Of a DNA stretch of 64,000 nt, positions 1-64,000 are shown piece after piece. Location: NCBI GenBank assembly GCA_009777485.1, contig WRLT01000002.1, positions 1 to 64,000 on the forward strand, in the 5' to 3' direction. The position numbers and the translations under genes were made by a program. The notes beneath the pieces are model-generated. The model was not told the origin of the DNA, ran no database searches, and was given only the letters and a program-made list of their open reading frames with translations. Source of the DNA: Bacillota bacterium. GTDB taxonomy: Bacteria > Bacillota > Clostridia > Christensenellales > Pumilibacteraceae. The number at the start of each line of letters is the position of its first letter. Within the stretch, counting starts at the first letter, position 1.

Positions 1-1
1 C

Positions 2-127
2 GCAACGTACTACGAAGACCAATGGAACCAAATTTACCAAGAGTTTCAAGAACTAATGGCAAACCCCCACATCCCCGACCACGTAAAACAAGAGTATCAG
101 GCGTTTATTAATCAGATTAGACCGTAA
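2..127 (+). CDS. C-terminal fragment of an unidentified protein
   Basis: The first bases hold an open frame of 41 codons that enters from the left edge and stops with TAA at 125-127. The visible residues are hydrophilic and rich in Gln, Tyr and Asn, with no membrane segment and no motif I recognise. It ends about 50 bases before the MoxR gene on the same strand, so it could be the last gene of an upstream operon or part of the same one. The function cannot be judged from this tail. Confidence 0.55.
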   Translation, partial: ATYYEDQWNQIYQEFQELMANPHIPDHVKQEYQAFINQIRP

Positions 128-179
128 AATAATATAGTATCCAAAAATAAAAATATAAAAAGATAGGTAGAATAACATT

Positions 180-1343
180 ATGACAGAAAAAACAGAAAAA
201 GCCGTAAAGGCGAAAGAAGACAAGAAAGAACCCGTGCAACGTACTGCGGAAGAGCAGTTAGAAATGTTTGCCAAGCAGTGCGAGGCCATTTTTACACAAA
301 TCCGCCGCGACATGATCGGTCAAAATGAGGTTGTCGAGGGTACGATTGTAGCGATGATTGCGGGCGGCAACGTTCTTTTAGAGGGTGTTCCGGGCGTAGG
401 AAAAACGCGTTTGGTACGAACCTTAGGGCGCGTATTCGATTTGCCGTTTTCGCGTATCCAGTTTACGCCGGACTTAATGCCTGCGGACGTTACGGGTACC
501 AACATCATCGTCAAAGACGAAAAAGGCAATTCGGGCTTTAAATTTCAGCCGGGGCCGATTTTCTCTAACATCGTTCTTGCGGACGAAATCAACCGCGCCA
601 CGCCTAAAACGCAGTCCGCGCTGTTAGAGGCCATGCAAGAGCATAGCGTTACCGTTATGGGCGTTAGCCGCAAGCTAGACCAGCCGTTCTTTGTTTTAGC
701 AACACAGAACCCTATCGAGCAAGACGGTACGTACCCGCTGCCCGAAGCGCAGATGGACCGCTTTATGTTTAAGCTGATAGTTACGATGCCCGAATTTAAA
801 GAGCTTATCGACATCGTAAACCTAACGCAAAAAACGATGGCAGAAACCGCAGACGCGGCGTGTAACGGCGAACAGCTATTGGCCATGCGTCAAGCCGCTA
901 AAATGATACCCGTAGCGTCGGACGTTTTAGACTATGCTATTCACCTTACCATGGCTACGCATCCCGATAACGAGTTCACCACAGAAATTACTAAAAAATA
1001 CGTTCGTTTCGGCGCATCGCCGCGTTCCGCGCAGGCCGTTATATCCGCCGCTAAGGTGCGCGCCTTAATGCACGCGCGCTACAACGTATCGTACAGCGAC
1101 ATCAACGAGCTTGCGCCGTTGGTATTCCGCCACCGTATAAAAGCCAACTTCGAGGCTATTACCGCGCGGATTACCACCGACGATATCGTAGAGGGCATTG
1201 TTAAAGAGGTTGCTGCCAAACGCGGAATTCAAGTTAAGCTTAAAGAAAAAGCCAAAGCACCTGCTACTTCTTCCGCGCCTGTAACTCCTGCCGCAGACGG
1301 CGGCGAAAGCGCAGAGGCCGATGGCAAAAAGAAAAAGAAATAA
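180..1343 (+). CDS. MoxR-family AAA+ ATPase
   Basis: Cytosolic AAA+ ATPase of the MoxR group, which is thought to remodel or mature partner proteins together with VWA proteins. The Walker A motif GVPGVGKT lies near residue 70, a Walker B-like LADEINRA about 65 residues later, and the sensor-type ATQNP follows; this is the normal MoxR order. The length of 387 residues is slightly above the usual 320-350 because of a charged N-terminus and a Lys/Ala/Pro-rich tail ending in a run of lysines. The ATG is preceded by a GATAGGT-type ribosome site. It heads the moxR - DUF58 - VWA - VWA cluster, a well-known arrangement. Confidence 0.93.
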   Translation: MTEKTEKAVKAKEDKKEPVQRTAEEQLEMFAKQCEAIFTQIRRDMIGQNEVVEGTIVAMIAGGNVLLEGVPGVGKTRLVRTLGRVFDLPFSRIQFTPDLMPADVTGTNIIVKDEKGNSGFKFQPGPIFSNIVLADEINRATPKTQSALLEAMQEHSVTVMGVSRKLDQPFFVLATQNPIEQDGTYPLPEAQMDRFMFKLIVTMPEFKELIDIVNLTQKTMAETADAACNGEQLLAMRQAAKMIPVASDVLDYAIHLTMATHPDNEFTTEITKKYVRFGASPRSAQAVISAAKVRALMHARYNVSYSDINELAPLVFRHRIKANFEAITARITTDDIVEGIVKEVAAKRGIQVKLKEKAKAPATSSAPVTPAADGGESAEADGKKKKK

Positions 1344-1365
1344 ACCGTAACGGAGTGCCGCAGTT

Positions 1366-2268
1366 TTGAGATTTAACATAATAAACGACGAATTTATCAA
1401 CCGCCTTGAAACGTTGTCGCTAAACATGCCCAACCCGATGCAAGGCTACTTCGGCGGTGTGCACCGTACCAGAACGTACGGCAACACCGTCGAGTTTGCC
1501 GATTTCCGCGATTATAATTTAGGCGACGATATTCGGCGCATCGACTGGAATTTGTACAGCCGTTTCGAAAAACACTTTATCCGCTTATACGTAGACGAAA
1601 GACAAATGCACATTCAAATTTTTGTGGACTGTTCGGCGTCTATGTACAAGGGCAACAAGGATAAAGCGTTGTACGCCTTACGCATTATGGCGGCGTTGGG
1701 ATATTTATCCGTACAGAATATGGATAAACTGACCATGCGGCTAATGAAAGGCGACTTTGCCGAAGACCCTTGCGGTATTATCGTAGGCAAAAACAGCTTT
1801 TTTAGAGGCATCGGGCAAATCGACGAAGCGGCGGTTTTCGACGGCGACTGCAACTTAGAATCCGCTATCGTCAATTGCGAAAACTTAGGTTCTAATGACG
1901 GCTTAACGGTTATTATTTCGGATTTTCTTACCGACAGCAACTGGAAACGCGCCGTAGACTACTTAGTATTTAAAAAGCGTCAAGTACTGGTTGTGCAAGT
2001 TTTATCGCCCGAAGAAATTGATCCGCGCTACAAAGGCCGCGTACAAATGATGGACTCCGAGTCGGGCGACGTCATGGACCCTAAAAACATGAAGTTAAAA
2101 ATCACAAAGGCGCACTTTAAAGCATACAGAGAGGCGCTAGAGGATTATATCCGTGATATTAAAGATTTTTGTACCTCACGCGGCGCGCTGTTTATTTCGG
2201 GCAGTACCGCGACCCCGATAGAAAAGTTTATATTCCAAAAACTATTTGAAATAGGAACGATAAAATAA
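1366..2268 (+). CDS. DUF58 / VWA-like protein
   Basis: Partner of the MoxR ATPase. The N-terminal part carries the DUF58 hallmark: an Arg/Tyr/Gly-Asp segment followed by RRIDWN (about residues 50-66). A von Willebrand A fold follows with a metal-site motif of DxSxS type (DCSAS, about residue 90). There is no signal peptide, so it is probably cytosolic. The start is TTG at 1366, 22 bases after the moxR stop and preceded by CGGAGTG; no ATG sits at the right place for the conserved N-terminus. Its stop codon overlaps the start of the next gene, which indicates translational coupling. Confidence 0.9.
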   Translation: MRFNIINDEFINRLETLSLNMPNPMQGYFGGVHRTRTYGNTVEFADFRDYNLGDDIRRIDWNLYSRFEKHFIRLYVDERQMHIQIFVDCSASMYKGNKDKALYALRIMAALGYLSVQNMDKLTMRLMKGDFAEDPCGIIVGKNSFFRGIGQIDEAAVFDGDCNLESAIVNCENLGSNDGLTVIISDFLTDSNWKRAVDYLVFKKRQVLVVQVLSPEEIDPRYKGRVQMMDSESGDVMDPKNMKLKITKAHFKAYREALEDYIRDIKDFCTSRGALFISGSTATPIEKFIFQKLFEIGTIK

Positions 2269-4358
2269 TGAGGTCAGGCAATTTAATTCCATGGTTAGGG
2301 TTGTTAGGATTGTTGGCTATACTGGTTTTAATCCTAATTTATATCCTCAAACCGAAATATGAAGAAAAAAAGGTTTCCTCTACATTTATTTGGAAGCTGA
2401 GTTTAAAGTACGGCCGCAAAAAAGTTCCGTTCGACTGGTTGCAAAACTCACTGCTTATCGCCTTGCAAATCATTATAATCACCATCATCGCCTTACTTAT
2501 GGCACAGCCGTTGTTTGTACAAGGCGGCGCGTACGAGGGCGAAACCATAGTTATATTAGATACGTCCGTTTCGATGCGGGCAGAAAAAGACGGTATTTCG
2601 CGTTTCGACCGCGCCAAAAAAGAAATCGAAGATTTAGCGGACGAAACATTAAAGCGCGGAAACAGGTTTTCGTTGTTTGTCGCTTTGCCCGACGGCGAAA
2701 CTGCGCCCGCAAGTTCGGTGCGTAACGCTATCCGCAGCGATGATGAGGCGTTAATCAGACAAAACATACACGAGGCGCGCCCTTCTTTCGGCGAGGCAAA
2801 CCTAGAAGCCGCCTTAGAGCCGGTTATAAATACCATGCGCAGCAATCCCGATGCAACGGTATATATATTTACCGACCGAAACAGAGCAGGGTCGGAGGGG
2901 GTGCGCATAGTAAACGTTGCCGAAGACGAATTTAATGCGGCGATATTAAGCTTTACCACAAAAAGAGACGGCTATCATACTTTCGAGGCCGAAATCGGCA
3001 GCTACGGGCGTGCAGTGGCAACCTTTGACATAATTTTTCAGCTGAGAAACGTCCGATTTGCCGATGCACAGGGCGTTACACAGCCGCAAGAAGAGGAATT
3101 TCAGATTCAAAAAACCGTAGCGGCGATTCCCGACGGCGGAACCCAAACCGTTAGATTTAACATGACTACGGATAATATACGCGTAGTAAGCTACGAAAGC
3201 GCGTACCTAAAGCTTAATGTAGACGACGGCTATTCATTCGATAACGAAATGTATATCTTCGGCGGAAGAACCGAAAACGTAAAGGTACAGCTTGTTTATC
3301 CCGCCGCTACCGAAAACGCCGCAGAAAACATTTTGCTTACCGCTAGATTTAACGCTTTATCCAACGCCGATGTAACGCCTGTTCCGATAGTAGCGGACCG
3401 GCCGAACCAATATAGTTCTAGCGGCTTTGACGTATACGTTTTTTACCGCACCTTACCCGAATTAATCGAAGACCTCCCTAGCGACGGATCGATTATATTG
3501 ATAGGCATTCAAAGATTGCCCCCGTCGTGGGGCAGCAATCCGTTCGGGGTTGATTTTAACGGGCTTTCTCCGTTGCTTACGTGGGAGAATGCCGATAGTG
3601 TACACTTAACGGGTTCGCAGTGGCCGGTATACGATACCGTACTGGGTGATTTACAGCATGTTTATTACGATTCGTTGTTTCAGCTTCGGGCAACCAGACA
3701 CGCGGTTTTAGACGTAAGAAATCTACATTACCGCACGTTGATGGAAATCCGCAATTCTCCCACATCTGCCGTCCCCGTGTTAATAGTAGGCGACAACGCC
3801 AACAATTCGCGGCTGAAAACCATTATTTTAGGTCTTGACATAGAATTTTCTAATTTAGGCACGGTGTTTTCCACTACGTGGATGTTAGGCAACATTTTGT
3901 CGTACTGCATACCGCCTATCATTTCGGAGCATTTAGTTACGGTAGGCGATACCGTTATGTTAGCAGGGCGGCCGTCTACGGATATCGTACAGCTGTTATT
4001 TGATAACGCAGACGGGCACCGCGAAAGCCGGGAGTTTCAAACTTCGCCGGAGTTTGGGCTGATGGTTGCAGAATTTAAGAGCATAGTTCCGGGAAGATAC
4101 TGGATACAGCAGCAAGTACGCGGAGACGACGGAACCCTGGGGGTACAGCAAACCGACAACTTTTTTGTACGCATAGCAGAGCGGCAAAGTAATTTTGCCC
4201 AAGATTTACCGCCGATTATTTTAAGAATGGAAAGAGACAATTTAGATATAGACGCCAGTATCCCGCCCAATCTATTAGATATTTATGTGTGGGTTGCTTT
4301 GGCTTTAGTAGCGTTGTTTATTATTGAATGGTGGGTGCAGTATCGTGAGCAGTTCTAG
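2268..4358 (+). CDS. BatA-type membrane protein with VWA domain
   Basis: Membrane protein of 696 residues. It has a hydrophobic helix near residues 8-27, a second at about 58-80, then a periplasm-facing or extracellular VWA domain with the metal-site motif DTSVS, and a final membrane helix near the C-terminus. The first 90 residues have the BatA (aerotolerance-regulator N-terminal) pattern. It overlaps the DUF58 gene by one base and the next gene by about 14 bases. A role in envelope stress or assembly of surface complexes with MoxR is the usual inference for this cluster, and no substrate can be named. Confidence 0.85.
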   Translation: MRSGNLIPWLGLLGLLAILVLILIYILKPKYEEKKVSSTFIWKLSLKYGRKKVPFDWLQNSLLIALQIIIITIIALLMAQPLFVQGGAYEGETIVILDTSVSMRAEKDGISRFDRAKKEIEDLADETLKRGNRFSLFVALPDGETAPASSVRNAIRSDDEALIRQNIHEARPSFGEANLEAALEPVINTMRSNPDATVYIFTDRNRAGSEGVRIVNVAEDEFNAAILSFTTKRDGYHTFEAEIGSYGRAVATFDIIFQLRNVRFADAQGVTQPQEEEFQIQKTVAAIPDGGTQTVRFNMTTDNIRVVSYESAYLKLNVDDGYSFDNEMYIFGGRTENVKVQLVYPAATENAAENILLTARFNALSNADVTPVPIVADRPNQYSSSGFDVYVFYRTLPELIEDLPSDGSIILIGIQRLPPSWGSNPFGVDFNGLSPLLTWENADSVHLTGSQWPVYDTVLGDLQHVYYDSLFQLRATRHAVLDVRNLHYRTLMEIRNSPTSAVPVLIVGDNANNSRLKTIILGLDIEFSNLGTVFSTTWMLGNILSYCIPPIISEHLVTVGDTVMLAGRPSTDIVQLLFDNADGHRESREFQTSPEFGLMVAEFKSIVPGRYWIQQQVRGDDGTLGVQQTDNFFVRIAERQSNFAQDLPPIILRMERDNLDIDASIPPNLLDIYVWVALALVALFIIEWWVQYREQF

Positions 4359-7308
4359 TATACAATTTAATTCTAATCCGTGGGCAAGCCCGTGGTGGCT
4401 GCTTGCGCTGATTCCGGCGGTGCTTTTAACGCTGATACCGTTTTTTAGAATCAAAAAACAGTACCGTTATACGCGCAACCGCGTAGTGTCGCTGATTATT
4501 CGTTCGGTCATTCTAATTCTTGCCGTACTGCTTTTATCCGGCATGACGTTTAGTTCTACCAAAGACAACCGAAAAACCGACGTAGTGATTGTTATAGACG
4601 CCTCTTATTCGGTTTCGGGCGAGGGCAGGGGAAACACGCATGCAGACGCCATAGAAAAGCTTATCGAAAATGTTATCAGACAAGGCGGCGGCGCGTACAA
4701 CATAGCCATTGTTACCTTTGGGTATACGCACCGCGTGGCTGTACCGTTCGGTACGCGCGACAGCCAAATTTTAGATAGGTACAAAAACGCGCCGCCTCCC
4801 GACGATACTACGGCTACGGATATCGGCATGGCGTTAAACGCCGCGTACAACCTGCTTCCTAATCCTAACACCGGCAGAATTATTTTAGTAAGCGACGGTT
4901 TAGAAACCGACGGCGATGCAGAGGTAGTGGCGGGCTTAATTGCGGCAAACGGCGTTAATGTAGACGTTATGCACCTTACGCCCGCATCTTTTGAAAACGA
5001 GGTTCAGCTTACTAACTTAAGCTGGCCAGATGTAGAAGAGCGCAATCAAAGAATAGAAATAGGCGTTAATACCCGCGTGCGCGTATCCATATGGCGCAGC
5101 GGTACAGACGCGCGTTCGGCAACTTTGCGTTTGTATAACGGACCAGACCTTATTACAGACGTAAACGGCAGAACCGAGCATACGCTGTTTTTAAGCGAGC
5201 CTATCACGCACGAAGAAATAACCATTCAGTTTTCGGGTTCGGGGTTACAGCGTATCATGGCGCAAATTACCCCGCACGGCGATACCATTGCGCAAAACAA
5301 CATATTTTATAGCTACGTCAACATTCAAGGCGAGGGCGCGATTTTAATATTGCAAGGCCAATCGGGGGTAATGGGCAGTAACGGCACAAGGCTGCGCAAC
5401 CTGTTAACTACCTTCGACCCCGCCACCCAACGCATTTACGAAAACGTAGACATCGAAAATATTTCTTCTTTTGCCCCTACGGCAACGCTTAGCGACTTAC
5501 AGCAGTACGAGCAAGTTATTTTAATGAACGTAGCCAATCGGGATATGCCGCCCGCATTTGTTGAGTTGTTAGATTTTTATGTGCGTCAATGCGGCGGCGG
5601 ATTGCTTACGGTAGGCGGTGCTAACGCCTACGACCAAGCCGACATGAAAGAAGACGGCGAGCCTACGCTGTTTGAGGATATGCTGCCCGTAGAGGCAGAC
5701 CCGTCCGTAGAGCCGCTTTCGCTGTTGATTGTATTTGACGCATCCACCTCTATGGCAGGCGGCGGGCAGCAAGCTGGAATCAGCCCGCGTCCCAACTTTG
5801 ATGGAACGTTGCCTTCGCGCCTTTCACACGCAAAGGACGCTATTTACGCCGCCGCCGAAGCTATGAAACCGCAGGATTACATCAGCATTGTGCGGTTTTC
5901 TAACCTTGCCGATACCAGGATTGCGTTAAACTGGACGTCCGTAACCGATAGAGAAGCTATCGAGCTTGCCGTAGACGGCGGCAGACTGCCTAACGGCCAG
6001 TTTAATCACGGAACGCTGCAAGAACAACGCGGAATTTGGACATCCGTGGGCACGGCTTATAACCATGCAATGGTATTAGCCCAACAGCAAATGAACATCG
6101 CGCAAACTCCCCGCCGCCACATTATATTCCTTACCGACGGCGAGCCGCAGGACAATCCGCGCACGTTCCGCACCACGCTTGCCAACATTCACCGCAACGG
6201 CACGGGCCCTACACTTTCGGCTATCGGCTTTGGCGAGGTAGGGGCGGCAACCGTAGTAGACTTAGCAGCTTTAGGCGGCGGAAGGCATTATAATATATCT
6301 AACGCCGCACAGCTTAGAGACACCATGTTAGCAGAGGTTCACGCAGAAATTCCGCAGCACACGGTAGACGAAGTAACGCCTTTGGCGTTAGGCGACAATC
6401 TGTTAGCACCTATTGTATTAAGAAATATTACCCAGCTGCCCAGTGTAGGAGGCTTTTACGCCACCACGTTAAAGCAGGGCTACGAAGAAGACGGACGTTT
6501 GCCGCGCGCCCGCAATGCGGTACGAACCGCCGCACTAGGCATACCGATTTACGCCGAATGGAGTTTCGGGCTAGGCAAAGTAGGCAGCTTTATGAGTGTC
6601 TTAGACGGGTCTCACTGGGCAAGTGACGCGTATTTTACAGACGTGCAAGCCCAAACCTTTATACGCAATATTATAGACAGCCTAATGGCACCGGGCAGTA
6701 CCGATAACCCAGGGCTTTCGGTACAGTATAATCCCGAAAATCAGCAAAGCAACCGAAACTATACCACCATGATTAGCATAACGGGCAACATCGGCGACGC
6801 CTCAGACCCGATAACCGCCGCCATTGTTTCGCCCGACAGCAATGTATTGCCCCGACAGCAAATTGTACTGCAACGCGACGGCGAAGACAGAATTTCAGGC
6901 TTTTTCACCTCTACGGTTCCCGGCATTTACCGCGTCGAAATCAGTCGGGGCGGGGTAGCCGGCTTTGAAATGATAGAGTACTTCGCGTTTTCGTATTCGT
7001 CCGAATTTGACGCATGGACCAATCAAACTAAGGCAATCAGTTCTTACGACTTTATCACAGGCCTTGCCACAGGGCCAGACCCCGAAAACCCGTGGGGCGG
7101 CTTAGTGCTTACGCCCGAATCGGATATGTTCCCCCAAACGCGCGAATATATTGTAGACACCTACGACCCGCGCTTAGGGTTTTTGATAGCCGCCGTAGTG
7201 CTGTTTTTATTAGATATCGCCGCGCGCAAGTTTAAATTCAAGTGGCCGCACGAATGGACGCGCGCCGCCAGAGAACGCGCCGCCGCCAAAGAAGCAGGCA
7301 CAGGCTAA
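4345..7308 (+). CDS. Large membrane protein with two VWA domains and a glutamine-amidotransferase-like segment
   Basis: Last gene of the MoxR cluster. I place the start at GTG 4345, with GGTGGG upstream, rather than at the in-frame ATG at 4324 inside the preceding gene. Two N-terminal membrane helices are followed by a first VWA domain (motif DASYS). A Gly-rich GGGLLTVGG segment typical of the class I amidotransferase-like fold in these proteins comes next, then a second VWA domain (motif DASTS), and a C-terminal membrane helix near residue 955 followed by an Arg/Ala-rich cytosolic tail. Both metal-site motifs are complete. At about 988 residues it matches the largest VWA member of such operons. 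Confidence 0.85.
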   Translation: MSSSSIQFNSNPWASPWWLLALIPAVLLTLIPFFRIKKQYRYTRNRVVSLIIRSVILILAVLLLSGMTFSSTKDNRKTDVVIVIDASYSVSGEGRGNTHADAIEKLIENVIRQGGGAYNIAIVTFGYTHRVAVPFGTRDSQILDRYKNAPPPDDTTATDIGMALNAAYNLLPNPNTGRIILVSDGLETDGDAEVVAGLIAANGVNVDVMHLTPASFENEVQLTNLSWPDVEERNQRIEIGVNTRVRVSIWRSGTDARSATLRLYNGPDLITDVNGRTEHTLFLSEPITHEEITIQFSGSGLQRIMAQITPHGDTIAQNNIFYSYVNIQGEGAILILQGQSGVMGSNGTRLRNLLTTFDPATQRIYENVDIENISSFAPTATLSDLQQYEQVILMNVANRDMPPAFVELLDFYVRQCGGGLLTVGGANAYDQADMKEDGEPTLFEDMLPVEADPSVEPLSLLIVFDASTSMAGGGQQAGISPRPNFDGTLPSRLSHAKDAIYAAAEAMKPQDYISIVRFSNLADTRIALNWTSVTDREAIELAVDGGRLPNGQFNHGTLQEQRGIWTSVGTAYNHAMVLAQQQMNIAQTPRRHIIFLTDGEPQDNPRTFRTTLANIHRNGTGPTLSAIGFGEVGAATVVDLAALGGGRHYNISNAAQLRDTMLAEVHAEIPQHTVDEVTPLALGDNLLAPIVLRNITQLPSVGGFYATTLKQGYEEDGRLPRARNAVRTAALGIPIYAEWSFGLGKVGSFMSVLDGSHWASDAYFTDVQAQTFIRNIIDSLMAPGSTDNPGLSVQYNPENQQSNRNYTTMISITGNIGDASDPITAAIVSPDSNVLPRQQIVLQRDGEDRISGFFTSTVPGIYRVEISRGGVAGFEMIEYFAFSYSSEFDAWTNQTKAISSYDFITGLATGPDPENPWGGLVLTPESDMFPQTREYIVDTYDPRLGFLIAAVVLFLLDIAARKFKFKWPHEWTRAARERAAAKEAGTG

Positions 7309-7532
7309 TTGCTTAGCAAAGGGAAATGGAAAACTATTGACAACTTACAACTTACAACTGACAAATTTCGGCTAAGTATTTAAAATAAAAAACCGTTAAA
7401 AAATTCCCCTCTTGAGGGGTGGCAGGCTTTAGCCTGACGGGGTGGAAAGAACGAGTGGATTGCGTAGCGGACGGGGTGGAAAGAAAAGTCAGTCGTCAGT
7501 AAAAAACAGCGTAAACAGGAGGGGCGTGATTT
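7309..7532. repeat. Intergenic repeat block (copy 1)
   Basis: Short near-repeats of the type ACTTACAACTTACAACTG are followed by a block from about 7400 to 7450 with CCCCTCTTGAGGGG and a downstream GACGGGGTGG. The same block recurs at 9762-9815 and in part near 9714, which marks it as a dispersed repeat and not a unique regulator. The CCCCTC/GAGGGG hairpin could act as a weak terminator for the MoxR operon. No gene is seen here. Confidence 0.6.
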
Positions 7533-9611
7533 ATGAAAAAAAGATGGTTACATTTGCTTATAGCGGTTATGCTGTTGAGTATACCGCTTTTAAGCGCGTG
7601 CGAAGAAATAGAAATCCCCGAACAACTCTCCCGCTACACCGTATTTTTTGATACGGATACAGACGAAATCCCCAACGCAGAAAGGAACTATCTTGAAGGG
7701 CACGAAGTACCCGCGCCGTTCTTTTTAATTATGGAACGCGCGGGAGATTATGTATTTGACGGTTGGTATTTAGGCAATACGCTTTTTGAATTTGGCACAC
7801 CTATGCCCGCGCACAACATTACGTTAAAGGCGCGCTGGATTTTGCCTTTCCGCATTACCTTTGATTCCGACGGCGGAACACCCGTACAAGAAATAAAACA
7901 GGTTGCAGGCACGCCGATTTTCGCGCCGCCTCCGCCCACCAAAATCATAGAACACCAAGCACCTCAAAAAAACGAATACTGGAAGTTTGTCAATTGGGTA
8001 GACGAGAGCGGCAATTTATTTGCGTGGACGCAAATGCCGTCGCACAATGTAGTGCTAAAAGCGGTTTGGGACAGGGCTTTTGCCATTGTGTTTGATACGG
8101 GCGGCGGTTCGGCGGTTGACCCGATTATAGCCGTAAAAGGCGAAACGGTTTCCGCGCCTGTTCAGCATCCCGTGCGGGAAGGCTTTCATTTCGGCGGTTG
8201 GTTTAAAGGGACAGACGAAATGGACGCGCGCACGCCGTTTAATTTTGACAGTATGCCCGAAGAAGACGTTACCGCTTACGCAAAATGGCATGTCGCAAGC
8301 ATTTTGCCCGTATTAATCATAGATTTAGACAACTTCCACACCATAGACCAAGTACATTCCACCTACGCGCAAAACAACCAAAACCAAGCTAACGTTCAGG
8401 CGTATTACAGGGCAGTAATCGGCTATGGAGACCGAGATACAGGCATCACGTTTGTGCCGGGTCAATTCCGCGCACGCGGGCACGGTTCTTTCAATAATAG
8501 TTCCATGAAAAAGCAATACAGAATACGTTTCGACTCTCGCCAAGAATTGTTCGGAATGCCCGCATCGCGCCATTTTGTAACCATAGCCGGGGTTCATGGA
8601 GACGTAGACAGAAGTATGCTGCAATACGTTTCCGCGCTTGCGTTTTCGCGTCATTTGGTAGAGCGTGATAATTTCGGCATGGAGTCCGCTATGCGCACCG
8701 AAGCGGCGGTGGATATGTATATAAACGGCGTGTACTGGGGCGTTCATAATTTAAGCGAGCATATCCGCGTAGACGAGCAACGCGTAGATATCCCCCAATC
8801 ACACGGCTTTACCGCCGCACAACACGCACAAAGCGGGTATTTAATGAATATCGCGGTGTGGGGAGGTCATTACGACAACACGCGCCAATGGGAGCGTTTT
8901 ACTACGGGTCTTGATAACTGGGAAGGTATGTATGTTCTAAAAGCACCCGACGGCGACGACGCGTTTGATGCTTCGCTTAACAACCTGCCGCCTAACGAGC
9001 GCGTATACGTAAACGGTCAGCTGGTTACCTCCGCTACCTACGGGGCGCAAAGAGATTGGATTAAAGCCAGAACCGCCGAGGCGTTAACACTGCTTGACGG
9101 CACTAATTGGGCGTCTGTTTCGGCTAGGTTTAATATAAATTCATTTATAGACAGCTACATCGTGCATGAGTTGTGGCGCAAATATGACCCGGCAGGAGGC
9201 TACCATATTTATACAAGGCCCAACGGTAACACCCCTACCTTTTATGCAGGACCCGCATGGGACTTTAAATACGCTCTTAACGCTAGCTATAACGCCTCGT
9301 TAATTTCTAGCAGTTCAAGCGGTTATTTTAATCTTTTCCGCAGACTGCGCACGTTTACCCAGTTCAACCAAGCGTTAAATGCGCGCTGGGCAGCAATATT
9401 TAACGAAACCAAGCAATTTATAACCGACTACTTTAACCAATTTATCGACAATCAAGAATACATTTATGCCTTTTCACGCAACGTTCAGGCATGGAATACC
9501 GTTTGGACAGGAAGCGCGGCTAACTGGAATGAATCAGCTAAAACCGACAGAGACTGGCTGATCGCCCGCGCCGACTGGCTAAACCAAGCCGGCACCTTCC
9601 GCACCGCCTAA
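7533..9611 (+). CDS. CotH-family lipoprotein with InlB-type repeats
   Basis: Lipoprotein: the signal peptide ends in a lipobox with Cys at about residue 23 (LLSAC). Three InlB B/Listeria-Bacteroides-type repeats follow (each about 70 residues, with the FDGWY / FGGWF pattern) up to about residue 255. A CotH kinase-like domain then fills the rest, with RGHGSF, the NGVYWGVHNLSEH segment and GPAWDF. CotH proteins are atypical protein kinases first known from spore coats. Family members usually read WDFD at the last motif, while here it is WDFK, so activity is doubtful. It lies ahead of VTC and DUF4956 genes, a known association, but is separated from them by about 400 bases and a promoter. Confidence 0.87.
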   Translation: MKKRWLHLLIAVMLLSIPLLSACEEIEIPEQLSRYTVFFDTDTDEIPNAERNYLEGHEVPAPFFLIMERAGDYVFDGWYLGNTLFEFGTPMPAHNITLKARWILPFRITFDSDGGTPVQEIKQVAGTPIFAPPPPTKIIEHQAPQKNEYWKFVNWVDESGNLFAWTQMPSHNVVLKAVWDRAFAIVFDTGGGSAVDPIIAVKGETVSAPVQHPVREGFHFGGWFKGTDEMDARTPFNFDSMPEEDVTAYAKWHVASILPVLIIDLDNFHTIDQVHSTYAQNNQNQANVQAYYRAVIGYGDRDTGITFVPGQFRARGHGSFNNSSMKKQYRIRFDSRQELFGMPASRHFVTIAGVHGDVDRSMLQYVSALAFSRHLVERDNFGMESAMRTEAAVDMYINGVYWGVHNLSEHIRVDEQRVDIPQSHGFTAAQHAQSGYLMNIAVWGGHYDNTRQWERFTTGLDNWEGMYVLKAPDGDDAFDASLNNLPPNERVYVNGQLVTSATYGAQRDWIKARTAEALTLLDGTNWASVSARFNINSFIDSYIVHELWRKYDPAGGYHIYTRPNGNTPTFYAGPAWDFKYALNASYNASLISSSSSGYFNLFRRLRTFTQFNQALNARWAAIFNETKQFITDYFNQFIDNQEYIYAFSRNVQAWNTVWTGSAANWNESAKTDRDWLIARADWLNQAGTFRTA

Positions 9612-9863
9612 TGAAAAATGGAAAATGGAGAATGTCGGCTTTCAGTAATGGAGAATGGAAAATGGAGAATGGAGAATTTCGGCTAAGGATTTAAAAATAA
9701 ATATCCGTTAAAAAATTCCCCTCTTGCAGGCGCGACTGTGGTTACTAAATAAATAGCATTAGAAAAATTCCCCTCTTGAGGGGTGGCTGCGTAGCAGACG
9801 GGGTGGAAAGAAAAGCCTAGTCTCCCAATCAGACGGGTGCAAATTAAACACACAAATTAAATC
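9612..9863. repeat. Intergenic repeat block (copy 2)
   Basis: After the CotH stop there are degenerate repeats of AATGGAGAATGGAAAATGG type, then the same CCCCTCTTGAGGGG ... GACGGGGTGG block seen at 7400-7450 (here 9762-9815), plus a truncated copy near 9714-9726. The sequence AAAAATTCCCCTCTT occurs at each. It contains no convincing ORF and is best read as dispersed repeat material. Confidence 0.6.
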
Positions 9864-9962
9864 CCCAATAAAAAACCAAAATATACTTGCAAAAAGCTTT
9901 TTTAAAGCAACCCAATAAAAAACCAAAATATACTTGCAAAAAGCTTTTTTATAGAGTATAAT
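9864..9962 (+). promoter_or_regulatory. Tandemly duplicated promoter segment before the VTC gene
   Basis: A segment of about 41 bases (9864-9904 and 9911-9951, period 47) is repeated almost exactly. Only the second copy continues into a full promoter: TTGCAA at 9934-9939, 17 bases, TATAAT at 9957-9962. The first copy has the same -35 but no -10. Both contain AAGCTTTTTT. The gene starts 65 bases after the -10 box. Confidence 0.65.
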
Positions 9963-10026
9963 AAAAGCTAGCAAGTATTTTTTTGATGCAAAGCACACTT
10001 ATTTTAGGAGAGTTTGGCGAGAAAGC

Positions 10027-10746
10027 ATGCTAACATTTTTACGCAGAGAAGTTAAATACAAAATATCGGCAGAGCAGTTTGATGTTCTGCGGAAAGAATT
10101 CGCGCCGCACTTAACGCCCGATAAGTATTACTTTGAAAAAATACATAATATATATTACGATAACATCTACGACGAAATTATCCGCAAAAGCATGGAACGC
10201 CCCGTATTTAAAGAAAAACTGCGTCTGCGAACCTACGAAAACGACGGCAAAATATTTGATGAAGTTTTTGTAGAAATGAAAAACAAATTTGACGGCACGG
10301 TGTTTAAAAGACGGATTAAAATACCTCTTGCCGACGGGCGCAGGTTATTACAAGGCGAAAGCCCCGCGCAGATTTTAGGAGAAGGCCAAATCGCCCAAGA
10401 AATTATGCACTTTATCCGCAAAACCCAATGCGCGCCCAAAATTTATATCAGCTACGACCGTTACTCATACAGCGGCGAAAATGAGTTTCGCGTAACCTTT
10501 GATACCAATGTGGTAAGCCGCTTAGTGCACTTAGACTTCGGTTCGCACGCGGACGATGTTCCGCAGCTGCTGCAAGGCGAATATCTTATAGAGGCTAAGT
10601 CGTACTTCGCGTTTCCGCTGTGGTTTACCAACGCTTTAACCAAATACAAAATATACCCCGAATCTTTTTCTAAATACGGCAGAATTTACGAGAGAAATTT
10701 GGCGGCAGAGGCGGCGAACCCGCTTAGAGAGGTAAGCTATGTTTGA
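10027..10746 (+). CDS. VTC-domain protein (polyphosphate polymerase type)
   Basis: A single VTC domain fills the 239 residues. The basic motifs lining the tunnel are visible: RREVKYKI at the N-terminus, EKLRLRTY near residue 63, EMKNKFDGTVFKRR near 82, and the C-terminal LIEAKSYFAFP near 190. VTC domains make polyphosphate from ATP on the cytosolic face; here this is inferred from the family. There is no membrane segment of its own. The next gene (DUF4956, membrane) starts inside the last codons of this one, so the two proteins are probably made together and act as a membrane complex. Confidence 0.88.
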   Translation: MLTFLRREVKYKISAEQFDVLRKEFAPHLTPDKYYFEKIHNIYYDNIYDEIIRKSMERPVFKEKLRLRTYENDGKIFDEVFVEMKNKFDGTVFKRRIKIPLADGRRLLQGESPAQILGEGQIAQEIMHFIRKTQCAPKIYISYDRYSYSGENEFRVTFDTNVVSRLVHLDFGSHADDVPQLLQGEYLIEAKSYFAFPLWFTNALTKYKIYPESFSKYGRIYERNLAAEAANPLREVSYV

Positions 10747-11449
10747 AGGAATTTTTCAAGTTAATGAGTTAGGCAATTTAGTGCCGCGCTACGGACTAAC
10801 CCAAACGGGTGCGATTTTTGTGTGCATAGCGGTTGCGCTTGCGTGCGGCGCGATAGCGGCAGCTGCGTACCGCATCAAAAACAAAAACTACACCACCAAC
10901 CTTTTGGTGTCGTTTGCCGTTTTACCCGTAGTGGTTATGACGGTAGTTATGTGCGTAAACCGTTGGGGCGGCATCGGCGTAGGCGTTGCGATAGGCGGCG
11001 CGTTCGCATTGATACGTTTTAGGTCTTGGCCGGGCAACGCGCGCGATATATCCTGTATATTTATGGCGATGACGGCAGGCGTCGCCGCAGGTATAGGGCA
11101 AATCTTTTTGGCACTGCTTATCACGGGCATAGTGGGCGCAATCTTTGTAGCCTTAAAATTTATACCGTTCGACCAAAAGCGCGAACAATTAGACCGCCGC
11201 ATTCAAATTACCGTAGCGGAGGATTTAGATTTCGCGCCGGAGTTCGAGCCTATATTTACTCAATTTACTACCCAAAAAGAAACCATAGGCGTTAAAACCA
11301 GTAAAATGGGCAGTTTGTTTGTAATAACGTACAGAATCCGCTTAAAAAAGCCCGATACCGAAAAAGCACTCATTGACGCAATCCGCGTAAAAAACGGCAA
11401 TTTACCGATAGTATGCAAACTACCCGTTCGGGATAACTCCGGTTTATAA
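10739..11449 (+). CDS. DUF4956 membrane protein
   Basis: Membrane protein of 236 residues with about four hydrophobic segments: near residues 20-42, 52-68, a Gly-rich IGVGVAIGGAFALIRFR stretch near 80-96, and 105-140. A soluble C-terminal domain of about 85 residues follows. The pattern of a Gly-rich helix followed by IRFRSWPGNARD is typical of DUF4956. It overlaps the VTC gene by 8 bases. Co-occurrence with VTC and CotH genes suggests a joint surface-phosphate or polyphosphate function, but no activity is known to me for this family. Confidence 0.82.
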   Translation: MFEGIFQVNELGNLVPRYGLTQTGAIFVCIAVALACGAIAAAAYRIKNKNYTTNLLVSFAVLPVVVMTVVMCVNRWGGIGVGVAIGGAFALIRFRSWPGNARDISCIFMAMTAGVAAGIGQIFLALLITGIVGAIFVALKFIPFDQKREQLDRRIQITVAEDLDFAPEFEPIFTQFTTQKETIGVKTSKMGSLFVITYRIRLKKPDTEKALIDAIRVKNGNLPIVCKLPVRDNSGL

Positions 11450-11503
11450 AGTCAGCCGTAAGGAGAGCGGCTTTTCGGGCGCGAAGTGAAGGGAGGCAAA
11501 AAT

Positions 11504-13351
11504 ATGAAAAAATCTTTATTTAAACTGTATGCGTTTATTTTTGCGTTTGTACTAAGCATATCGGTATTTGCAGGCTGCTTTAATGAACAGCCCACCGAAT
11601 TCAGCCAAAGCCCCGAGCTTTCGGTTTGGGCGCAAACCGACGGGTTCAGCTTTGTAATCATGCCCGCACAGCCCGATGCCGACTACTACGGCATATACTG
11701 GAACAGCGGCCATCTTACCGACAGCGCGGCGGTACGGCAAGGCAACTGGGAGCTTGACGTTGGCCTGCACGGCAAAATTTATCTGCCTAACGGCGATTAC
11801 AGCGTTGTCGCCGTAGCGTTTAGAGCAGGCTTTAAGGATGTAGCGGAGTCCGAAATACAGTGGATTACCGTCAGCGCAGAATCTAACGGTAGCAACCCCG
11901 TTAGCCAATTTACCTCAAAACGCGGCGTAGGCTACGGATTTACTACGGCAAACAGCGACGGCAACTACGACAGCCCGTCAAAAAGAACTACCCGTACTAC
12001 CACGCAGGATATGGATTTATTAACCAGCGGAACTAATCCCGTTAGCTGGTTTTATAACTGGGGCGGCGCACCAGGATATGATACCGCGTCTAGAAACACG
12101 GTGGCAGCCGCCGCAGAACAGCGCGGATTGATGTATATGCCGATGGCGTGGGATGCGGGTTCGGGTTTTTTAACTACCATCCGCAGCTATATAACGTCCC
12201 GCTTAGGAACGCCGCACGAGGTAGAATATATTTTGGCGTACAACGAGCCTAATTTCAGACGGCAGTCTAATCTTACGCCGCAAGCGGCAGGCAACGCATG
12301 GCCGCAGTTTGTTGCGCTAGCAAAGGAGTTTAACTTAAAAATCGTTTCTCCCGCTATGAATTTCAGCGGAGGAGAGGAGGCTATGGGTTGGAATAATCCG
12401 ATTGCGTGGCTAGACGCTTTCTTTGCGCACCCTAACGTAAATATAAACGATATCCATGCTATCAGTATGCACACGTATTCGTGGTATCCCGCAAACCTTC
12501 GCTACCATGTCAATTTGTATAAAAAGTACGGCAAGCCTATTTGGGTAACCGAGTTTTGCGGGTGGGAGGATAGAGGTAGCCGACCGTCTAGCACAACGCT
12601 GCAAGCGTGGTATATGGGCATGGGGCTAACGTATTTAGAGCAAGATAATATGGTAGAAAAATATGCGTGGTATTTGCCCAAAGGGCATGAGCCGCAAAAC
12701 AATCTTCCTCACCACAATCTGCTTACAGATGTTGTGCTAAACGGAACCGATTTGCCCCAGCTTACCCATTTAGGCAGAATTTACACCAACCTTTCCTCCT
12801 TTGATAAAACCGTTTGGGCACCCGTCGGGCAGCGTATCGAGGCCGAGCATATGACGGCAAACAACCAACAAAGCATGGCCTCTTATCATTACACGGCGGC
12901 AGATGTGGCAGCACTGGACGGTAGCGACGGTACAAAGCTAGCGGCAATAGCGGCTAACCCCCGCCTTGCATGGCAAGAGGGCGTTACGTTCCGCGTTTCT
13001 ACCGACCCCGGCGACCACGCAAACAGCTTAAATATATTTGATTTCCGCACAGTTCCCACAGGCGGTTGGCCTTACGGCATGGAGCCCGCGCATGAGATGT
13101 GGGTAGAGTATCAAATTCAAACTACCGAATCGCGTGCGCATTCGTTGCAGCTTAGATACCAAACCACCCAAGCTACTACTATGCACATTACCGTAAATGG
13201 TCAAACCGTACCCAATTCGCCGCACGCGCTAAATTCTGCCTCATTTACAACAGGAACCTTTGATTTAGGCATGCTTTCGGCAGGGCGGCATACCATTCGC
13301 CTGCGCGTTTCTAGCGGCAACTGCGCCTTAAATTGGCTGCGGGTGGTGTAA
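11504..13351 (+). CDS. GH128-like secreted glycoside hydrolase lipoprotein
   Basis: Start chosen at ATG 11504, which has GGGAGG upstream; an in-frame ATG at 11486 lacks one. The signal peptide ends in a lipobox (VFAGC). After a short beta-sandwich-like region, residues about 145-420 form a TIM barrel of the Asl1 / GH128 type. AYNEPN supplies the likely acid/base Glu and WVTEFCGW the likely nucleophile Glu. GH128 enzymes cut beta-1,3-glucans. The last about 150 residues look like a carbohydrate-binding beta-sandwich (ends in ALNWLRVV, a CBM6-like ending). It follows the VTC/DUF4956 pair with a 54-base gap. Confidence 0.78.
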   Translation: MKKSLFKLYAFIFAFVLSISVFAGCFNEQPTEFSQSPELSVWAQTDGFSFVIMPAQPDADYYGIYWNSGHLTDSAAVRQGNWELDVGLHGKIYLPNGDYSVVAVAFRAGFKDVAESEIQWITVSAESNGSNPVSQFTSKRGVGYGFTTANSDGNYDSPSKRTTRTTTQDMDLLTSGTNPVSWFYNWGGAPGYDTASRNTVAAAAEQRGLMYMPMAWDAGSGFLTTIRSYITSRLGTPHEVEYILAYNEPNFRRQSNLTPQAAGNAWPQFVALAKEFNLKIVSPAMNFSGGEEAMGWNNPIAWLDAFFAHPNVNINDIHAISMHTYSWYPANLRYHVNLYKKYGKPIWVTEFCGWEDRGSRPSSTTLQAWYMGMGLTYLEQDNMVEKYAWYLPKGHEPQNNLPHHNLLTDVVLNGTDLPQLTHLGRIYTNLSSFDKTVWAPVGQRIEAEHMTANNQQSMASYHYTAADVAALDGSDGTKLAAIAANPRLAWQEGVTFRVSTDPGDHANSLNIFDFRTVPTGGWPYGMEPAHEMWVEYQIQTTESRAHSLQLRYQTTQATTMHITVNGQTVPNSPHALNSASFTTGTFDLGMLSAGRHTIRLRVSSGNCALNWLRVV

Positions 13352-13358
13352 GCGCAAA

Positions 13359-13949
13359 ATGATTTACGTTTTAGGTTCGCTGAATATATACTTTACCGCA
13401 AGTCTTTCGCGTATGCCCGAATGCGGCGAAACGCACAAAATAGACGAGGAATTAAAAAACGCAGGAAAGGGAGATATTTTAGTAACGCAATTAGAAATCC
13501 CGCACGATAGGGTGCTGTACGCGCTGCGTTTGGCAAAGCAAAAGGGCATGACTACCATTCTTATTCCCGCGCCCGCCGCACAACCGCCTAACGCGATTTT
13601 TGAAAACACCGATATTATCGTAACAGACGAAACCGAAACCCAAATTTTAACGGGCGTTGAGCCGCGCGACATCGTACATATCGCGTTAGCGGTAAAAGCG
13701 TTTTATAAAATGGGCGTAAAAAAAGTAGTGTTTACGCTGGGCAAACGCGGCACGGTATGCGCCGAAGGGCAAGAAATCACCGAATTAGACATCCCATCAA
13801 GCGAAAGAAATACGTTTGTCGGCGCGCTTGCCGTTAAACTAGACGAGGGCTTAGGCTTAATAGAAGCGTGCAAATACGCAAACAGCACAAATCACGGATA
13901 AGTAACATGCAGGAAGCACCCCTAAAAACAGTCGAAGAACGGCTTATGA
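13359..13949 (+). pseudogene. Decayed PfkB-family sugar kinase
   Basis: The ATG frame (13359-13901) begins like a ribokinase (YVLGSLN near the start, CGETH), then jumps after about 35 residues straight to the part that follows the sugar-binding region, so roughly 60-80 residues are missing. The catalytic GAGD motif of the family is replaced by a stretch reading SSERNTFVGALAV. The frame stops at 13901, but the expected PfkB tail continues in another frame (through about 13949). An internal deletion, a lost active site and a frameshift all point to a dead gene. Confidence 0.7.
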
Positions 13950-14641
13950 AAATCGAAACGCACTGCCACACACTGGGGGTAAGCTTTTGCAGTCAGGTAG
14001 CGCCGGAGCATTTGGGCTATATTTACAAGCGGCACGGCTTTCGCATGGTAGTGCTAACCAACCATTTATCGCGGCAAGCGTTATCTAAGTGCGCGTTTAC
14101 CTACGCAGATCAACTAAAAATGTTTATCAACGAATTTAATATCGCCAAAACGGCGGCGCAAAACTACGGCGTAAAAGTGTTGTTAGGCGCGGAGGTTGCT
14201 ATTTCTTCGCCGCTGTCGCCGTACACCGAGTTTATGTTGTTCGGGCTAACGCCGGAGTTTTTACATAACATGCCGCCGCTGTTCGATTTGCGTCAGCGCA
14301 CCTTATTTAAGCTTTGTTCGGATAACGGCATACTGATGTACCAAGCGCATCCGCTGCGCTTTGAGCACGGCCATTCCCCGCAAGACCCCGAATTTATGCA
14401 CGGGGTAGAAATTAACTGCCACCCCGCCTTTCAAACGTATTTCGAGCAAATCGTAGATTTTGCCAATCGGTACAATTTAGGCATTTCGTGCGGTTCGGAC
14501 ATGCACCACAAAAGCCAGGCGGGGCACGGGGGTATGTTTGTAGACAAAAGCGTAAAAACCGAGCAAGATTTAGCCGCCTATATGCGCGCACACCCGCGCC
14601 CTAAAATTTTGCTAGACCCCAAAGTAAGGGTTACGCTGTAA
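13946..14641 (+). CDS. PHP-domain phosphoesterase
   Basis: A PHP-fold metal-dependent phosphoesterase of about 231 residues. Metal-binding motifs are visible in order: ETHCHT at the very start, HPLRF in the middle and GSDMHH near the end. I choose ATG 13946 because the family usually begins within a few residues of the first HCH motif. The frame is open further upstream (ATG 13907 and 13868), but that part looks like the frameshifted tail of the decayed kinase. The substrate is unknown; related proteins hydrolyse phosphate esters or nucleotides. Confidence 0.75.
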   Translation: MKIETHCHTLGVSFCSQVAPEHLGYIYKRHGFRMVVLTNHLSRQALSKCAFTYADQLKMFINEFNIAKTAAQNYGVKVLLGAEVAISSPLSPYTEFMLFGLTPEFLHNMPPLFDLRQRTLFKLCSDNGILMYQAHPLRFEHGHSPQDPEFMHGVEINCHPAFQTYFEQIVDFANRYNLGISCGSDMHHKSQAGHGGMFVDKSVKTEQDLAAYMRAHPRPKILLDPKVRVTL

Positions 14642-14672
14642 ATACACACACTACCAAAAGAGGAGAGCCTTT

Positions 14673-15116
14673 ATGAAAAGATTCAACGATGAAAACAATT
14701 TAGACGACGACATCGACGGCGACGAGTTTGAGGGCTTTTCGTTAATTGACGAAAGCGGCGCAGAAATTTACAGCCCTCCAAAAAAGAAAAAAGAAAAAAC
14801 CGAAAGCTACGACGACGGCGAAATAGTGGAGGCGTCTGCCATTCCGCAGGACGAGCAGGTTGTTATTTTAGATAACGCGTCGGCGGAGGATTTAAGCGCG
14901 GGCGTTCCGCTTACTATGCAAATCGAATTGCCCGATACGATTGAGCTTTTTGCGGACGGCAAAAAAGCGGGCGAATTAAAGCCCGCATTTGTGCAAAAGC
15001 TGCTTTCCTCCCGAAAAGGCTTTTGGGTTCAGGCGTTTGTGCATTCCGTACAGCCGCCCGTCATGGTTAAGTTAAAGTTTTACCAACGCTCCCGAAAAGG
15101 CGCGATTAAAATATAG
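14673..15116 (+). CDS. Acidic protein of unknown function
   Basis: A 147-residue protein with a very acidic N-terminal third (runs of Asp and Glu), a short Lys-rich KKKKEK break near residue 38, then a folded-looking part of about 80 residues ending in a basic tail. It has no signal peptide or membrane segment. A GAGGAGAG ribosome site precedes the ATG. I recognise no family. A probable terminator follows at 15145-15174. Confidence 0.65.
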   Translation: MKRFNDENNLDDDIDGDEFEGFSLIDESGAEIYSPPKKKKEKTESYDDGEIVEASAIPQDEQVVILDNASAEDLSAGVPLTMQIELPDTIELFADGKKAGELKPAFVQKLLSSRKGFWVQAFVHSVQPPVMVKLKFYQRSRKGAIKI

Positions 15117-15144
15117 AGCGGCAAAGAAGCTTTCCATACAATGC

Positions 15145-15174
15145 AAAACGGCCGATTTTACAACCGACCGTTTT
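15145..15174 (+). terminator. Probable terminator after the acidic-protein gene
   Basis: Stem arms AAAACGGCCG and CGACCGTTTT (one or two wobble positions) enclose a short AT-rich loop. It lies about 30 bases after the stop codon and before the galE leader. Confidence 0.55.
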
Positions 15175-15345
15175 ACTATATATGATAAGGGGGAAAATGA
15201 TGAGCTAGTTAATGTGCAGTACCAAACTAGATACTACACTGGTATTATATGATATAAAAACGTACTTGTCAAGCATTTTTACAAAGTTTTTTTAAATTTT
15301 TTTAAAAATTTTTTTGAGCGAAATATTAAGGAGAATTAAAAATTT

Positions 15346-16356
15346 ATGATTTTAGTTACGGGCGGCGCGGGCTACATCGGCAGCCACACCTGCGTAGAGC
15401 TGCTTTTAGCGGGCGAACGCGTACTAGTAGTAGACAATTTATCTAACAGCATGCGGCAAAGCCTTACCCGTGTACAGCAAATCACGGGCAAGGAGGTTTT
15501 GTTTGTACAGGAGGATGTTTGTAATACCGCCGCACTGCACAAAATATTTGCCGCAAACCCCGATATAGAAAGCGTGATTCATTTTGCGGGCTTTAAGGCG
15601 GTGGGCGAAAGCGTACAAAAGCCGCTTATGTATTATCAAAACAACGTCGGTTCTACCGTATCGCTGCTTAAAGCTATGGCGGCGGCAAACGTAAAAAATC
15701 TAGTGTTTTCGTCCAGTGCAACGGTATACGGGCAAAACGGCGCGTTAGACGAAACCCTGCCGATTTCTGCCGCGCAAAATCCTTACGGCAACACCAAAAT
15801 TATCAGCGAACAAATCGTGCGCGACGTGTGCGCCGCCGACCCTGCCTTTAACGCCGCCCTTTTGCGCTACTTTAACCCCGTAGGCGCGCACGCCTCCTAT
15901 TTAATCGGCGAGAATCCCAAAGGCATACCCAACAATCTTATGCCCTTCATTACGCAGGTAGCGGTAGGCAAGCTGTCGGGCTTAAATATATTCGGCAACG
16001 ATTATCCCACGCGCGACGGCACTTGTGTGCGCGATTATATTCATGTGGTAGATTTAGCCAAAGCGCACGTAGCCGCGCTTAAAAAGCTGCGCACAAATTC
16101 GGGCGCGGTAACGTATAATTTAGGCACGGGCAACGGGGTAACCGTTTTAGAAATGGTAAACGCCTTTATAAAAGCTACGGGCGTAAAAATTCCGTATGCG
16201 TTTGCCCCCCGCCGCGAGGGCGATTTGGCGGAGTGCTACGCAATAGCTAAAAAGGCCGAAGCCCAGCTTAACTGGCGCGCCGAAAAAACCGTAGAGGATA
16301 TGTGCCGCGACCACTACCTTTGGCAAAAAAACAATCCTAACGGGTATGAGGAGTAA
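15346..16356 (+). CDS. galE: UDP-glucose 4-epimerase
   Basis: Interconverts UDP-glucose and UDP-galactose in the cytosol. The 336 residues are the normal length. The Rossmann motif GGAGYIGSH is at the N-terminus. The catalytic Ser/Tyr/Lys set is read as SSSATVYG near 125 and PYGNTK near 147. The GalE-typical RYFNPVGAH and the C-terminal RREGDLAECYA segment follow. It has its own ribosome site (AAGGAG) after a 229-base AT-rich gap, so it is probably transcribed alone. Confidence 0.95.
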   Translation: MILVTGGAGYIGSHTCVELLLAGERVLVVDNLSNSMRQSLTRVQQITGKEVLFVQEDVCNTAALHKIFAANPDIESVIHFAGFKAVGESVQKPLMYYQNNVGSTVSLLKAMAAANVKNLVFSSSATVYGQNGALDETLPISAAQNPYGNTKIISEQIVRDVCAADPAFNAALLRYFNPVGAHASYLIGENPKGIPNNLMPFITQVAVGKLSGLNIFGNDYPTRDGTCVRDYIHVVDLAKAHVAALKKLRTNSGAVTYNLGTGNGVTVLEMVNAFIKATGVKIPYAFAPRREGDLAECYAIAKKAEAQLNWRAEKTVEDMCRDHYLWQKNNPNGYEE

Positions 16357-16378
16357 GGAGCCCGTTTTTGGGACATCT

Positions 16379-16639
16379 TTATTCGGCGGCGTTTTCTATA
16401 ATAAATACCTCAAAATCCACTGCCTCTACAAAATCATCGGGCTTAAAACGCACCGTGTTAAATTCAAAAAAATTGTTTATATGGCTAGAAAGCACTACGG
16501 GGGTAGGAATATCTAACTCATAACAAATTTCCATAAGATATTCGGTAAATTTATCTATATCAAATTTTTCGTTTCGCCTAAAAATGTGATCGCGCGTTAA
16601 TTTTTCCGCTACTTTTGTTTTTACCCAAAGCTTTATCAT
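16379..16639 (-). CDS. Small conserved protein of unknown function
   Basis: About 86 residues, soluble, mixed charge. I place the start at ATG 16639 because a promoter TTGTTT - 17 bases - TATACT (read on the minus strand, -10 at 16646-16651) lies only 6 bases upstream, which makes a leaderless transcript likely; a start at 16657 would fall inside the promoter. The protein faces galE tail to tail. I do not recognise the family. Confidence 0.6.
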   Translation of the reverse strand: MIKLWVKTKVAEKLTRDHIFRRNEKFDIDKFTEYLMEICYELDIPTPVVLSSHINNFFEFNTVRFKPDDFVEAVDFEVFIIENAAE

Positions 16640-16741
16640 ATACACAGTATACGACATAACCCCAAAAAAAACAACAAAAATTTCAAAGAAACAAGATTGC
16701 TTTTTCCGCCCTCTTGCGTGCCCCTTAGGAGTTACCGTTTT

Positions 16742-17521
16742 ATGAAAAAAACCGTTTTAATAATTTTGACTATTATGATTTCTTTGTCAGCCGCCTATTT
16801 TGCGGCTTGCAATAATCCGCCAGACCCATTAGGCTTGCGGGACTTACTGGTTACAGAAAATGAGATGAGCGAAAGTGCGGGTTGGACTTTCGAGCAGCAT
16901 CTTACCTATGCGGACGCAGAGCGCGAGTTTTCAGATGTAATTATTCTTGATGAGTCTAATTTATATAGATATCAACCAAAATTTTACCTAAGGACTTTAG
17001 ATTTAGATAAAAAAACAGTATCGCATGAGGAAATACCTATTAACAGAATAACGATGAATCAAAATACTTATGTTGTTTATTCGCACGAAGGACTAATTCA
17101 TCCTAAAGACCTTGACGACCATCAAATTGACGAAATCCTGATTTTTAAATTACAAGGCATCTATTTTGAAACAACGGACATAGAAATTTCTATCCGCGTA
17201 AAGCGTGACCCGATAAAAGTAGAAAGTGTGGCACTAAGCGGCATAGACGGCGAGGATACCATTTTTAGCCACGGACAGCTATTCTTGCATACAGAGATAT
17301 TGCCTGCAAATGCTTCTTTTACTAATAGTGACTTCTTTATTGAACGCATTATTGTAAACGGAGCAACCATAACCGATTCGGTAACGATTAGCGAATATGC
17401 AAGCGTTAGTGCCGGAGGAACACTTACGACAAGCAACCAAATGCAATCGGGCGATAAAATCTATGTTTACGCAATCGCCGACAATGTACGCAGCAATACG
17501 CTTGAAATAAAAGTAATCTAG
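16742..17521 (+). CDS. Lipoprotein of unknown function
   Basis: Start chosen at ATG 16742 (TAGGAG upstream), not at 16697. A short basic N-region, a hydrophobic core and a lipobox ending in AAC place the lipidated Cys near residue 22. The remaining about 235 residues look like beta-rich, Ig-like surface sequence with no catalytic motif. A weak hairpin follows at 17553-17574. Confidence 0.65.
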   Translation: MKKTVLIILTIMISLSAAYFAACNNPPDPLGLRDLLVTENEMSESAGWTFEQHLTYADAEREFSDVIILDESNLYRYQPKFYLRTLDLDKKTVSHEEIPINRITMNQNTYVVYSHEGLIHPKDLDDHQIDEILIFKLQGIYFETTDIEISIRVKRDPIKVESVALSGIDGEDTIFSHGQLFLHTEILPANASFTNSDFFIERIIVNGATITDSVTISEYASVSAGGTLTTSNQMQSGDKIYVYAIADNVRSNTLEIKVI

Positions 17522-17552
17522 TACACAAGCACACAAAGTTCTCCGCCCCCTT

Positions 17553-17574
17553 GTGTGAAAGGCATTTTTCACAC
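17553..17574 (+). terminator. Possible hairpin terminator
   Basis: GTGTGAAA, a 4-base loop and TTTTTCACAC form a short hairpin about 30 bases after the lipoprotein stop. There is no T run after it, so its strength is uncertain. Confidence 0.35.
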
Positions 17575-17615
17575 GGATTAAACATAAACTATTAACCAAA
17601 AGTTACGCTGCGTTG

Positions 17616-17644
17616 TTGACATAATACGACACAGCGTGTATAAT
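17616..17644 (+). promoter_or_regulatory. Consensus promoter, likely leaderless
   Basis: TTGACA at 17616-17621, a 17-base spacer and TATAAT at 17639-17644 match the consensus exactly. The likely ATG (17654) begins only 9 bases after the -10 box, so transcription would start within a few bases of the codon. Confidence 0.8.
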
Positions 17645-17653
17645 ACTAACAGT

Positions 17654-19255
17654 ATGCTGGATTTTGCTAACGCTACACACATAGGTTACGCGACGGTCTT
17701 CGGCGTTATTACATGTACGTTTTTAATTTTTAGCGTCATATTTTTGGCGAAAAAACGATACAAGAGAGGCAGGGCAGATGTTGCGCTAGCCGTTTTTAAT
17801 TGTTTATTTTTTATTATTTTCGGCGCGTTTTTAGGGCTTGTACTCTACGGCAAATATTTTGGCGCATTGCCCTTTTTAGATAACACCGCAGGCTTTATGG
17901 CAATAGCCGCCGCCGTGTTTGATGCGGCAGCCAATACACTAATGGGCTTTATAGCAGCGTGCGCGGCAGTTTTTGTTTTGTTATTGTGCATCATTGTACA
18001 CGCGGCTAAGGCGCGGCGCAAGTTAAAAAAACAGGCAGCTATCTCCGCAGAGGAGGGCAGCACACACGCAGAGGATGCCGCCAAAAGCTTTAACCAAATG
18101 TTTGGCCGCGAGGTATTAGACATCGCCTTGCAAGAGGAAGAAGAGGAAACACCGCAAACGGACGAGGCAAGCGGCATCGCGGGCGAGAGTTACATGACGG
18201 GCAAAAGCTTTGACCGCGCCTTTAAAGAAAATATAGACGAGCACGGGCATGAGGGCGAAGACGAAGACGCGCCGCCGCATGAGGAAGTACAAGCCTTAAT
18301 GCGCGAAATGGAGGCGGAGTACAACGAGCCAAAAGCAGAAACAGAAGATAAACCCGAATACGAAACTGAACCCGAACCCGTTCTAGAACCCGAATACGAA
18401 GCAGAAGCAGAAGTCGAATCCGAGTCCGAACCCGTTCTAGAACCCGAACCCGAATATGAACCCGAACCCGTTCAACCCGAAATGGAATTAGAACAAGAAT
18501 TTGACGTTCAACCAGAAACCGAAACTGAACCTGTTCCCGAATACGAAACTGAATACGAACCTGTCCCCGAACCCGACACAGAAACCGAATACTACACCGA
18601 ACCCTATGCGGATACAAATACGTTAGCGGGTCAGCTTAGCCTTGCCGACACGGTATTCGGAGAGGTGCGTGCATTTGCCGAAGAAATCGAGGAGGAAGAG
18701 GAGAGCCGTCTTGCCCAAGCAGAAACTCCGCCGCCTGTCCCCGAACCTATCCCCGAACCCGAACCCATTCTAGAACCCGAATACCAACCTGAACCCGAAC
18801 CCATTCTAGAACCCGAACCCGAATATATCCCCGTTCCCGAACCGAAACCCTCCCCCAACCCCACCCCCATTCCCAAACCTGCCCCCGCGCCTGTAACACG
18901 CCCTGCTATTGTGCGTTCACGCCCCGCAGTACCCGAAAAATCGGCGTTAGCTATTTTAATGCTTTCGGATGTCCCTAAGCCCGAAAAACCCCCCGCCGCA
19001 AAACCCAAAGCCCTCGCCGCCAAAAAGCGCGCGGCAAGCACCCAAAAAGCCGCTGCATCAACGGCGCGTTCTGCCCCTATAAAAAAAGCCCCCGAAACGC
19101 AAAACCCACCCATTAAAAAAACTCCCCAAGCACCCGTCAATCCGCCCGTCCGCAAATCCGTTATTACAAGTCGGGGCGCGTCCGCACAAATGTACGACCA
19201 ATATTTAGCGCAAAAGGATTATAAAGAAAAGCAAATCAAAACGTATTACGAGTAA
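17654..19255 (+). CDS. Membrane protein with Glu/Pro-repeat cytosolic domain
   Basis: About 533 residues. Three hydrophobic helices in the first 120 residues are followed by a long low-complexity region of [11 protein letters not shown]-type repeats (about residues 220-400) and then a basic Lys/Ala/Pro-rich tail. Acidic then basic low-complexity blocks suggest a flexible scaffold at the cytosolic face. The open frame reaches back to a GTG at 17636, but that codon overlaps the -10 box, so ATG 17654 is preferred. I know no family for it. Confidence 0.65.
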
Positions 19256-19313
19256 ACTTTCTAAACCTTAAAACAGTTTCCTTAAATAAAAACACCCAAG
19301 AGGAGTTCACGTT

Positions 19314-20252
19314 ATGAATTTTATCGGCATTGATATAGGCGGCACAAACGTAAAGCTTGCGTTAGTGGACAGCAACGGAAAGATTCTAAAAAAGTCGGTT
19401 ATCAAAACGGGCGATGCGCGTGATTTTGCCGCAGTAATCGATAATATTGCGCAGGAGGTTTCGCGTCTTGCTTTCAATCAGCCATACGAGGCAATCGGCG
19501 CGGGCTGTCCCGGCGCGATAAATTCCGCCGCAGGAATAGTAGAATATTCCCCCAATTTATATTGGAAAAACGTTCCCTTAGCGCGTTTGTTAAGCCAAAA
19601 AACCAATAAAGAAACACGCATCACCAACGACGCAAACGCCGCCGCGCTGGGCGAACACAGGTTCGGCGCGGGAAAAAACTACACCGACACCGCGCTGATT
19701 ACGTTAGGTACGGGCGTAGGGGGCGGCTTTGTAGTTGACGGCAAGCTGTTTGAGGGCTACGGTTCGATGGGTACGGAAATCGGCCATACGGTGATTACCC
19801 AAAACGGCGAGCCTTGCGCGTGCGGACGGCGCGGCTGTTTTGAAACCTACGCCTCTGCAACGGCATTAATCCGCGAAACTAAAAAAATGATGGAGAGCCA
19901 CCGCGCCAGTGCGATGTGGTCTTATACGGGCGGTTCTATTTTTAAGGCGGACGGCAGAACCGCATTCGAGTGCGCTAAGCAAGGCGACGCGGCGGCACAG
20001 CGCGTAGTAGACGCTTACATACGTGCGCTTGCCGAAGGCCTATTAAACGTGGTAGCGATTTTTAGAAGCCAAGCCATTATATTAGGGGGCGGCGTTTGTG
20101 CGCAAGGCGCGTATCTAACCAACCCCGTGCAAGAATATGTAGATGCGTACCGTTACGGCGGCGCGGACAGCTTGCGAACCGTTATTTTAACGGCCGAATT
20201 AGGCAACGATGCCGGAGTAATCGGTGCGGCGTGTCTAGGAGGCGGCATATAG
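19314..20252 (+). CDS. ROK-family sugar kinase (glucokinase type)
   Basis: Phosphorylates a hexose, most likely glucose, with ATP in the cytosol. The N-terminal phosphate motif DIGGTN is at residue 6, a second TLGTGVGGG near residue 130, the HxxE-like EIGHT near 155 and the zinc site CACGRRGCFE near 165. The 312 residues are standard, and GAGGAG precedes the ATG. The zinc site and IGGT motif show a ROK kinase without a DNA-binding domain, hence an enzyme and not a repressor. Its stop codon lies inside the left arm of a long inverted repeat (20241-20403). Confidence 0.9.
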   Translation: MNFIGIDIGGTNVKLALVDSNGKILKKSVIKTGDARDFAAVIDNIAQEVSRLAFNQPYEAIGAGCPGAINSAAGIVEYSPNLYWKNVPLARLLSQKTNKETRITNDANAAALGEHRFGAGKNYTDTALITLGTGVGGGFVVDGKLFEGYGSMGTEIGHTVITQNGEPCACGRRGCFETYASATALIRETKKMMESHRASAMWSYTGGSIFKADGRTAFECAKQGDAAAQRVVDAYIRALAEGLLNVVAIFRSQAIILGGGVCAQGAYLTNPVQEYVDAYRYGGADSLRTVILTAELGNDAGVIGAACLGGGI

Positions 20253-20403
20253 CGGGGGTTTTTGCGGCGGATTTTTGGTTCTTTTTGAGTCTGTCCGCGC
20301 TACATTTCCTTGCCGTACCGCCAGTACGGCTGCGTCAATGCCGCTTGACATACTGCAAAAATAACTCAAAAATCCGCCGCAAAAACCCCCGCTATATGCC
20401 GCC
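20241..20403. repeat. Long inverted repeat across the ROK stop codon
   Basis: Two perfect 37-base arms (20241-20277 and 20367-20403) enclose about 89 bases. The left arm contains the last codons and stop of the ROK gene. Pairing continues imperfectly inward and ends in an inner hairpin CCGTAC/GTACGG. The folded RNA would be about 160 bases long and could act as a terminator or mRNA 3' end. A similar nested hairpin spans the VirB4 stop codon. Confidence 0.85.
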
Positions 20404-20524
20404 TATGCGGCAACCGTAATTCGTCAATTGTAAATTGTACTTCGTGATTTCAACACAGCCGTCAGTTGCATAGCCCCAACCGAAATTTGTCAGTTGTAAA
20501 TTGTCAGTCGTAAATGAAATTAAC
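20404..20524. repeat. Short AT-rich repeats before recF
   Basis: Several near-copies of AATTGTAAATTGT and TCAGTTGTAAATTG occur between the inverted repeat and recF. They resemble the repeats at 7336-7380. No clear promoter or other gene is seen in this stretch. Confidence 0.4.
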
Positions 20525-21622
20525 ATGTTTGTAAAGACGCTTAACATAACCAATTTTAGAAATTATCGCAGTCAAAGCGTGGAATTATCGTCTGGAATAA
20601 ATGTTTTTTCGGGCGATAACGGCATGGGGAAAACCAATCTGTTAGAGGCCGTTTACCTTACAAGTGTAGGGCGCAGTCCGCGCACGCCGCGCGATAAAGA
20701 ACTTATTTTGTGGGGAGAACAACGTGCGCGCGTGCTTGCGCAGTGTCAAAAAGCTGTCGGCGATGAAAGCGTAGAAATTATACTCTCTAAAACCGAAAAC
20801 AAAAGAGTAGCCGTAAACGGTATGCCCGTAAGCCGTTTAGGCGAATTGATGGGCGTTATCACAACCGTATTTTTTTCGCCGGGCGAATTAAAAATCGTGC
20901 AAAGCTCCCCAGGCGAGCGCAGAAGCTTTATAGATATCGCGCTGTGTCAAATTTCAAAAGCATATTTTTATTTGTTGTCGCGCTATCATAAAATTTTAGC
21001 GCAGCGCAACCGCTTGTTAAAAAGCGGTCAGGCAACGCCGTGCGCGTTAGATATTTGGGATGCGCAGTTAGCGGCAACGGGCGCGAAAATTGTTAAGCAG
21101 CGCAAGGGCTTTATAAAAAACCTTTCGCCGTATGCGTGCGAAAATCATGCGTATTTGTCGGGCGGCGCAGAAAGCTTAGAGCTTTTGTACGAGGGGCTTG
21201 CAGGCGAAACCGAGCAAGAAATCGAAACGGAATTTTTAGCGGAATTGCTGCGCGAGCGCGGCCGCGATACCAAAAACGGCTACACCAACACAGGGCCGCA
21301 TAAAGACGACCTCTTACTAAAAATCGGCGGCGCGGACATACGTTCGTTCGGCAGTCAAGGTCAGCAGCGCACCGCCGCGCTTGCGTTAAAGCTAGCAGAA
21401 TTACAGCTTGCGCACGCCACGCGCGGCGAGTGCCCTATATTGCTGCTAGACGACGTGCTTTCAGAATTAGACCTAAGCCGTCAAGAAAAGCTGCTGCGGC
21501 GCATAAGCGGCTTTCAAACCCTGCTTACCTGCACGCACCTAGACGCACAAACCCGCGCCCTTATCGGCAGCGAACTGCAAGAATTCAGCGTACACGCAGG
21601 CACTGCAGCAATTAAAATATAA
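20525..21622 (+). CDS. recF: DNA replication and repair protein RecF
   Basis: ATP-dependent protein that helps load RecA at gaps. Start chosen at ATG 20525, which gives the family-typical LNITNFRNY at residue 5; the frame is open to 20501. The Walker A motif GDNGMGKTN is near residue 30, the signature region FGSQGQQR near 275 and Walker B LLLDDVLSELD near 307. The 365 residues are the normal length. It is not beside dnaA, dnaN or gyrB here, unlike in many genomes. Confidence 0.93.
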   Translation: MFVKTLNITNFRNYRSQSVELSSGINVFSGDNGMGKTNLLEAVYLTSVGRSPRTPRDKELILWGEQRARVLAQCQKAVGDESVEIILSKTENKRVAVNGMPVSRLGELMGVITTVFFSPGELKIVQSSPGERRSFIDIALCQISKAYFYLLSRYHKILAQRNRLLKSGQATPCALDIWDAQLAATGAKIVKQRKGFIKNLSPYACENHAYLSGGAESLELLYEGLAGETEQEIETEFLAELLRERGRDTKNGYTNTGPHKDDLLLKIGGADIRSFGSQGQQRTAALALKLAELQLAHATRGECPILLLDDVLSELDLSRQEKLLRRISGFQTLLTCTHLDAQTRALIGSELQEFSVHAGTAAIKI

Positions 21623-21664
21623 CGCACATCCGCAAAAGCAGCTTTAAAAATTTATAAAAACCTA

Positions 21665-21782
21665 TTGACAAAAGCTAAAGAACAGCGTATACTAAGTATG
21701 CAAGGTTAAACTTGCATATGCATGTGGCACGTAACCATTCGTGTCTACGTCGGGCTCTCTGTAAAGGGAGCCCATTTTTTTA
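21665..21782 (+). ncRNA. Candidate small RNA 1, copy 1 (promoter, RNA, terminator)
   Basis: A complete unit: TTGACA at 21665-21670, 17 bases, TATACT at 21688-21693, then about 80 transcribed bases ending in a GGGCTC/GAGCCC hairpin and a T run (21752-21781). Inside are hairpins GCAAG/CTTGC and GGCACG/CGTGTC. A second copy lies at 50835-50950. The two differ inside the terminator stem in a way that keeps it paired, which argues for function as RNA. No ORF fits. Confidence 0.65.
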
Positions 21783-21791
21783 ATAAAAGTA

Positions 21792-21924
21792 TTGACTTTT
21801 AACAAGTAAGGGTGTATACTAATAGTGTGGTAAGCGAAAGCTTGCTGCGGAGCGTGGCAACGCGCTGGCCTGTTTTCTTCGCACTTAGCGAGGTCGCCCC
21901 CTGTTTTAAGCAGGGGGCTTTTTT
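21792..21924 (+). ncRNA. Candidate small RNA 2, copy 1
   Basis: Promoter TTGACT at 21792-21797, 17 bases, TATACT at 21815-21820. The RNA (from about 21827) folds into GTAAGC-GAAA-GCTTGC, GCGT-GGCA-ACGC, CTTCGC/GCGAGG and a strong terminator GCCCCCTG/CAGGGGGC plus six T (21896-21924). It is almost identical to the copy at 45908-46039, which precedes a ToxN-like ORF. Here the ORF that follows is cut to 12 codons. Confidence 0.7.
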
Positions 21925-21963
21925 ATGATTAAATTTTGTCTTAAAGACAGTAACCTAAGTTAA
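21925..21963 (+). pseudogene. Truncated start of the ToxN-like ORF
   Basis: ATG directly after the T run opens the same first codons (MIKF) as the ORF at 46040 and then stops after 12 codons. The palindrome and fic promoter follow within 5 bases. It is a remnant left when the downstream part was replaced. Confidence 0.55.
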
Positions 21964-21967
21964 AAGC

Positions 21968-22007
21968 GTAAAGATGTCTTTACATCTTTACAAAAATGTG
22001 GTACAAT
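21968..22007 (+). promoter_or_regulatory. Palindrome-embedded promoter of fic1
   Basis: The palindrome built from GTAAAGA and TCTTTAC units (21968-21991) contains the -35 box TTTACA at 21979-21984; 17 bases later is TACAAT at 22002-22007. A protein bound to the palindrome would block polymerase. The same geometry is found before the second fic gene. Confidence 0.65.
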
Positions 22008-22024
22008 TTTAGCGAGGTTAAGAA

Positions 22025-22885
22025 ATGTCGCAGCAAAGTTGGCAGGAAAACTACGCAGATATTCTAAAAAAAGTCGATGCAGGTTATCGGGTTATCGGCA
22101 GTATGCGCCCAATCAGCGAGGATGTGGCGCGGGTTTTTTACGAGGAGTTTTCCATAGCGCATTGCCATAATTCAAATACGATAGAAGGCGCAACGTTTAC
22201 CTTTGACGAAACCAAACTTATTTTAAAAGAGGGCATGGTTTTTGCCGACCATTCCTTGCAAGAGCATATGGAAATACAGGGCTCTCACAGCGCGTTTTGG
22301 TTCATCTATGACAACATAAAAAATACCGAAAGCATCACAGAGGATTTTATTAAGCATATCCACGCTAAAACGCTGCCGGGAAAAAGCTACTCCGGGCAAT
22401 ACCGCGACATCAATGTATACATCGGTGATGCGTTTTCCGACAGGGTAACCTTTCAGCCGCCTCCGCCCGGTGCGGTGCCGCACAGGATGACGGAATACGT
22501 ACAAAAAATAAATGCCGATTTAAAAATCCTGCATGACTTTAAGACTGCCGAACAAAAAGATTGGAACAATTTTTTTCGCACAATGGCGGCGCACCACTGC
22601 GATTTTGAGCAAATCCACCCTTTTGTGGACGGGAACGGCCGCACGGGACGCTTACTGATGAATACGGAATTTATTAAGCTTGGTATACTGCCCATAGACA
22701 TTCGGTACGCAGAAAGAGAGCATTACTACGCCGCGCTTAAAAAATACGACCACAAGGCGCAATACAGCAACCGCAAAGAAAGTAAAACCGACGCAATGGC
22801 TAAATTATTTGCCGTTTCACAGCTAGCCAGCGTAAGTATTTGGCTTAAAATGTTTGCCTCTTACGCCGAAAGCGGCAAACAATAA
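22025..22885 (+). CDS. Fic-domain protein (AMP-transferase type), copy 1
   Basis: Fic proteins transfer AMP or a related group from a nucleotide onto a target hydroxyl. The full motif HPFVDGNGRTGR is near residue 200. An inhibitory helix motif (SNTIEG, near residue 50) sits N-terminal to the Fic core, so this is a self-inhibited class II protein and needs no separate antitoxin gene. The 286 residues end in FASYAESGKQ. The copy at 48200 is clearly related but carries a longer tail. The gene lies just outside the ICE, behind small RNA 2 and a palindromic promoter. Confidence 0.88.
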   Translation: MSQQSWQENYADILKKVDAGYRVIGSMRPISEDVARVFYEEFSIAHCHNSNTIEGATFTFDETKLILKEGMVFADHSLQEHMEIQGSHSAFWFIYDNIKNTESITEDFIKHIHAKTLPGKSYSGQYRDINVYIGDAFSDRVTFQPPPPGAVPHRMTEYVQKINADLKILHDFKTAEQKDWNNFFRTMAAHHCDFEQIHPFVDGNGRTGRLLMNTEFIKLGILPIDIRYAEREHYYAALKKYDHKAQYSNRKESKTDAMAKLFAVSQLASVSIWLKMFASYAESGKQ

Positions 22886-22912
22886 ATAGCAGGATACCTT
22901 AAATAGCATTAA

Positions 22913-22967
22913 AATTTCAAGAATTTTTTAATTATCACTTGCTAATATTTTTTTTGTGTGTTATCAT
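22913..22967 (+). promoter_or_regulatory. Promoter of tRNA-Pro(CGG)
   Basis: TTGCTA at 22939-22944, 17 bases, TATCAT at 22962-22967, 53 bases before the tRNA. The AT-rich stretch around it (from 22913) is repeated before the att remnant (50546-50606) and before the second tRNA-Pro (51032-51087). Confidence 0.7.
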
Positions 22968-23019
22968 GTAGCATATTGAACAGTCGATATTTGTTCAAGT
23001 TTGTTTTTAAAATGATTGT

Positions 23020-23096
23020 CGAGGTGTAGCGCAGCTTGGTAGCGCGCTTGGTTCGGGACCAAGAGGCCGCAGGTTCAAATCCTGTCACCTCGACCA
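23020..23096 (+). tRNA. tRNA-Pro (anticodon CGG)
   Basis: Acceptor arms CGAGGTG and CACCTCG pair perfectly; the anticodon stem is CTTGG/CCAAG with loop TTCGGGA (anticodon 23054-23056). The T-loop reads GGTTCAAATCC and the CCA end is encoded. It is the insertion target of the ICE; integration at its 3' part kept the gene whole. Confidence 0.97.
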
Positions 23097-23179
23097 CCGA
23101 ACCCCCAATACGGGGACGGATTAAATTGCGAATGACGTATCTGAGACGTACGTTATTTGCAATTTTTTATTTTGCGAAT
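23028..23179 (+). repeat. Left attachment repeat (attL)
   Basis: 152 bases identical to 50656-50807. The repeat covers the tRNA from its D-arm to the 3' end, the tRNA terminator and a few bases beyond. The distance between copies gives an element of 27,628 bases. Confidence 0.88.
23123..23169 (+). terminator. Terminator of tRNA-Pro(CGG)
   Basis: A 16-base stem (AAATTGCGAATGACGT with ACGTTATTTGCAATTT, two G-U pairs) runs into a T run. It is inside the att repeat, so a second copy lies at 50751-50797. Confidence 0.75.
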
Positions 23180-23184
23180 AGCTG

Positions 23185-23225
23185 AGACTTGTTTCAATAA
23201 TTTATGTTGAAACAAGTCTTTTTTG
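23185..23225 (+). terminator. Strong terminator at the ICE left end
   Basis: Perfect 13-base stem AGACTTGTTTCAA / TTGAAACAAGTCT followed by six T. It shields the element's first gene from tRNA read-through. Confidence 0.75.
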
Positions 23226-23239
23226 TTTAGAGGTGAATT

Positions 23240-24106
23240 ATGACGAAGCCTGTATTTCAAAATGAAAGCCTTACCGCAACCGTTGAACGGTATCTTTTGC
23301 ATTGCAGCAATGTGAAGCGTTTAAACGCAGCTACGATTAAAGCCTATAAAATGGACTTTCAACATTTTATAAAATTTTTATCGGATAAAGGCCGTAACAA
23401 CATTGAGAGTATAGATAAAAAAATTGTAGCCGAGTACATCGGTTGCATCGAAGCAATGTGCGGCAGCGCTGCCGTTGCCTCGATGCGCAGAAGATACGCA
23501 AGCGTGCGTGCGTTTATAGGTTATTTAGAATCCGAAAAAATTATAGCTATATCGCCATTAAATAAATTTGCCGCAAAAAAACCTACGGCGCGGCCTGCAA
23601 AATTTTTAACGATTTTAGAAATCGAGGCAATGCTTTCGTATTTGCATACGCAAGAGGCAACCGATTTACGAGTAAGAAACCTTGCAATTTTCGAGCTGGT
23701 TTTTCACGGCTTAAAAAACTTTCAGTTGTGTAATTTAAAATTGACCGATGTTGATTATGTTTCGGGAATTATAACGGTTGCAGGCAAAAAAATCCGCATT
23801 GCAAACGCCGATGCGCGGAACGCAATCAAAGATTACGCTGTCGTTCGCGGCGTTTCCGATACGGATTATTTCTTTGTCAACGTCGGCGGTCGTAAGCTTC
23901 AAGACCAATCCGTTAGATATTTTATCGAACGCATCGGAAAAATCGTATTAAACAAACACATCACCCCGAAAATGCTGCGAGCTTCTTTCGCGGCCGAGCG
24001 GGAGAGAGCTTTGCGGTTTATCAATCCCCGCGACAGCATTCAAATTTGTAAAGATGTAAAGACGTCTTTACAAAATAACAGGAGCGTAAAAGTATGGGAA
24101 AGTTAA
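23240..24106 (+). CDS. Degenerate tyrosine recombinase-like protein
   Basis: Has the XerC/D layout: an N-terminal SAM-like core-binding domain (about residues 1-105) and a catalytic fold. Key residues are lost: the first active Arg (normally GLR) reads GLKNF, the HxLRH box reads TPKMLRASF with both His changed, and the tail with the HxxY part is gone. The last about 20 residues are encoded partly by a TGTAAAGA palindrome (24047-24072). It is either a dead gene or a DNA-binding protein without catalysis. Its ribosome site is AGAGGTG. The next gene starts inside its end. Confidence 0.7.
   Translation: MTKPVFQNESLTATVERYLLHCSNVKRLNAATIKAYKMDFQHFIKFLSDKGRNNIESIDKKIVAEYIGCIEAMCGSAAVASMRRRYASVRAFIGYLESEKIIAISPLNKFAAKKPTARPAKFLTILEIEAMLSYLHTQEATDLRVRNLAIFELVFHGLKNFQLCNLKLTDVDYVSGIITVAGKKIRIANADARNAIKDYAVVRGVSDTDYFFVNVGGRKLQDQSVRYFIERIGKIVLNKHITPKMLRASFAAERERALRFINPRDSIQICKDVKTSLQNNRSVKVWES
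24047..24072. repeat. TGTAAAGA palindrome inside a coding region
   Basis: Two forward units TGTAAAGA, a CG centre and one reverse unit TCTTTACA. It lies within the final codons of the recombinase-like gene and about 20 bases before the next start codon. Translated, it supplies KDVKTSL. Confidence 0.85.
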
Positions 24107-24508
24107 TAAATCCAATTATCAACAAGTATACGGCCATACCCAATTCGATTTTCAAAGACCAAAACCTTGACTACAAATGCCGCGGGGTTTTGGGAACGCT
24201 GATTTCGCTGCCAGACGGCTGGAATTTTTCAACTATCGGGCTATGCGCAATAGTGAAAGGGGATGGGAAAGCCTCTGTACGTGCAGCTTTGCAAAAACTA
24301 GAAGAGTTAGGATATTTAGAAAGAATATCAACCAAAGACCAAAAAGGATTATTTGCCGGATATGATTACAAAATCAGCATTCCGCCCGTTGTCCGAAAAT
24401 CGGACGACGGATAAACGGACGACGGATAAACGGACGACCGAAAAACCGATAACGGATAAACGGACAACCGAAAAATGGTCATCCGATAAACCGCCGCAAT
24501 ACATATAG
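24094..24508 (+). CDS. Helix-turn-helix replication-type protein, frameshifted
   Basis: The N-terminal part matches the common ICE/plasmid winged-helix protein: NSIFKDQNLDYKCRGVLG, then LPDGWNFS and ALQKLEELGYLERI. The first frame stops at 24414. From 24389 a +1 shifted frame stays open to a TAG at 24506-24508 and encodes a Thr/Asp/Lys/Arg repeat tail of RTTDKRTTDK type, which is what I would expect at the end of this family. So the gene probably carries a one-base indel (real or from sequencing) near 24380-24390. Confidence 0.65.
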
Positions 24509-24530
24509 AGGTTAAATTTATTTTAAGTTT

Positions 24531-24708
24531 GATAACACAAAGTAAAAATTATTACAGGTTCAACAATCCATGAGGGCGGCGCGCCCGTATCCGATAAAAT
24601 CATTTTTATCTTGTGTTCTCAAAAAAGCGAATATTGATGAATAATTATGCAAGGTTTACGCGGCGAGGCGCGGCGGAAAATTATGCAAAAGCGTGAATAA
24701 TTATACAA
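24531..24708. repeat. Hairpin and iteron-like repeats before ssb
   Basis: An imperfect inverted repeat (24531-24549 with 24602-24620) encloses about 52 bases. Three AATTATRCAA repeats follow at 24643, 24679 and 24699. This gap of about 240 bases contains no ORF. Such repeats next to an HTH gene and ssb could be a replication or regulatory site. Confidence 0.45.
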
Positions 24709-24749
24709 GATTTTAAAAGCGGTTAAGAGCCGCAAAGGAGATAAAAATA

Positions 24750-25460
24750 ATGGCAAACACAGTTTTAGTAGGCAGGGTAGCGCAAGGGCTTGAAACGCGG
24801 GAGGCGGGCGGCAAAAACGTCGGCAGCTTTTCAATCGCCGTTGATGGCAAAGAAAAGGACGGCAACGGTAAGCCGATACCTACCTTTTACAGCATCGAAA
24901 CGTGGGACGCAAAGCAGCAAGCGGTTTTGACCGAGCAACTCAAAACGGGCGAAACCGTTATGATAAAGGGGCAGCTTGCAATCGAAACCTACGACCGCGC
25001 CGAGGGCGGCAAAGGCACGGCTGTAAAGGTAGCAAGCCCCGATGTTACGTTTTTGGGAAAAGCTAACGCCGCCAAAGAGCAAATTTTTGTGGCAGGACGG
25101 CTTACAAAAGACGTTGAAGTTAAGAGCGTAGGAACGTCGGACAACCGCGTTGCAACGCTTTCTTTGGCCGAAAATTACGGCAAAGAAAAAACCAACTTCT
25201 ATGACATCGAAGTTTGGAACGAGCAAGCCGACATTATGGCTAAGCACTTAACTAAGGGCAGCATGATTAAGGCGGACGGTGAATTAAAAATCGAAACCTA
25301 CGACCGCGCCGACGGCAGCAAGGGAACGCGAGTAAAAATAATCAACCCAAACGTCAACTTTTTATCCAGCGCGGCGGGCAAAGGCGGTTCTGCGGCCGCA
25401 GGTGCTGCCGCTGCACCGACCGCAGCCAAAAAAGGCGCGGCATCAGGCGCAGCCAAATAA
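24750..25460 (+). CDS. Single-strand DNA-binding protein with two OB folds
   Basis: Two SSB-like OB domains in tandem: residues about 1-105 and 110-205. Each begins with a short strand like VLVGRV / IFVAGRL, then a FYSIETWD / FYDIEVWN stretch, and ends with a Gly-x-Leu, Ile-Glu-Thr-Tyr-Asp-Arg-Ala segment. The tail is Ala/Gly/Lys-rich and lacks the acidic tip that recruits partners in typical SSB. AAAGGAG precedes the start. It probably coats single-stranded element DNA during transfer or copying. Confidence 0.8.
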   Translation: MANTVLVGRVAQGLETREAGGKNVGSFSIAVDGKEKDGNGKPIPTFYSIETWDAKQQAVLTEQLKTGETVMIKGQLAIETYDRAEGGKGTAVKVASPDVTFLGKANAAKEQIFVAGRLTKDVEVKSVGTSDNRVATLSLAENYGKEKTNFYDIEVWNEQADIMAKHLTKGSMIKADGELKIETYDRADGSKGTRVKIINPNVNFLSSAAGKGGSAAAGAAAAPTAAKKGAASGAAK

Positions 25461-25478
25461 CATTTCACGAGGTGAGGT

Positions 25479-25619
25479 ATGGAAAGAGAAAGCGAAGATT
25501 TAGCCGCATTTAAAGATTTTTTGTCCGCGTATTTCGGTCAAAAAAGCGGCACGCGGCAAGACGAGGAAATCGACGAGGAAATCTTTATTGCGCCGGAGGA
25601 ATTGAGCCATGACGCATAA
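25479..25619 (+). CDS. Small acidic protein of unknown function
   Basis: 46 codons, ATG at 25479 with GAGGTGAGG upstream. It is acidic (DEEIDEEIF). Its last codons overlap the start of the ArdC fusion gene by 11 bases, so it is probably co-translated. No family is recognised. Confidence 0.6.
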   Translation: MERESEDLAAFKDFLSAYFGQKSGTRQDEEIDEEIFIAPEELSHDA

Positions 25620-28182
25620 GGAAAAAATCGAAATTGAACGCCAGGCAATCGCCGACAAGGTAATTGCCAGCATCGAGCGCGAACCGCTTACATGGTCTAG
25701 CGGTTGGCATAGGGTTAACGCTTGTCCGCACAATGCCAAAACCGGCAAGGTGTATAACGGCACCAATTTTTTGATTTTGTTAATTCAATCGGAAGATAAA
25801 GGCTATGCCGACCCGCGCTGGGTAACGTTTAACCAAGCAAAAGAGCTAGGCGCAAGCGTCAAAGCCGGTGAAAAGGCAACGCGTATTTTTCATTGGAACG
25901 AGTACGACATCAAAACTAAAACCGTGCCGGATTGGGACGCGCTGCGTAAGCTGTCGCTTGACGAGCAGCTGCGTTACCGCAGCGAAAATATTCGTTACAG
26001 CGTCAGCTATCATAGCGTGTTTAACGCCGAGCAGGTTGACGGCTTGGCCGAGCATAAACTTGAAACAATGAGCAGCGAGGAGCTTGCAAAGCAAAACACG
26101 CTTATCGAGCGCGTCCTGGCCGCATCGGCCGCGCCCATCCGTCATGAAGGGGGCAGGGCAATATATGACTGGGAAGGCGATTTTATACAGCTTCCGCAAG
26201 TAGAAAGCTTTAAATCTATGCAGGATTATTACGCTACCGCGCTGCATGAAATCGCACACAGCACCGGGCATAAAAGCCGCCTTAATCGCGGCTTTGAGAA
26301 AGAAACCCATGCCGACTATGCAAAGGAAGAGCTTAGAGCCGAGCTTGCCTCGATGTTTATGCAATCAGAGCTAGGGATTGTGTTAGACGGCGCGCATTTT
26401 GAAAATCACAGTGCCTATGTTCAAAGCTGGCTTAAAGCGATTAAAAACAACAAGGACGAGCTTTTTAAGGCAATTAAGGACGCAGGCGACATTGCCACCT
26501 ACATACACGAGCATTACGCCCGCGCTGATGCGGCGCACGACCAAGAGCACGCCGCTACCGTTTCGGAAAAAGAAAACATAAAAAAGGAATCTATTGCCGC
26601 AGTTAATCGCGCCGATGCCACGCACCGACAAAAGGAGAATACGCTTTGGCAAGCGTATTCCAAAGTTAAAGTCGACAATCCGGACGCGCTTGTTTTTTAC
26701 CGCATCGGGGATTTTTACGAACTTTACGGCGACGACGCGGTAACGGCGGCAAAAGAAATCGACCTTATTCTAACCAGTCGCGATGTCGGCTTAGAAAATC
26801 GCGTACCGATGTGCGGCGTACCGTTCCACGCAATGGAAAACTATTTAGGTAAGCTTGCTAGCAACGGCTATAAAATCGCGGTTTGCGAACCAAGTGGCGA
26901 GGTAAAAAATCACGGCGCGGTCGCGAAAGAAGAAAACACAAAAAAAGATGAGGAGAGCGAATTGACAAAGCAAGAACAATACCTTAAAGAGCGTGCTATG
27001 TGGGGCGATGGGTTTGATATAAATATCCGTCCTAACTTATCCGACTTTGACGATGCCTTTCGCGAAGCTTGGGAGCAAGCGCAGGAGCGCGGCGAAAATT
27101 TAAGTTTTTCGCAGTATGTTCAGAATGAACGTGAAGATTTTATATATTCACAAATTTCGGGTGAATTAGTTCAAACACACCGCGAATTTGTGAGCGCAAA
27201 GCTTACACCGTATCAACAAAAAAATCAAGACCGCATAGACGCAATAGAGCGAAACACGCCTGCGGAAATGAAAACCCTGCCGAATTGGTGCGTGTATAAG
27301 ACGTTTTACGATACACAAAGCAAGTCGCGTAAGAAGTTTATTTTAAAGGCGTTTGACGCGCCGCAGGGACAAAAGCGGGCAAGTTTTAACGACCCCGCAA
27401 CGTGGACGGATTTTGCGTCCGCGCTTAAATACGCCCGTGAGAACGGCTGCGAGGGGCTAAGCTTTGCCATGAAAGGCAGCGGGCTAAACTGCATTGATTT
27501 AGACGGTTGTTACGAAAACGGTGTTTACAGCAATTTAGCAAAAGCCGTTATGGGTGATTTAAAGGATACCTACGGCGAGCTGTCGCGCAGCGGAAACGGT
27601 TTGCACTATTTTCTAAAAGACGACCTTTTAGAAAACGGCAAATTTAAAAACCGCGACCGTGCCGACAAGCCGTCCATAGAGATATTTGACACATGGGGCT
27701 TTATTTCGATGACTGGCGCGCGTGTAAACGAAACCAGCAAGCTTTCCGCCGCCACGCCCGAACTGAAAGCTTTCTTGCAAGAAAGGGTAGGGGAGAAAGC
27801 ACCCGTTGTTAAAAAGCCTGCGTATACCAACACGGCGGCCGACAGTGAGGTAATAGAGCGCATTCGCCGTTCCAAAAAAGGCGCGGACTTCGATACGCTG
27901 TATAACGGAGGCAGTATGTTTTCTAAAAGCGGCGGCGCACCCGACAACAGCCGCAACGATTTTGCCATGCTGAATATTTTAGCCTTTTTTACCAACTGCG
28001 ACGCAAGCCAAATGGAACGCATCTTTCGTTCAAGCGCGCTGTATCGACCGGAGAAAGCCCAAGACTACATAACGCGGTCGGTTACTAACGCAATCGATAC
28101 ACTGCAAAAGCGGCCGACTAATTTCGGCGACGGGGCGGGGAACGGCAAGCCTTCGGGCGCAGGAGCAGGGGCGGGCAAGTAA
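25609..28182 (+). CDS. ArdC antirestriction - MutS_I - primase fusion protein
   Basis: Polyvalent 857-residue protein. Residues about 1-120 are an ArdC-type single-strand DNA-binding domain. Residues about 190-300 form a zincin with metal motif HEIAH. Near residue 345-430 is a MutS domain I look-alike, with FYRIGDFYELYGDD, which includes the Phe-x-Glu mismatch motif, and VPMCGVPFHA. The C-terminal about 330 residues resemble a phage/plasmid primase-polymerase: a CIDLDG acidic motif, then SGNGLHYF, IEIFDTWGF and the NILAFFTNCDASQM tail. ArdC proteins shield incoming DNA from restriction. The MutS part lacks all ATPase domains, so it cannot do full mismatch repair. Confidence 0.8.
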   Translation: MTHKEKIEIERQAIADKVIASIEREPLTWSSGWHRVNACPHNAKTGKVYNGTNFLILLIQSEDKGYADPRWVTFNQAKELGASVKAGEKATRIFHWNEYDIKTKTVPDWDALRKLSLDEQLRYRSENIRYSVSYHSVFNAEQVDGLAEHKLETMSSEELAKQNTLIERVLAASAAPIRHEGGRAIYDWEGDFIQLPQVESFKSMQDYYATALHEIAHSTGHKSRLNRGFEKETHADYAKEELRAELASMFMQSELGIVLDGAHFENHSAYVQSWLKAIKNNKDELFKAIKDAGDIATYIHEHYARADAAHDQEHAATVSEKENIKKESIAAVNRADATHRQKENTLWQAYSKVKVDNPDALVFYRIGDFYELYGDDAVTAAKEIDLILTSRDVGLENRVPMCGVPFHAMENYLGKLASNGYKIAVCEPSGEVKNHGAVAKEENTKKDEESELTKQEQYLKERAMWGDGFDINIRPNLSDFDDAFREAWEQAQERGENLSFSQYVQNEREDFIYSQISGELVQTHREFVSAKLTPYQQKNQDRIDAIERNTPAEMKTLPNWCVYKTFYDTQSKSRKKFILKAFDAPQGQKRASFNDPATWTDFASALKYARENGCEGLSFAMKGSGLNCIDLDGCYENGVYSNLAKAVMGDLKDTYGELSRSGNGLHYFLKDDLLENGKFKNRDRADKPSIEIFDTWGFISMTGARVNETSKLSAATPELKAFLQERVGEKAPVVKKPAYTNTAADSEVIERIRRSKKGADFDTLYNGGSMFSKSGGAPDNSRNDFAMLNILAFFTNCDASQMERIFRSSALYRPEKAQDYITRSVTNAIDTLQKRPTNFGDGAGNGKPSGAGAGAGK

Positions 28183-28518
28183 ATCCTCTTTGTGTTTTCA
28201 AGCCCAAAAAATTCTAACCGATTAGAAAAAGCGGGGTTCTAGGGGCGGCAGCCCCTGGCGCACGGCGCGGAGCCGCAAGCCCCCGAAAAAACGAGGCGTT
28301 ATCGATGCAAAACGCTTACTTTTTTACCCCAAATGTCAGGGAGCAGGATAAGAGGTGATACACTTTGCCCTTTTATAGCCGATTTGCATCTATATAGAAT
28401 GGCAAAAAAGTGTATCACTTTAACCCAAAACGTGTATCACGTTGTATCACCCTTTTTGGGGGAGAAGTCGGAAACCGACTTTCGTTAAAAAACACAGAAA
28501 AAAACAAGGAGTTTAACC
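28183..28518. other. Probable origin of transfer (oriT) region
   Basis: A 336-base gap just upstream of the mobilisation genes. It begins with a GC-rich hairpin zone (about 28230-28290). An inverted repeat follows: 28355-28369 with 28401-28418 (GTGATACACTTTGCC and its complement with a 3-base bulge). The core GTATCAC recurs directly at 28412, 28434 and 28444. Position and structure are those expected of oriT; the nick site cannot be placed from sequence alone. Confidence 0.55.
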
Positions 28519-28992
28519 GTGGCAAGACCTAAAAAACCCGATATTAAAAAGAACACGTTCTTAGTGCGCGTAGGCGACGACGATACGCTTACGCTGTTAG
28601 ACGCGCTTTTTAAAAGCGGGCTTTTTGCGTCCCGAAACGAGCTGATAAATCGCTGCTTAGATGCGGGCGCGGCGCAGCTGCACCGAACGGTTTTTACATC
28701 GAAGGGCAAAAAGCTAGCGGCGCCGCTTGCGCTGCCCGACACAAGCAACCCTTTCGATATCGGCCGCGCCTTAAAGCAAATCGAGCATACCACCGACGAT
28801 ATGTTTGTAGTCGCGCACATCATGGAGGATTTACTGACAACGCTTTTTAATGTCGAATACGCAAAGCTTAGCGGCGAGCCCGTCGCCGCTGACGATATGC
28901 TTTCCGGGCGCTTGGCGCAGCTGCCCCAAAAACTGCAAAGCGTTAAGGCTGAAATCATACGGGCAAAAATGTACAGGGAGGGCAAGCAATGA
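28519..28992 (+). CDS. MobC-like / ribbon-helix-helix relaxosome accessory protein
   Basis: 157 residues starting at GTG 28519 with an AAGGAG-type site. A basic N-terminus is followed by a short ribbon-helix-helix-like region (residues about 12-50, with SRNELINRCLD). The rest is helical. It sits between the probable oriT and the relaxase, and overlaps the relaxase start by 4 bases, so a role in binding oriT is likely. The family call rests on context and general pattern. Confidence 0.65.
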   Translation: MARPKKPDIKKNTFLVRVGDDDTLTLLDALFKSGLFASRNELINRCLDAGAAQLHRTVFTSKGKKLAAPLALPDTSNPFDIGRALKQIEHTTDDMFVVAHIMEDLLTTLFNVEYAKLSGEPVAADDMLSGRLAQLPQKLQSVKAEIIRAKMYREGKQ

Positions 28993-30281
28993 GCAAAGCT
29001 TTATTTAACATCGCGTACACCGCGAAAACACCGCCCGCGAAGTTGAAGGGCGAGGCACGCGCCGATTACATCGCGCGGCGCAGCTTTTACGATATGACGG
29101 CTGGGTACAATTATTTTGTCTACATGCTTAACGAGCGCAAAGTAGAGAAAAACAAGGACGCGCTGGATTACTATACGCGCGGCGGTACAAACAGCGGCTT
29201 GTTTAACGCGAAAGGCAGGCTTTCGGCAGCTGATGCGGGCGCGCTTAAAGAACGCCTAAAAAGCACCGATAGCATTATTTGGCACGGCTTTTTAAGCTTC
29301 GACGAGGAAACCAGCAAGGGCTTTACCACACAAGAGCAGGCAATTAAATTTATGCGGCAAAGCTTTAACGCCTTTATCGACCGCACGCACTTAAAGCGCG
29401 ACAATATCGAGCTTTTTGCTGCCCTGCATACCGATACGGCGCACCATCATCACATTCATTTTGCTTTTTTCGAGAAAGAGCCGAAACGCCGCGACAAAAA
29501 CGGCAAACTGGGCTACACAAAAGTGGGCAGCTTCGAGCAAAAGGCCATTGACAATTATTTAGTGGCGGCCAATATGCACCTAGACGAAAACGCCTACGAA
29601 TACTACAGCGCGCGCGACCGTGCTATGGAAAGCCTTAAAAGCATAAAGCTGTCTGCTTTGAGTGAGGAGAAAGCTTTGCGTCAAAAGCTTTCCGAGCTTG
29701 CCCGCATATTACCCCAAGAGGGGCGGCTGCAATACAATGCAGAGCAAATCGCGCCTTTTCACAAAGACATAGACGCGGCCGTAAACTTGCTAATTTGTTC
29801 TAACCCTGCCGCGCTTAGCGCGCACACGGAAATGCAGCGGCAGTTCGCGCTTAAAGAAGCAGAGGTTTTGCGGCTTGCCCAAGAGAACGGCTTGTCGTAT
29901 GTCAATAACCGCAGGCTTACCAAAGCACAAATGCAAGAGCTGTTTGTAAACGGACAAGCAAAAAACATTACGCAAGAGGGCATTAAGCTAGACAACATAG
30001 ACTACATCGCTAAGCTGCGACTAGACTATCAGGCGCGTTTAGGCAACTACGTTTTGGGCTTAGTAAAAAGCATGCACAAGGAATACCGACAGCCGCGCCG
30101 CGCAAAGGTAAACGACTTACACTTAAAAATCCGTTCACGCCGACGCGGGCGCGGCGCGCGCGAGATACTGCACAATGTTTTAAAATCACTAGACACTACG
30201 ATGCACGGCATAAGTCGCGACTTTACCAAAAGCTTAAAGCAAATCGAACACGAAATACAATATGAGGTGGCACATGGATAA
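28989..30281 (+). CDS. MobL-type relaxase
   Basis: Nicks oriT and leads the strand into the recipient. The histidine triad is clear: ALHTDTAHHHHIHFAF near residue 145. The N-terminal tyrosine region (RSFYDMTAGYNYFVYML, residues about 30-47) offers candidate nucleophile tyrosines. Helical basic sequence follows to the C-terminus. The layout (430 residues) matches the MobL (MobP-like) group found in Firmicutes elements. The coupling protein gene starts inside its last codons. Confidence 0.8.
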   Translation: MSKALFNIAYTAKTPPAKLKGEARADYIARRSFYDMTAGYNYFVYMLNERKVEKNKDALDYYTRGGTNSGLFNAKGRLSAADAGALKERLKSTDSIIWHGFLSFDEETSKGFTTQEQAIKFMRQSFNAFIDRTHLKRDNIELFAALHTDTAHHHHIHFAFFEKEPKRRDKNGKLGYTKVGSFEQKAIDNYLVAANMHLDENAYEYYSARDRAMESLKSIKLSALSEEKALRQKLSELARILPQEGRLQYNAEQIAPFHKDIDAAVNLLICSNPAALSAHTEMQRQFALKEAEVLRLAQENGLSYVNNRRLTKAQMQELFVNGQAKNITQEGIKLDNIDYIAKLRLDYQARLGNYVLGLVKSMHKEYRQPRRAKVNDLHLKIRSRRRGRGAREILHNVLKSLDTTMHGISRDFTKSLKQIEHEIQYEVAHG

Positions 30282-32502
30282 AAACAAGAAAAAAATAATG
30301 GTTATCGTACTACTGGCAATCGGCGCGGTTGCGCTGCTGTTCTTTTCTGCGTTTATCGTTTCGCTGATATTCCGCAGCAGCTTTTCGTTGGCTAATCCGT
30401 ATGTTTACGCGCTTTGGGGCGCACTTATCGGCATAGCGTTAATCGCGCTTTTGTTGAATCACAAAACGCGCATGGGTAAACGCGTTTTAAAGGTCAACAA
30501 AGACTTAGAAGATTCGCGCTGGCTGACGTGGGGCGAGATTAAGAAAAACAAAGGCCTTACCGTTACCAAGCTTTCGCGGCTTAGTACCGTTAAAGACGGC
30601 GTGCCGATTTATGCAGAAAAAAAGGGCGAGGATATACAAATTGTGTTGGCAAAAACCATACATACTTTGGTTGTCGGAACAACGGGCAGCGGCAAAACTA
30701 CTACGTTTGTAGACCCTGCCGTGCAAATTTTATCGCGCTGCCAGACAAAGCCGTGCATGGTTATCACCGACCCGAAGGGCGAGATATACAAACACCACGC
30801 CGAAAATCTCAAAGAGCAAGGCTATACGGTAAGCTTAATTGATTTAGCGGACATTTACCATTCCACGCATTGGAATCCGTTTAACGATGTTTGGAAGATG
30901 ACCGACCGTATACAGTCGGCAATCGATTCAAAATCTCTATGCTGGAATCGCGGGCGGTACGAATTTGACGGCCGCAAATACGATACGTTCAGCGAGGCGG
31001 AACGGGAGTTTGGCGTCTTTGTGCAAGAGCTGACGGACGAAATATATTTAGGCATTCAAGATTTAATCTATGCTGCTTGTCCGATAGAAAACAAACACGA
31101 TTCCACCTGGCAAAAAGGCGCGCGCGATTTAATATTCGGGCTTGCGCTAGCGATGTGGGAGGACGTGCGCGACGGCTACATGACCCGCAAGCAGTTCAAC
31201 TTGTTTAATTTATCCGAAAACATCGCCAAGTATTGCACAGGGGATTTCGACCAAATTAAAGAGTATTTTAATAACCGCGATAGTTTTTCAAAAGCGAAGA
31301 ACGCCGCCAACACCGTGCTGGTTTCGCAAGACCGCACGCTTACCTCATACTTAGGCGATGTTAACGCCTATTTCAACTGGATGGCAGATAAGGGAATTGT
31401 CGCGCTTACCAGTTCTAACGAGATTGAGTTTGACGAGTTTGACGAGCGGCCGAATGCACTGTTTTTAAAAATTCCCGATGAAAAAGACAACCGCCACAAG
31501 CTTATCGCGCTGTTTATTACGCAGATGTACAAGGCGCTGGTTGCCAAAGCCGCGCTGAATAATCGGCGCGGGCTTACCAAAGAGGCGGAGCTTTTTCGCA
31601 ATGTGTATTTTATCATGGATGAGTTCGGCAATATGCCCAAGTTTCACCACATCGACAAAATTATAACCGTCGGCCGCAGCCGTAAGATTTTTATGCTGCC
31701 CGTCATTCAAGATTTTAAGCAGCTAGAAAACCGCTACGACAAAGAAATTGCCGCAATTATCAAGTCGAACTGCCCGATTAAGATTTTTATTCAAGCGGGC
31801 GACAAGGAAACCACCGAGGAGTTTTCCGCGCTGTGCGGCAAACACAAAGTAAAAAAGGTAAGCTATTCCGAACAAAAGGAGTTAAGCATTTCAACGTCGG
31901 CCGAAGAAAAGCCGCTGATATTTCCCTCAGAGCTTGCCAACCTAAACGACGCGGCGGCGGGGCGCATGGGCAACGCGGTGGTGCTAGCAGCGGGAAAGAA
32001 TCCGCTGCGTTCAAGGTTTACGCCGTGGTTTAAGGCGCAAGAGCTGTACAGCATAGGCGATGCGGCCGAGGACAAAAAACAAGCGGAGGTTTTTGACGAG
32101 GCGGATTATTACTACGATATAACCAAGCGCAGCGCATTTGTTGCGGAGCTTGCCGCGCTTGAAGAGGAGGCGGACGGCTTTGCGGACGAGCTTTTAGAGC
32201 AGCTTAATCTCGAAGAGGAGAACGGCGGCAATGCCGACGGCCAAGTTACCGCGATTGCCAAGCGCATTTATATTAACTTAGACAAGCTGATTGTGGCCAA
32301 GCTGAAAGACAAGCTTTCGATAGGAGATTTTGCGCGGCTTGTAAAAATGGATATTTCTGCAAAGATGGCGTTTTTAGAACAGCTGGTTAAATCGGCGGTA
32401 GAAAAGAAAAACAATTTCTTATTATTCGATTTAGCATACATAAAAAATCACATTCGCACGATGTGCTTTCCCGAAAGCCAGGACAACACATCGGGTGCTT
32501 AG
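30274..32502 (+). CDS. VirD4/TraG-type coupling protein
   Basis: Inner-membrane ATPase that feeds the relaxase-DNA complex into the channel. I place the start at ATG 30274, seven bases after GAGGTGG; a second ATG at 30262 lies inside the relaxase and lacks a site. Two membrane helices lie in the first 70 residues. Walker A GTTGSGKTT is near 130, Walker B FIMDEFGNMPKF near 445 and the VIQDFKQLENRY segment follows. The 742 residues end in a charged tail. Confidence 0.9.
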   Translation: MDKNKKKIMVIVLLAIGAVALLFFSAFIVSLIFRSSFSLANPYVYALWGALIGIALIALLLNHKTRMGKRVLKVNKDLEDSRWLTWGEIKKNKGLTVTKLSRLSTVKDGVPIYAEKKGEDIQIVLAKTIHTLVVGTTGSGKTTTFVDPAVQILSRCQTKPCMVITDPKGEIYKHHAENLKEQGYTVSLIDLADIYHSTHWNPFNDVWKMTDRIQSAIDSKSLCWNRGRYEFDGRKYDTFSEAEREFGVFVQELTDEIYLGIQDLIYAACPIENKHDSTWQKGARDLIFGLALAMWEDVRDGYMTRKQFNLFNLSENIAKYCTGDFDQIKEYFNNRDSFSKAKNAANTVLVSQDRTLTSYLGDVNAYFNWMADKGIVALTSSNEIEFDEFDERPNALFLKIPDEKDNRHKLIALFITQMYKALVAKAALNNRRGLTKEAELFRNVYFIMDEFGNMPKFHHIDKIITVGRSRKIFMLPVIQDFKQLENRYDKEIAAIIKSNCPIKIFIQAGDKETTEEFSALCGKHKVKKVSYSEQKELSISTSAEEKPLIFPSELANLNDAAAGRMGNAVVLAAGKNPLRSRFTPWFKAQELYSIGDAAEDKKQAEVFDEADYYYDITKRSAFVAELAALEEEADGFADELLEQLNLEEENGGNADGQVTAIAKRIYINLDKLIVAKLKDKLSIGDFARLVKMDISAKMAFLEQLVKSAVEKKNNFLLFDLAYIKNHIRTMCFPESQDNTSGA

Positions 32503-32532
32503 ATAAATTAAAAAATTTCGGAGGTAATCATT

Positions 32533-35500
32533 ATGAACACAAAGAAAAAAACCATTGCACTGCTGCCTTTGTTGGCTGTATTAACGCTTTTTGCGGTGTG
32601 CGCAGCTTTCTTCCCGCGTAGCACAAAGGAGGCAAGCGCAAATACCACAACAACCATTCTGAACGAGCAAAGGGCGAGGGTTTTGCACTATTCAACTGGG
32701 AGTAGTACATTCCTATATTCGCAAAATTTAACGGCAACTATAAATCAAGCAAGAGTTTCAGATGCGGAAAGTGTTTTGCTAACTGTAAGCTTTTCCCAAA
32801 ACGAATTATCTCAAAGCGGCACCCGCTACATTAGAGGGCATACAATTGCTATTTTGTATCGTAATAACAACCGCGTTGCGGCTATGGAGGTTTGCCGCAT
32901 TAGCATCAATGGAATAGGTAATTATGTTACAGATAGCAGTGGGTGGGATTGCCCGTATGATTGTGAGTTTTGCAGTTTGCCGATACAAAATCGCGGAGTT
33001 TCCAGCGGTTCAGTTACATTCCCACCTATTACACAAAACGGCATTTATGAGTTGAAAATAGAAGCGCATTACCATAGAGATGGAAATACTGGCTACCGCG
33101 AATATTCTAGTAGTCGTTTTACCATTGACAGAGTAACGCCAGAAATTTTAATGCCGCTTGGTGCACCGTTTCTTAACGGTGGACCACCTAATCCAAGCTA
33201 TGGGTTTCGTGTAAATTACGGTGTTTCCGGAGCAACGCTTTATTATAAATATAACGCAACAGGATATATAAATTGCACTATATTAAATTATGATTCATGG
33301 TTGGAAATGCCTGCAATAATGAATGATGCGCCTATGTTAAATTTTTCAATTCAAGGAAAGTACTGGATAAATGAGCGGTTTCCTGCGGGAAATGGTTTTC
33401 AAAATCCACATAGTGATTTTTGGACGGAAGGATTTTACAGTTTTATGGTGGTTAGCAATGCCGGGCGCATAAGCAGCCATAGTAATTTTAGCATAGATGG
33501 AACTCCTCCCGTTATAAGCTCTATTATTCCAAACGATGGTTTTACCAATTCTGCTTTTACTGTTTGGGCTAGCGATTCAATAAGCGGCGTGGCAAGCTTT
33601 CAGTTTTCAAAAAACGGCGGTACATGGACGAATATAAACGGAACGTCGCGCACGATTAACGTATCCGACGGTGAGGGAGTGTATCAGTTTCGAGCAACAG
33701 ACCGTGCAGGAAATACTTCGCCGATTTATTCGATTACACTGGATTTAACGCTGCCTACGGGTTCGATTACCAACGCGGCGGGCACTGCACTCGGCGCGTA
33801 CACAAACGCCGCGTTCCGCGCAAATTTCAGCGATGCCTTGTCGGGCATGGATTATTGCCAAATAATGCGCCCTAATACTACGGCGTGGCAAAGCTACACC
33901 GCAGGCACACTTATAGCGGCCGACAGCGGCGACGGGCACTATCAGTTTCGCGGCTACGACCGCGCCGGGAACGTCCGCAGCGTATCCATTACGCTGGTTT
34001 TTAATCCGCCGATTGTTGCACTAAGCACAGACGCAGCGGTTACCAACGCCGCATTTACGTTTACGGCCGAAAGCGATTATTTTGCCCGAATGTATTACAG
34101 CCTTAACAGCACAGACGATTTTACCACTTTGCCGCAGCGCAGCTTTGAAGTTTGGCGCAACACGGCAAACAACGGTGTTTGGCGTTTTTACGCCGAGGAT
34201 TTGGCAGGCAACGTATCCGAGCTAAAAACAATCGTTTTGGATACGATTGCGCCTGCGCATAATACGTTGCCGCAATACACTAACCAAAATATCATCTTCG
34301 CGCCGACGGACGCTTTTGGCATCGCGGCCGTTTATTACCGATTCGGCCGAACTGGAAGCTTTACCGTATTTACTGCCGAAGCCTTTACGATAGCGGCATC
34401 GGAAGAAAATAACGGAGAGCATTGGTTTTACGCAGCGGATGTCGCGGGCAACCTTTCCGAGCCGCAGCGCGTAGTATTAAGAGTAATCGACACGTTTGGC
34501 AATCTAGCAGAAATCCAAAACGCGTATAAGGTAACGTCGTGGTATACGGCAACTTTGCCGGGGCGCATTTTTAACACTACCACGCGCAACGTGGCGGGCG
34601 TGTATTCGTTTGCCGATTATGAAACCGCCTTGCGCTTTGCAATCGCAATGGAATTTGAATTTCGCGTACAGTCGATTACAGGCGGCTTTTTGTATGTTAC
34701 GGCATCCAACGAAAGCATTGCGCAAATTTACGCCTCGCGCGCCCTCCTTGACCCGATTGTCGAACTGTACGCTAAGGGCTACCTATCGGGCGAGCAACGC
34801 TTTGTAAACGGACATAACAACTATCAAACCCCTGTCAATGCTGATTTAGTAGCCGACCCTACCGCCTTAACGCGGCAAACACATACCCTGCCGGCATTTT
34901 TAAGTGCGTATGCCGCATTGCCGCTGTATATATGCCCGCACGAGTTTAGGTTTAGAGAGCTTAGCGGCGGTATTCCGCAAAGCGTAGAGCTTTTACTGCT
35001 GGCAAGCGATACGCAAACGCTGACCTTCTTGCCCTTATCCGTGCCTTTCGACACACGGCTGCTTAACTTTCTGCAAAGCACGGACGCGGCGCGGCAGGGC
35101 TATTTTTTGGTTAGCGAAAGCGATGCCGCAGGAAATATAGAGCAGTACATCATTTACCTAGACTTAACGCCGCCCGAACTTAACGCTGTTGCGACGCTTG
35201 GCAGCGGCGCGCAGCAGAGCCTTACCTTCGATGCGGCTTATATAAACACCTTTGCGGGAACGCTGTACTATACGGGCTTAGAGCTTACAGGCTTTTTTGA
35301 TAACGACGAATTTTCGATGCTGCGCATATCGGGGCGCGGCATAAACACCGTATTCTTTGCACACGAGCAGCTGCCGCACCTGCATTTCGATGCAGATTAT
35401 TACGGCCGCTACCGTATCGAGCTGTACGACCGAAGCTTAAATACGCTATTATTTGACGTGTGGATTGCGGGTGAGCCGCCGCGCCTATCTACAACCAGCT

Positions 35501-37446
35501 TGGCGGCCGATGCGCCGGAGGCACGCTTTACCATTTTTGTGCCGGATACGTTTAACGCAATCACCGCACTGGAATTTTACAAAATAGACCACAACGGCAT
35601 ATACGAAAGGCTGCACTTTGACGATGCGGGCAACGCGGTATCGGCGGCACGCCTAACTTACACCGTAACCAGCGGCGGCAAGTACGTTTTTATCATAGAG
35701 GACTTATTCGGCAGACGGATAGAAACGCGCCCCGTGTTTTACTTAAAAGGGCTGCCTGTCGGTATGCTTTTGGGCGTAACGGACGGCGGCGTAACCAACC
35801 GCGACGTTTCGCTGTCCTTTTCGCCTGCCAACACGCTGATTGTATACACGGTAAACGGCGCAACGCGCCATATTTTTAACGATTATTCGGTTTCCATGCT
35901 AAACAATACACTTACGGCCGTAATATCCGCTTCGGAGGAAACATCGTTTCACTTTGTGTTTTTCTTATTCAAAACCGATGAGCCGTCTTTGTTTGTCGAG
36001 TATACCTTCGAGATAGATTGCATTATTTCGGATATTTGGATTTTTAACAACGAGGGCGGGACGGTTGCGGAAAATTCGGCAACCACAAAGCCGTTTTTTA
36101 TAACATGGACGGAGGCGGGCACTACGTTGCGCTACCACACTTCCGCAACGCCCGGCGGAGCTTTGGCCGCCGTGCGCTATACGCCCGGAACGGTGTTATA
36201 TGACGACGCGGTGTATTTTTTCTCGCAGCGCGATTATGTCGGCAACGTTAAGGAGTTTTCTGTGCAGTTAGAAACACATATTGCCTACCGCATCACAGGT
36301 AATCACAACGTGCTTTCGGACGGCGCGATAATTGCAAACAATCCGCTAACGGTTACGCTGCTAAAACCGCTTTCGGCTTTTAGCGTAGCTAATGCGGACG
36401 GCTTTACTATACAAAACGGCGGCACGCTGTTCTTAGACGGAACGTACCAGCTTAGCGCGACCGACTATTTCGGCAACACCTTAACGCTGCGGGTTATTAT
36501 ACACACCGCGCCGCCCGAAATTAGGCTTGACGGCGTATCGGCGGGCGGCGTTACAAACGGCAGCGTTACGGTGCGCTTTGAGAACCATGTAACCGCGCAT
36601 CTAACGGATAACGCAGGGCGGGTTATCCGTGAGGTAAACAGCGGAGCGGAGTTTTCCGAACACGGCGATTACCGCATCCGCGCTGAGGACTTTGCGGGCA
36701 ACCAAAGCTTTGCCGCATTTAGTATTAAAAAGCAAGTAAACTTTTTGGCCAGCGTGCCCAGCGGCGCGCTAGTAGGCGAGGAAGTAAGCATCGAGTTTTT
36801 TGACGAGCTGCATACGCATGAGGTAACGCTAAACGGTGCGCCGTTAACGCCGAATTTGCGTTATGCGGCGGCGGGGCATTACGAGATTTTTGCTGAGGAT
36901 GCCGTAGGAAACGCGCTGCACTTTAATTTTACTATCATACCGCCGCGCAGCCAAAGCTTTACGCTAGACGTGCCGAGCGGCTTTTCGGTGCATTCGGTAA
37001 TTTTGGACGGCGCAAACTTAGGAATCTTTGGCGAGGCGCAGCAGCTGGTATTAGAGGCGGAAGGGCTGTACGCGCTGACGTTTGTTAATGCGGCAAACGG
37101 TGCGGCGTTCAGCTTAGAGGTAACCATAGACGATACGCCGCCAACGGTATCGATTGCGCAAGACGGCGGGGTAGTGGTAATCAGCGACCCTTCAAAGCAA
37201 AACATACAGGTTTTATTAGAACGGAACGGACAAGCCGTCGCGTACACGATGGGCGAGCGCCTTTCGGACGTAGGCACGTACAGGCTTACCATCACCGACG
37301 ACGTGGGCAATGTCAACACTTACGAATTTGAAATCATCTACCGCTTAAATACTGCGGCAATAGTGCTGATAGTGCTTGCGTGCGTGATTGGCGCGGCCGT
37401 GCTTATCCTAATCATCCGCGCACGGTTAAAACCGAAAATAAAATAG
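32533..37446 (+). CDS. Very large Ig-like surface protein of the ICE
   Basis: 1637 residues. A signal peptide (hydrophobic core, cut near residue 36 at ASA) is followed by many tandem beta-sandwich modules, with the recurring DRAGN / DLAGN / DVAGN signature that marks Ig-like surface repeats. A single C-terminal membrane helix and a short basic tail anchor it; there is no LPxTG. GGAGG precedes the ATG. It lies between the coupling protein and the VirB2-like gene, so it is probably made with the transfer apparatus and could act in mating contact. That role is inference. Confidence 0.78.
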   Translation: MNTKKKTIALLPLLAVLTLFAVCAAFFPRSTKEASANTTTTILNEQRARVLHYSTGSSTFLYSQNLTATINQARVSDAESVLLTVSFSQNELSQSGTRYIRGHTIAILYRNNNRVAAMEVCRISINGIGNYVTDSSGWDCPYDCEFCSLPIQNRGVSSGSVTFPPITQNGIYELKIEAHYHRDGNTGYREYSSSRFTIDRVTPEILMPLGAPFLNGGPPNPSYGFRVNYGVSGATLYYKYNATGYINCTILNYDSWLEMPAIMNDAPMLNFSIQGKYWINERFPAGNGFQNPHSDFWTEGFYSFMVVSNAGRISSHSNFSIDGTPPVISSIIPNDGFTNSAFTVWASDSISGVASFQFSKNGGTWTNINGTSRTINVSDGEGVYQFRATDRAGNTSPIYSITLDLTLPTGSITNAAGTALGAYTNAAFRANFSDALSGMDYCQIMRPNTTAWQSYTAGTLIAADSGDGHYQFRGYDRAGNVRSVSITLVFNPPIVALSTDAAVTNAAFTFTAESDYFARMYYSLNSTDDFTTLPQRSFEVWRNTANNGVWRFYAEDLAGNVSELKTIVLDTIAPAHNTLPQYTNQNIIFAPTDAFGIAAVYYRFGRTGSFTVFTAEAFTIAASEENNGEHWFYAADVAGNLSEPQRVVLRVIDTFGNLAEIQNAYKVTSWYTATLPGRIFNTTTRNVAGVYSFADYETALRFAIAMEFEFRVQSITGGFLYVTASNESIAQIYASRALLDPIVELYAKGYLSGEQRFVNGHNNYQTPVNADLVADPTALTRQTHTLPAFLSAYAALPLYICPHEFRFRELSGGIPQSVELLLLASDTQTLTFLPLSVPFDTRLLNFLQSTDAARQGYFLVSESDAAGNIEQYIIYLDLTPPELNAVATLGSGAQQSLTFDAAYINTFAGTLYYTGLELTGFFDNDEFSMLRISGRGINTVFFAHEQLPHLHFDADYYGRYRIELYDRSLNTLLFDVWIAGEPPRLSTTSLAADAPEARFTIFVPDTFNAITALEFYKIDHNGIYERLHFDDAGNAVSAARLTYTVTSGGKYVFIIEDLFGRRIETRPVFYLKGLPVGMLLGVTDGGVTNRDVSLSFSPANTLIVYTVNGATRHIFNDYSVSMLNNTLTAVISASEETSFHFVFFLFKTDEPSLFVEYTFEIDCIISDIWIFNNEGGTVAENSATTKPFFITWTEAGTTLRYHTSATPGGALAAVRYTPGTVLYDDAVYFFSQRDYVGNVKEFSVQLETHIAYRITGNHNVLSDGAIIANNPLTVTLLKPLSAFSVANADGFTIQNGGTLFLDGTYQLSATDYFGNTLTLRVIIHTAPPEIRLDGVSAGGVTNGSVTVRFENHVTAHLTDNAGRVIREVNSGAEFSEHGDYRIRAEDFAGNQSFAAFSIKKQVNFLASVPSGALVGEEVSIEFFDELHTHEVTLNGAPLTPNLRYAAAGHYEIFAEDAVGNALHFNFTIIPPRSQSFTLDVPSGFSVHSVILDGANLGIFGEAQQLVLEAEGLYALTFVNAANGAAFSLEVTIDDTPPTVSIAQDGGVVVISDPSKQNIQVLLERNGQAVAYTMGERLSDVGTYRLTITDDVGNVNTYEFEIIYRLNTAAIVLIVLACVIGAAVLILIIRARLKPKIK

Positions 37447-37532
37447 GCTAAACAACAAGCCCCGCCACTAAAATTTGAGCGGCGGGAAAGCTTGCATACA
37501 TAAAAAAATCTTAAAAAGGAGGTAACTGGCAA
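37447..37532. other. Hairpin between surface-protein and VirB2-like genes
   Basis: CCCGCC and GGCGGG (around 37461-37488) form a hairpin without a T run; then the strong ribosome site AAAGGAGG precedes the next gene. Read-through into the transfer genes is likely. Confidence 0.4.
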
Positions 37533-37799
37533 ATGGGCGGAGATTTTAATAATATTACCGATATGATAAACGAGCTGTACCGTCAGCTTTGGGGTCCGCT
37601 GCTGGGCGTGTTTTTGGGCGCGGCAGGGCTGTTGGGGCTTTGGATAGGGCTTAAATTTGTTTTTGCGGGCGGCGATGAGCAGAAAGTAAAAAAAGCAAAA
37701 GAGCAAGTAAAATACTTTGTTATCGGCATAGTAGCCATATTTGTTATCACGGCAATATTGCCGTTGGTAATAGCAGCGTTTATGAACTGGGCGCGCTAA
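37533..37799 (+). CDS. VirB2/TrbC-like small membrane protein
   Basis: 88 residues with two membrane helices (about 22-45 and 63-83) separated by a charged loop (GGDEQKVKKAKEQVK). This is the usual form of pilin-like VirB2/TrbC proteins in Gram-positive conjugation systems. There is no cleavable signal. Position just before the VirB6-VirB4 block (with an accessory island between) supports the role. Confidence 0.6.
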   Translation: MGGDFNNITDMINELYRQLWGPLLGVFLGAAGLLGLWIGLKFVFAGGDEQKVKKAKEQVKYFVIGIVAIFVITAILPLVIAAFMNWAR

Positions 37800-37967
37800 A
37801 TTACTAAAAAATGGCAATTCGCTACGTCTTACGCGCTGTGTCAGTATTTGCCTGGCGTCGCTGTCCGATATTTTGGCAGCGGTGCGGCAAACTAGCCCGA
37901 AAGCACTGCCTACGGCGCGCTGAGTCAGAATTTCACTAAAAAACACAAAACAAAGCAGAGGATTTAT
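37800..37967. other. Gap with a short repeat, copy 1
   Basis: No ORF. A 20-base segment GGCGCGCTGAGTCAGAATTT at the right side (37916-37935) recurs at 38533-38552, just before the next plus-strand small membrane gene. This suggests that each plus-strand gene of the island was inserted or duplicated with the same leader piece. Confidence 0.5.
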
Positions 37968-38228
37968 ATGGGTTTATTGTATCTTTTTTTAATCGCAATG
38001 AGTTTGGTTGCCGTAGTCGGCATCGTAAGCTTTGCGGCATATGTTTTTTTCAAGCTGCACAAGTTTATAAAGCAAGGAAAAATCAAGCTGAGTAAGCGCG
38101 GAACAAAATGTTTTTTGGGTTTTGTGTATAGCACGCTGTTTCTTGCGTTGTCAGCGATAGTGTTTTTTATTCTATATGCGGTAGCAACAGTTGCGCTATA
38201 TGCTGATTTTTTTGTCGGACTTAGATAG
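37968..38228 (+). CDS. Two-helix small membrane protein (pair 1, plus strand)
   Basis: 86 residues: a membrane helix (about 5-28), a basic loop (KLHKFIKQGKIKLSKRGTK) and a second long helix (about 49-80). By the positive-inside rule the loop is cytosolic. AGAGG precedes the start. Its stop codon overlaps that of the minus-strand gene by 8 bases. I do not recognise the family; two-helix proteins of this size include immunity, exclusion and holin-like proteins. Confidence 0.55.
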   Translation: MGLLYLFLIAMSLVAVVGIVSFAAYVFFKLHKFIKQGKIKLSKRGTKCFLGFVYSTLFLALSAIVFFILYAVATVALYADFFVGLR

Positions 38229-38430
38229 CAAAGTGCAGTATAGTGAATATGACGGCAAGTGCTACACAGATGCAAAAGAGAATTAGTAAATTTTTCAACC
38301 ACATCTTTAAGGTTTTGCATACATCTATATCTTCTGCTTTTTTTCTAACAACAAAAACCGCAACAAAAGAAGCACCTATAATAATAGCCGCTATTGAAAC
38401 ACCTAAGGCAAACTGTGCAAAAACTCCCAT
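38221..38430 (-). CDS. Two-helix small membrane protein (pair 1, minus strand)
   Basis: 69 residues with two membrane helices joined by a charged loop (VRKKAEDIDVCKTLKMWLK). A promoter on the minus strand (TTGACA at 38461-38466, 18 bases, GATAAT at 38437-38442) ends 6 bases before the ATG, so the message is probably leaderless. A TGTAAAGA palindrome lies just upstream (38491-38516). It converges on the plus-strand gene 37968-38228. Confidence 0.55.
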   Translation of the reverse strand: MGVFAQFALGVSIAAIIIGASFVAVFVVRKKAEDIDVCKTLKMWLKNLLILFCICVALAVIFTILHFAI

Positions 38431-38490
38431 GCGCGTATTATCTCATTATTTGCTTGCTTTTGTCAATTAAACTAAGCTTTAATGTAGTTT

Positions 38491-38516
38491 TGTAAAGATG
38501 TAAAGACGTCTTTACA
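38491..38516. repeat. TGTAAAGA palindrome between divergent small genes
   Basis: Two forward units, CG centre, one reverse unit; identical in form to 24047-24072 and 39066-39091. It lies in the divergent gap between the minus gene starting at 38430 and the plus gene starting at 38585. Confidence 0.85.
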
Positions 38517-38584
38517 AAAAACCTGCCCTTGCGGCGCGCTGAGTCAGAATTTCGCGGTATCTTAATAGTAAAAAGGAGACTTGT

Positions 38585-38791
38585 ATGATTGAAAGAATAT
38601 TGCTTATCGTTTGCGTATGTTCGGTGATAGTTTTATCGGTATGTTATCCGATAAAAGAAGTTTTTTCCGAAAAAGACGGTGCTAGTAAAAAAAAGCAACT
38701 AAAAGGCTTTCACCTTTTTATGTTAGTGTTGCCCTTTATTGTAGCTTTAATAAACATCGCAAGTTTAATTGTGTTTTTAATATTTTCCTAA
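38585..38791 (+). CDS. Two-helix small membrane protein (pair 2, plus strand)
   Basis: 68 residues with two membrane helices (about 4-22 and 46-67) and a Lys-rich loop (EKDGASKKKQLKG). AAAAGGAG precedes the ATG. Its stop overlaps the stop of the next minus-strand gene by 4 bases, repeating the layout of pair 1. The family is unknown. Confidence 0.55.
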   Translation: MIERILLIVCVCSVIVLSVCYPIKEVFSEKDGASKKKQLKGFHLFMLVLPFIVALINIASLIVFLIFS

Positions 38792-39006
38792 AAAAACTGG
38801 GCGGTTATAGCAGAGCCTGCTGCAACCGAAACAAATATTATAAATGCAATCACTAAACAGCGTATAATGGTTTTGTTTTTACCGTAATTTTCAAGGTTAT
38901 TGCTAAGCTTTGTATATAAACACAACACTAATAACCATATAAGTGCGGCACCCGCCATTATCGCGGCTACGATTGCAATATGTGAAAACATAACAGCGTA
39001 ATTCAT
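38788..39006 (-). CDS. Two-helix small membrane protein (pair 2, minus strand)
   Basis: 72 residues from ATG 39006, with two membrane helices and a basic loop (TKLSNNLENYGKNKTIIR). A minus-strand promoter TTGACA (39036-39041), 17 bases, GATAAT (39013-39018) ends 6 bases before this ATG, so the longer frame from 39033 would start inside the promoter. It is likely leaderless. A palindrome lies upstream at 39066-39091. Confidence 0.55.
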   Translation of the reverse strand: MNYAVMFSHIAIVAAIMAGAALIWLLVLCLYTKLSNNLENYGKNKTIIRCLVIAFIIFVSVAAGSAITAQFF

Positions 39007-39065
39007 GCTTTTATTATCCCATAATCCATACAAAATGTCAAGATTTGAAAACTTAAAAGCAGTTT

Positions 39066-39091
39066 TGTAAAGATGTAAAGACGTCTTTACA
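39066..39091. repeat. TGTAAAGA palindrome with shared flanks
   Basis: Two forward units, CG centre, one reverse unit. Its flanks match those of the 38491 copy (AGTTT before, ACC[C/T]GCCCTTGCGG after), so the repeat is longer than the palindrome. A CCCGCC/GGCGGG hairpin follows directly. Confidence 0.85.
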
Positions 39092-39118
39092 AAAACCCGC
39101 CCTTGCGGGGCGGGATTA

Positions 39119-39817
39119 CTAAATCGCTTTTTTGAAACAACAGTGTTCTTGAATCAGTCGAACAATTTTATTAACTTCCCCAAAAGACAAAATCTTTGCT
39201 TTGTGTTCTTTGATTGCGCTTATAAGACTGCAAAAGTGTCCGACCCAAGCATATTTTCCCGCGTCAATATTCAACGTAGAATTTGCAGAAAAAACCACCA
39301 AAGAATGACAAAAAATATAGCCTAGAACTTCTTTCAATACTTTAATATGCCACTCGTTTTGCTTAATGGGTGAGTCATAGTGGTTGTAGTTAAAATCTAA
39401 TTCTTGAACAAACGTTCTGTCTTTCCAGGTTCCGCTTATTAAACCTGCCCAGTCTTTTGTTTCGATAACAAATACGCCGTATATCGAAACAATGATATGG
39501 TCGATTTGTGCTTGTTGGCTGTTCACTTCAAGCGTTATGTCTGAAAGAACAGTGTATTCCTCACTAGATAATGTTCGCAACAAATTGTCTATAAAAAGTT
39601 CAAAAGCTTTTCCATCGTTTTTTTGATATGTAGGATATTCTCTAATAGAATTATCGTTGGATTGTGGTTCATTTTTGCTTATGTCAATTACGGAAAGTAT
39701 AATGAATATCGCCGCACTTGTTGCAAGCAAGACCCATAACCATGTTTGTTTGAATATTATCGCAGCAATTAAAACACCCACTATTATAATCACTAATCCG
39801 CCGCATATTTTTTTCAT
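39119..39817 (-). CDS. Membrane-anchored NERD nuclease-like protein
   Basis: 232 residues: two N-terminal membrane helices (about 5-46), then a NERD (nuclease-related) domain. The core QIDHIIVSIYGVFVIETKDW near residue 105 holds the D...ETK nuclease-like residues. NERD proteins are found in DNA-processing and defence settings. It has a normal ribosome site (AAGGGAG). A short palindrome lies 38 bases upstream of its start. It is on the opposite strand to the transfer genes around it, as expected of cargo. Confidence 0.8.
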   Translation of the reverse strand: MKKICGGLVIIIVGVLIAAIIFKQTWLWVLLATSAAIFIILSVIDISKNEPQSNDNSIREYPTYQKNDGKAFELFIDNLLRTLSSEEYTVLSDITLEVNSQQAQIDHIIVSIYGVFVIETKDWAGLISGTWKDRTFVQELDFNYNHYDSPIKQNEWHIKVLKEVLGYIFCHSLVVFSANSTLNIDAGKYAWVGHFCSLISAIKEHKAKILSFGEVNKIVRLIQEHCCFKKAI

Positions 39818-39854
39818 TAGCGCACTCCCTTCTGTTTAGTGTCTAGCAAAATTA

Positions 39855-39872
39855 TGTAAAGACGTCTTTACA
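39855..39872. repeat. Minimal TGTAAAGA palindrome
   Basis: One forward and one reverse unit with a CG centre (18 bases). Outside it, AATTATG and CATAATT extend the symmetry after a small gap. It lies upstream of the NERD gene and just after the lipoprotein gene. Confidence 0.8.
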
Positions 39873-39883
39873 AAAATACATAA

Positions 39884-40267
39884 TTATAATTTGTTTTTGC
39901 TTAAATATTCAGCGATTGAAACATTGATTTTTTGGAAGACTGCGTTGTTATCTCCATCAAAAGACCCTGTCATTTTGTTTCCGCTTAACTTAAAGTTCGC
40001 TACATTTGTTGTGGAGATAGTTGTAACAACAATGCCGTCATTAAATTCCCAAGTCCCGTCTATTCCATGTTGTTGAAGAACGCCTGTCGGGGAAGCGTAT
40101 CGCTGTACAAAGGTTCCATCGTCTTTAAAAGTTCGGAAATAGAAACCTTGTCCTGTTGTTCTGTATACCCAAACACCAACTATGCGTTCTTCCGGATTGC
40201 CACAGCCCGTAAGTCCCATAGAAAAAAACAGCATTAACACAAATATAAATGCAATTTTACGTTTCAT
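39884..40267 (-). CDS. Small lipoprotein, lipocalin-like
   Basis: 127 residues with a signal peptide and lipobox ending in TGC (Cys near residue 22). The rest is beta-rich with GVWVYR, GTWEFNDG and MTGSFDGD, resembling small lipocalin-like domains. GAGGT precedes the start. It is the first gene of a two-gene minus-strand set with the NERD protein. Confidence 0.6.
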   Translation of the reverse strand: MKRKIAFIFVLMLFFSMGLTGCGNPEERIVGVWVYRTTGQGFYFRTFKDDGTFVQRYASPTGVLQQHGIDGTWEFNDGIVVTTISTTNVANFKLSGNKMTGSFDGDNNAVFQKINVSIAEYLSKNKL

Positions 40268-40340
40268 CTTTTAATACCTCATTCACTGAAATTAAATTCA
40301 GTTTACCATAAAATACAAAATTCGTCAAGGAGAAATTACA

Positions 40341-41957
40341 ATGGTTTGGGTAGGTAAATTATTTATGAATATACTGCTATGGATTTTAAAATTTATCGAC
40401 ACGTTGTTCGAGATATTTAAAATTTTAGCAGGGGCTGAACGCGGCGATGACGGCCGCACGGTCATAGATGTGTTTTTACAGGCAGATATTGTATCTAAAA
40501 TATTTTTAGGTTTATTGCTGCTAGGCATATTTATCGCGTTTGTATGCGTGGTAGTAGCGATAATAAAAAACACGGCAAAATCCAGCGGCGAACGTAAATC
40601 ACACGCAAAAAGCGTTGGGCAGGGCTTTATGGCGGTATTTACTACGCTGGTGTTAGCAATGTTCATGTACATCGGCATTGCGGCGACTGGTACGGCATTA
40701 GTGCAAGTAAACAAATTATTTACAGATGAGGATAAAACGTTCGGAACAATAATTTTTATGATGTGCGTTGAGGATACCTACGAAGAAATAATCGTTGAAA
40801 AACTGGATGAAAACGGGGAAATAATCGAATCTTTTATGAGGCGAGATATAAAACGCTCCGGCTGGTATTGGGAGTATTATGCAGAGGATTTTACTATAGA
40901 AGGAAAAACCGCTAATGATATTTTTGGCAATTTTCGACGAAGCATGTTTGTGTTTGAGGATTCCACAGTTCCTCTTAATACTGCCGGATTGCCGCTTTAT
41001 AAAGGCGGACGACTCGGTGCTGTACTTGCGGAAGCGGATGACGCGGAAAATTTTGAGTACATTGGCACCCCAAGCGGGTTGATTCGCTATGGAAGTTTTA
41101 ATTATTTGATAGGATATTTTGCAGCGATTGTGCTACTCGTTGTACTAATTATAGCTATGCTAGGCCTGGTAAAACGGTTATATGATATTGTGTTATTATT
41201 TTTAGCTTTGCCGCTTATTGCAGGTACAGTGCCGCTTGACGATGGCGCAAAGCTTAAAGCATGGCGAGAGGCGGTTGTTTCCAAAGTTGTACTGGCGTTC
41301 GGCGCGATATTTGCGGTAAATGTATTTTTAATTATTGTGCCGATGGCCATGGGGCTTTCTTTTGGAGAAATTTCGCCTGTAGCCGTTAAAGCTTTGCGCC
41401 TGTTTATGGTGCTAGGCGGCGGGCTGAGCATAACGGGCGGACAAATACTGTTTGCGCGGCTGTTCGGAACCAGCGCAGAGGAGAGCCGCGAGATGACGCA
41501 GGCTTTACGCGGCATGATTGCGGGCGGCGCGGCCGCAGGGGGCATGGCGAAGGGCGCAAGCAACCGTATTTTCGGCGGACGCAGTAAATACGGTGTGCAG
41601 CACAAGGGTTTGCTGCGCGGCGGCGGCAAAGCTTTGGCGGCCACTGGCAATGTCGCGGGCAGTGTAGTGGCAGGCAACGCCTACCGCCGAAGCGCAACCG
41701 CCGTAAAGGGTTGGGCAGCGCGGCGCGGCGCGGATATTAAGCGCATGGGCAACGCGTATATGCGCAGCGGCGGCTTAGCAGGTATGTTGACGCGGCCGTT
41801 CCGAGGGCCGCCGATTAGTGCAAGCGGAGTCGGCAGCGTTCCCGGCGCGGATAAGTCCGCTGCTACGCCCGCTGCATCCAACACACCCGACAAGCCCTCT
41901 GTATCAGGAAACCTTAGTTCGATATTTGAAAAAAAGTTAAGAGGAGGTAAAAAATAA
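40341..41957 (+). CDS. VirB6/TrbL-like conjugation membrane protein
   Basis: 538 residues. About seven membrane helices are spread over residues 5-380 with a large extracytoplasmic region between helices 3 and 4 (about 130-245). The C-terminal 130 residues are Gly/Ala/Arg-rich and cytosolic (GGAAAGGMAKGAS). This is the layout of VirB6/TrbL channel proteins. AAGGAG precedes the ATG. The stop codon overlaps the VirB4 start. Confidence 0.72.
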   Translation: MVWVGKLFMNILLWILKFIDTLFEIFKILAGAERGDDGRTVIDVFLQADIVSKIFLGLLLLGIFIAFVCVVVAIIKNTAKSSGERKSHAKSVGQGFMAVFTTLVLAMFMYIGIAATGTALVQVNKLFTDEDKTFGTIIFMMCVEDTYEEIIVEKLDENGEIIESFMRRDIKRSGWYWEYYAEDFTIEGKTANDIFGNFRRSMFVFEDSTVPLNTAGLPLYKGGRLGAVLAEADDAENFEYIGTPSGLIRYGSFNYLIGYFAAIVLLVVLIIAMLGLVKRLYDIVLLFLALPLIAGTVPLDDGAKLKAWREAVVSKVVLAFGAIFAVNVFLIIVPMAMGLSFGEISPVAVKALRLFMVLGGGLSITGGQILFARLFGTSAEESREMTQALRGMIAGGAAAGGMAKGASNRIFGGRSKYGVQHKGLLRGGGKALAATGNVAGSVVAGNAYRRSATAVKGWAARRGADIKRMGNAYMRSGGLAGMLTRPFRGPPISASGVGSVPGADKSAATPAASNTPDKPSVSGNLSSIFEKKLRGGKK

Positions 41958-44608
41958 TGCGCATCATTCCTAAAAAATCCCGCGTAAACGTAACGATATG
42001 GAAAAACTTTACGCTTAGCGACCTTTTGTTTATCCTGGCATTGTTCGGCGTTGCGCTGTTAATTCTTATCAGCAATATTCGCTATAAATGGGTTTTATTA
42101 CTAGTGTTTGTTCCGGTGGCAATCGCGCTGTTTTTTTCAAACGACGATGTGCGTATGTACCGCGAGGTTTCGCATTTGGTAAAGTTTTTATTTGCGGGCA
42201 AGCTTTTCGAGCGTAATGCAAAAAAATCCGCGCGCAGCATAGATAATTTAATCCCCGCAGCCGCACTCGATGACGACGGCATTATCTGCTACGGCGAATA
42301 TTTCGCAGGCGTTTTATCCGTCGGTTCGATTGAATTTCGGCTTTTAACCGAATTTTCCCAAGACAGCAAGGTTTCGGGCTTTGCCAAAATTTTAAACGCG
42401 CTGACGGCCGAACAAAGTATGCAGCTGGTTAAAATCGACCGCCCCATAAATTTTGACGAAATCTCCGGCAAGCTGTTTGATAAAATCGAAGCGGCCAAAA
42501 AGGAAGTGCCGCAGGATAACGCAAAAATCGCGGTGCTTAAAAGCCGTATCGGACAAATCGACCAAATCAACAACGTGGAAAAATTGTATCGGCCGTTTTA
42601 TTACGTTGTACTATTCGACCCCGACCGCGAAAGCCTGTGCAATACGTTAGAGTTTGTCGCGGCCGAAATGCACGAGTTAGAGCTTTCCGCCAGCCGCCTA
42701 AGCTGCAAGGAGCTTGCGCTGTTTTTAAAATACTGCTATACGCGGGATTTTGACGAGCGCGAAATCGAGGACGTCGCGCAGGAAAATTACTTAGATTTTG
42801 TAAAGCCCGAAAAGGTGAAATTCACCGCCAACAGCGCGGAGGTGGACGGTGTATATTCGTGTACGTTTACGGTGTGGGACTATCCTATGGCGGTTACCAA
42901 CGCATGGGGCGCGGGGATTTTTAATATCGACAACACAAAGGTAGTATTAAACATTAAGCCCGTAGACAAAGAAAAATCAATCAAGCGTATCGACCGCGCC
43001 GTTGTAGAGCTTAGCACTAAGGAAGTCGGAAATAAAGCGTCTAAAATGCTGGCGCAGGATACGCACATCGAAACGATGGCGGGGCTTTTGACAAGCCTGC
43101 AAAACGAAAACGAGTGCTTATTTGACTGCACTCTAACCGTTACGGGCTTTAATCACGAAAAAGAAAGCAACTCCGCTTTCCGAAAAAAACTGCGCCGGCA
43201 GATAATCAGCGACGGCTTTCGGGCGCACGCGCTGTTTTGCCGCCAGTTTGACGGCTTTGTTTCGTCCTCTATTACGCGCCGCAACCGTTTGCGCTACTTC
43301 GAGCGCGGCATCAATTCAGAAAGCTTAGCGGCTGTTTTTCCTTTTGTGTTTACCTCAATCATCGAGCCGGACGGCTTGACGTTGGGATACAACAATTACC
43401 CCGTAATCCTAGACTTATGGAAACGTTCGCCCGCGCACGTTAATTCCAATATGTTTATTTTAGGAAAATCCGGCAGCGGGAAAAGCTATTTTAACTCTAC
43501 GCTGTTAGAGCTTTTATATAGCGATGACTGCAAAATTTACATTATTGACCCCGAAAATGAGTACAAAAATTTATGCGAAAACTTCGATGGCGCGTTCATC
43601 GACGTGGGTAACGCTACAACGGGACGCTTAAACCCGTTCCACATTTACCAAATCCTTTCCGATGACGGAGACGCGGCCGCGCCCGACACGGTTTTTTGGG
43701 CGCACCTGCGCTTTATGGAGAGCTTTTTTTTGGTAACGCTGCCGGGCATCACGCAAGACAGCTTAGAGGAGCTTAACAATTTGGTTGTTAAATGTTATGC
43801 GGCAAAAAAGATTACCCCCTACACGGATTGCAGCGCGCTGCGGGCAGAAAGCTTTCCCACCTTCGATACGCTGTTAAAGCTTATAAAAGCCGAGCTTGCG
43901 GCCGAAACAAACGGCTTACGCAAGGGCAGCTTGCAGCGCATCGAAACGTACATACAAAAATTTGCCGAAGGCGGCCGCAATTCAAACCTGTGGAACGGCG
44001 CGTCTACGCTGAAAGCGGACGAGAAATTTATAGTCTTTAATTTTCAAAGTTTACTTTCCAGCAAAAACAACACCGTTGCCAACGGCCAAATGCTAATGGT
44101 GATGCGCTACCTTGAACAACAGATTATCAACATACGCGAGCGCAACCGTAACAGCGAAATTAAGATACGTCCCTACGTCGGCATTGACGAGCTGTTAAGC
44201 TTAGCCGACCCGAAGTACCCCTTTGCGCTGGACTTTACCAACGAGCAGTACCGCCGCATCCGCAAGTATGACGGGCTGATGTGCGTAATTTTGCAAAGCC
44301 TTGCGCCGTTGATTGACAACAAAGAAATCAGCGGTAAAATGAGCGCCATTCTTTCAAATTCGCAATATAGCTTTATTTTTTCGCTGCTGCCCGCCGACGT
44401 GGATATTTTAACAGGTCTGTATAACGGCGCGGTCAACGAGAACGAAAGTAACGAGATTGCCGCCGCAGGAGTCGGCCAGTGCTTTTTAATAAGCAGCCCG
44501 TGCGAGCATACAACTTTTAGGGTTGTTGCCGACGAGGTTATAGAGGCGTTGTTTCAACAAAAAATTCCGCATGAGGAGCTTGCGGAGTTTGTAAAGGGGT
44601 TTTCTTAA
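41957..44608 (+). CDS. PrgI-VirB4 fusion ATPase
   Basis: 883 residues. The first about 90 residues are a PrgI-like membrane domain (IPKKSRVNVTIWKNFTLSD, then two helices). The remainder is a VirB4 ATPase with Walker A LGKSGSGKSYFN near residue 503, an IDPENEY segment and Walker B YVGIDELLSLAD near 740. VirB4 powers assembly of the conjugation channel. PrgI and VirB4 are separate genes in many Gram-positive elements. Its stop codon lies inside a long inverted repeat (44597-44723). Confidence 0.88.
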   Translation: MRIIPKKSRVNVTIWKNFTLSDLLFILALFGVALLILISNIRYKWVLLLVFVPVAIALFFSNDDVRMYREVSHLVKFLFAGKLFERNAKKSARSIDNLIPAAALDDDGIICYGEYFAGVLSVGSIEFRLLTEFSQDSKVSGFAKILNALTAEQSMQLVKIDRPINFDEISGKLFDKIEAAKKEVPQDNAKIAVLKSRIGQIDQINNVEKLYRPFYYVVLFDPDRESLCNTLEFVAAEMHELELSASRLSCKELALFLKYCYTRDFDEREIEDVAQENYLDFVKPEKVKFTANSAEVDGVYSCTFTVWDYPMAVTNAWGAGIFNIDNTKVVLNIKPVDKEKSIKRIDRAVVELSTKEVGNKASKMLAQDTHIETMAGLLTSLQNENECLFDCTLTVTGFNHEKESNSAFRKKLRRQIISDGFRAHALFCRQFDGFVSSSITRRNRLRYFERGINSESLAAVFPFVFTSIIEPDGLTLGYNNYPVILDLWKRSPAHVNSNMFILGKSGSGKSYFNSTLLELLYSDDCKIYIIDPENEYKNLCENFDGAFIDVGNATTGRLNPFHIYQILSDDGDAAAPDTVFWAHLRFMESFFLVTLPGITQDSLEELNNLVVKCYAAKKITPYTDCSALRAESFPTFDTLLKLIKAELAAETNGLRKGSLQRIETYIQKFAEGGRNSNLWNGASTLKADEKFIVFNFQSLLSSKNNTVANGQMLMVMRYLEQQIINIRERNRNSEIKIRPYVGIDELLSLADPKYPFALDFTNEQYRRIRKYDGLMCVILQSLAPLIDNKEISGKMSAILSNSQYSFIFSLLPADVDILTGLYNGAVNENESNEIAAAGVGQCFLISSPCEHTTFRVVADEVIEALFQQKIPHEELAEFVKGFS

Positions 44609-44723
44609 ATTTGGCGCGATTTGCGCTACGCTTTATTTTTTTGCGCGCTTGCGTACATTTAGGTACGCGGCACGCGCAAAAAATAAACTGTTACGCAACT
44701 TACCCTCAAATTTAAGAAAACCC
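44597..44723. repeat. Nested inverted repeat across the VirB4 stop codon
   Basis: Outer arms of 16 bases (44597-44612 and 44708-44723), a second pair TTTATTTTTTTGCGC / GCGCAAAAAATAAA, and an inner GCGTAC/GTACGC hairpin. The VirB4 stop codon is in the left outer arm. It probably ends or stabilises the transfer mRNA and separates it from parA. Confidence 0.8.
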
Positions 44724-44769
44724 GTTCGTATTATAATAAAAAATAAAAACATATAGGAGAATATCAAAC

Positions 44770-45555
44770 ATGAAAGTAATTGCATTAGTTAATCAAAAGG
44801 GCGGAGTTGCCAAAACAACTACCGCCGCGTCGCTGGCGTGGGGATTGAACCAAAAAGGCAAGCGGGTTTTGGCGGTAGATTTCGACCCGCAGGGCAACCT
44901 GTCTAGTTCGATGGGCGCAAAGCTGCCTACCACCGTGCCGAGCGCGTTTGAGTGGATAGGCTGCGACCCCAAAGCTACCGCGCCGTTCAAGGCGGTGGTG
45001 CAAAGCTGCGACGGCGTGGATTTAATCCCCGCAGATTACCGCTTAGCGCAGGCGGAGGTTTTTTTGATGCAGCGGCTTAACCGTGAACGTTTTTTAGATA
45101 AGGCTATAAACAGCCTTCCGAAGAACGTCTACGATTATGTTATCATCGACAGCCCGCCCTCACTGGGGCTGTTAACCGTTAATATCTTAACGGCAGCTGA
45201 CGAGGTGTTAATTCCGCTTAAACCCGAATGGCTGTGCTACGAGGGTGCGCGCGCGCTGATAGAAACCATACGTTCGATACGCGACGAGGTTAATCCGCGT
45301 TTGCACGTGAAAGGCTTTTTGCTTACAATGACCGACCGTCGCCGCAACGTCGAGGATATAACCGACTTAGTACGCGAGCTGGCAGACGGCATTAAAAGCA
45401 AGCTGTTTGAGCGGCAAATCCGATTAAACGTCGCTGCGGCCGACGTCGCCTCGTTTCAGCAAAGCATTTACAAATATAAGCCGCAAAGCATAGCGGCCGA
45501 GGATTACACCAGTTTCGTAGACGAATTTTTAGGAGGACAAGTATATGCCGATTAA
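44770..45555 (+). CDS. ParA/Soj-type partition ATPase
   Basis: 261 residues. Deviant Walker A KGGVAKTT near residue 11, FDPQGNLS near 39 and IDSPPSLGLLT near 128 are the standard ParA motifs. It helps keep the excised element during cell division. TAGGAG precedes the ATG. It overlaps the small partner gene by 11 bases. Confidence 0.9.
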   Translation: MKVIALVNQKGGVAKTTTAASLAWGLNQKGKRVLAVDFDPQGNLSSSMGAKLPTTVPSAFEWIGCDPKATAPFKAVVQSCDGVDLIPADYRLAQAEVFLMQRLNRERFLDKAINSLPKNVYDYVIIDSPPSLGLLTVNILTAADEVLIPLKPEWLCYEGARALIETIRSIRDEVNPRLHVKGFLLTMTDRRRNVEDITDLVRELADGIKSKLFERQIRLNVAAADVASFQQSIYKYKPQSIAAEDYTSFVDEFLGGQVYAD

Positions 45556-45814
45556 CAAAACCGCAAAGCAAATGCAAAGCGACGGCGTACTCAGAACGCT
45601 GCTTACGGCGCGCTTTGGCGAGGAGAAAAAAACACAAAAAGAAAAGGTGTTGGTAAACTTCCGCATGGATAAAGACGCGCATTCCGATTTTAAGGTGTAT
45701 TGCGACCACCTGTGCAAAAGCGATGTTAGCAAAACGCTTATCGAATTTATACAAGAAGTTTTGTACGACAACCGCGAGGAAATCGAGCGCATCAAAAAAG
45801 CGTTAAATTTGTAA
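45545..45814 (+). CDS. Small partition partner (ribbon-helix-helix type)
   Basis: 89 residues. Basic N-terminus, then LVNFRMDKDAHSDFKVYC, a typical ribbon-helix-helix strand and first helix, then a second helix. Co-translated with ParA, so it probably binds the partition site. The TAA stop codon lies within the first unit of the following TGTAAAGA palindrome. Confidence 0.75.
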   Translation: MPINKTAKQMQSDGVLRTLLTARFGEEKKTQKEKVLVNFRMDKDAHSDFKVYCDHLCKSDVSKTLIEFIQEVLYDNREEIERIKKALNL

Positions 45815-45843
45815 AGATGTAAAGATGTCTTTACATCTTTACA
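45810..45843. repeat. Full-length TGTAAAGA palindrome (two units per arm)
   Basis: Two forward and two reverse units with a TG centre (34 bases). It overlaps the stop of the partition gene and lies 65 bases before the promoter of small RNA 2, copy 2. No -10 box is seen at the usual distance here. Confidence 0.85.
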
Positions 45844-45907
45844 AAATCGTGTTTCTCAGAAAATCCACTTTTAGAAAAACTAAATTGAAAATTTTTTAAT
45901 AAAAGTA

Positions 45908-46039
45908 TTGACTTTTAACAGGTAATGGTGTATACTAATAGTGTGGTAAGCGAAAGCTTGCTGCGGAGCGTGGCAACGCGCTGGCCGTTTTCCTCGCACT
46001 TAGCGAGGTCGCCCCCTGTTTTAAGCAGGGGGCTTTTTT
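45908..46039 (+). ncRNA. Candidate small RNA 2, copy 2: possible RNA antitoxin
   Basis: Promoter TTGACT (45908-45913), 17 bases, TATACT (45931-45936); the RNA starts near 45943 and ends in the GCCCCCTG/CAGGGGGC terminator with six T (46011-46039). The next base begins the ATG of the ToxN-like ORF, whose only Shine-Dalgarno-like sequence (AGGGGG) is the 3' arm of the terminator. The copy at 21792 differs by one deletion and one change that turns a U-G pair into C-G in the third hairpin. The RNA has two imperfect repeats but no clean tandem array. Confidence 0.65.
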
Positions 46040-46918
46040 ATGATTAAATTTGGCTTATATACTATCAAAGAATCTGCAAAATCAAAATACATAAATATAG
46101 AACCGCAGCTTGCTTACGCAAACATTCATTTGCGACCAGCTATTTGTCTTAAAGATAAAAGAGGGCAAAACTGGCTATTGCTGGCTACAAGCTTAGACCC
46201 AAGAAAATTGAATTTTTCTAAAAAGCTAAGCAGAGTCAATGCGTTAGAAAGGAATGAAAAGAATTTAACAACAAAAGCGCAAATGCGGTTTTCTGATATT
46301 ACAGGATTGTGCAAAGACCCAAAATATGAAAGCGTCTTATATTTTAATCATGCAATTCCTGTAAAGCATCAAGATGTTAAGAAATTTAAAGTCAGAGGCA
46401 AGCATATTATCGCGCAGCTTACGCAAGAAAAACTAGCAAGCATTGAAAAAAATTTTTGTGCATATATGTCGCGTTATTACAATAACCGAGTATCGGGGTT
46501 TTTAATAAACTATCAAAATAACGGTGTAGATATATCAACTTTTCAATATAACGCAAAAGCAATGAAATTCGAGCTTTATAAAGAGCATTTTGCCGAGCTG
46601 CAAAAAAACAAGCTTATCCGGGAACGCACTGCCGAGGATAAGCATGAGCAAGCCCGTCGGAAAGAGCTTAAAAGACAAGTGCGCGATATGCTTATCGGCG
46701 AATTTGGCAAAGAACCCGGCGTAGCGGCCAAAGACGCAAAGGTGCTGGTTTCCGCCGCGCTGTATGAGTTAGAAAAGGAATCCGCCCGCATCGCGCAGCC
46801 GTCATCGGCGGCAGCCTTTGCGGCACAACCGCAAAAAACCGCCGAACCGAGCGAGAGCGCATCGGCACGGCCACAGAAAAAAACACAACAAAAAAATAAG
46901 GAGCAATTAAAACCATGA
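46040..46918 (+). CDS. ToxN-like protein (possible type III toxin) with extra tail
   Basis: 292 residues. The first about 165 resemble type III toxin endoribonucleases of the ToxN/CptN kind in pattern: a start strand (FGLYTI), an RPAICL segment, then a Gly followed by WLLLATS and a basic residue pair (PRK), later LYFNHAIPV and a helical end. In ToxN the Thr-Ser-x-Lys area after the second strand is the active site. The remaining about 125 residues are a charged, Ala-rich tail unlike that family. The start directly abuts the terminator of small RNA 2. The match is by eye and needs a profile search. Confidence 0.45.
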   Translation: MIKFGLYTIKESAKSKYINIEPQLAYANIHLRPAICLKDKRGQNWLLLATSLDPRKLNFSKKLSRVNALERNEKNLTTKAQMRFSDITGLCKDPKYESVLYFNHAIPVKHQDVKKFKVRGKHIIAQLTQEKLASIEKNFCAYMSRYYNNRVSGFLINYQNNGVDISTFQYNAKAMKFELYKEHFAELQKNKLIRERTAEDKHEQARRKELKRQVRDMLIGEFGKEPGVAAKDAKVLVSAALYELEKESARIAQPSSAAAFAAQPQKTAEPSESASARPQKKTQQKNKEQLKP

Positions 46919-47178
46919 AAACCATAAAAATCGAAATACCGCAAATACAAGAGTGTTTATTGAAACTAGGCGAAAACGAAATAAAAGCGGCCGAACGCGC
47001 CGCCGCACTGCACACAGAGCTTACGCAGTTTGTGCCAAACAAATTTCAATCGGAGCTAGATTACTACCTGCTAAATTTAAAGCCAAGCGAAACGGTTGTC
47101 GGAATACGTCTTGCCGCATTGATGCGCTGGCATTTAAACAGCTTTTTTGACGCGCTTAGCACGTTAGCGGAGGCATAA
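46915..47178 (+). CDS. Small soluble protein of unknown function
   Basis: 87 residues, helical, no membrane segment. It overlaps the previous gene by 4 bases and precedes the zincin-like gene by 3 bases, so it is probably part of one operon with both. No motif is recognised. Confidence 0.6.
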   Translation: MKTIKIEIPQIQECLLKLGENEIKAAERAAALHTELTQFVPNKFQSELDYYLLNLKPSETVVGIRLAALMRWHLNSFFDALSTLAEA

Positions 47179-47181
47179 CAT

Positions 47182-48120
47182 ATGGCGGATAAATTTTACA
47201 ACGAATTAAAAAATAATGCGTGGGTTGTTAAAGACGACGCGGCGAAGCTTGCCGTGCTAACCGAAATCGAAAAAAACGCTGCAAAGCTGTGCGGCCGCGC
47301 CACACGCGGCATTGCCGTTGAAAGCTGTCCGGGCATTTTGGGCTATTACCATGCAGGCAAAAACAAACTTATTATCAGCAAGACCGCCCTCGAAAGCGCG
47401 GGTTCGGCAATTTGCGCGGTGTTGCACGAGGGACGGCACGCTTATCAGCATGACGTTATCAGCAAAAAGCAAGCAAACAAAAACCGCCTTGCTTGGACGA
47501 AAAACTGGAACGGTTACCTTAACCCCAACGCGCCGGGCATAAGCCAAATAGATTATTTCCTGCAACCGCTAGAAAAGGACGCATGGGAGTATAGCATAAA
47601 AAATTTAAAGAAAATTTCCGCAAAGGTTAAAGACCCGTATATTAAAAACGACTTAACGGATATTCAGCTTACGGCCGCCGCGCAGAGCATTAAAGCGCAC
47701 CGTCTTTACGGCCGCAATGCCGCGCAAATTATTCAAACCAAAATAGACCTTGCTTTTTCACAAAAGAGCGGCGGGCAAAATTCTTACCCGCACGTTGTCG
47801 AGCAGCTTAGTAAAGAAGGGTTGCACGCAGACCGTGCGATGCCGGATTATATTACGCCGGTTGCGCAGGTAGAAAAAGCTGCCGCAGCAAAAGCAAAAGA
47901 GGCAACCGCTGCTGAAAAAGAAAAAGCAGCCAAAAGAGCAGCTATCGCCCAAAAGTACGGCTTTGGCGAAAAGGCTGCGGCCGACGCGTCCAAGCGCGCA
48001 ACGCAAGCAAACAAGGGGCAATCCGATAAAACCGCCGCCCCCGACAAAGCCGCCAAACCCTCCAAAAGTGTAACCACCGTAAAGGTTTCTATAAAGTCCA
48101 ACAAAGGCGACCAAAAATAA
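47182..48120 (+). CDS. Zincin-like protein with Ala/Lys tail
   Basis: 312 residues. The core has a metallopeptidase motif HEGRH (in VLHEGRHAYQHD, near residue 83) and a downstream EKDAWEYS that could give the third metal ligand. The last about 90 residues are a coiled, Ala/Lys-rich tail. From 47951 the tail and the following palindrome are about 95% identical to the end of the next gene (fic2). The substrate is unknown; such zincins occur in conjugative elements and in toxin systems. Confidence 0.6.
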   Translation: MADKFYNELKNNAWVVKDDAAKLAVLTEIEKNAAKLCGRATRGIAVESCPGILGYYHAGKNKLIISKTALESAGSAICAVLHEGRHAYQHDVISKKQANKNRLAWTKNWNGYLNPNAPGISQIDYFLQPLEKDAWEYSIKNLKKISAKVKDPYIKNDLTDIQLTAAAQSIKAHRLYGRNAAQIIQTKIDLAFSQKSGGQNSYPHVVEQLSKEGLHADRAMPDYITPVAQVEKAAAAKAKEATAAEKEKAAKRAAIAQKYGFGEKAAADASKRATQANKGQSDKTAAPDKAAKPSKSVTTVKVSIKSNKGDQK

Positions 48121-48169
48121 TAAACAAGCTTTTTGTAAAGATGTAAAGATGTCTTTACATCTTTACAAA
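47951..48169 (+). repeat. Duplicated gene tail plus palindrome, copy 1
   Basis: 219 bases nearly identical to 49080-49298 (offset 1129). It includes the coding tail from YGFGEKAAADAS to the stop, a short spacer and the full TGTAAAGA palindrome. The duplication brackets the fic2 coding region. Confidence 0.85.
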
Positions 48170-48182
48170 GATGTGATACAAT
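48134..48182 (+). promoter_or_regulatory. Palindrome-embedded promoter of fic2
   Basis: Full palindrome of two units per arm (48134-48167). The -35 box TTTACA (48154-48159) lies inside it; 17 bases on is TACAAT (48177-48182). Position and spacing match the fic1 promoter exactly. Confidence 0.7.
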
Positions 48183-48199
48183 TCTAACGAGGTGATACA

Positions 48200-49249
48200 A
48201 TGTCAAAGCCTATTGACAAGCAACAAAAATACACGGATATTTTTTCAGAAATAGATGCGGCTTTTAAAACGATGAAAGCATTACGTCCTATTTCGGATAG
48301 TGCATTAAGACGTTATCGTGAGGAATCGGATATTTTGTCATCATTTCACTCTAACGCGATTGAAGGCAATACCTTTACCTATGACGAAACACGGCTTTTA
48401 ATAAAAGACGGAGTTACGGCTACGGCGCGTTCAATGCGTGAGCATAACGATATACTCGGGCATAGCCGTGCGTATTGGAGCTTGTACGAATCTCTTAAAG
48501 TCAATGCACCCCCTAATGAAAAGTTTGTGCTTGATATTCATGCAAAAGTATTGCAGGGCGACGATTATGCGGGACGTTACCGAGATGCCCAAGTTTATAT
48601 AGGCGATGCTGTTAGCATCAAATACACTGCGCCGTCTGCCGACAAGGTGCCAAAGCTTTTGAGTGAGTACACCGCAAAGCTTATTGAGGAAATCCCTAAG
48701 AGCGTTGCGGGTATACGCGGCACCTCAAACCCAGACTGGCCAAAGCTGTTTGGGGCACTAGCCGCACACCATATTGACTTTGAACGCATTCATCCGTTTT
48801 TTGACGGGAATGGCAGAACGGGCAGGTTGCTGCTTAACTACGAATTATTGCAAATGGGTTTACCGCCGCTGAATATCACGATGAGCGACCGCGCACGGTA
48901 TAATGCAGCGTTTAGCAGCCATGACGCGAAAGTCAAATATAGTAGCCGCCCTGGCAGTCAGTATGAAGCAATGGCAAAGCTTTTTGCCGAATGTGAGCTT
49001 AGAAGCGTTCAAGGCTGGCTTAAAATGTTTGCCTCTTACGCCGAAAGCGGCAAGCATGAAGCTGCGGTAGAGCTTGCCAAAAAGTACGGCTTTGGCGAAA
49101 AGGCTGCGGCCGATGCGTCCAAGCGCGCAGCACAAGCAAACAAAGCGCAATCCGATAAAGCCGCCGCCCCCGACAAAGCCGCCAAGCCCGCCAAAAGCGT
49201 AACCACCGTAAAGGTTTCGATAAAGTCCAACAAAGGCGACCAAAAATAA
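48200..49249 (+). CDS. Fic-domain protein, copy 2, with borrowed tail
   Basis: 349 residues. Inhibitory motif SNAIEGNTF near residue 52 and Fic core HPFFDGNGRTGR near residue 200, so a class II self-inhibited enzyme like fic1. Both proteins read FASYAESGK near the end; fic1 stops one residue later, but fic2 continues for about 70 residues with the same tail as the zincin-like protein upstream. This looks like an in-frame fusion by recombination. GAGGTG precedes the start. Confidence 0.88.
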   Translation: MSKPIDKQQKYTDIFSEIDAAFKTMKALRPISDSALRRYREESDILSSFHSNAIEGNTFTYDETRLLIKDGVTATARSMREHNDILGHSRAYWSLYESLKVNAPPNEKFVLDIHAKVLQGDDYAGRYRDAQVYIGDAVSIKYTAPSADKVPKLLSEYTAKLIEEIPKSVAGIRGTSNPDWPKLFGALAAHHIDFERIHPFFDGNGRTGRLLLNYELLQMGLPPLNITMSDRARYNAAFSSHDAKVKYSSRPGSQYEAMAKLFAECELRSVQGWLKMFASYAESGKHEAAVELAKKYGFGEKAAADASKRAAQANKAQSDKAAAPDKAAKPAKSVTTVKVSIKSNKGDQK

Positions 49250-49298
49250 TAAACAAGCTTTTTGTAAAGATGTAAAGATGTCTTTACATCTTTACAAA
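49080..49298 (+). repeat. Duplicated gene tail plus palindrome, copy 2
   Basis: Partner of 47951-48169. It ends with the palindrome at 49263-49296, which here is followed by AAAAACACAG and no -10 box. Confidence 0.85.
49263..49296. repeat. Full-length TGTAAAGA palindrome after fic2
   Basis: Two forward and two reverse units with TG centre, the same as at 48134 and 45810. It closes the accessory block on the right. Confidence 0.85.
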
Positions 49299-49316
49299 AA
49301 AACACAGCAAAAACTG

Positions 49317-49356
49317 CGCCGTCTAGGTTAGGGCTTAAAGCCCTTGCTAGGCGGCG
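49317..49356. repeat. Stem-loop between fic2 and the integrase
   Basis: CGCCGTCTAG pairs with CTAGGCGGCG, with an inner AGGGCTT/AAGCCCT stem. The gap 49299-49477 holds no ORF. It sits between converging genes and may end transcription in both directions. Confidence 0.5.
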
Positions 49357-49477
49357 TTGCTATTTGCGTTTAAACGCCCAAAATCGCGCCTTTACGGCAC
49401 GTTTTGTATATTTAGGTGTGTTCGGACAGGACAAGCCCGAAAATCCCGCTATGGACTAGTACGGCATGTTTTATTTA

Positions 49478-50497
49478 TTAGGGCTTGAACAAGACAAGCC
49501 CGTTGTTTACCAAGTCGCGCAAGTCGCACATAAGGGTATGAAACTCTCGGGGCGTTAGCCAAGTGAGCGGCGGACTGCCTTCAATGGCGGCGGGGGTTTT
49601 AAGCGGCTCTAAGCAGAATTTGTCTGCTTCTGCCTCGTTAAGATTTTGCGTAACGTGCAAGTATATATTGGCCGTAGTTTCAATTTGAGAGTGGCCCAGC
49701 CACGTTTGTACAACCTTGATGCTTATTCCGCTTTCTAAGCAGCGCGTGGCGAAGGTGTGCCGCAAATCGTGTAGCTTATGCTGCGGGCAAAGCTTTTTAA
49801 AGGCGTGCGTAACGAAATCCGCGCTGAATTTAAAAATTTGTCCGCCGTTCGGAGCTGGCGCAAGGCTTTGCAGTAACGTTTTGGTTTGGGGGAACAACGG
49901 CACATATCTATCCGACAAATCCGTTTTCGTTCCCGCAATATGTATTCGGTTACGTTCAAAATCAATGTCGCTCCATTTTAAAGCCAGTGCTTCGCTGCGG
50001 CGGCATCCGGTTAAAATGTAGAAGTAAAATAAGTCGCCGAGATTCTTGTTACGGCACGCCGCTAAAAAATCCCGCTGTTCCTCAATGGTTAAGGCCGCGC
50101 CCTTTGTGCGCTTATGCTTAACCGACAGTACCTCATTCATAACCAAAGTTTTTGTCTTTTTTAAAGCGTGGGCTTTTTTTAACGATTCTTTCAGCGTGTC
50201 GTACGCGTATTTGCGCATGCGTGAGGTTGAAATTTCGTTAAGCGTAGCTTGAATCCCTTCGGCCGTAAGCTCATCCAGCAGTGTAAGCTGCAACTGCTGC
50301 GGAATGTGTTTGCTGATACAAGCGTCAATCGGATACATGCTGCCTTTTTTCATAAACGGCATTTTATACAAATTCCGCCACTCTTGCAGCCACTCGCCTA
50401 AGCGAACGTTCGTCGGTTCGGGGTCAAGCTTTTTTGTAAGCGCCGAAATCGTTTGTTTCAGCGCGTCCATTTCTGCCGCCATCTTGTTTTCTTTCAT
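49478..50497 (-). CDS. Tyrosine integrase of the ICE
   Basis: 339 residues. SAM-like core-binding domain in the middle and a complete catalytic set: Arg in [12 protein letters not shown], Lys in [30 protein letters not shown] and the Tyr of ANIYLHV. It should carry out integration and excision at the tRNA-Pro site. It lies about 160 bases from attR, as expected. Unlike the left-end recombinase-like protein, every active residue is present. Confidence 0.92.
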
Positions 50498-50545
50498 GTT
50501 GGTAAACTCCTTTATGTAAAATAAAGTGCATTATACCGCAAAAAG

Positions 50546-50606
50546 TGTTAAAATTTCAAGAATTTTTTAATTATCACTTGCTAATATTTTTTTTGTGTGT
50601 TATTAT
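50546..50606 (+). promoter_or_regulatory. tRNA-type promoter at the ICE right end
   Basis: TTGCTA (50578-50583), 17 bases, TATTAT (50601-50606), in an AT-rich stretch almost identical to the leaders of both tRNA-Pro genes. It is inside the element and would transcribe the truncated tRNA in attR. Confidence 0.6.
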
Positions 50607-50655
50607 GTAACATGTTGAACAAGTCTCAGTAGTTCGCAAAAAATTTAAAAATGCA

Positions 50656-50807
50656 AGCGCAGCTTGGTAGCGCGCTTGGTTCGGGACCAAGAGGCCGCAG
50701 GTTCAAATCCTGTCACCTCGACCACCGAACCCCCAATACGGGGACGGATTAAATTGCGAATGACGTATCTGAGACGTACGTTATTTGCAATTTTTTATTT
50801 TGCGAAT
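50656..50807 (+). repeat. Right attachment repeat (attR) with truncated tRNA-Pro
   Basis: Exact copy of 23028-23179: tRNA from its D-arm to CCA, plus its terminator. The first 8 bases of the tRNA are missing, so no mature tRNA can form. From here on the sequence is outside the element. Confidence 0.88.
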
Positions 50808-50834
50808 GATTTAAAAAAATTTTTTAAAAACCTA

Positions 50835-50950
50835 TTGACAAAAGCCAAAGAGCGGCGTATACTAAGTATGCAAGGTTAAACTTGCATATGACCGTGGCAC
50901 GTAACCATTCGTGTCTGAGTTGGGCTCTCTGCAAAGAGAGCCTATTTTTT
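50835..50950 (+). ncRNA. Candidate small RNA 1, copy 2
   Basis: TTGACA (50835-50840), 17 bases, TATACT (50858-50863), an RNA of about 80 bases and a GGCTCTCT/AGAGAGCC terminator with T run (50923-50950). The internal hairpins match copy 1 at 21665. Terminator stem changes relative to copy 1 keep the pairing. Confidence 0.65.
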
Positions 50951-51031
50951 AAAACTTAATTGAAAATTTTTTAATAAAAGTGTGATTTTTAACAAGGCAT
51001 GAATTAACACACCTATTCTAAAACAACAATA
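50951..51031. other. Degenerate remnant of the small RNA 2 promoter
   Basis: The first about 45 bases match the stretch leading into small RNA 2 (GAAAATTTTTTAATAAAAGT, as at 45888-45907), but the -35 and -10 boxes are broken and no RNA follows. Nothing else is seen up to the tRNA promoter. Confidence 0.5.
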
Positions 51032-51087
51032 AAATTTCAAGAATTTCTAAATTATCACTTGCTAATATTTTTTTTGTATGATATCAT
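51032..51087 (+). promoter_or_regulatory. Promoter of tRNA-Pro(AGG)
   Basis: TTGCTA (51059-51064), 17 bases, TATCAT (51082-51087), 52 bases before the tRNA; closely similar to the promoter at 22939-22967. Confidence 0.7.
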
Positions 51088-51139
51088 ATAGCATGTTGAA
51101 CAGTCGATATTTGTTCAAGCTTGTTTTTAAAATGATTAT

Positions 51140-51216
51140 CTGGGTGTGGCGCAGCTCGGTAGCGCGCTTGGTTAGGGACCAAGAGGTCGCAGGTTCAAAT
51201 CCTGTCACCCAGACCA
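51140..51216 (+). tRNA. tRNA-Pro (anticodon AGG)
   Basis: Acceptor arms CTGGGTG and CACCCAG, anticodon stem CTTGG/CCAAG with loop TTAGGGA (anticodon 51174-51176), T-loop GGTTCAAATCC and encoded CCA. It is very close to the CGG gene in body and leader, so the two are recent duplicates. Confidence 0.95.
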
Positions 51217-51217
51217 A

Positions 51218-51257
51218 AGACAAAGCGGCGAAACGGAAACGTTTCGCCGCTTTGTCT
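51218..51257 (+). terminator. Terminator of tRNA-Pro(AGG)
   Basis: A perfect 17-base stem (51218-51234 with 51241-51257) and a 6-base loop directly after the tRNA. Confidence 0.75.
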
Positions 51258-51377
51258 AGCTAAATTTTTCCTGACGGAAAAGTAAAATTTGTGCTGCAAG
51301 GCACAAGTGAAATTGTCTTCGGCAATGAAATTGTGCCTTGCGGCACAGTTACGGATAGATTGAATATTCACGAAACG

Positions 51378-51406
51378 TTGACAAACGGCAGAGAATATGC
51401 TACACT
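51378..51406 (+). promoter_or_regulatory. Promoter of the FMN reductase gene, likely leaderless
   Basis: TTGACA (51378-51383), 17 bases, TACACT (51401-51406). The preferred ATG at 51414 is 7 bases after the -10 box. A hairpin of GTGCTGCAAGGCACAA with TTGTGCCTTGCGGCAC (about 51291-51347) lies upstream. Confidence 0.7.
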
Positions 51407-51413
51407 GTATATT

Positions 51414-52016
51414 ATGAAAACTAGCAGCAAAATTAAAATATTGGCCGTAGTCGGTTCGCTGCGGAAAGATTCGCTTAACCGTCAGCTAGCCAGCCACGCA
51501 AAACAAAGCATCGGCAGTCAAGCAGAATTTGAATGCTTAGACTACGCCGATGTTCCGTTATTTAATCAAGATATCGAGTACCCCGCGCCCGCCGCCGTAA
51601 CCCGTGTGCGCAACGCCGTTAAAGCCGCAGACGGAATATGGTTTTTTTCGCCCGAACACAACCACTTTTTTTCTGCCGCGCTTAAAAACCTTATAGATTG
51701 GCTAAGCAGACCCGTAAGCGAAAACGAGGCGCAGGTGCTAAAAGGCAAGCCTGCGGCAATTAGCGGCATAACCACAGGCATGAGCGGCACAGGGCTTGCG
51801 CAAGACCATTTGGTTACGCTTATAAGCTTTTTAAATATGCGCGTGTTAAACCAACCGCGCCTAACCGTTCCAAACGCGGCGCAGCAAACCGACAACAGCG
51901 GAAAGCTTGCACTTACCCAAAGCGCACCGTTTTTAGAAAAACAAGCCCAAGAATTTATTAGCTTTATAGCACACAATAAACAAGAGTTCGAGCTAAATAT
52001 CAATCTCATTATCTAA
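51414..52016 (+). CDS. NAD(P)H-dependent FMN reductase family protein
   Basis: Flavodoxin-fold reductase of about 200 residues. The FMN phosphate motif GSLRKDSLNRQLA is near residue 13, and SPEHNHFFSAALKNLIDWLS near residue 80 is the family's second signature. Start at ATG 51414, which follows the promoter by 7 bases; the frame is open back to 51291, but that segment includes the promoter. The 3' end overlaps the convergent regulator by 24 bases. Confidence 0.87.
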   Translation: MKTSSKIKILAVVGSLRKDSLNRQLASHAKQSIGSQAEFECLDYADVPLFNQDIEYPAPAAVTRVRNAVKAADGIWFFSPEHNHFFSAALKNLIDWLSRPVSENEAQVLKGKPAAISGITTGMSGTGLAQDHLVTLISFLNMRVLNQPRLTVPNAAQQTDNSGKLALTQSAPFLEKQAQEFISFIAHNKQEFELNINLII

Positions 52017-52199
52017 AAGTTCTTCTAACGTAATATCAAAATAATCTGCAAGCTTTTGTATACTGTATACTTTCGGTTCGCATACATTGCGTTCCCATTT
52101 GCTAATCATAGAAGAAGATACGCCCGCAACCGCACCTAACAGCCTTGTGCTTATTTGCTTATCTTTGCGCAGTATGTTTATCTTTTCTCCTAAGGTCAT
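51993..52199 (-). CDS. XRE-family regulator A
   Basis: 68 residues, a single helix-turn-helix domain of Cro/CI type (LGAVAGVSSSMISKWERN) and an acidic tail. Ribosome site present. Its promoter is TTGACA (52242-52247, minus strand), 18 bases, TATAAT (52218-52223), and the spacer is filled by an operator copy. It likely represses itself or the divergent gene. Confidence 0.85.
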   Translation of the reverse strand: MTLGEKINILRKDKQISTRLLGAVAGVSSSMISKWERNVCEPKVYSIQKLADYFDITLEELLDNEIDI

Positions 52200-52217
52200 A
52201 AGTTCTCCGTAATTCTA

Positions 52218-52274
52218 ATTATATTGGAACAATCTGTTCTTTGTCAAGCATTTTGGAACAATCTGTTCTATAAT
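52218..52274. promoter_or_regulatory. Divergent promoters with doubled operator
   Basis: Two exact copies of TTGGAACAATCTGTTCT at 52224-52240 and 52253-52269; each contains the palindrome GAACA-ATC-TGTTC. Copy 1 lies between the -35 and -10 boxes of the minus-strand regulator. Copy 2 ends at the TATAAT (52269-52274) of the plus-strand regulator. Confidence 0.8.
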
Positions 52275-52280
52275 TTAAGT

Positions 52281-52475
52281 ATGAAATTAGCAGAACGATT
52301 AAAAGAGTTGCGGCAAGAAAAAAATCTATCCGTCTTACAAGTTGCAACGCATTTATGTATATCGCGCCGAAGCTATTCATATTACGAGCAAGGGCAAAGG
52401 CAGCCCGACTTAGAAATGCTTATCAAAATAGCGGCTTTTTTTGACGTATCAACCGATTACCTTTTGGGACTTTAA
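52281..52475 (+). CDS. XRE-family regulator B
   Basis: 64 residues from ATG 52281, essentially one helix-turn-helix domain (LSVLQVATHLCISRRSYSYYEQG ... DVSTDYLLGL pattern, split here for length). The -10 box TATAAT ends 6 bases before the ATG, so the message should be leaderless; the frame open to 52224 would start within operator copy 1. It forms a divergent pair with regulator A. A terminator follows. Confidence 0.82.
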   Translation: MKLAERLKELRQEKNLSVLQVATHLCISRRSYSYYEQGQRQPDLEMLIKIAAFFDVSTDYLLGL

Positions 52476-52505
52476 AGTAACCATCCATTAGTTACAATAC
52501 GTTTA

Positions 52506-52538
52506 AAAGAGAATTTTAAAAGAAAAAAAATTCTCTTT
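52506..52538 (+). terminator. Terminator after regulator B
   Basis: AAAGAGAATTTT pairs with AAAATTCTCTTT around an A-rich loop, 31 bases after the stop codon. Confidence 0.6.
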
Positions 52539-52560
52539 ATCTTTATTTATGTTTTTTCGT

Positions 52561-52589
52561 TTGACGGTTTTTTAGGGTAGGAGTATACT
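52561..52589 (+). promoter_or_regulatory. Promoter of the large lipoprotein gene
   Basis: TTGACG (52561-52566), 17 bases, TATACT (52584-52589), 62 bases before the ATG. Confidence 0.65.
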
Positions 52590-52650
52590 TATCATAAGGT
52601 ATTCTGCCAAAATAGTATAGTTAGCGGCAAAAACCTTTATAGGTATATTC

Positions 52651-55600
52651 ATGAAAAAATTGTACGGAAAAAAAATACTTGCGTTTGTGCTGGCGATGCT
52701 GTTATGTTTATCGGTAGTGTTTACCGCGTGCAGCCGCAAGCCGCAGCCGCAGCCGCCGGAACTTCCAGAATACGAATACGTAGACCCCGAGGAACCTAAA
52801 CCCCCCGTTACTTTTCTGCCTGACGACGATGACGACGAACCCGATATCCCTGTAATCCCCGATATAGACCTTCCTATCGAGCCTCCTCCACCTCCGCCCA
52901 TCGAAGACGACGAAGACGAGTACGAGTGCTTATGCGGCTTTGCCGAAACGGGTGTTTGTTCGTGCGATACGGTTTGCACCAACCCCGAACACACCAAAAC
53001 ATATAACCCCCGCAACCCCGAATTTGTTTTCGAGCAAGCAAAGCTTAACGTAACGCTTGCCGACGAAAACGGCATAACGGGCGAACAATTAAAGGCAGAA
53101 GTCTTTCGCGGCATTACCGCGCACGACGGGCACGGCCGCGATATAACCAACCTAATCACCATAAACGCGGTAGGCGGCGTACCGTACAACGAGCAAACGT
53201 TTGATTGGGACGCGCGCGCGGCACAGTTCGGCGCAATTTTGTTCGAGCTTAGTATCACCAACGCCTACGGACGCGAAAACACCCAAATCCTGCGCATAAC
53301 CATCGCGGATATTCCTACTATTACGTTTGATTATTCGTCCTTTACGGTAGAAAACGGCAACATTATTATTTACGCAGGTGAAACCGTTCGCGCAGGCGAT
53401 ATCCGTTCGGCGTTAATCGTTACCGACCGTTTCGATACTGCCCTTACGGGAGAATTTGCTAATATTTCTTGGGGCGGCTTTAACGAAACCGCACCAGGCC
53501 TTTATACGGTAACGTCAACAGTAATCAACAATCAAGGCGTAGCCGCATCGGTTGCTTGCGTGATAGAAGTACGCGCGCGCCCCAATCCGTTTATAGTAAG
53601 CGGAGAACAGCATTTCACCATGCTAAAAACCCAGGACGGTTCGGCAGTACGCGCGGCATTGCTTGCAGGCGTTACGGCAGTAGACGTGATAAACGGCGTC
53701 CTTACAGAAGACATTTATATCCATTCGGTCAGCCTTGACGGCGGCGAGCCTGTGGTAGGCTTCGGCGCGTGGAATTCGCTTGCCGATGTGTTTACGGTTA
53801 CGGCGGTTCTGCGCGTAGTAGCGTCCGCCATTACCTTTAACTTAACACGCACCGTTACATTAGCCGCTACGCCCGAAATACTTGCCGATACCACTAAATT
53901 TGATTGGCAGCTATTGCCCAACGGGGTAGAGGGGTTTAGCGTACCGTTCGGCGGAAGCTTTAACATTTTTGACGCGATATCTGTATCGGACGCGTCCGAC
54001 CCCTCACTAGGCGTACAAAACGTGCAGGTAACGGGCAGTGTGCCGCTAAACCAAATGGGCATATATCCGCTTACTTTAACGGTACAAAACATACACGGCT
54101 ATTCGTCGCAGCTTGTGCTGCATGTGTGGGTAAGGCCGCTTGCGGGTACAGAAATTGTAGTAACCATAAACGAAAGCCCGAATATTAAAATGTTAAAGGG
54201 TACGGGCGCGCAGCTGCAAAGCCGTATTTTGCAAGGCGTTTCCGCATTTGACGGCAGTGACGAAATCAGCAACGAAATCACCATTTTATCGGTAAACGGA
54301 ATATCCGCCGATTTAATTAACTGGGATAGCCTTGCCAACTCTGTCGGTACGCACACGGTGCTTATCGGCGTACCCAACAAGTTAGGCGAGTACGGCAACA
54401 CCGAAAACGACGACTATATTATATTTACGCGCTTTGTTACAATTGCGACAGTTCCCGAAATTTCGTTTAACACCGCGTCTCTTACCCTAACCGCACCCGA
54501 TACGGTGCAACTGGTAAAGGGCGATGTGTTTGATTATGCGGCACGCGTTTCCGTATCGGACGAATCCGATACATCGCTTACCTCAAACGATATCCGTATA
54601 GAAATTTACCGCGTTACGGGCGCGGATACCGTTTCGGTACGCCCCGAAGATTTTTCTACGCAAGAAACAGGTACGTATATTTTAACCTTTACGGCTGCCA
54701 ACGCGGCAGGCTTTACGGCCGAAACGCTTATCTTAAATCTAAACATTGTTCCGCCTACCCCTGTACTGTGGATGGCGGCAGGGCAGCCAAACATCACCGT
54801 TTCGCGCACCGACGGCGCAACTTTCAGAGAACTGGTGCTAAGCGGCGTTGCGGCGCACGACGGGGCAAATATACCCGTAACGGAAATTGATATTTTTTCC
54901 GTAGGCGGCGTTGAGGTAGATAACAGCTTTAACTGGGGCGCGGCGGCCGATACGATGGGCGATGTGCAAGTAGTGCTGTTTGCGATAAACGATTACGGCG
55001 TAATCGGCTATTTAGCGCGCACGGTGTCGATTGTGGATATCCCCGTTATCCGCTTTGATTTAACCCGATTTGTGTTAGAGGACGGGCTAATCCGCGCATT
55101 CCGCGGCGAGCCGTTCGAATTTATATCCGCTCTTTCGGTAACGGACGCTCTAGACCCCGACTTATCGGTAGAGGATATCGTAGTTACGGGTTCGGTTAAT
55201 ACGGCAGTCAACGGCAATTATACGCTTATCTTTAATGTTATCAATAAAAACAACATTCCTGCCGCGTCGGTTGAAGTAACGGTGCGCGTGCGCGATAAGC
55301 TGATGGGCGATTTTACGCCGTTTGAAATTTACGACATTATTCAAGAAAGGCTGTTAAACAGCCATTATACGACTCAAGGGCATACGCAAGCAGGTTGGAG
55401 TGGCGGCGCGTACTCTAAGCGCGGGTTTTTCCATAACAGCATTACGCGCAGCAGCGCAGACGAATACTACCACACCTACCGCACGGCGGGTTGGCAGATG
55501 TACTTTGTGGCGGTGTACGGCGATTTTAACAGCGCGCGCGAATTTACTTATAATAAGGATTCGGGTTCTATGTTTATGCGCAAAGCTAAAATCGAGCGCA

Positions 55601-57561
55601 ATTCAAGCCGCAACGAATTTTACCGAAACAACGCATGGACGATTGCCGCCGACCAATGGAACCCTTCGGCGATGTCTGACGCAGAGCAGTTTGAATCCGA
55701 ATTCGGCAGACCCTTTATGCAAGACAGCGAGTTTTTTGTTACGCCCGAAACGGCATCTGCATCGTTTCAAAACTTAGGCTCGAACCGCTTTTCGGTTACC
55801 TTTACCATGAACACCCCTGGCGGCTCACGCGATAATCCCGGCATAGCGGGACGCTACAATTCATTAGTAAATCAAATGGAAAACGTATCGTTTGACAACT
55901 ACACGCGCGGCGTATTAACGTATGTGTTTGACGGAAACTTCCGCGTGGAAACCAAACGCGTGCAAGAAACGTACAGCATGTGTATCGACTACGCGGCTAT
56001 TTATGCAACCGTAACGTCCGACATGACGCAAAACTATGTATACGATGCAGTTCAGCCCAGCACCACGTCTGCGTCGGTTAACGTTTCAAGCTCTATACCC
56101 AACGAGGTAGGTTCTGACGCGCCGGTTTCTTCCCATACGCACGAAGACGGTGAAGACGACGGCGAATACTGCGCTTGCGGCTGCTGTTCGTGCTGCGATA
56201 CGTGTTTCCCAAAAGACGAAGACGGCAATGTAAAAGGACGTGAGCCGATTGTGCGCCCCAACCCCGTAATAACCTTTCCGTCCGAAGAGCTTGTTATTCA
56301 GCGCGGACATCCCGACGACACCTTCCAACGGCTGTTATACACAGGCATAGAGGCGCATGACGGGTTCGGCAACGATATTATTGTATATTTGCACGCGATA
56401 AACGGCGTTGCTACTACGGAGGCGGGCTTTAGCTGGACGACTATTGCCAACACAGTAGGCTGGAACACGGTTACCTACTACGCAGTAAACATGGATACAA
56501 AACGGTTTGTTTTTGTGGATAGGCAGTTTTTAGTAGGCACCGCGCCGGTTATGACGTTTTCGGCATCATTAGTAGAAACGGTTACCGTAGAGGTAAACGG
56601 TGCGCCTTTGCCGCGTTCGGCCATTGTGGTTATGCTTAACAGCAGCTTTAACCCGCTAAGCTTTGTACAGGTTTCCGACGAAAGCGACCCTAGTTTAACC
56701 ACATCGTCTATTGTGGTAGAGGGCAGTGTAGACCCGCGCGCTAAGGGCGTGTATACGCTAACGTATCGGGTAACCAACGCCTCAGGCATGACGGCGCGCA
56801 GTACGATGTTCTACTTTGTGCGCGACCGCTATCCCACCGAAATTTCCTCTGCGTTAGAAGCGTACGCGCGTATCGCAGAAGAGCTTTCCGTAACCGACTT
56901 TATTTCTGAAAGTAAAGGAAACGGTATGGCGGACAACAACGCCATGACCATTTACAGCACGCGCCAAAAACGCGGCAACGAAACGTTCTTTCAAAATTTA
57001 AGCAACGGCGGCACTATTTGGGGCGTAAACGCAGACTTTGCGCGCAGAGTATACCGCAACGGCGACAGCTACCGCTACCAACGCTCAGAGGGCGGATTCA
57101 GTTCGTCTAACGGCGTAGTTACGGTAGGCAGAAACGGCTGGGGCAACCTAGAAACGTGGTCACGCGCAACGTTTGAAGAAAGGTTCGGGCGGCAGATTAA
57201 CGATGTAACCAACTATAAAATTACGCAAACCTCCGTTAAAGACCCCAACGCAAGAATTATGGGGCACGGCAACGGCGTGTTTTCTATTAAATTTGATATC
57301 AACATCGACAGAGGAATTAACTCCGAAGGTGTGGCGGGTTACGTGCGGCAAATCCCCACCATGAGCGGCGGAAAAACCTGCGAGGCATTTTACGAGGCGA
57401 TTATCACCATCACCTTTGGCATGGATTTTAGGCCCACACAAATTTCCACCTACGAGCGGTATTTAGTAAATTCGGGCATCTTAAACGTAAAGCCCGTTAT
57501 GACGGCAACCATTATAGACACCTACAGCTATCCCGCAACCGTAAACGTAACCACGTTTTAA
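52651..57561 (+). CDS. Large Ig-like lipoprotein with Cys clusters and a duplicated domain
   Basis: 1636 residues. Lipobox ends at FTAC near residue 26; an Asp/Glu/Pro-rich spacer follows. Cys-rich motif 1 (CLCGFAETGVCSCDTVC) is near residue 92. A series of Ig-like modules of about 95 residues follows, each with a phrase like HDG..I and a valley of VS D.SD sequence. An unknown domain of about 240 residues (about 890-1150) comes next, then Cys-rich motif 2 (CACGCCSCCDTC, near residue 1172), two more Ig-like modules and a second copy of the unknown domain to the end. No anchor other than the lipid is seen. Probably a surface adhesin or binding protein. Confidence 0.75.
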   Translation: MKKLYGKKILAFVLAMLLCLSVVFTACSRKPQPQPPELPEYEYVDPEEPKPPVTFLPDDDDDEPDIPVIPDIDLPIEPPPPPPIEDDEDEYECLCGFAETGVCSCDTVCTNPEHTKTYNPRNPEFVFEQAKLNVTLADENGITGEQLKAEVFRGITAHDGHGRDITNLITINAVGGVPYNEQTFDWDARAAQFGAILFELSITNAYGRENTQILRITIADIPTITFDYSSFTVENGNIIIYAGETVRAGDIRSALIVTDRFDTALTGEFANISWGGFNETAPGLYTVTSTVINNQGVAASVACVIEVRARPNPFIVSGEQHFTMLKTQDGSAVRAALLAGVTAVDVINGVLTEDIYIHSVSLDGGEPVVGFGAWNSLADVFTVTAVLRVVASAITFNLTRTVTLAATPEILADTTKFDWQLLPNGVEGFSVPFGGSFNIFDAISVSDASDPSLGVQNVQVTGSVPLNQMGIYPLTLTVQNIHGYSSQLVLHVWVRPLAGTEIVVTINESPNIKMLKGTGAQLQSRILQGVSAFDGSDEISNEITILSVNGISADLINWDSLANSVGTHTVLIGVPNKLGEYGNTENDDYIIFTRFVTIATVPEISFNTASLTLTAPDTVQLVKGDVFDYAARVSVSDESDTSLTSNDIRIEIYRVTGADTVSVRPEDFSTQETGTYILTFTAANAAGFTAETLILNLNIVPPTPVLWMAAGQPNITVSRTDGATFRELVLSGVAAHDGANIPVTEIDIFSVGGVEVDNSFNWGAAADTMGDVQVVLFAINDYGVIGYLARTVSIVDIPVIRFDLTRFVLEDGLIRAFRGEPFEFISALSVTDALDPDLSVEDIVVTGSVNTAVNGNYTLIFNVINKNNIPAASVEVTVRVRDKLMGDFTPFEIYDIIQERLLNSHYTTQGHTQAGWSGGAYSKRGFFHNSITRSSADEYYHTYRTAGWQMYFVAVYGDFNSAREFTYNKDSGSMFMRKAKIERNSSRNEFYRNNAWTIAADQWNPSAMSDAEQFESEFGRPFMQDSEFFVTPETASASFQNLGSNRFSVTFTMNTPGGSRDNPGIAGRYNSLVNQMENVSFDNYTRGVLTYVFDGNFRVETKRVQETYSMCIDYAAIYATVTSDMTQNYVYDAVQPSTTSASVNVSSSIPNEVGSDAPVSSHTHEDGEDDGEYCACGCCSCCDTCFPKDEDGNVKGREPIVRPNPVITFPSEELVIQRGHPDDTFQRLLYTGIEAHDGFGNDIIVYLHAINGVATTEAGFSWTTIANTVGWNTVTYYAVNMDTKRFVFVDRQFLVGTAPVMTFSASLVETVTVEVNGAPLPRSAIVVMLNSSFNPLSFVQVSDESDPSLTTSSIVVEGSVDPRAKGVYTLTYRVTNASGMTARSTMFYFVRDRYPTEISSALEAYARIAEELSVTDFISESKGNGMADNNAMTIYSTRQKRGNETFFQNLSNGGTIWGVNADFARRVYRNGDSYRYQRSEGGFSSSNGVVTVGRNGWGNLETWSRATFEERFGRQINDVTNYKITQTSVKDPNARIMGHGNGVFSIKFDINIDRGINSEGVAGYVRQIPTMSGGKTCEAFYEAIITITFGMDFRPTQISTYERYLVNSGILNVKPVMTATIIDTYSYPATVNVTTF

Positions 57562-57592
57562 CCCCCTTGTCTTTGCAAAGAGGTTTATTCAA

Positions 57593-57629
57593 TACAGTCG
57601 CTCTGTAAAATTAGGGCGGCTGTATTTTT
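57593..57629 (+). terminator. Terminator after the large lipoprotein gene
   Basis: TACAGTCGC pairs with GCGGCTGTA (one wobble) and a T run follows. Confidence 0.65.
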
Positions 57630-57659
57630 GCAAATTTTTTAGTTTTCAGCGTTAAACCG

Positions 57660-57688
57660 TTGCTAAAACACGTATTATTTAGTATACT
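57660..57688 (+). promoter_or_regulatory. Promoter of the giant surface-protein gene
   Basis: TTGCTA (57660-57665), 17 bases, TATACT (57683-57688), 89 bases before the start codon. Confidence 0.6.
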
Positions 57689-57776
57689 ATAAATGTAGCT
57701 AAATGCACCAAAACGACTATTTACTAAAAAAAAAGGCTAGGGTCTTTTTGTTGAGCCAAAAAAGAGGAGATAAAAA

Positions 57777-60700
57777 ATGCAAGAAGTAAAAATCACCGCG
57801 CAAAAAAAAGCAAAACCTGCGTGGCTGTTTGCTTTGCTGATAGCGGCAGTTTGTATGCTTAGCGCGTTGGCAGCAATCGGAGGCGCGGGCAATCCGCAGA
57901 CGGCTTTGGCGGCACCCAACACAAGCTGGTATAATGCAAGCGCGAACGATTTCTCCATCAACACCGCCGACCAACTGGCAGGCTTTGCCCAACTGGTAAA
58001 CAACGGCACCACCTTTGCGGGAAAGACCGTAAGGCTAAATGCAGACATTGACCTATCCGCATACGGCAAAGATTTTAACGACGGTAAGGGCTGGCAGCCC
58101 ATAGGCAGAGAATGGTATTACAGGGACAGCATTTCGGAAGAATGGATAGATGAAAGTTTACCTTTTAGCGGCGTCTTTGACGGCAACTCAAAAAAGATAA
58201 CTGGTTTATATATCAACGACATAGCGTCGGAGTACGCCGGGCTTTTCGGATTTGTACAAGGCGGCACCATCCAAAACCTACGTATTCAAGACGTAGATAT
58301 AACGGCGGGGCGGGTTGCAGGCGGTTTGGTTGCAAGGCTTGACGGCGCGACCGTAACAGACTGCGGAATTACAGGCAGCGTGTCGGTGAGCGACGGTGTT
58401 TTCGGCGGCGGAGAGGCTGTCGGGGGCAGAGCATTCGGCGGCTTAGCGGCAGAAGTGTGGGAGAATACTGTAATTAAAAACAGCTATGCGGCAGTCAATG
58501 TTATCGGCGACGCAGAAGTAGGCGGCCTTGTCGGAATGATGCGGTTTGCGCAGGTGGAAAATTGTTATGCTACCGGAAACGTAGCGGCAAAAAGCGGAAA
58601 TGTCGGCGGCTTAATCGGTCAGGCACGGGGCGGACTTATTAATATCGCAGACCAAAGTGTAATTAAAAACACTTTTGCAACGGGGGTTGTAGAAAGTAGG
58701 ACATACGCTTCAAGAACAAGCAGCAGCGGCGGCTTAATAGGAAATATTTGGACTACGACGGTAACCCATAACGTGGCGCAAAACACCCACCTAATAGGTT
58801 CAGGCCGATATAGCCCTAACAGCAGCAGCGACTGGTATGATTCAAGAGGAAGGATTGCTGCTGCAAGCGATGCTACGGTTTTGCCCAATTCAACCAGTAC
58901 GCTTGCCAATAATTACGGGTTCAGCGGCATGGTGATGAGCTCACGCCACGACACATCGGACAAAACGGCTACGGGGCGCGACGGCGAGGATATTGACGAT
59001 TTTACTATGTTAACGCCTGCGTTTTGGACGGGTATCGGTTTTAGCACAAGCATTTGGACGCTTGCAGAGGGCAAATTACCGTATTTAACCGCGCTGGGAA
59101 AAATGAACCCGATAATCCCTACGTCAAATTTTAATTCGGGCGGAAGTGTTGTACAGGGCGAAGAAATTAACCTGTTCGCGGAGCGTGATGTAACCGAGGT
59201 TCGTTACACTTTGGACGGAACAGAGCCTAACGCGGCAAGCCCTGTGTATTCAGAAATTATTGCAGGCTTAGATATTGTAATCCCGAATACAGAAACGATA
59301 TTGATAAAGGCAAAAGCATTCCGCGACGGACAAGAAAGCCCCGTCATAACGGTTGAGCTTAAATTTTCACTGGCACCTCCGATTTCTAACCCTGTAATAA
59401 CGGCACACAACGCACCGATTCTTGAATTTGGAACTCCCGTGTGGCTGTATACGGTGGATGTTGACACGATTATTTATTACACAACCGACGGAACTACTCC
59501 AAGCGAAAGCAACGGCATAAAAATAGACCCGAATTCCGGCAAAGAGGAAGATTTTTTGCCCGTCACGATGTCCCACGAAACACGCAGTATCAAGGCTATC
59601 GCGTACCGAACGGTGGGCGGCTTTACGTATACAAGCGCGGTTGCAGATTTTAATTTCACCGTCCGTTTGCCGCGCCCCACCCCAACCTTAAACGGTTCGG
59701 AGGACGCATATTATAATTATATTCCGGTTAACGTTTTCCTAGGAAACAGTCAGTTATCCTCCAATGCGGTGGTAGGCGATATTTTTGAAATAAACAGTGT
59801 GCCGGGCGCAACCGTTTGGTACAGGATAGGAGAGGGTTCTGACTTTATCCCGTACAACGGCCCTATAACCCTTACCAGAGGCGCGGATATTTGGGCATAC
59901 GCCGCAATGAACGGAATGGTAAATAGTGAAACTAGATACTTCAGGCTATCCGTGCGTATGCCGCAGCCCACTATCAAAATGCCCGACGGCACGGTAATCG
60001 AAAACGGTGCAGAAGTTGAAATAGAATACGGGCAAAATATACAATTTATAACCCCCGACTTAGACGATTTTAGATTTTACTACACCACTAACGGAACCAC
60101 GCCGACACGCAACAGCCGTTCTACTATGGGGGAGTTGCGTTTGACAAGCACTACTACGCTTAATGTAATGATAGATTCTTATTATACCGCAGGTATTTCG
60201 GTATATCCAGGCGAAGTAGCAACCTTTACCGTCAAAGTTGTAGCGGCTAAGCCTACCGCTAACCTTGTGTCGGGTTCTTCCGTGCCTTATAGCACGCCGT
60301 CCGTTTGGCTTTCGTCCGCATCTCCGGACGTTTCGGTTTACTATACTTTAGACGGCAGCGACCCCGACCCCGACAACCCCAGTTCCACATTCCGTTTTGG
60401 ATGGCAGGGGATATCGTTAACCGCACAAACAACCATACGGGCGCAAGCCTTTGGAAACAACAACAGCAGCGAGCCTAGCGAAATTGTAGAATTTTTCTAT
60501 CAGGTGATAACTCCCGCACCTACGCAATCGCGCCCGTCCCTTGCCTTAAACGCGGGCGAAACCGTAGAGCTTAGGCACGTGCTGCCAAACGCTGTTATCC
60601 GCTATACACTGGACGGCAGCGACCCAACCGCAGCCAGCCCTGTTTACACAACGCCCATTATCATCAACCAAACCACTACCGTCCGTGCTAGGGCATTTAC

Positions 60701-63700
60701 CGACGGATACGACCCAAGCCCTATTGTTTCATGGACCTTTACCGTCCGAGCTAAAATAGCAGGCCTGCCTGTTGCCAGTATTGCACCGGGTACGGTATTA
60801 GTCGGCACGGCTATTTCCCTGTCTCATCCCATGCAAGGCGTAACCCTGCGTTACACCACAAACGGTCAAAACCCTACATCGGCACATCCGATTTTCCCGT
60901 CATCGTATACGATAAACGCTAACACTACGCTAAAAGTCCGCGCTTTTATGACGGGTATGGAAGAAAGCGATGTTACAACGTTTGTGTATAATATACAACT
61001 AAGAGCCCCGATTGTTTCACCTGCACACGGTTCGGTGGTAATTGCCGGTACGCGCGTTGCGATTTCCGGCGCGGGCGACATTTATTATACAACCGACGGA
61101 ACCGAGCCTACGCTTTCAAGCATACGCTACGATACTACCAGAGTCGTGCTAGAACCTAACATGACCATTCGGGCAAAATCATTTCCTGCCGTTAATGACG
61201 GAACCGTTGCAAGCGCGGCAACCGCGCCGCATACGTTTCAGCTGAAAGCTGCCGCACCCACATCCCTATATCCCGATGGATATTGGTATGATTCAACCCA
61301 ACTAAACGTGCGTGTTTATGCTACGGGACAATCGGGTGCGCGCATACATTGGACACGAAACGGAACAGAGCCTACATCCGGCAGTCCGTGGGTTTCATCG
61401 GGCGACGGGGTAATTGTTACCAACACGCAATCCGTTCTTAAATTAAAGGTTTTCCGCGACGGAATGCTGCCGAGCGATACCGTAACGTTTGAATACTTTT
61501 TACAAATGCCGCGCCCTACGGCGTCCATTGCAAGCGGTTCTAGGGTAATGCCAGAGGCGGTTTTGTCGTTTAACAGTGCCGTTCCCGCAGACGGCTTTTT
61601 GTACGTGGTCAGGGCACACAGCTGGGTCCTTCCGCCCACGGCAAGTGAATTTACCAATTTCACGACAGACTCTATTGTGCTTGATTACAACCCGGCTACA
61701 GTGTCAAGGGTTAATATTTGGGTAAAAACAATAAAAGACGGATTGGCGGAAAGCGATGTAGCCTATTTCTATTACGACCTTATGCGGGTTGCCCCAAGAC
61801 CGCAAGGAACCTTCCCCGGTCACGGCCTTCTTAATGCAAACTACAACACCCCCGAGCAAATGCTGCACCACCGATTAAACCCCTCTGTACCCAGCGGTGC
61901 GCAAGTTACCTTTATAGGCTTAAACGTGCGTTATACACTAGACGGAACCGAGCCTACCGAGAGAAGTCCGCTGTTTCCCGCATTTTTAACGGTAAGATAT
62001 CCGATTACCTTAACCGTTAAAGCCTTTGGCAATGCAACGTATTCGCCCAGTATAACCGAAACCTATAATGTTACGGTAAGTAAATTAGAAGAAATTATAC
62101 TAGATTTAGGCGCAGTGCAAACGGATATCGACGACCCTGGATTTTTGGACGCAAATTTTAAATTTGACCTTAACCAACTGCAAGGCTCTGTTATTTACGA
62201 AGAAGGCAAGGTTAAAATGTTCTTCGGCGTTGAGTTTAGCTTTGACGTAAGCGTAAGCATGGACCTTGACAAAACCTATAATAACCTTAAAAACTCAATC
62301 GACAATAAGGATACACGCTACCTTGCTTCGGCAGGCTTAACACTGCTGCCGGGCGGTTCGTTTACGTATAACAAAAACAGCTACACGCAAATAATCGGTT
62401 ATTTAGAGGGCGTTATGCCGGGTACGGCTTTGCCGCAGCAGCTGACGGGACAGCTGATAATCATTCACAACTCAAATACTTTTCTGTACAACGATATAAC
62501 CGTGCTAGGCTTTACGATAGGCTATTCGGTAAGCGTAAGCACAAATATCGATTTTAACGGGCAACTGGTATTAGATACCGCTTCGCGCAGGCTTACGCCC
62601 AGCGGTAGCATAGATATCCGTTTCAATATCGATGCCGCAGCGTGGGTAAGCATACCGGTACTGGGCAGCGCGGGCATACAAGGCAGTGCGGCACTGGTAC
62701 TGCATTGGAACTTTTCAACAGGCAATTGGAATCTGTCGCTTAACGGCCACATCAAGGTTTGGGCAACTATTTTGGGCGTTACCGGCAGCGTAACGGTATA
62801 CGGCGGCATGCATTTTAGCAGCAGCGGCACTACCCAGTTTAGTGCAGGTGTTTCCGGAAGAAGTCTGCCCGTACCCTCACAAAGGGTGGATTTCAAAATA
62901 GACCTCCCTAGCATTTTCTATGCAAACGGTATGTTTGAGCCGGACAGCTACGAAAATTCACCCCGAGATTATTTAATTAACCAGTCCGATTGGCTGGGAG
63001 AACAACTTCCCGCCGATGTTTTAACGGTACTGCAACGCTCTGTATACACCGATACCGCACCGCTTATGGCAGAATTAGCAAACGGAACCCGCGTTATGGT
63101 GTTTCTTGCCGATAACGGTTCACGCGATCCGCTAGACCCCTATTCCTTAAACCGCACGATGTTGATGTATTCGGTGTACGATGCCCTCAACGGCACATGG
63201 AGTACGCCTTTGCCGGTATGGGATTCGGGAACGGCAGACTTTGCGCCGTCTATCGCCTCAGACGGCACAAGCATTTGGCTTGCATGGCAAAAAAGCAGCA
63301 CAACGTTTAACGAAACAGCGGCTCTTGCGGATGTGTTGGCAGCGGGGGAAATTGTTGTTGCACAATTCAATGGTACAACAGCAAAGTTTGGGGACTTTGT
63401 AACGCTTACCAATAATAACTTTATGGATACCAGCCCGCGAATTGCGGTGCATGGCGAAGACGTTTTGGTTGCATGGATTCAAAACACCGTAAACGACATA
63501 TTCGGCACAAGCGGTAAAATCACGCGTATCATGGCAAGCCGATTTATAAACGGCGTGTGGTCAAACGCCTTTGTTGTAGCAGAAAATTTAAGTGCTGTAA
63601 CCGCACTGGATGCGGGCTTTATAAACGCTCAGGCGCAAGTAGCCTTCGTTACAGACAACGACAACAATTTAAACACCATCCATGACCGCACCTTGCATTT

Positions 63701-64000
63701 GGCTACAATCTACGAAACTACACAAAACGAAATCCTCACCCGCACCGTCGAAAGTGTAGAAGTAGTAAATGATAAGCCCATATCTAACCCGCAATTCTTG
63801 TCTGTAAACGGCACCTCCGTACTCAGCTGGCACAGCGAGGAAACTATCCTTTATCTAACCAACGGGAAAACCGTTGCGGTGTTTTTAGAAAATGTTCCAA
63901 ACAACAATTATAAAATTATCAGCGGCTTTGATAAAACGGCAATTATCTATTCGGCTGTTTTAGACGAGGTAGGCTATCTTTTAGCGCGCATGTTAGACGA
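57777..64000 (+). CDS. Giant surface protein with GLUG and chitobiase-C-type repeats (partial, 3' end missing)
   Basis: An open frame of at least 2074 codons from ATG 57777 (GAGGAG upstream) to the window edge. The signal peptide has a hydrophobic core and probably ends at TALAAP near residue 44. GLUG-type modules follow (about residues 60-330; repeated GGLVG / GGLIG). At least nine chitobiase/hexosaminidase C-terminal-like beta modules come next, recognised by Y(T)TDGTEPT-like phrases, up to about residue 1440. The rest is unassigned beta-rich sequence. The frame was checked at 59103 and 63990 and stays the same. It is likely a cell-surface binding protein. Confidence 0.82.
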   Translation, partial: MQEVKITAQKKAKPAWLFALLIAAVCMLSALAAIGGAGNPQTALAAPNTSWYNASANDFSINTADQLAGFAQLVNNGTTFAGKTVRLNADIDLSAYGKDFNDGKGWQPIGREWYYRDSISEEWIDESLPFSGVFDGNSKKITGLYINDIASEYAGLFGFVQGGTIQNLRIQDVDITAGRVAGGLVARLDGATVTDCGITGSVSVSDGVFGGGEAVGGRAFGGLAAEVWENTVIKNSYAAVNVIGDAEVGGLVGMMRFAQVENCYATGNVAAKSGNVGGLIGQARGGLINIADQSVIKNTFATGVVESRTYASRTSSSGGLIGNIWTTTVTHNVAQNTHLIGSGRYSPNSSSDWYDSRGRIAAASDATVLPNSTSTLANNYGFSGMVMSSRHDTSDKTATGRDGEDIDDFTMLTPAFWTGIGFSTSIWTLAEGKLPYLTALGKMNPIIPTSNFNSGGSVVQGEEINLFAERDVTEVRYTLDGTEPNAASPVYSEIIAGLDIVIPNTETILIKAKAFRDGQESPVITVELKFSLAPPISNPVITAHNAPILEFGTPVWLYTVDVDTIIYYTTDGTTPSESNGIKIDPNSGKEEDFLPVTMSHETRSIKAIAYRTVGGFTYTSAVADFNFTVRLPRPTPTLNGSEDAYYNYIPVNVFLGNSQLSSNAVVGDIFEINSVPGATVWYRIGEGSDFIPYNGPITLTRGADIWAYAAMNGMVNSETRYFRLSVRMPQPTIKMPDGTVIENGAEVEIEYGQNIQFITPDLDDFRFYYTTNGTTPTRNSRSTMGELRLTSTTTLNVMIDSYYTAGISVYPGEVATFTVKVVAAKPTANLVSGSSVPYSTPSVWLSSASPDVSVYYTLDGSDPDPDNPSSTFRFGWQGISLTAQTTIRAQAFGNNNSSEPSEIVEFFYQVITPAPTQSRPSLALNAGETVELRHVLPNAVIRYTLDGSDPTAASPVYTTPIIINQTTTVRARAFTDGYDPSPIVSWTFTVRAKIAGLPVASIAPGTVLVGTAISLSHPMQGVTLRYTTNGQNPTSAHPIFPSSYTINANTTLKVRAFMTGMEESDVTTFVYNIQLRAPIVSPAHGSVVIAGTRVAISGAGDIYYTTDGTEPTLSSIRYDTTRVVLEPNMTIRAKSFPAVNDGTVASAATAPHTFQLKAAAPTSLYPDGYWYDSTQLNVRVYATGQSGARIHWTRNGTEPTSGSPWVSSGDGVIVTNTQSVLKLKVFRDGMLPSDTVTFEYFLQMPRPTASIASGSRVMPEAVLSFNSAVPADGFLYVVRAHSWVLPPTASEFTNFTTDSIVLDYNPATVSRVNIWVKTIKDGLAESDVAYFYYDLMRVAPRPQGTFPGHGLLNANYNTPEQMLHHRLNPSVPSGAQVTFIGLNVRYTLDGTEPTERSPLFPAFLTVRYPITLTVKAFGNATYSPSITETYNVTVSKLEEIILDLGAVQTDIDDPGFLDANFKFDLNQLQGSVIYEEGKVKMFFGVEFSFDVSVSMDLDKTYNNLKNSIDNKDTRYLASAGLTLLPGGSFTYNKNSYTQIIGYLEGVMPGTALPQQLTGQLIIIHNSNTFLYNDITVLGFTIGYSVSVSTNIDFNGQLVLDTASRRLTPSGSIDIRFNIDAAAWVSIPVLGSAGIQGSAALVLHWNFSTGNWNLSLNGHIKVWATILGVTGSVTVYGGMHFSSSGTTQFSAGVSGRSLPVPSQRVDFKIDLPSIFYANGMFEPDSYENSPRDYLINQSDWLGEQLPADVLTVLQRSVYTDTAPLMAELANGTRVMVFLADNGSRDPLDPYSLNRTMLMYSVYDALNGTWSTPLPVWDSGTADFAPSIASDGTSIWLAWQKSSTTFNETAALADVLAAGEIVVAQFNGTTAKFGDFVTLTNNNFMDTSPRIAVHGEDVLVAWIQNTVNDIFGTSGKITRIMASRFINGVWSNAFVVAENLSAVTALDAGFINAQAQVAFVTDNDNNLNTIHDRTLHLATIYETTQNEILTRTVESVEVVNDKPISNPQFLSVNGTSVLSWHSEETILYLTNGKTVAVFLENVPNNNYKIISGFDKTAIIYSAVLDEVGYLLARMLD

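What the first reader, a model, noticed from the sequence alone, without database searches (positions are those of the whole stretch)
21665..21782. Duplicated small RNA 1 with stem-preserving differences
Two units (21665-21782 and 50835-50950) each have a TTGACA-17-TATACT promoter, two inner hairpins and a terminator. They differ in the terminator arms but keep pairing, while the inner hairpin GGCACG...CGTGTC is unchanged. Each lies upstream of a tRNA-Pro gene, and each is followed by intact or broken small RNA 2. I do not recognise this RNA.
Basis: seen in the sequence. Interest (0 to 1): 0.6.

Follow-up and report, generated by a model that had tools for sequence, protein, structure and literature searches.

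The report
Stray RNA antidotes to mobile-element toxin
The two small RNA genes look like stand-alone relatives of an RNA antidote that, elsewhere in the same stretch of DNA, sits in front of a toxin gene carried by a mobile element, so they may protect the cell from that kind of toxin.

Summary
In detail: two 115-nt promoter-to-terminator units, 103/115 identical, strongly folded (z -6.6 and -5.5). RNA1 matches no Rfam family at the gathering cut-off.

Following it outward gave a mechanism. "Small RNA 2", its neighbour, has another copy (97.5%) inside an integrative conjugative element at 45908-46038, directly before ORF 46040-46918. That protein misses Pfam's ToxN model, but its N-terminal domain has the ToxN/MazF fold (best structural matches: the type III toxins AbiQ and two ToxN) and aligns with a ToxN profile far above decoys. 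Of 8 relatives of this gene that I accept, in 7 genomes, 7 have the same promoter/multi-hairpin RNA/terminator unit in front. Two of those RNAs are of RNA1's two-hairpin kind. A covariance model from RNA1-type units finds the toxin-linked units and orphan units in other genomes, and the helices covary.

Best reading: RNA1 and the first RNA2 copy are solitary relatives of RNA antitoxins of a divergent type III toxin-antitoxin system, whose antitoxin multiplies as whole transcription units, not as repeats inside one transcript. Neutralisation of the toxin, and a protective role for the orphans, are inferred. The tRNA-Pro association comes from the element's integration and tRNA duplication.

The parts
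21665..21779 (+). RNA1 copy 1: promoter (-35 at 21665, -10 ending 21693), P1, P2, terminator; no toxin gene directly behind it
   Evidence: R1 and R3 model hits
50835..50949 (+). RNA1 copy 2, 103/115 identical to copy 1
21792..21923 (+). RNA2 copy 1 (three hairpins and terminator); orphan. Followed by 12 nt identical to the start of the toxin gene and then unrelated sequence: a toxin-less derivative
   Evidence: (21776-21936 matches 45892-46051 at 97.5%)
45908..46038 (+). RNA2 copy 2, inside the conjugative element, directly before the toxin-like gene
46040..46918 (+). toxin-like gene (P0002, 292 aa): N-terminal ToxN/MazF-fold domain, basic C-terminal extension
50951..50994 (+). remnant of RNA2 promoter region behind RNA1 copy 2
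   Evidence: matches 45876-45920, 91%
22025..22885 (+). Fic-family gene behind RNA2 copy 1; its two ends match sequence near the second Fic gene of the element (48200-49249)
23027..23179 (+). left att-like repeat: 3' part of tRNA-Pro(CGG) and flank, 152/153 identical to 50655-50807
50655..50807 (+). right att-like repeat with a tRNA-Pro remnant; RNA1 copy 2 begins 28 nt further on
23240..50497 (.). integrative conjugative element: integrases at both ends (23240-24106 +, 49478-50497 -), SSB, VirD4-like (30262-32502), VirB4-like (41957-44608), ParA (44770-45555), RNA2 and toxin-like gene, Fic
51140..51216 (+). tRNA-Pro(AGG) downstream of RNA1 copy 2; 90% identical region to the tRNA-Pro(CGG) locus

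Best explanation
RNA1 is a stand-alone (orphan) member of a family of short promoter-hairpins-terminator RNA genes whose toxin-linked members are the RNA antitoxins of a divergent type III toxin-antitoxin system on conjugative elements. In the toxin-linked form, RNA polymerase starts at the strong promoter, mostly stops at the terminator and makes an abundant folded RNA; occasional read-through gives the toxin, a ToxN/MazF-fold protein (probably an RNA-cutting enzyme), which the RNA binds and holds inactive. Loss of the element would stop RNA supply and free the toxin. In this genome the conjugative element carries RNA2 plus toxin, while RNA1 (two copies) and a toxin-less RNA2 copy lie outside it. 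The most likely role of these orphans is to keep supplying antidote in trans, making the cell immune to such elements. Shown: anatomy, homology of the RNAs, covariation, position before toxin-like genes, ToxN-like fold and sequence. Inferred: transcription, RNA-protein binding, RNase activity, which toxin RNA1 answers to, immunity.
For: Position: of 8 accepted P0002-family loci in 7 genomes, 7 have promoter + multi-hairpin RNA + terminator just before the gene start; the eighth (G066:C53) lacks the N-terminal start. RNA1 kinship: G232 and G344 toxin genes are preceded by two-hairpin units with P1 GCAAGG...CCTTTGC. Model R1 (RNA1 x2, G059_77B, G232, G344) also scores the three-hairpin units it was not built from (E 8e-9 to 0.004), and R2 (three-hairpin) scores both RNA1 copies at E 2-3e-10; promoter and terminator columns contribute. 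P1 of RNA1 (GCAAGGTTAAACTTGC) differs by one base from P1 of some G059 units. Structure: 17 of 24 pairs with double changes in 13 two-hairpin units (shuffles 9.7, 0/500); 15 of 29 in 12 three-hairpin units (shuffles 7.5, 0/500). Orphan conservation: RNA1 and G059_77B, in different genera, share a 28-nt identical P2 stretch while P1 changed in a compensated way (GCAAG/CTTGC to GCGCG/CGCGC). Toxin: hhalign against ToxN loci found with PF13958, E 2.9e-5, score 39.5 against a best of 24.4 in 200 column-permuted decoys; VIA-align top three are AbiQ Z 7.8, E. coli ToxN 7.1, ToxN 2xd0 7.0, then MazF/CcdB. A relative in G616 (hhalign E 6.2e-7) is preceded by a 48-nt tandem repeat x1.9 and a terminator-like hairpin, the classical type III layout. 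Toxin loss is visible at RNA2 copy 1.
Against: No toxin lies beside RNA1; its partner is unknown. Foldseek alone gave no PDB match at E <= 0.001; the model is middling (pLDDT 61, pTM 0.55, one of five models good) and Z under 8 can be a common arrangement. Pfam, NCBIfam and PADLOC give the protein no hit that counts. The RNAs are not in-transcript tandem repeats and no conserved pseudoknot was found, both textbook type III traits. Orphans such as G346, G150, G122, G299, G078 and G370 are in genomes not among those with toxin hits, which also suits a housekeeping sRNA. The A8 rows were partly chosen by a structure-aware model; the five-row seed alone covaries weakly (6 pairs, shuffles 2.7, 7/500). 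No transcript data.
Confidence: 0.6

Rival explanations
1. RNA1 is a chromosomal regulatory small RNA of this bacterial order; mobile elements captured copies and put a toxin behind them, and orphans have a housekeeping role unrelated to toxins.
For: Orphan two-hairpin units at E 1e-12 or better lie beside unrelated genes in G232:C8, G346 (two), G150, G122, G299, G370, G078; P2 of RNA1 is identical over 28 nt in another genus.
Against: Units are patchy (22 of 392 genomes at E <= 0.001) and absent from the other two genomes of the own genus by DNA search; neighbourhoods are not conserved; P2 differs widely between units.
Confidence: 0.2
2. The RNA is not an antitoxin but a leader/attenuator: its terminator simply keeps the downstream gene low, and orphans are leaders whose gene was lost.
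For: The terminator abuts the gene start in toxin-linked loci; three-hairpin units have promoter spacers complementary to their terminator 5' arm (own score 52, 0 of 1000 shuffles reach it), which could act as an anti-terminator in read-through transcripts.
Against: A plain attenuator does not explain six complete promoter-terminator units in a row before one gene (G059) nor conserved orphans.
Confidence: 0.15
3. RNA1 copies are non-functional relics scattered by conjugative-element traffic through tRNA-Pro.
For: Both copies lie at the edges of element-derived DNA, and RNA2 is broken behind copy 2.
Against: Both copies keep intact promoter, hairpins and terminator; terminator differences preserve pairing; compensated P1 change in G059_77B.
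Confidence: 0.05

Closest known systems
Type III toxin-antitoxin systems ToxIN / AbiQ / CptIN / TenpIN
   Same: promoter, structured RNA, Rho-independent terminator, then a ToxN/MazF-fold protein; found on mobile elements
   Different: RNA is a single run of 2-3 different hairpins plus terminator instead of short tandem pseudoknot repeats in one transcript; whole units are duplicated; protein is about 280-290 aa with a basic C-terminal extension and misses PF13958; solitary RNA units exist
AbiF/RCd22 of Clostridioides difficile (PMC12373285; abstract start and found passages read)
   Same: non-coding RNA with its own promoter and terminator before a toxic protein, active in trans by direct RNA-protein binding, read-through transcription
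   Different: the protein there is an Abi_2/AbiF with links to Cas13, not ToxN fold; the abiF RNA motif (RF03085) is not matched here
Orphan antitoxins / anti-addiction modules of type II systems (recalled; the listing names papers using these terms)
   Same: chromosomal antidote without toxin that could cancel a mobile element's addiction module
   Different: those are proteins; here the candidate antidote is RNA

Membership tests
Type III TA (locus 45908-46918: RNA2 + P0002) | toxin with ToxN/AbiQ fold | tested here: met
   VIA-align best three are AbiQ Z 7.8 (129 aligned), 7d8o 7.1, 2xd0 7.0; hhalign to ToxN profile above 200 decoys. Moderate: Foldseek gave nothing at E <= 0.001
Type III TA (locus 45908-46918) | Pfam ToxN_toxin (PF13958) match | tested here: not met
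   no hit at E <= 10 for P0002; G000 not hit by PF13958
Type III TA (locus 45908-46918) | Rho-independent terminator between RNA and toxin gene | tested here: met
   same layout in 7 of 8 family loci
Type III TA (locus 45908-46918) | antitoxin made of tandem short repeats in one transcript | tested here: not met
   no tandem repeat in 45860-46060; the G616 relative does have one
Type III TA (locus 45908-46918) | antitoxin repeat folds as a pseudoknot | tested here: inconclusive
   no pseudoknot search on RNA2; in RNA1-type units a loop-loop match of 4 nt or more occurs in 3 of 6 tested
Type III TA (locus 45908-46918) | toxin is an endoribonuclease inhibited by, and processing, the RNA | not testable with these tools
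   needs experiment
Type III antitoxin (RNA1 itself) | cognate toxin gene directly downstream | tested here: not met
   RNA1 copy 1 is followed by RNA2 and Fic, copy 2 by an RNA2 remnant and tRNA-Pro; so RNA1 is called a relative, not a member
Rfam release 15 families | match at gathering score | tested here: not met
   no RNA1 or RNA2 match in the window; none on the units in 14 related loci; permissive scan of 21600-22050 gave only sub-threshold matches
Gut-1 RNA (RF01706) | match to the Rfam model | tested here: not met
   Gut-1 matches 51257-51336, a separate place, not RNA1

The most novel reading that the evidence does not exclude
A new type III-like system in which the RNA antidote is a compact multi-hairpin RNA that spreads and diversifies as complete promoter-to-terminator genes, so that chromosomes collect a library of different stand-alone RNA antidotes (RNA1, RNA2 copy 1, the G059 arrays) that immunise the cell against the toxins of incoming conjugative elements.
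Probability: 0.35. Interest if true: 0.75.

Novelty: new variant of a known kind. Interest (0 to 1): 0.6.

Why it matters
If right, it adds a ToxN-fold toxin family that Pfam, NCBIfam and PADLOC models do not recognise, with an RNA antitoxin built differently from the known pseudoknot repeats. It would also be a case of solitary RNA antitoxins on chromosomes, which would make RNA-based immunity to addiction by mobile elements directly testable: express the toxin with and without RNA1 or RNA2 in trans.

Tried and rejected
tRNA-Pro association as part of the function: rejected; homologues lie beside unrelated genes and duplication explains it. Known Rfam family: none. Fic as the toxin partner: not supported, because the P0002-type gene, not Fic, follows the RNA in 7 of 8 family loci. 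Kissing loops between P1 (GUUA) and P2 (UAAC) as a general feature: only 3 of 6 tested units have 4 nt or more. Pattern CGTAACCATTCG in 74 genomes: 17 genomes matched, but by inspection only the G000 and G059 matches are RNA units. Model hits near E 0.001-0.01 and some stronger ones (e.g. G084, G225, G194, G061, G336, G402, G022, G030, G004, G066:C4) look like other promoters or hairpins and are not counted; G390 and G211 (E 1e-5 to 1e-4) are one other hairpin element and were not counted either. P0002 matches in G060 and G143 (E about 5e-4) lie in other proteins and were dropped. First full-length AlphaFold model was poor (pLDDT 48); the second used residues 1-174. Foldseek absence of ToxN is told above. 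Viral contigs: no relatives or exact RNA matches. Plasmids: none. G034 has an RNA unit before a 168-aa protein that looks ToxN-like by eye, but profile comparison gave E 0.09 and 0.18: left as a lead.

Full report
Observation. The two units are real and as described: each has TTGACA-17-TATACT, two hairpins and a terminator, 103/115 identical, and folds far better than shuffles (z -6.57 and -5.52). The terminator differences keep pairing but are one-sided. The tRNA-Pro genes lie 190 nt (copy 2) and 1.24 kb (copy 1) downstream.

Setting. The window lies in a 2.0-Mb draft genome. Copy 1 follows recF. Between the tRNA-Pro loci lies an integrative conjugative element: integrases at both ends, VirB4, VirD4, ParA, Fic, bounded by a 153-nt repeat holding the tRNA-Pro 3' part, 152/153 identical. 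RNA2 behind copy 1 matches 45892-46051 inside the element at 97.5%, and the match ends 12 nt into the ORF that follows there; the DNA between RNA2 copy 1 and tRNA-Pro also matches the element at the two ends of its second Fic gene. So copy 1 is followed by a toxin-less derivative of the element's RNA2-toxin region, and copy 2 by a short remnant of RNA2.

The gene behind RNA2. P0002 (292 aa) has no Pfam, NCBIfam or PADLOC hit that counts. Search of 74 genomes of the family gave 4 genomes with a match, 5 places; search of 396 of the order gave 7 genomes, 9 places. After dropping two chance matches (G060, G143) and counting the pieces in G344 and the duplicated fragment in G189 with their main copies, 8 loci in 7 genomes remain: G000, G066 (two), G059, G139, G189, G232, G344. 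Wait-free count of frames: five are open (G000, G066:C19, G139, G189, G232); three are broken. Seven of the 8 are preceded by promoter, multi-hairpin RNA and terminator. Several lie by ParA or VirB4 genes.

Why a type III toxin. Four loci found with PF13958 were aligned, and that profile recovers solved ToxN and AbiQ chains. hhalign of the P0002 family against it gives E 2.9e-5 over residues 1-55; 200 column-permuted decoys reach 24.4 at most against 39.5. AlphaFold on residues 1-174 with four sequences gave pLDDT 61, pTM 0.55. Foldseek found nothing at E <= 0.001, but realignment of its candidates put AbiQ (Z 7.8), E. coli ToxN (7.1) and ToxN 2xd0 (7.0) first, followed by MazF, Kid and CcdB. 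Type III toxins share that fold (PMC5086642, sections 2, 4.3, 5 and 7 read). A relative in G616, found among 236 genomes of the class, aligns over residues 1-127 (E 6.2e-7) and is preceded by a 48-nt tandem repeat, 1.9 copies, and a terminator-like hairpin, the classical layout.

RNA1 in the family. G232 and G344 toxin genes carry two-hairpin units like RNA1. Model R1 found 28 of 392 genomes at E <= 0.01; model R3, from 13 two-hairpin units, found 22 of 392 at E <= 0.001. The strong hits, beyond the window and toxin-linked units, are orphans in G059:C77, G232:C8, G346 (two), G150, G122, G299, G370 and G078, beside unrelated genes (G059:C77). Pair counts: 17 of 24 pairs with double changes against 9.7 in shuffles (0/500) and 5-7 in slid versions; three-hairpin units 15 of 29 against 7.5. 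The rows of A8 were partly selected by model R1, so this is not independent of the structure; the seed alone is weak. RNA1 and G059_77B share 28 identical nt at P2 with a compensated P1, which points to selection on an orphan. In G059 six units stand in a row before the broken toxin gene, two more at C77 and two at C15.

Mechanism and limits. Analogy with type III systems and with AbiF/RCd22 (PMC12373285, passages read) gives: RNA in excess, read-through toxin, inhibition by binding. No expression or binding data exist here. RNA1 lacks an adjacent toxin, so it is called a relative of the antitoxins, not a member. The RNAs lack in-transcript repeats, unlike textbook type III antitoxins, hence 'new variant'. 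Literature searches (listings) did not show this RNA or this toxin family; that is not proof that none is in print.

Noticed in passing
45908-46038 and three-hairpin units in G059, G066, G139, G189: The promoter spacer is complementary to the 5' arm of the unit's own terminator (e.g. 11 nt in G059, 8 nt in G139); own sum 52 against at most 38 in 1000 shuffles and 2 of 720 permutations; absent in two-hairpin units. Possible anti-terminator in read-through transcripts.
   Followed up: partly
45808-45846, 48132-48169, 49261-49299, 21968-21996: A near-palindromic TAAAGATG...CATCTTTA sequence recurs at four places in or next to the element; could be an operator or partition site.
   Followed up: no
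51257-51336: Gut-1 RNA (RF01706) match just above gathering score.
   Followed up: no
15140-15272 (-): Weak R1 hit (E 2e-4): TTGACA-17-TATAAT, a long hairpin and a strong terminator between two genes; perhaps another small RNA.
   Followed up: partly
20240-20404: Inverted repeat with 47-nt arms, 91% complementary, before recF.
   Followed up: no
L114 1500-2169 (G034): RNA unit with P1 GTACAAGGTTAAACTTGC followed by a 168-aa protein that looks ToxN-like by eye but is not confirmed by profiles.
   Followed up: partly
L156 (G059:C15): A further pair of orphan three-hairpin units, the second without a clear terminator.
   Followed up: partly
L080 1304-1388: SAM riboswitch match in the G189 contig.
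   Followed up: no

Follow-up and report, generated by a model that had tools for sequence, protein, structure and literature searches.

A putative toxin with a predicted ToxN/CptN fold behind a structured RNA without tandem repeats: a likely new branch of RNA-controlled toxin systems on a mobile element

Type III toxin-antitoxin systems have been defined by three features: a homologue of the toxin ToxN, a terminator, and an antitoxin RNA built from tandem repeats, and searches for new systems require these repeats (PMC5086642). In the ToxIN/AbiQ systems (PDB 2XD0, 4ATO, 7D8O, 4GLK), the ToxI RNA has 34-36-nt tandem repeats processed by ToxN, whereas in CptIN of Eubacterium rectale (PDB 4RMO) the antitoxin is a 45-nt pseudoknot repeated about twice in one transcript; TenpIN is the third described type III family with the same gene order (PMC5086642). 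Non-classical RNA antitoxins are known with other toxins. In C. difficile, the RCd22 RNA of about 100-130 nt contains two abiF motifs, has its own promoter and terminator, and lies just before the gene for AbiF, an Abi_2/AbiD/F protein of a different family (PMC12373285). In AvcID, which is called type III, an RNA of more than 170 nt acts on a deaminase toxin, and no terminator is predicted between the RNA and the toxin (PMC10511110). In the papers searched in this work, we found no non-classical RNA antitoxin with a ToxN-fold toxin.

Here, we describe a locus in a 64,000-nucleotide stretch of a Bacillota genome (GCA_009777485.1, contig WRLT01000002.1, positions 1 to 64,000; hereafter, the window). 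The first-pass annotation, made from the sequence alone, proposed a type III-like toxin-antitoxin module in which a promoter, a folded RNA and a terminator abut a ToxN-like ORF. All of these components are present (Table 1). The promoter TTGACT-17-TATACT matches the consensus at 10 of 12 positions and is the best promoter-like site of the region. The downstream RNA of about 97 nt comprises three hairpins and a terminator and has a folding energy of -52.1 kcal/mol, compared with -35.8 +/- 3.2 for 200 shuffled sequences, none of which was as low (z -5.1). The Shine-Dalgarno-like sequence AGGGGG is located in the 3' arm of the terminator and ends 7 nt before the ATG, and the ORF of 292 aa contains the RPAICL, WLLLATS and DPRK motifs. 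A second copy of the promoter, RNA and terminator, 97% identical, is found on the chromosome without the toxin. Two further related units of a second type, one upstream of the second copy and the other just outside attR, were not noticed in the first-pass annotation; all of these units are found by a covariance model.

Table 1. Features of the locus and its surroundings; positions are those of the window
Position	Strand	Feature
45908-45936	+	sigma-70-like promoter of the RNA
45942-46039	+	structured RNA, putative antitoxin (start approximate): hairpins 45943-45964, 45965-45986 and 45992-46008, terminator stem 46011-46033, T-run 46034-46039
46011-46039	+	intrinsic terminator; ends one base before the ATG
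46040-46918	+	ORF, putative endoribonuclease toxin; residues 1 to about 185 have the predicted ToxN/CptN/AbiQ fold, followed by a long helix and a low-complexity tail
21792-21924	+	second, chromosomal copy of promoter, RNA and terminator
21925-21963	+	remnant reading frame after the second copy: first codons of the toxin (MIKF), then unrelated sequence and a stop after 12 codons
21665-21784	+	related RNA unit of a second type (core TGTGGCACGTAACCATTCGTGTC), in tandem before the second copy
50835-50953	+	another second-type RNA unit just outside attR, followed by the decayed start of a first-type unit (about 50969-51000)
23028-23179	+	attL: 152-nt direct repeat at the 3' part of tRNA-Pro (23020-23096)
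50656-50807	+	attR: the same 152 nt
22025-22885		Fic gene following the orphan RNA
45545-45814		ParA-neighbouring ribbon-helix-helix-like protein
47182-48120 and 48200-49249		312-aa protein with an HExxH-like motif (HEGRHAYQH) and Fic protein
21968, 24056, 38500, 39075, 39856, 45819, 48143, 49272		copies of the palindrome GTAAAGA(C/T)GTCTTTAC
51140-51216		second tRNA-Pro
51257-51336		Rfam Gut-1 RNA

Single-sequence searches of the window protein in Pfam, PADLOC, NCBIfam, PDB, phages, plasmids and IMG/VR gave nothing, and a scan of genome contigs returned only a 13-residue match. Thus, we searched whole genomes and found relatives at six further loci, designated by their genomes as G007 (with an additional fragment), G021, G139, G189, G232 and G344; together with the window, these loci lie in four families of the same order. 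A further hit, in genome G011, lies in an unrelated long ORF and was rejected. The G021 and G344 genes are broken; the latter has a frameshift at a run of seven A (about 1085-1100 of sequence L035, minus strand) and a stop further on, and may be a pseudogene or partly an assembly error. No member of the family matches the curated models Pfam PF13958 (ToxN) or NCBIfam CptIN, and no Abi_2 hit was obtained at E<=10. PADLOC AbiQ hits two relatives but not the window protein; the G189 relative hits it at 2.2e-5, and all ten plasmid hits of this relative at E<=10 are annotated ToxN. The family profile also hit, at E 8e-4, a protein of genome G528 that is CptN-like by NCBIfam (E 6e-22, though below the cut-off of the model) and by PDB 4RMO (E 4e-17), and that sits behind a 48-nt tandem repeat and a terminator, i.e. 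a classical type III locus. Wider searches of the class and phylum found no further member apart from this CptN-like protein, and an IMG/VR scan with the G189 protein found nothing.

The ToxN-like pattern that the first-pass annotation had recognized by eye is supported by comparisons of profiles and of predicted structure. In hhalign comparisons, the family (seven rows) scores 62.2 against eight ToxN proteins and 69.7 against four CptN-like proteins, about three times the best of 200 column shuffles of the target (23.2 and 21.6, respectively), whereas ToxN against CptN, an accepted relationship, scores 38.4 by the same method. A first AlphaFold2 model, built from three rows, was unusable (pLDDT 43.6), but the model of residues 1-219 built from ten rows of this family only, without ToxN or CptN rows, has pLDDT 93.9 and pTM 0.82. 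The only Foldseek match of this model in the PDB under 0.001 is CptN 4RMO (1.6e-6), followed by ToxN Pa and ToxN Ec. VIA-align places all five known type III toxin structures first, CptN (Z 16.3, 149 residues, rmsd 2.3 A), AbiQ (13.7) and three ToxN chains (13.2, 13.1 and 12.2), with a gap to MazF (7.7); Kid, of the same fold group as MazF, is the known distant relative of ToxN (PMC4627078). In the alignments, R32 and T50-S51 lie at the places of ToxN Lys33 (Arg also occurs in ToxN clusters) and Thr52-Ser53 (PMC8860590). The third catalytic basic residue (Lys55 of ToxN, Arg of CptN) is not at its usual place, where the motif is T-S-L-D/N-P; K38, K79, K109 and H122 are invariant instead. Thus, the catalytic activity of the protein is inferred. 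The extra C-terminal helix and tail distinguish it from ToxN and AbiQ.

At all seven toxin loci, a promoter, a structured RNA and a terminator stand directly before the gene. A covariance model built from the two window copies and five G021 units finds the RNAs of G007 (48 bits), G189 (48 and 45), G139 (33) and the G021 toxin copy (37), none of which were used in training, whereas the different RNAs of G232 and G344 were recognized only by reading the sequence. Among 74 family genomes and 297 order genomes, every RNA-positive genome also has the toxin family. In the alignment of the RNAs, 24 of 31 pairs change on both sides and 94% of cells are paired, and neither shuffled (0/500) nor slid alignments come near; this alignment was fitted to the model and leans towards it, but an unconstrained RNAalifold fold of the same alignment finds hairpins 1, 2 and the terminator with 18 of 22 pairs compensated. 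No Rfam family matches the RNA at threshold, and the sub-threshold hits were judged to be chance. The suggestion that folding of the terminator hides the ribosome-binding site holds only for this copy and some relatives, since the G232 and G344 loci have their own Shine-Dalgarno sequence after the terminator.

The RNA is not a tandem-repeat array, as the first-pass annotation had noted. With the same TRF settings, 36-48-nt arrays are found at seven of eight known ToxN/CptN loci and at the CptN-like G528 locus, and none in the eight RNAs of this family that were tested. Repetition is observed instead at the level of whole promoter-RNA-terminator units: (i) G021 has five units plus a sixth abutting the broken toxin, (ii) G189 has a unit, 34 codons of toxin, a unit and then the full toxin, and (iii) the window has two units in tandem on the chromosome. 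The toxins decay while the RNAs stay intact (G021, G344, the second copy in the window, and the first copy in G189). The second RNA type has a 20-nt core (GGCACGTAACCATTCGTGTC) identical between two genera, at the two window sites and at about 5507-5640 of sequence L036, and was found only in genomes that also carry the toxin family (3 true sites in 327 genomes); one more core hit, in genome G266, lies in what looks like coding sequence without a promoter or terminator and was rejected. An IMG/VR scan for this RNA type found nothing.

The toxin locus lies inside an integrative and conjugative element of about 27.6 kb, bounded by direct repeats in tRNA-Pro and encoding integrases, ArdC-like, T4SS coupling and VirB4/TraG-like proteins, ParA and Fic. 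The orphan RNA copies lie outside the element and flank it. G007 carries the module in a related element at a different place relative to ParA (before ParA, but after it in the window), so the module moves as a unit. A Fic gene follows the orphan RNA on the chromosome and another lies a few genes after the toxin in the element, suggesting that the chromosomal stretch is the remnant of an older related element.

Taken together, these data make it likely that the locus is a type III-like RNA-protein toxin-antitoxin module. Its ORF is predicted to encode an RNase of the ToxN/AbiQ/CptN fold, and the inferred RNA transcript, by analogy with ToxI, CptI and AbiF RNA, probably binds and silences the toxin. 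Most transcripts would stop at the terminator and give antitoxin RNA, whereas rare read-through would give toxin mRNA, and in this copy folding would also hide the only SD-like sequence. Loss of the element or a halt of transcription would deplete the RNA first and free the stable toxin, which fits element maintenance or abortive infection. The RNA appears to be dosed by repeating whole transcription units rather than short tandem repeats in one transcript, and the orphan RNA on the chromosome could act in trans against the element's toxin. By the published definition, the locus lacks one defining feature, the tandem repeats, and it escapes the curated models; thus, although TenpN could not be compared, we place it beside ToxIN, CptIN and TenpIN as a probable fourth, non-repeat branch, with toxicity, neutralization and transcription inferred. 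Since searches for new systems require repeats, non-repeat systems with a ToxN-fold toxin would be missed. If the RNA neutralizes the toxin, the fold can be controlled by a very different RNA, which makes the co-evolution of an RNase with its inhibitor-substrate testable. The orphan copies next to the insertion site offer a direct test of RNA-based anti-addiction.

Other explanations of the locus appear unlikely. The RNA could be a cis-acting leader, a terminator-attenuator that only limits transcription of the ORF and does not bind the protein, in which case the ToxN-fold RNase would have another inhibitor or another role. The position of the terminator, which abuts the ATG and holds the SD-like sequence, and the complementarity between the promoter spacer and the 5' arm of the terminator, which looks like antiterminator logic for transcripts arriving from upstream, agree with this view. 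However, RNA units persist as intact genes without any ORF behind them (the second copy in the window and five of six G021 units), all three upstream hairpins covary, which is more than an attenuator needs, and ToxN-fold relatives are inhibited by the RNA in just this position (PMC5086642, PMC4627078). Even less likely, the RNA gene is an independent small RNA or a small mobile unit that came to lie before the toxin gene by chance or by transposition. The tandem arrays, the orphan copies and the 12-nt inverted repeats around G021 units would be in line with such an origin, but not the adjacency to the start codon at seven toxin loci in four families, the different places of the module in the element, and the restriction of RNA hits to toxin-bearing genomes.

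It is equally doubtful that the protein is a toxin delivered to recipient bacteria through the type IV machinery of the element, with its tail as the export signal and the RNA units as immunity genes of the donor and its relatives. Every full-length member has a long low-complexity tail, orphan RNAs are present on the chromosome, and two neighbouring element proteins, the Fic protein and the 312-aa HExxH-like protein, share a nearly identical C-terminal tail (KYGFGEKAAADASKRA...KSVTTVKVSIKSNKGDQK), perhaps a common export signal. The tail of the toxin, however, is not the shared tail, and known CptN-like and ToxN proteins can have tails too.

The complementarity between the promoter spacer and the 5' arm of the terminator of the same unit is seen in most units and in the core group extends over 12 nt in a G021 unit, 8 nt in G139 and the G021 toxin copy, and 7 nt in G189, but it is absent at G232 and G344. 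It is stronger within units than between units (permutation p 0.003 for 12 units and 0.0004 for eight, without control for relatedness). In six of six units folded without the 3' arm, the spacer pairs with the 5' arm, whereas in the full transcript the terminator wins in five of six. Only transcripts from upstream would contain the spacer, and this feature could be an antiterminator or a trace of an inverted-repeat mobile unit. A tentative and rather improbable extension of the fourth-branch reading is that one non-repeat multi-hairpin RNA serves as the antitoxin and is dosed by arrays of complete units, that orphan units on chromosomes give immunity against incoming elements, and that the spacer acts as an antiterminator, so that only transcripts arriving from upstream read through into the toxin.

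The palindrome listed in Table 1 occurs in eight copies, seven inside the element and one just after the orphan RNA copy, compared with 0.06 hits expected by chance, and is a possible binding site of the ribbon-helix-helix-like protein encoded next to ParA. The Gut-1 RNA (51.2 bits, cut-off 50) is located just downstream of the second tRNA-Pro.
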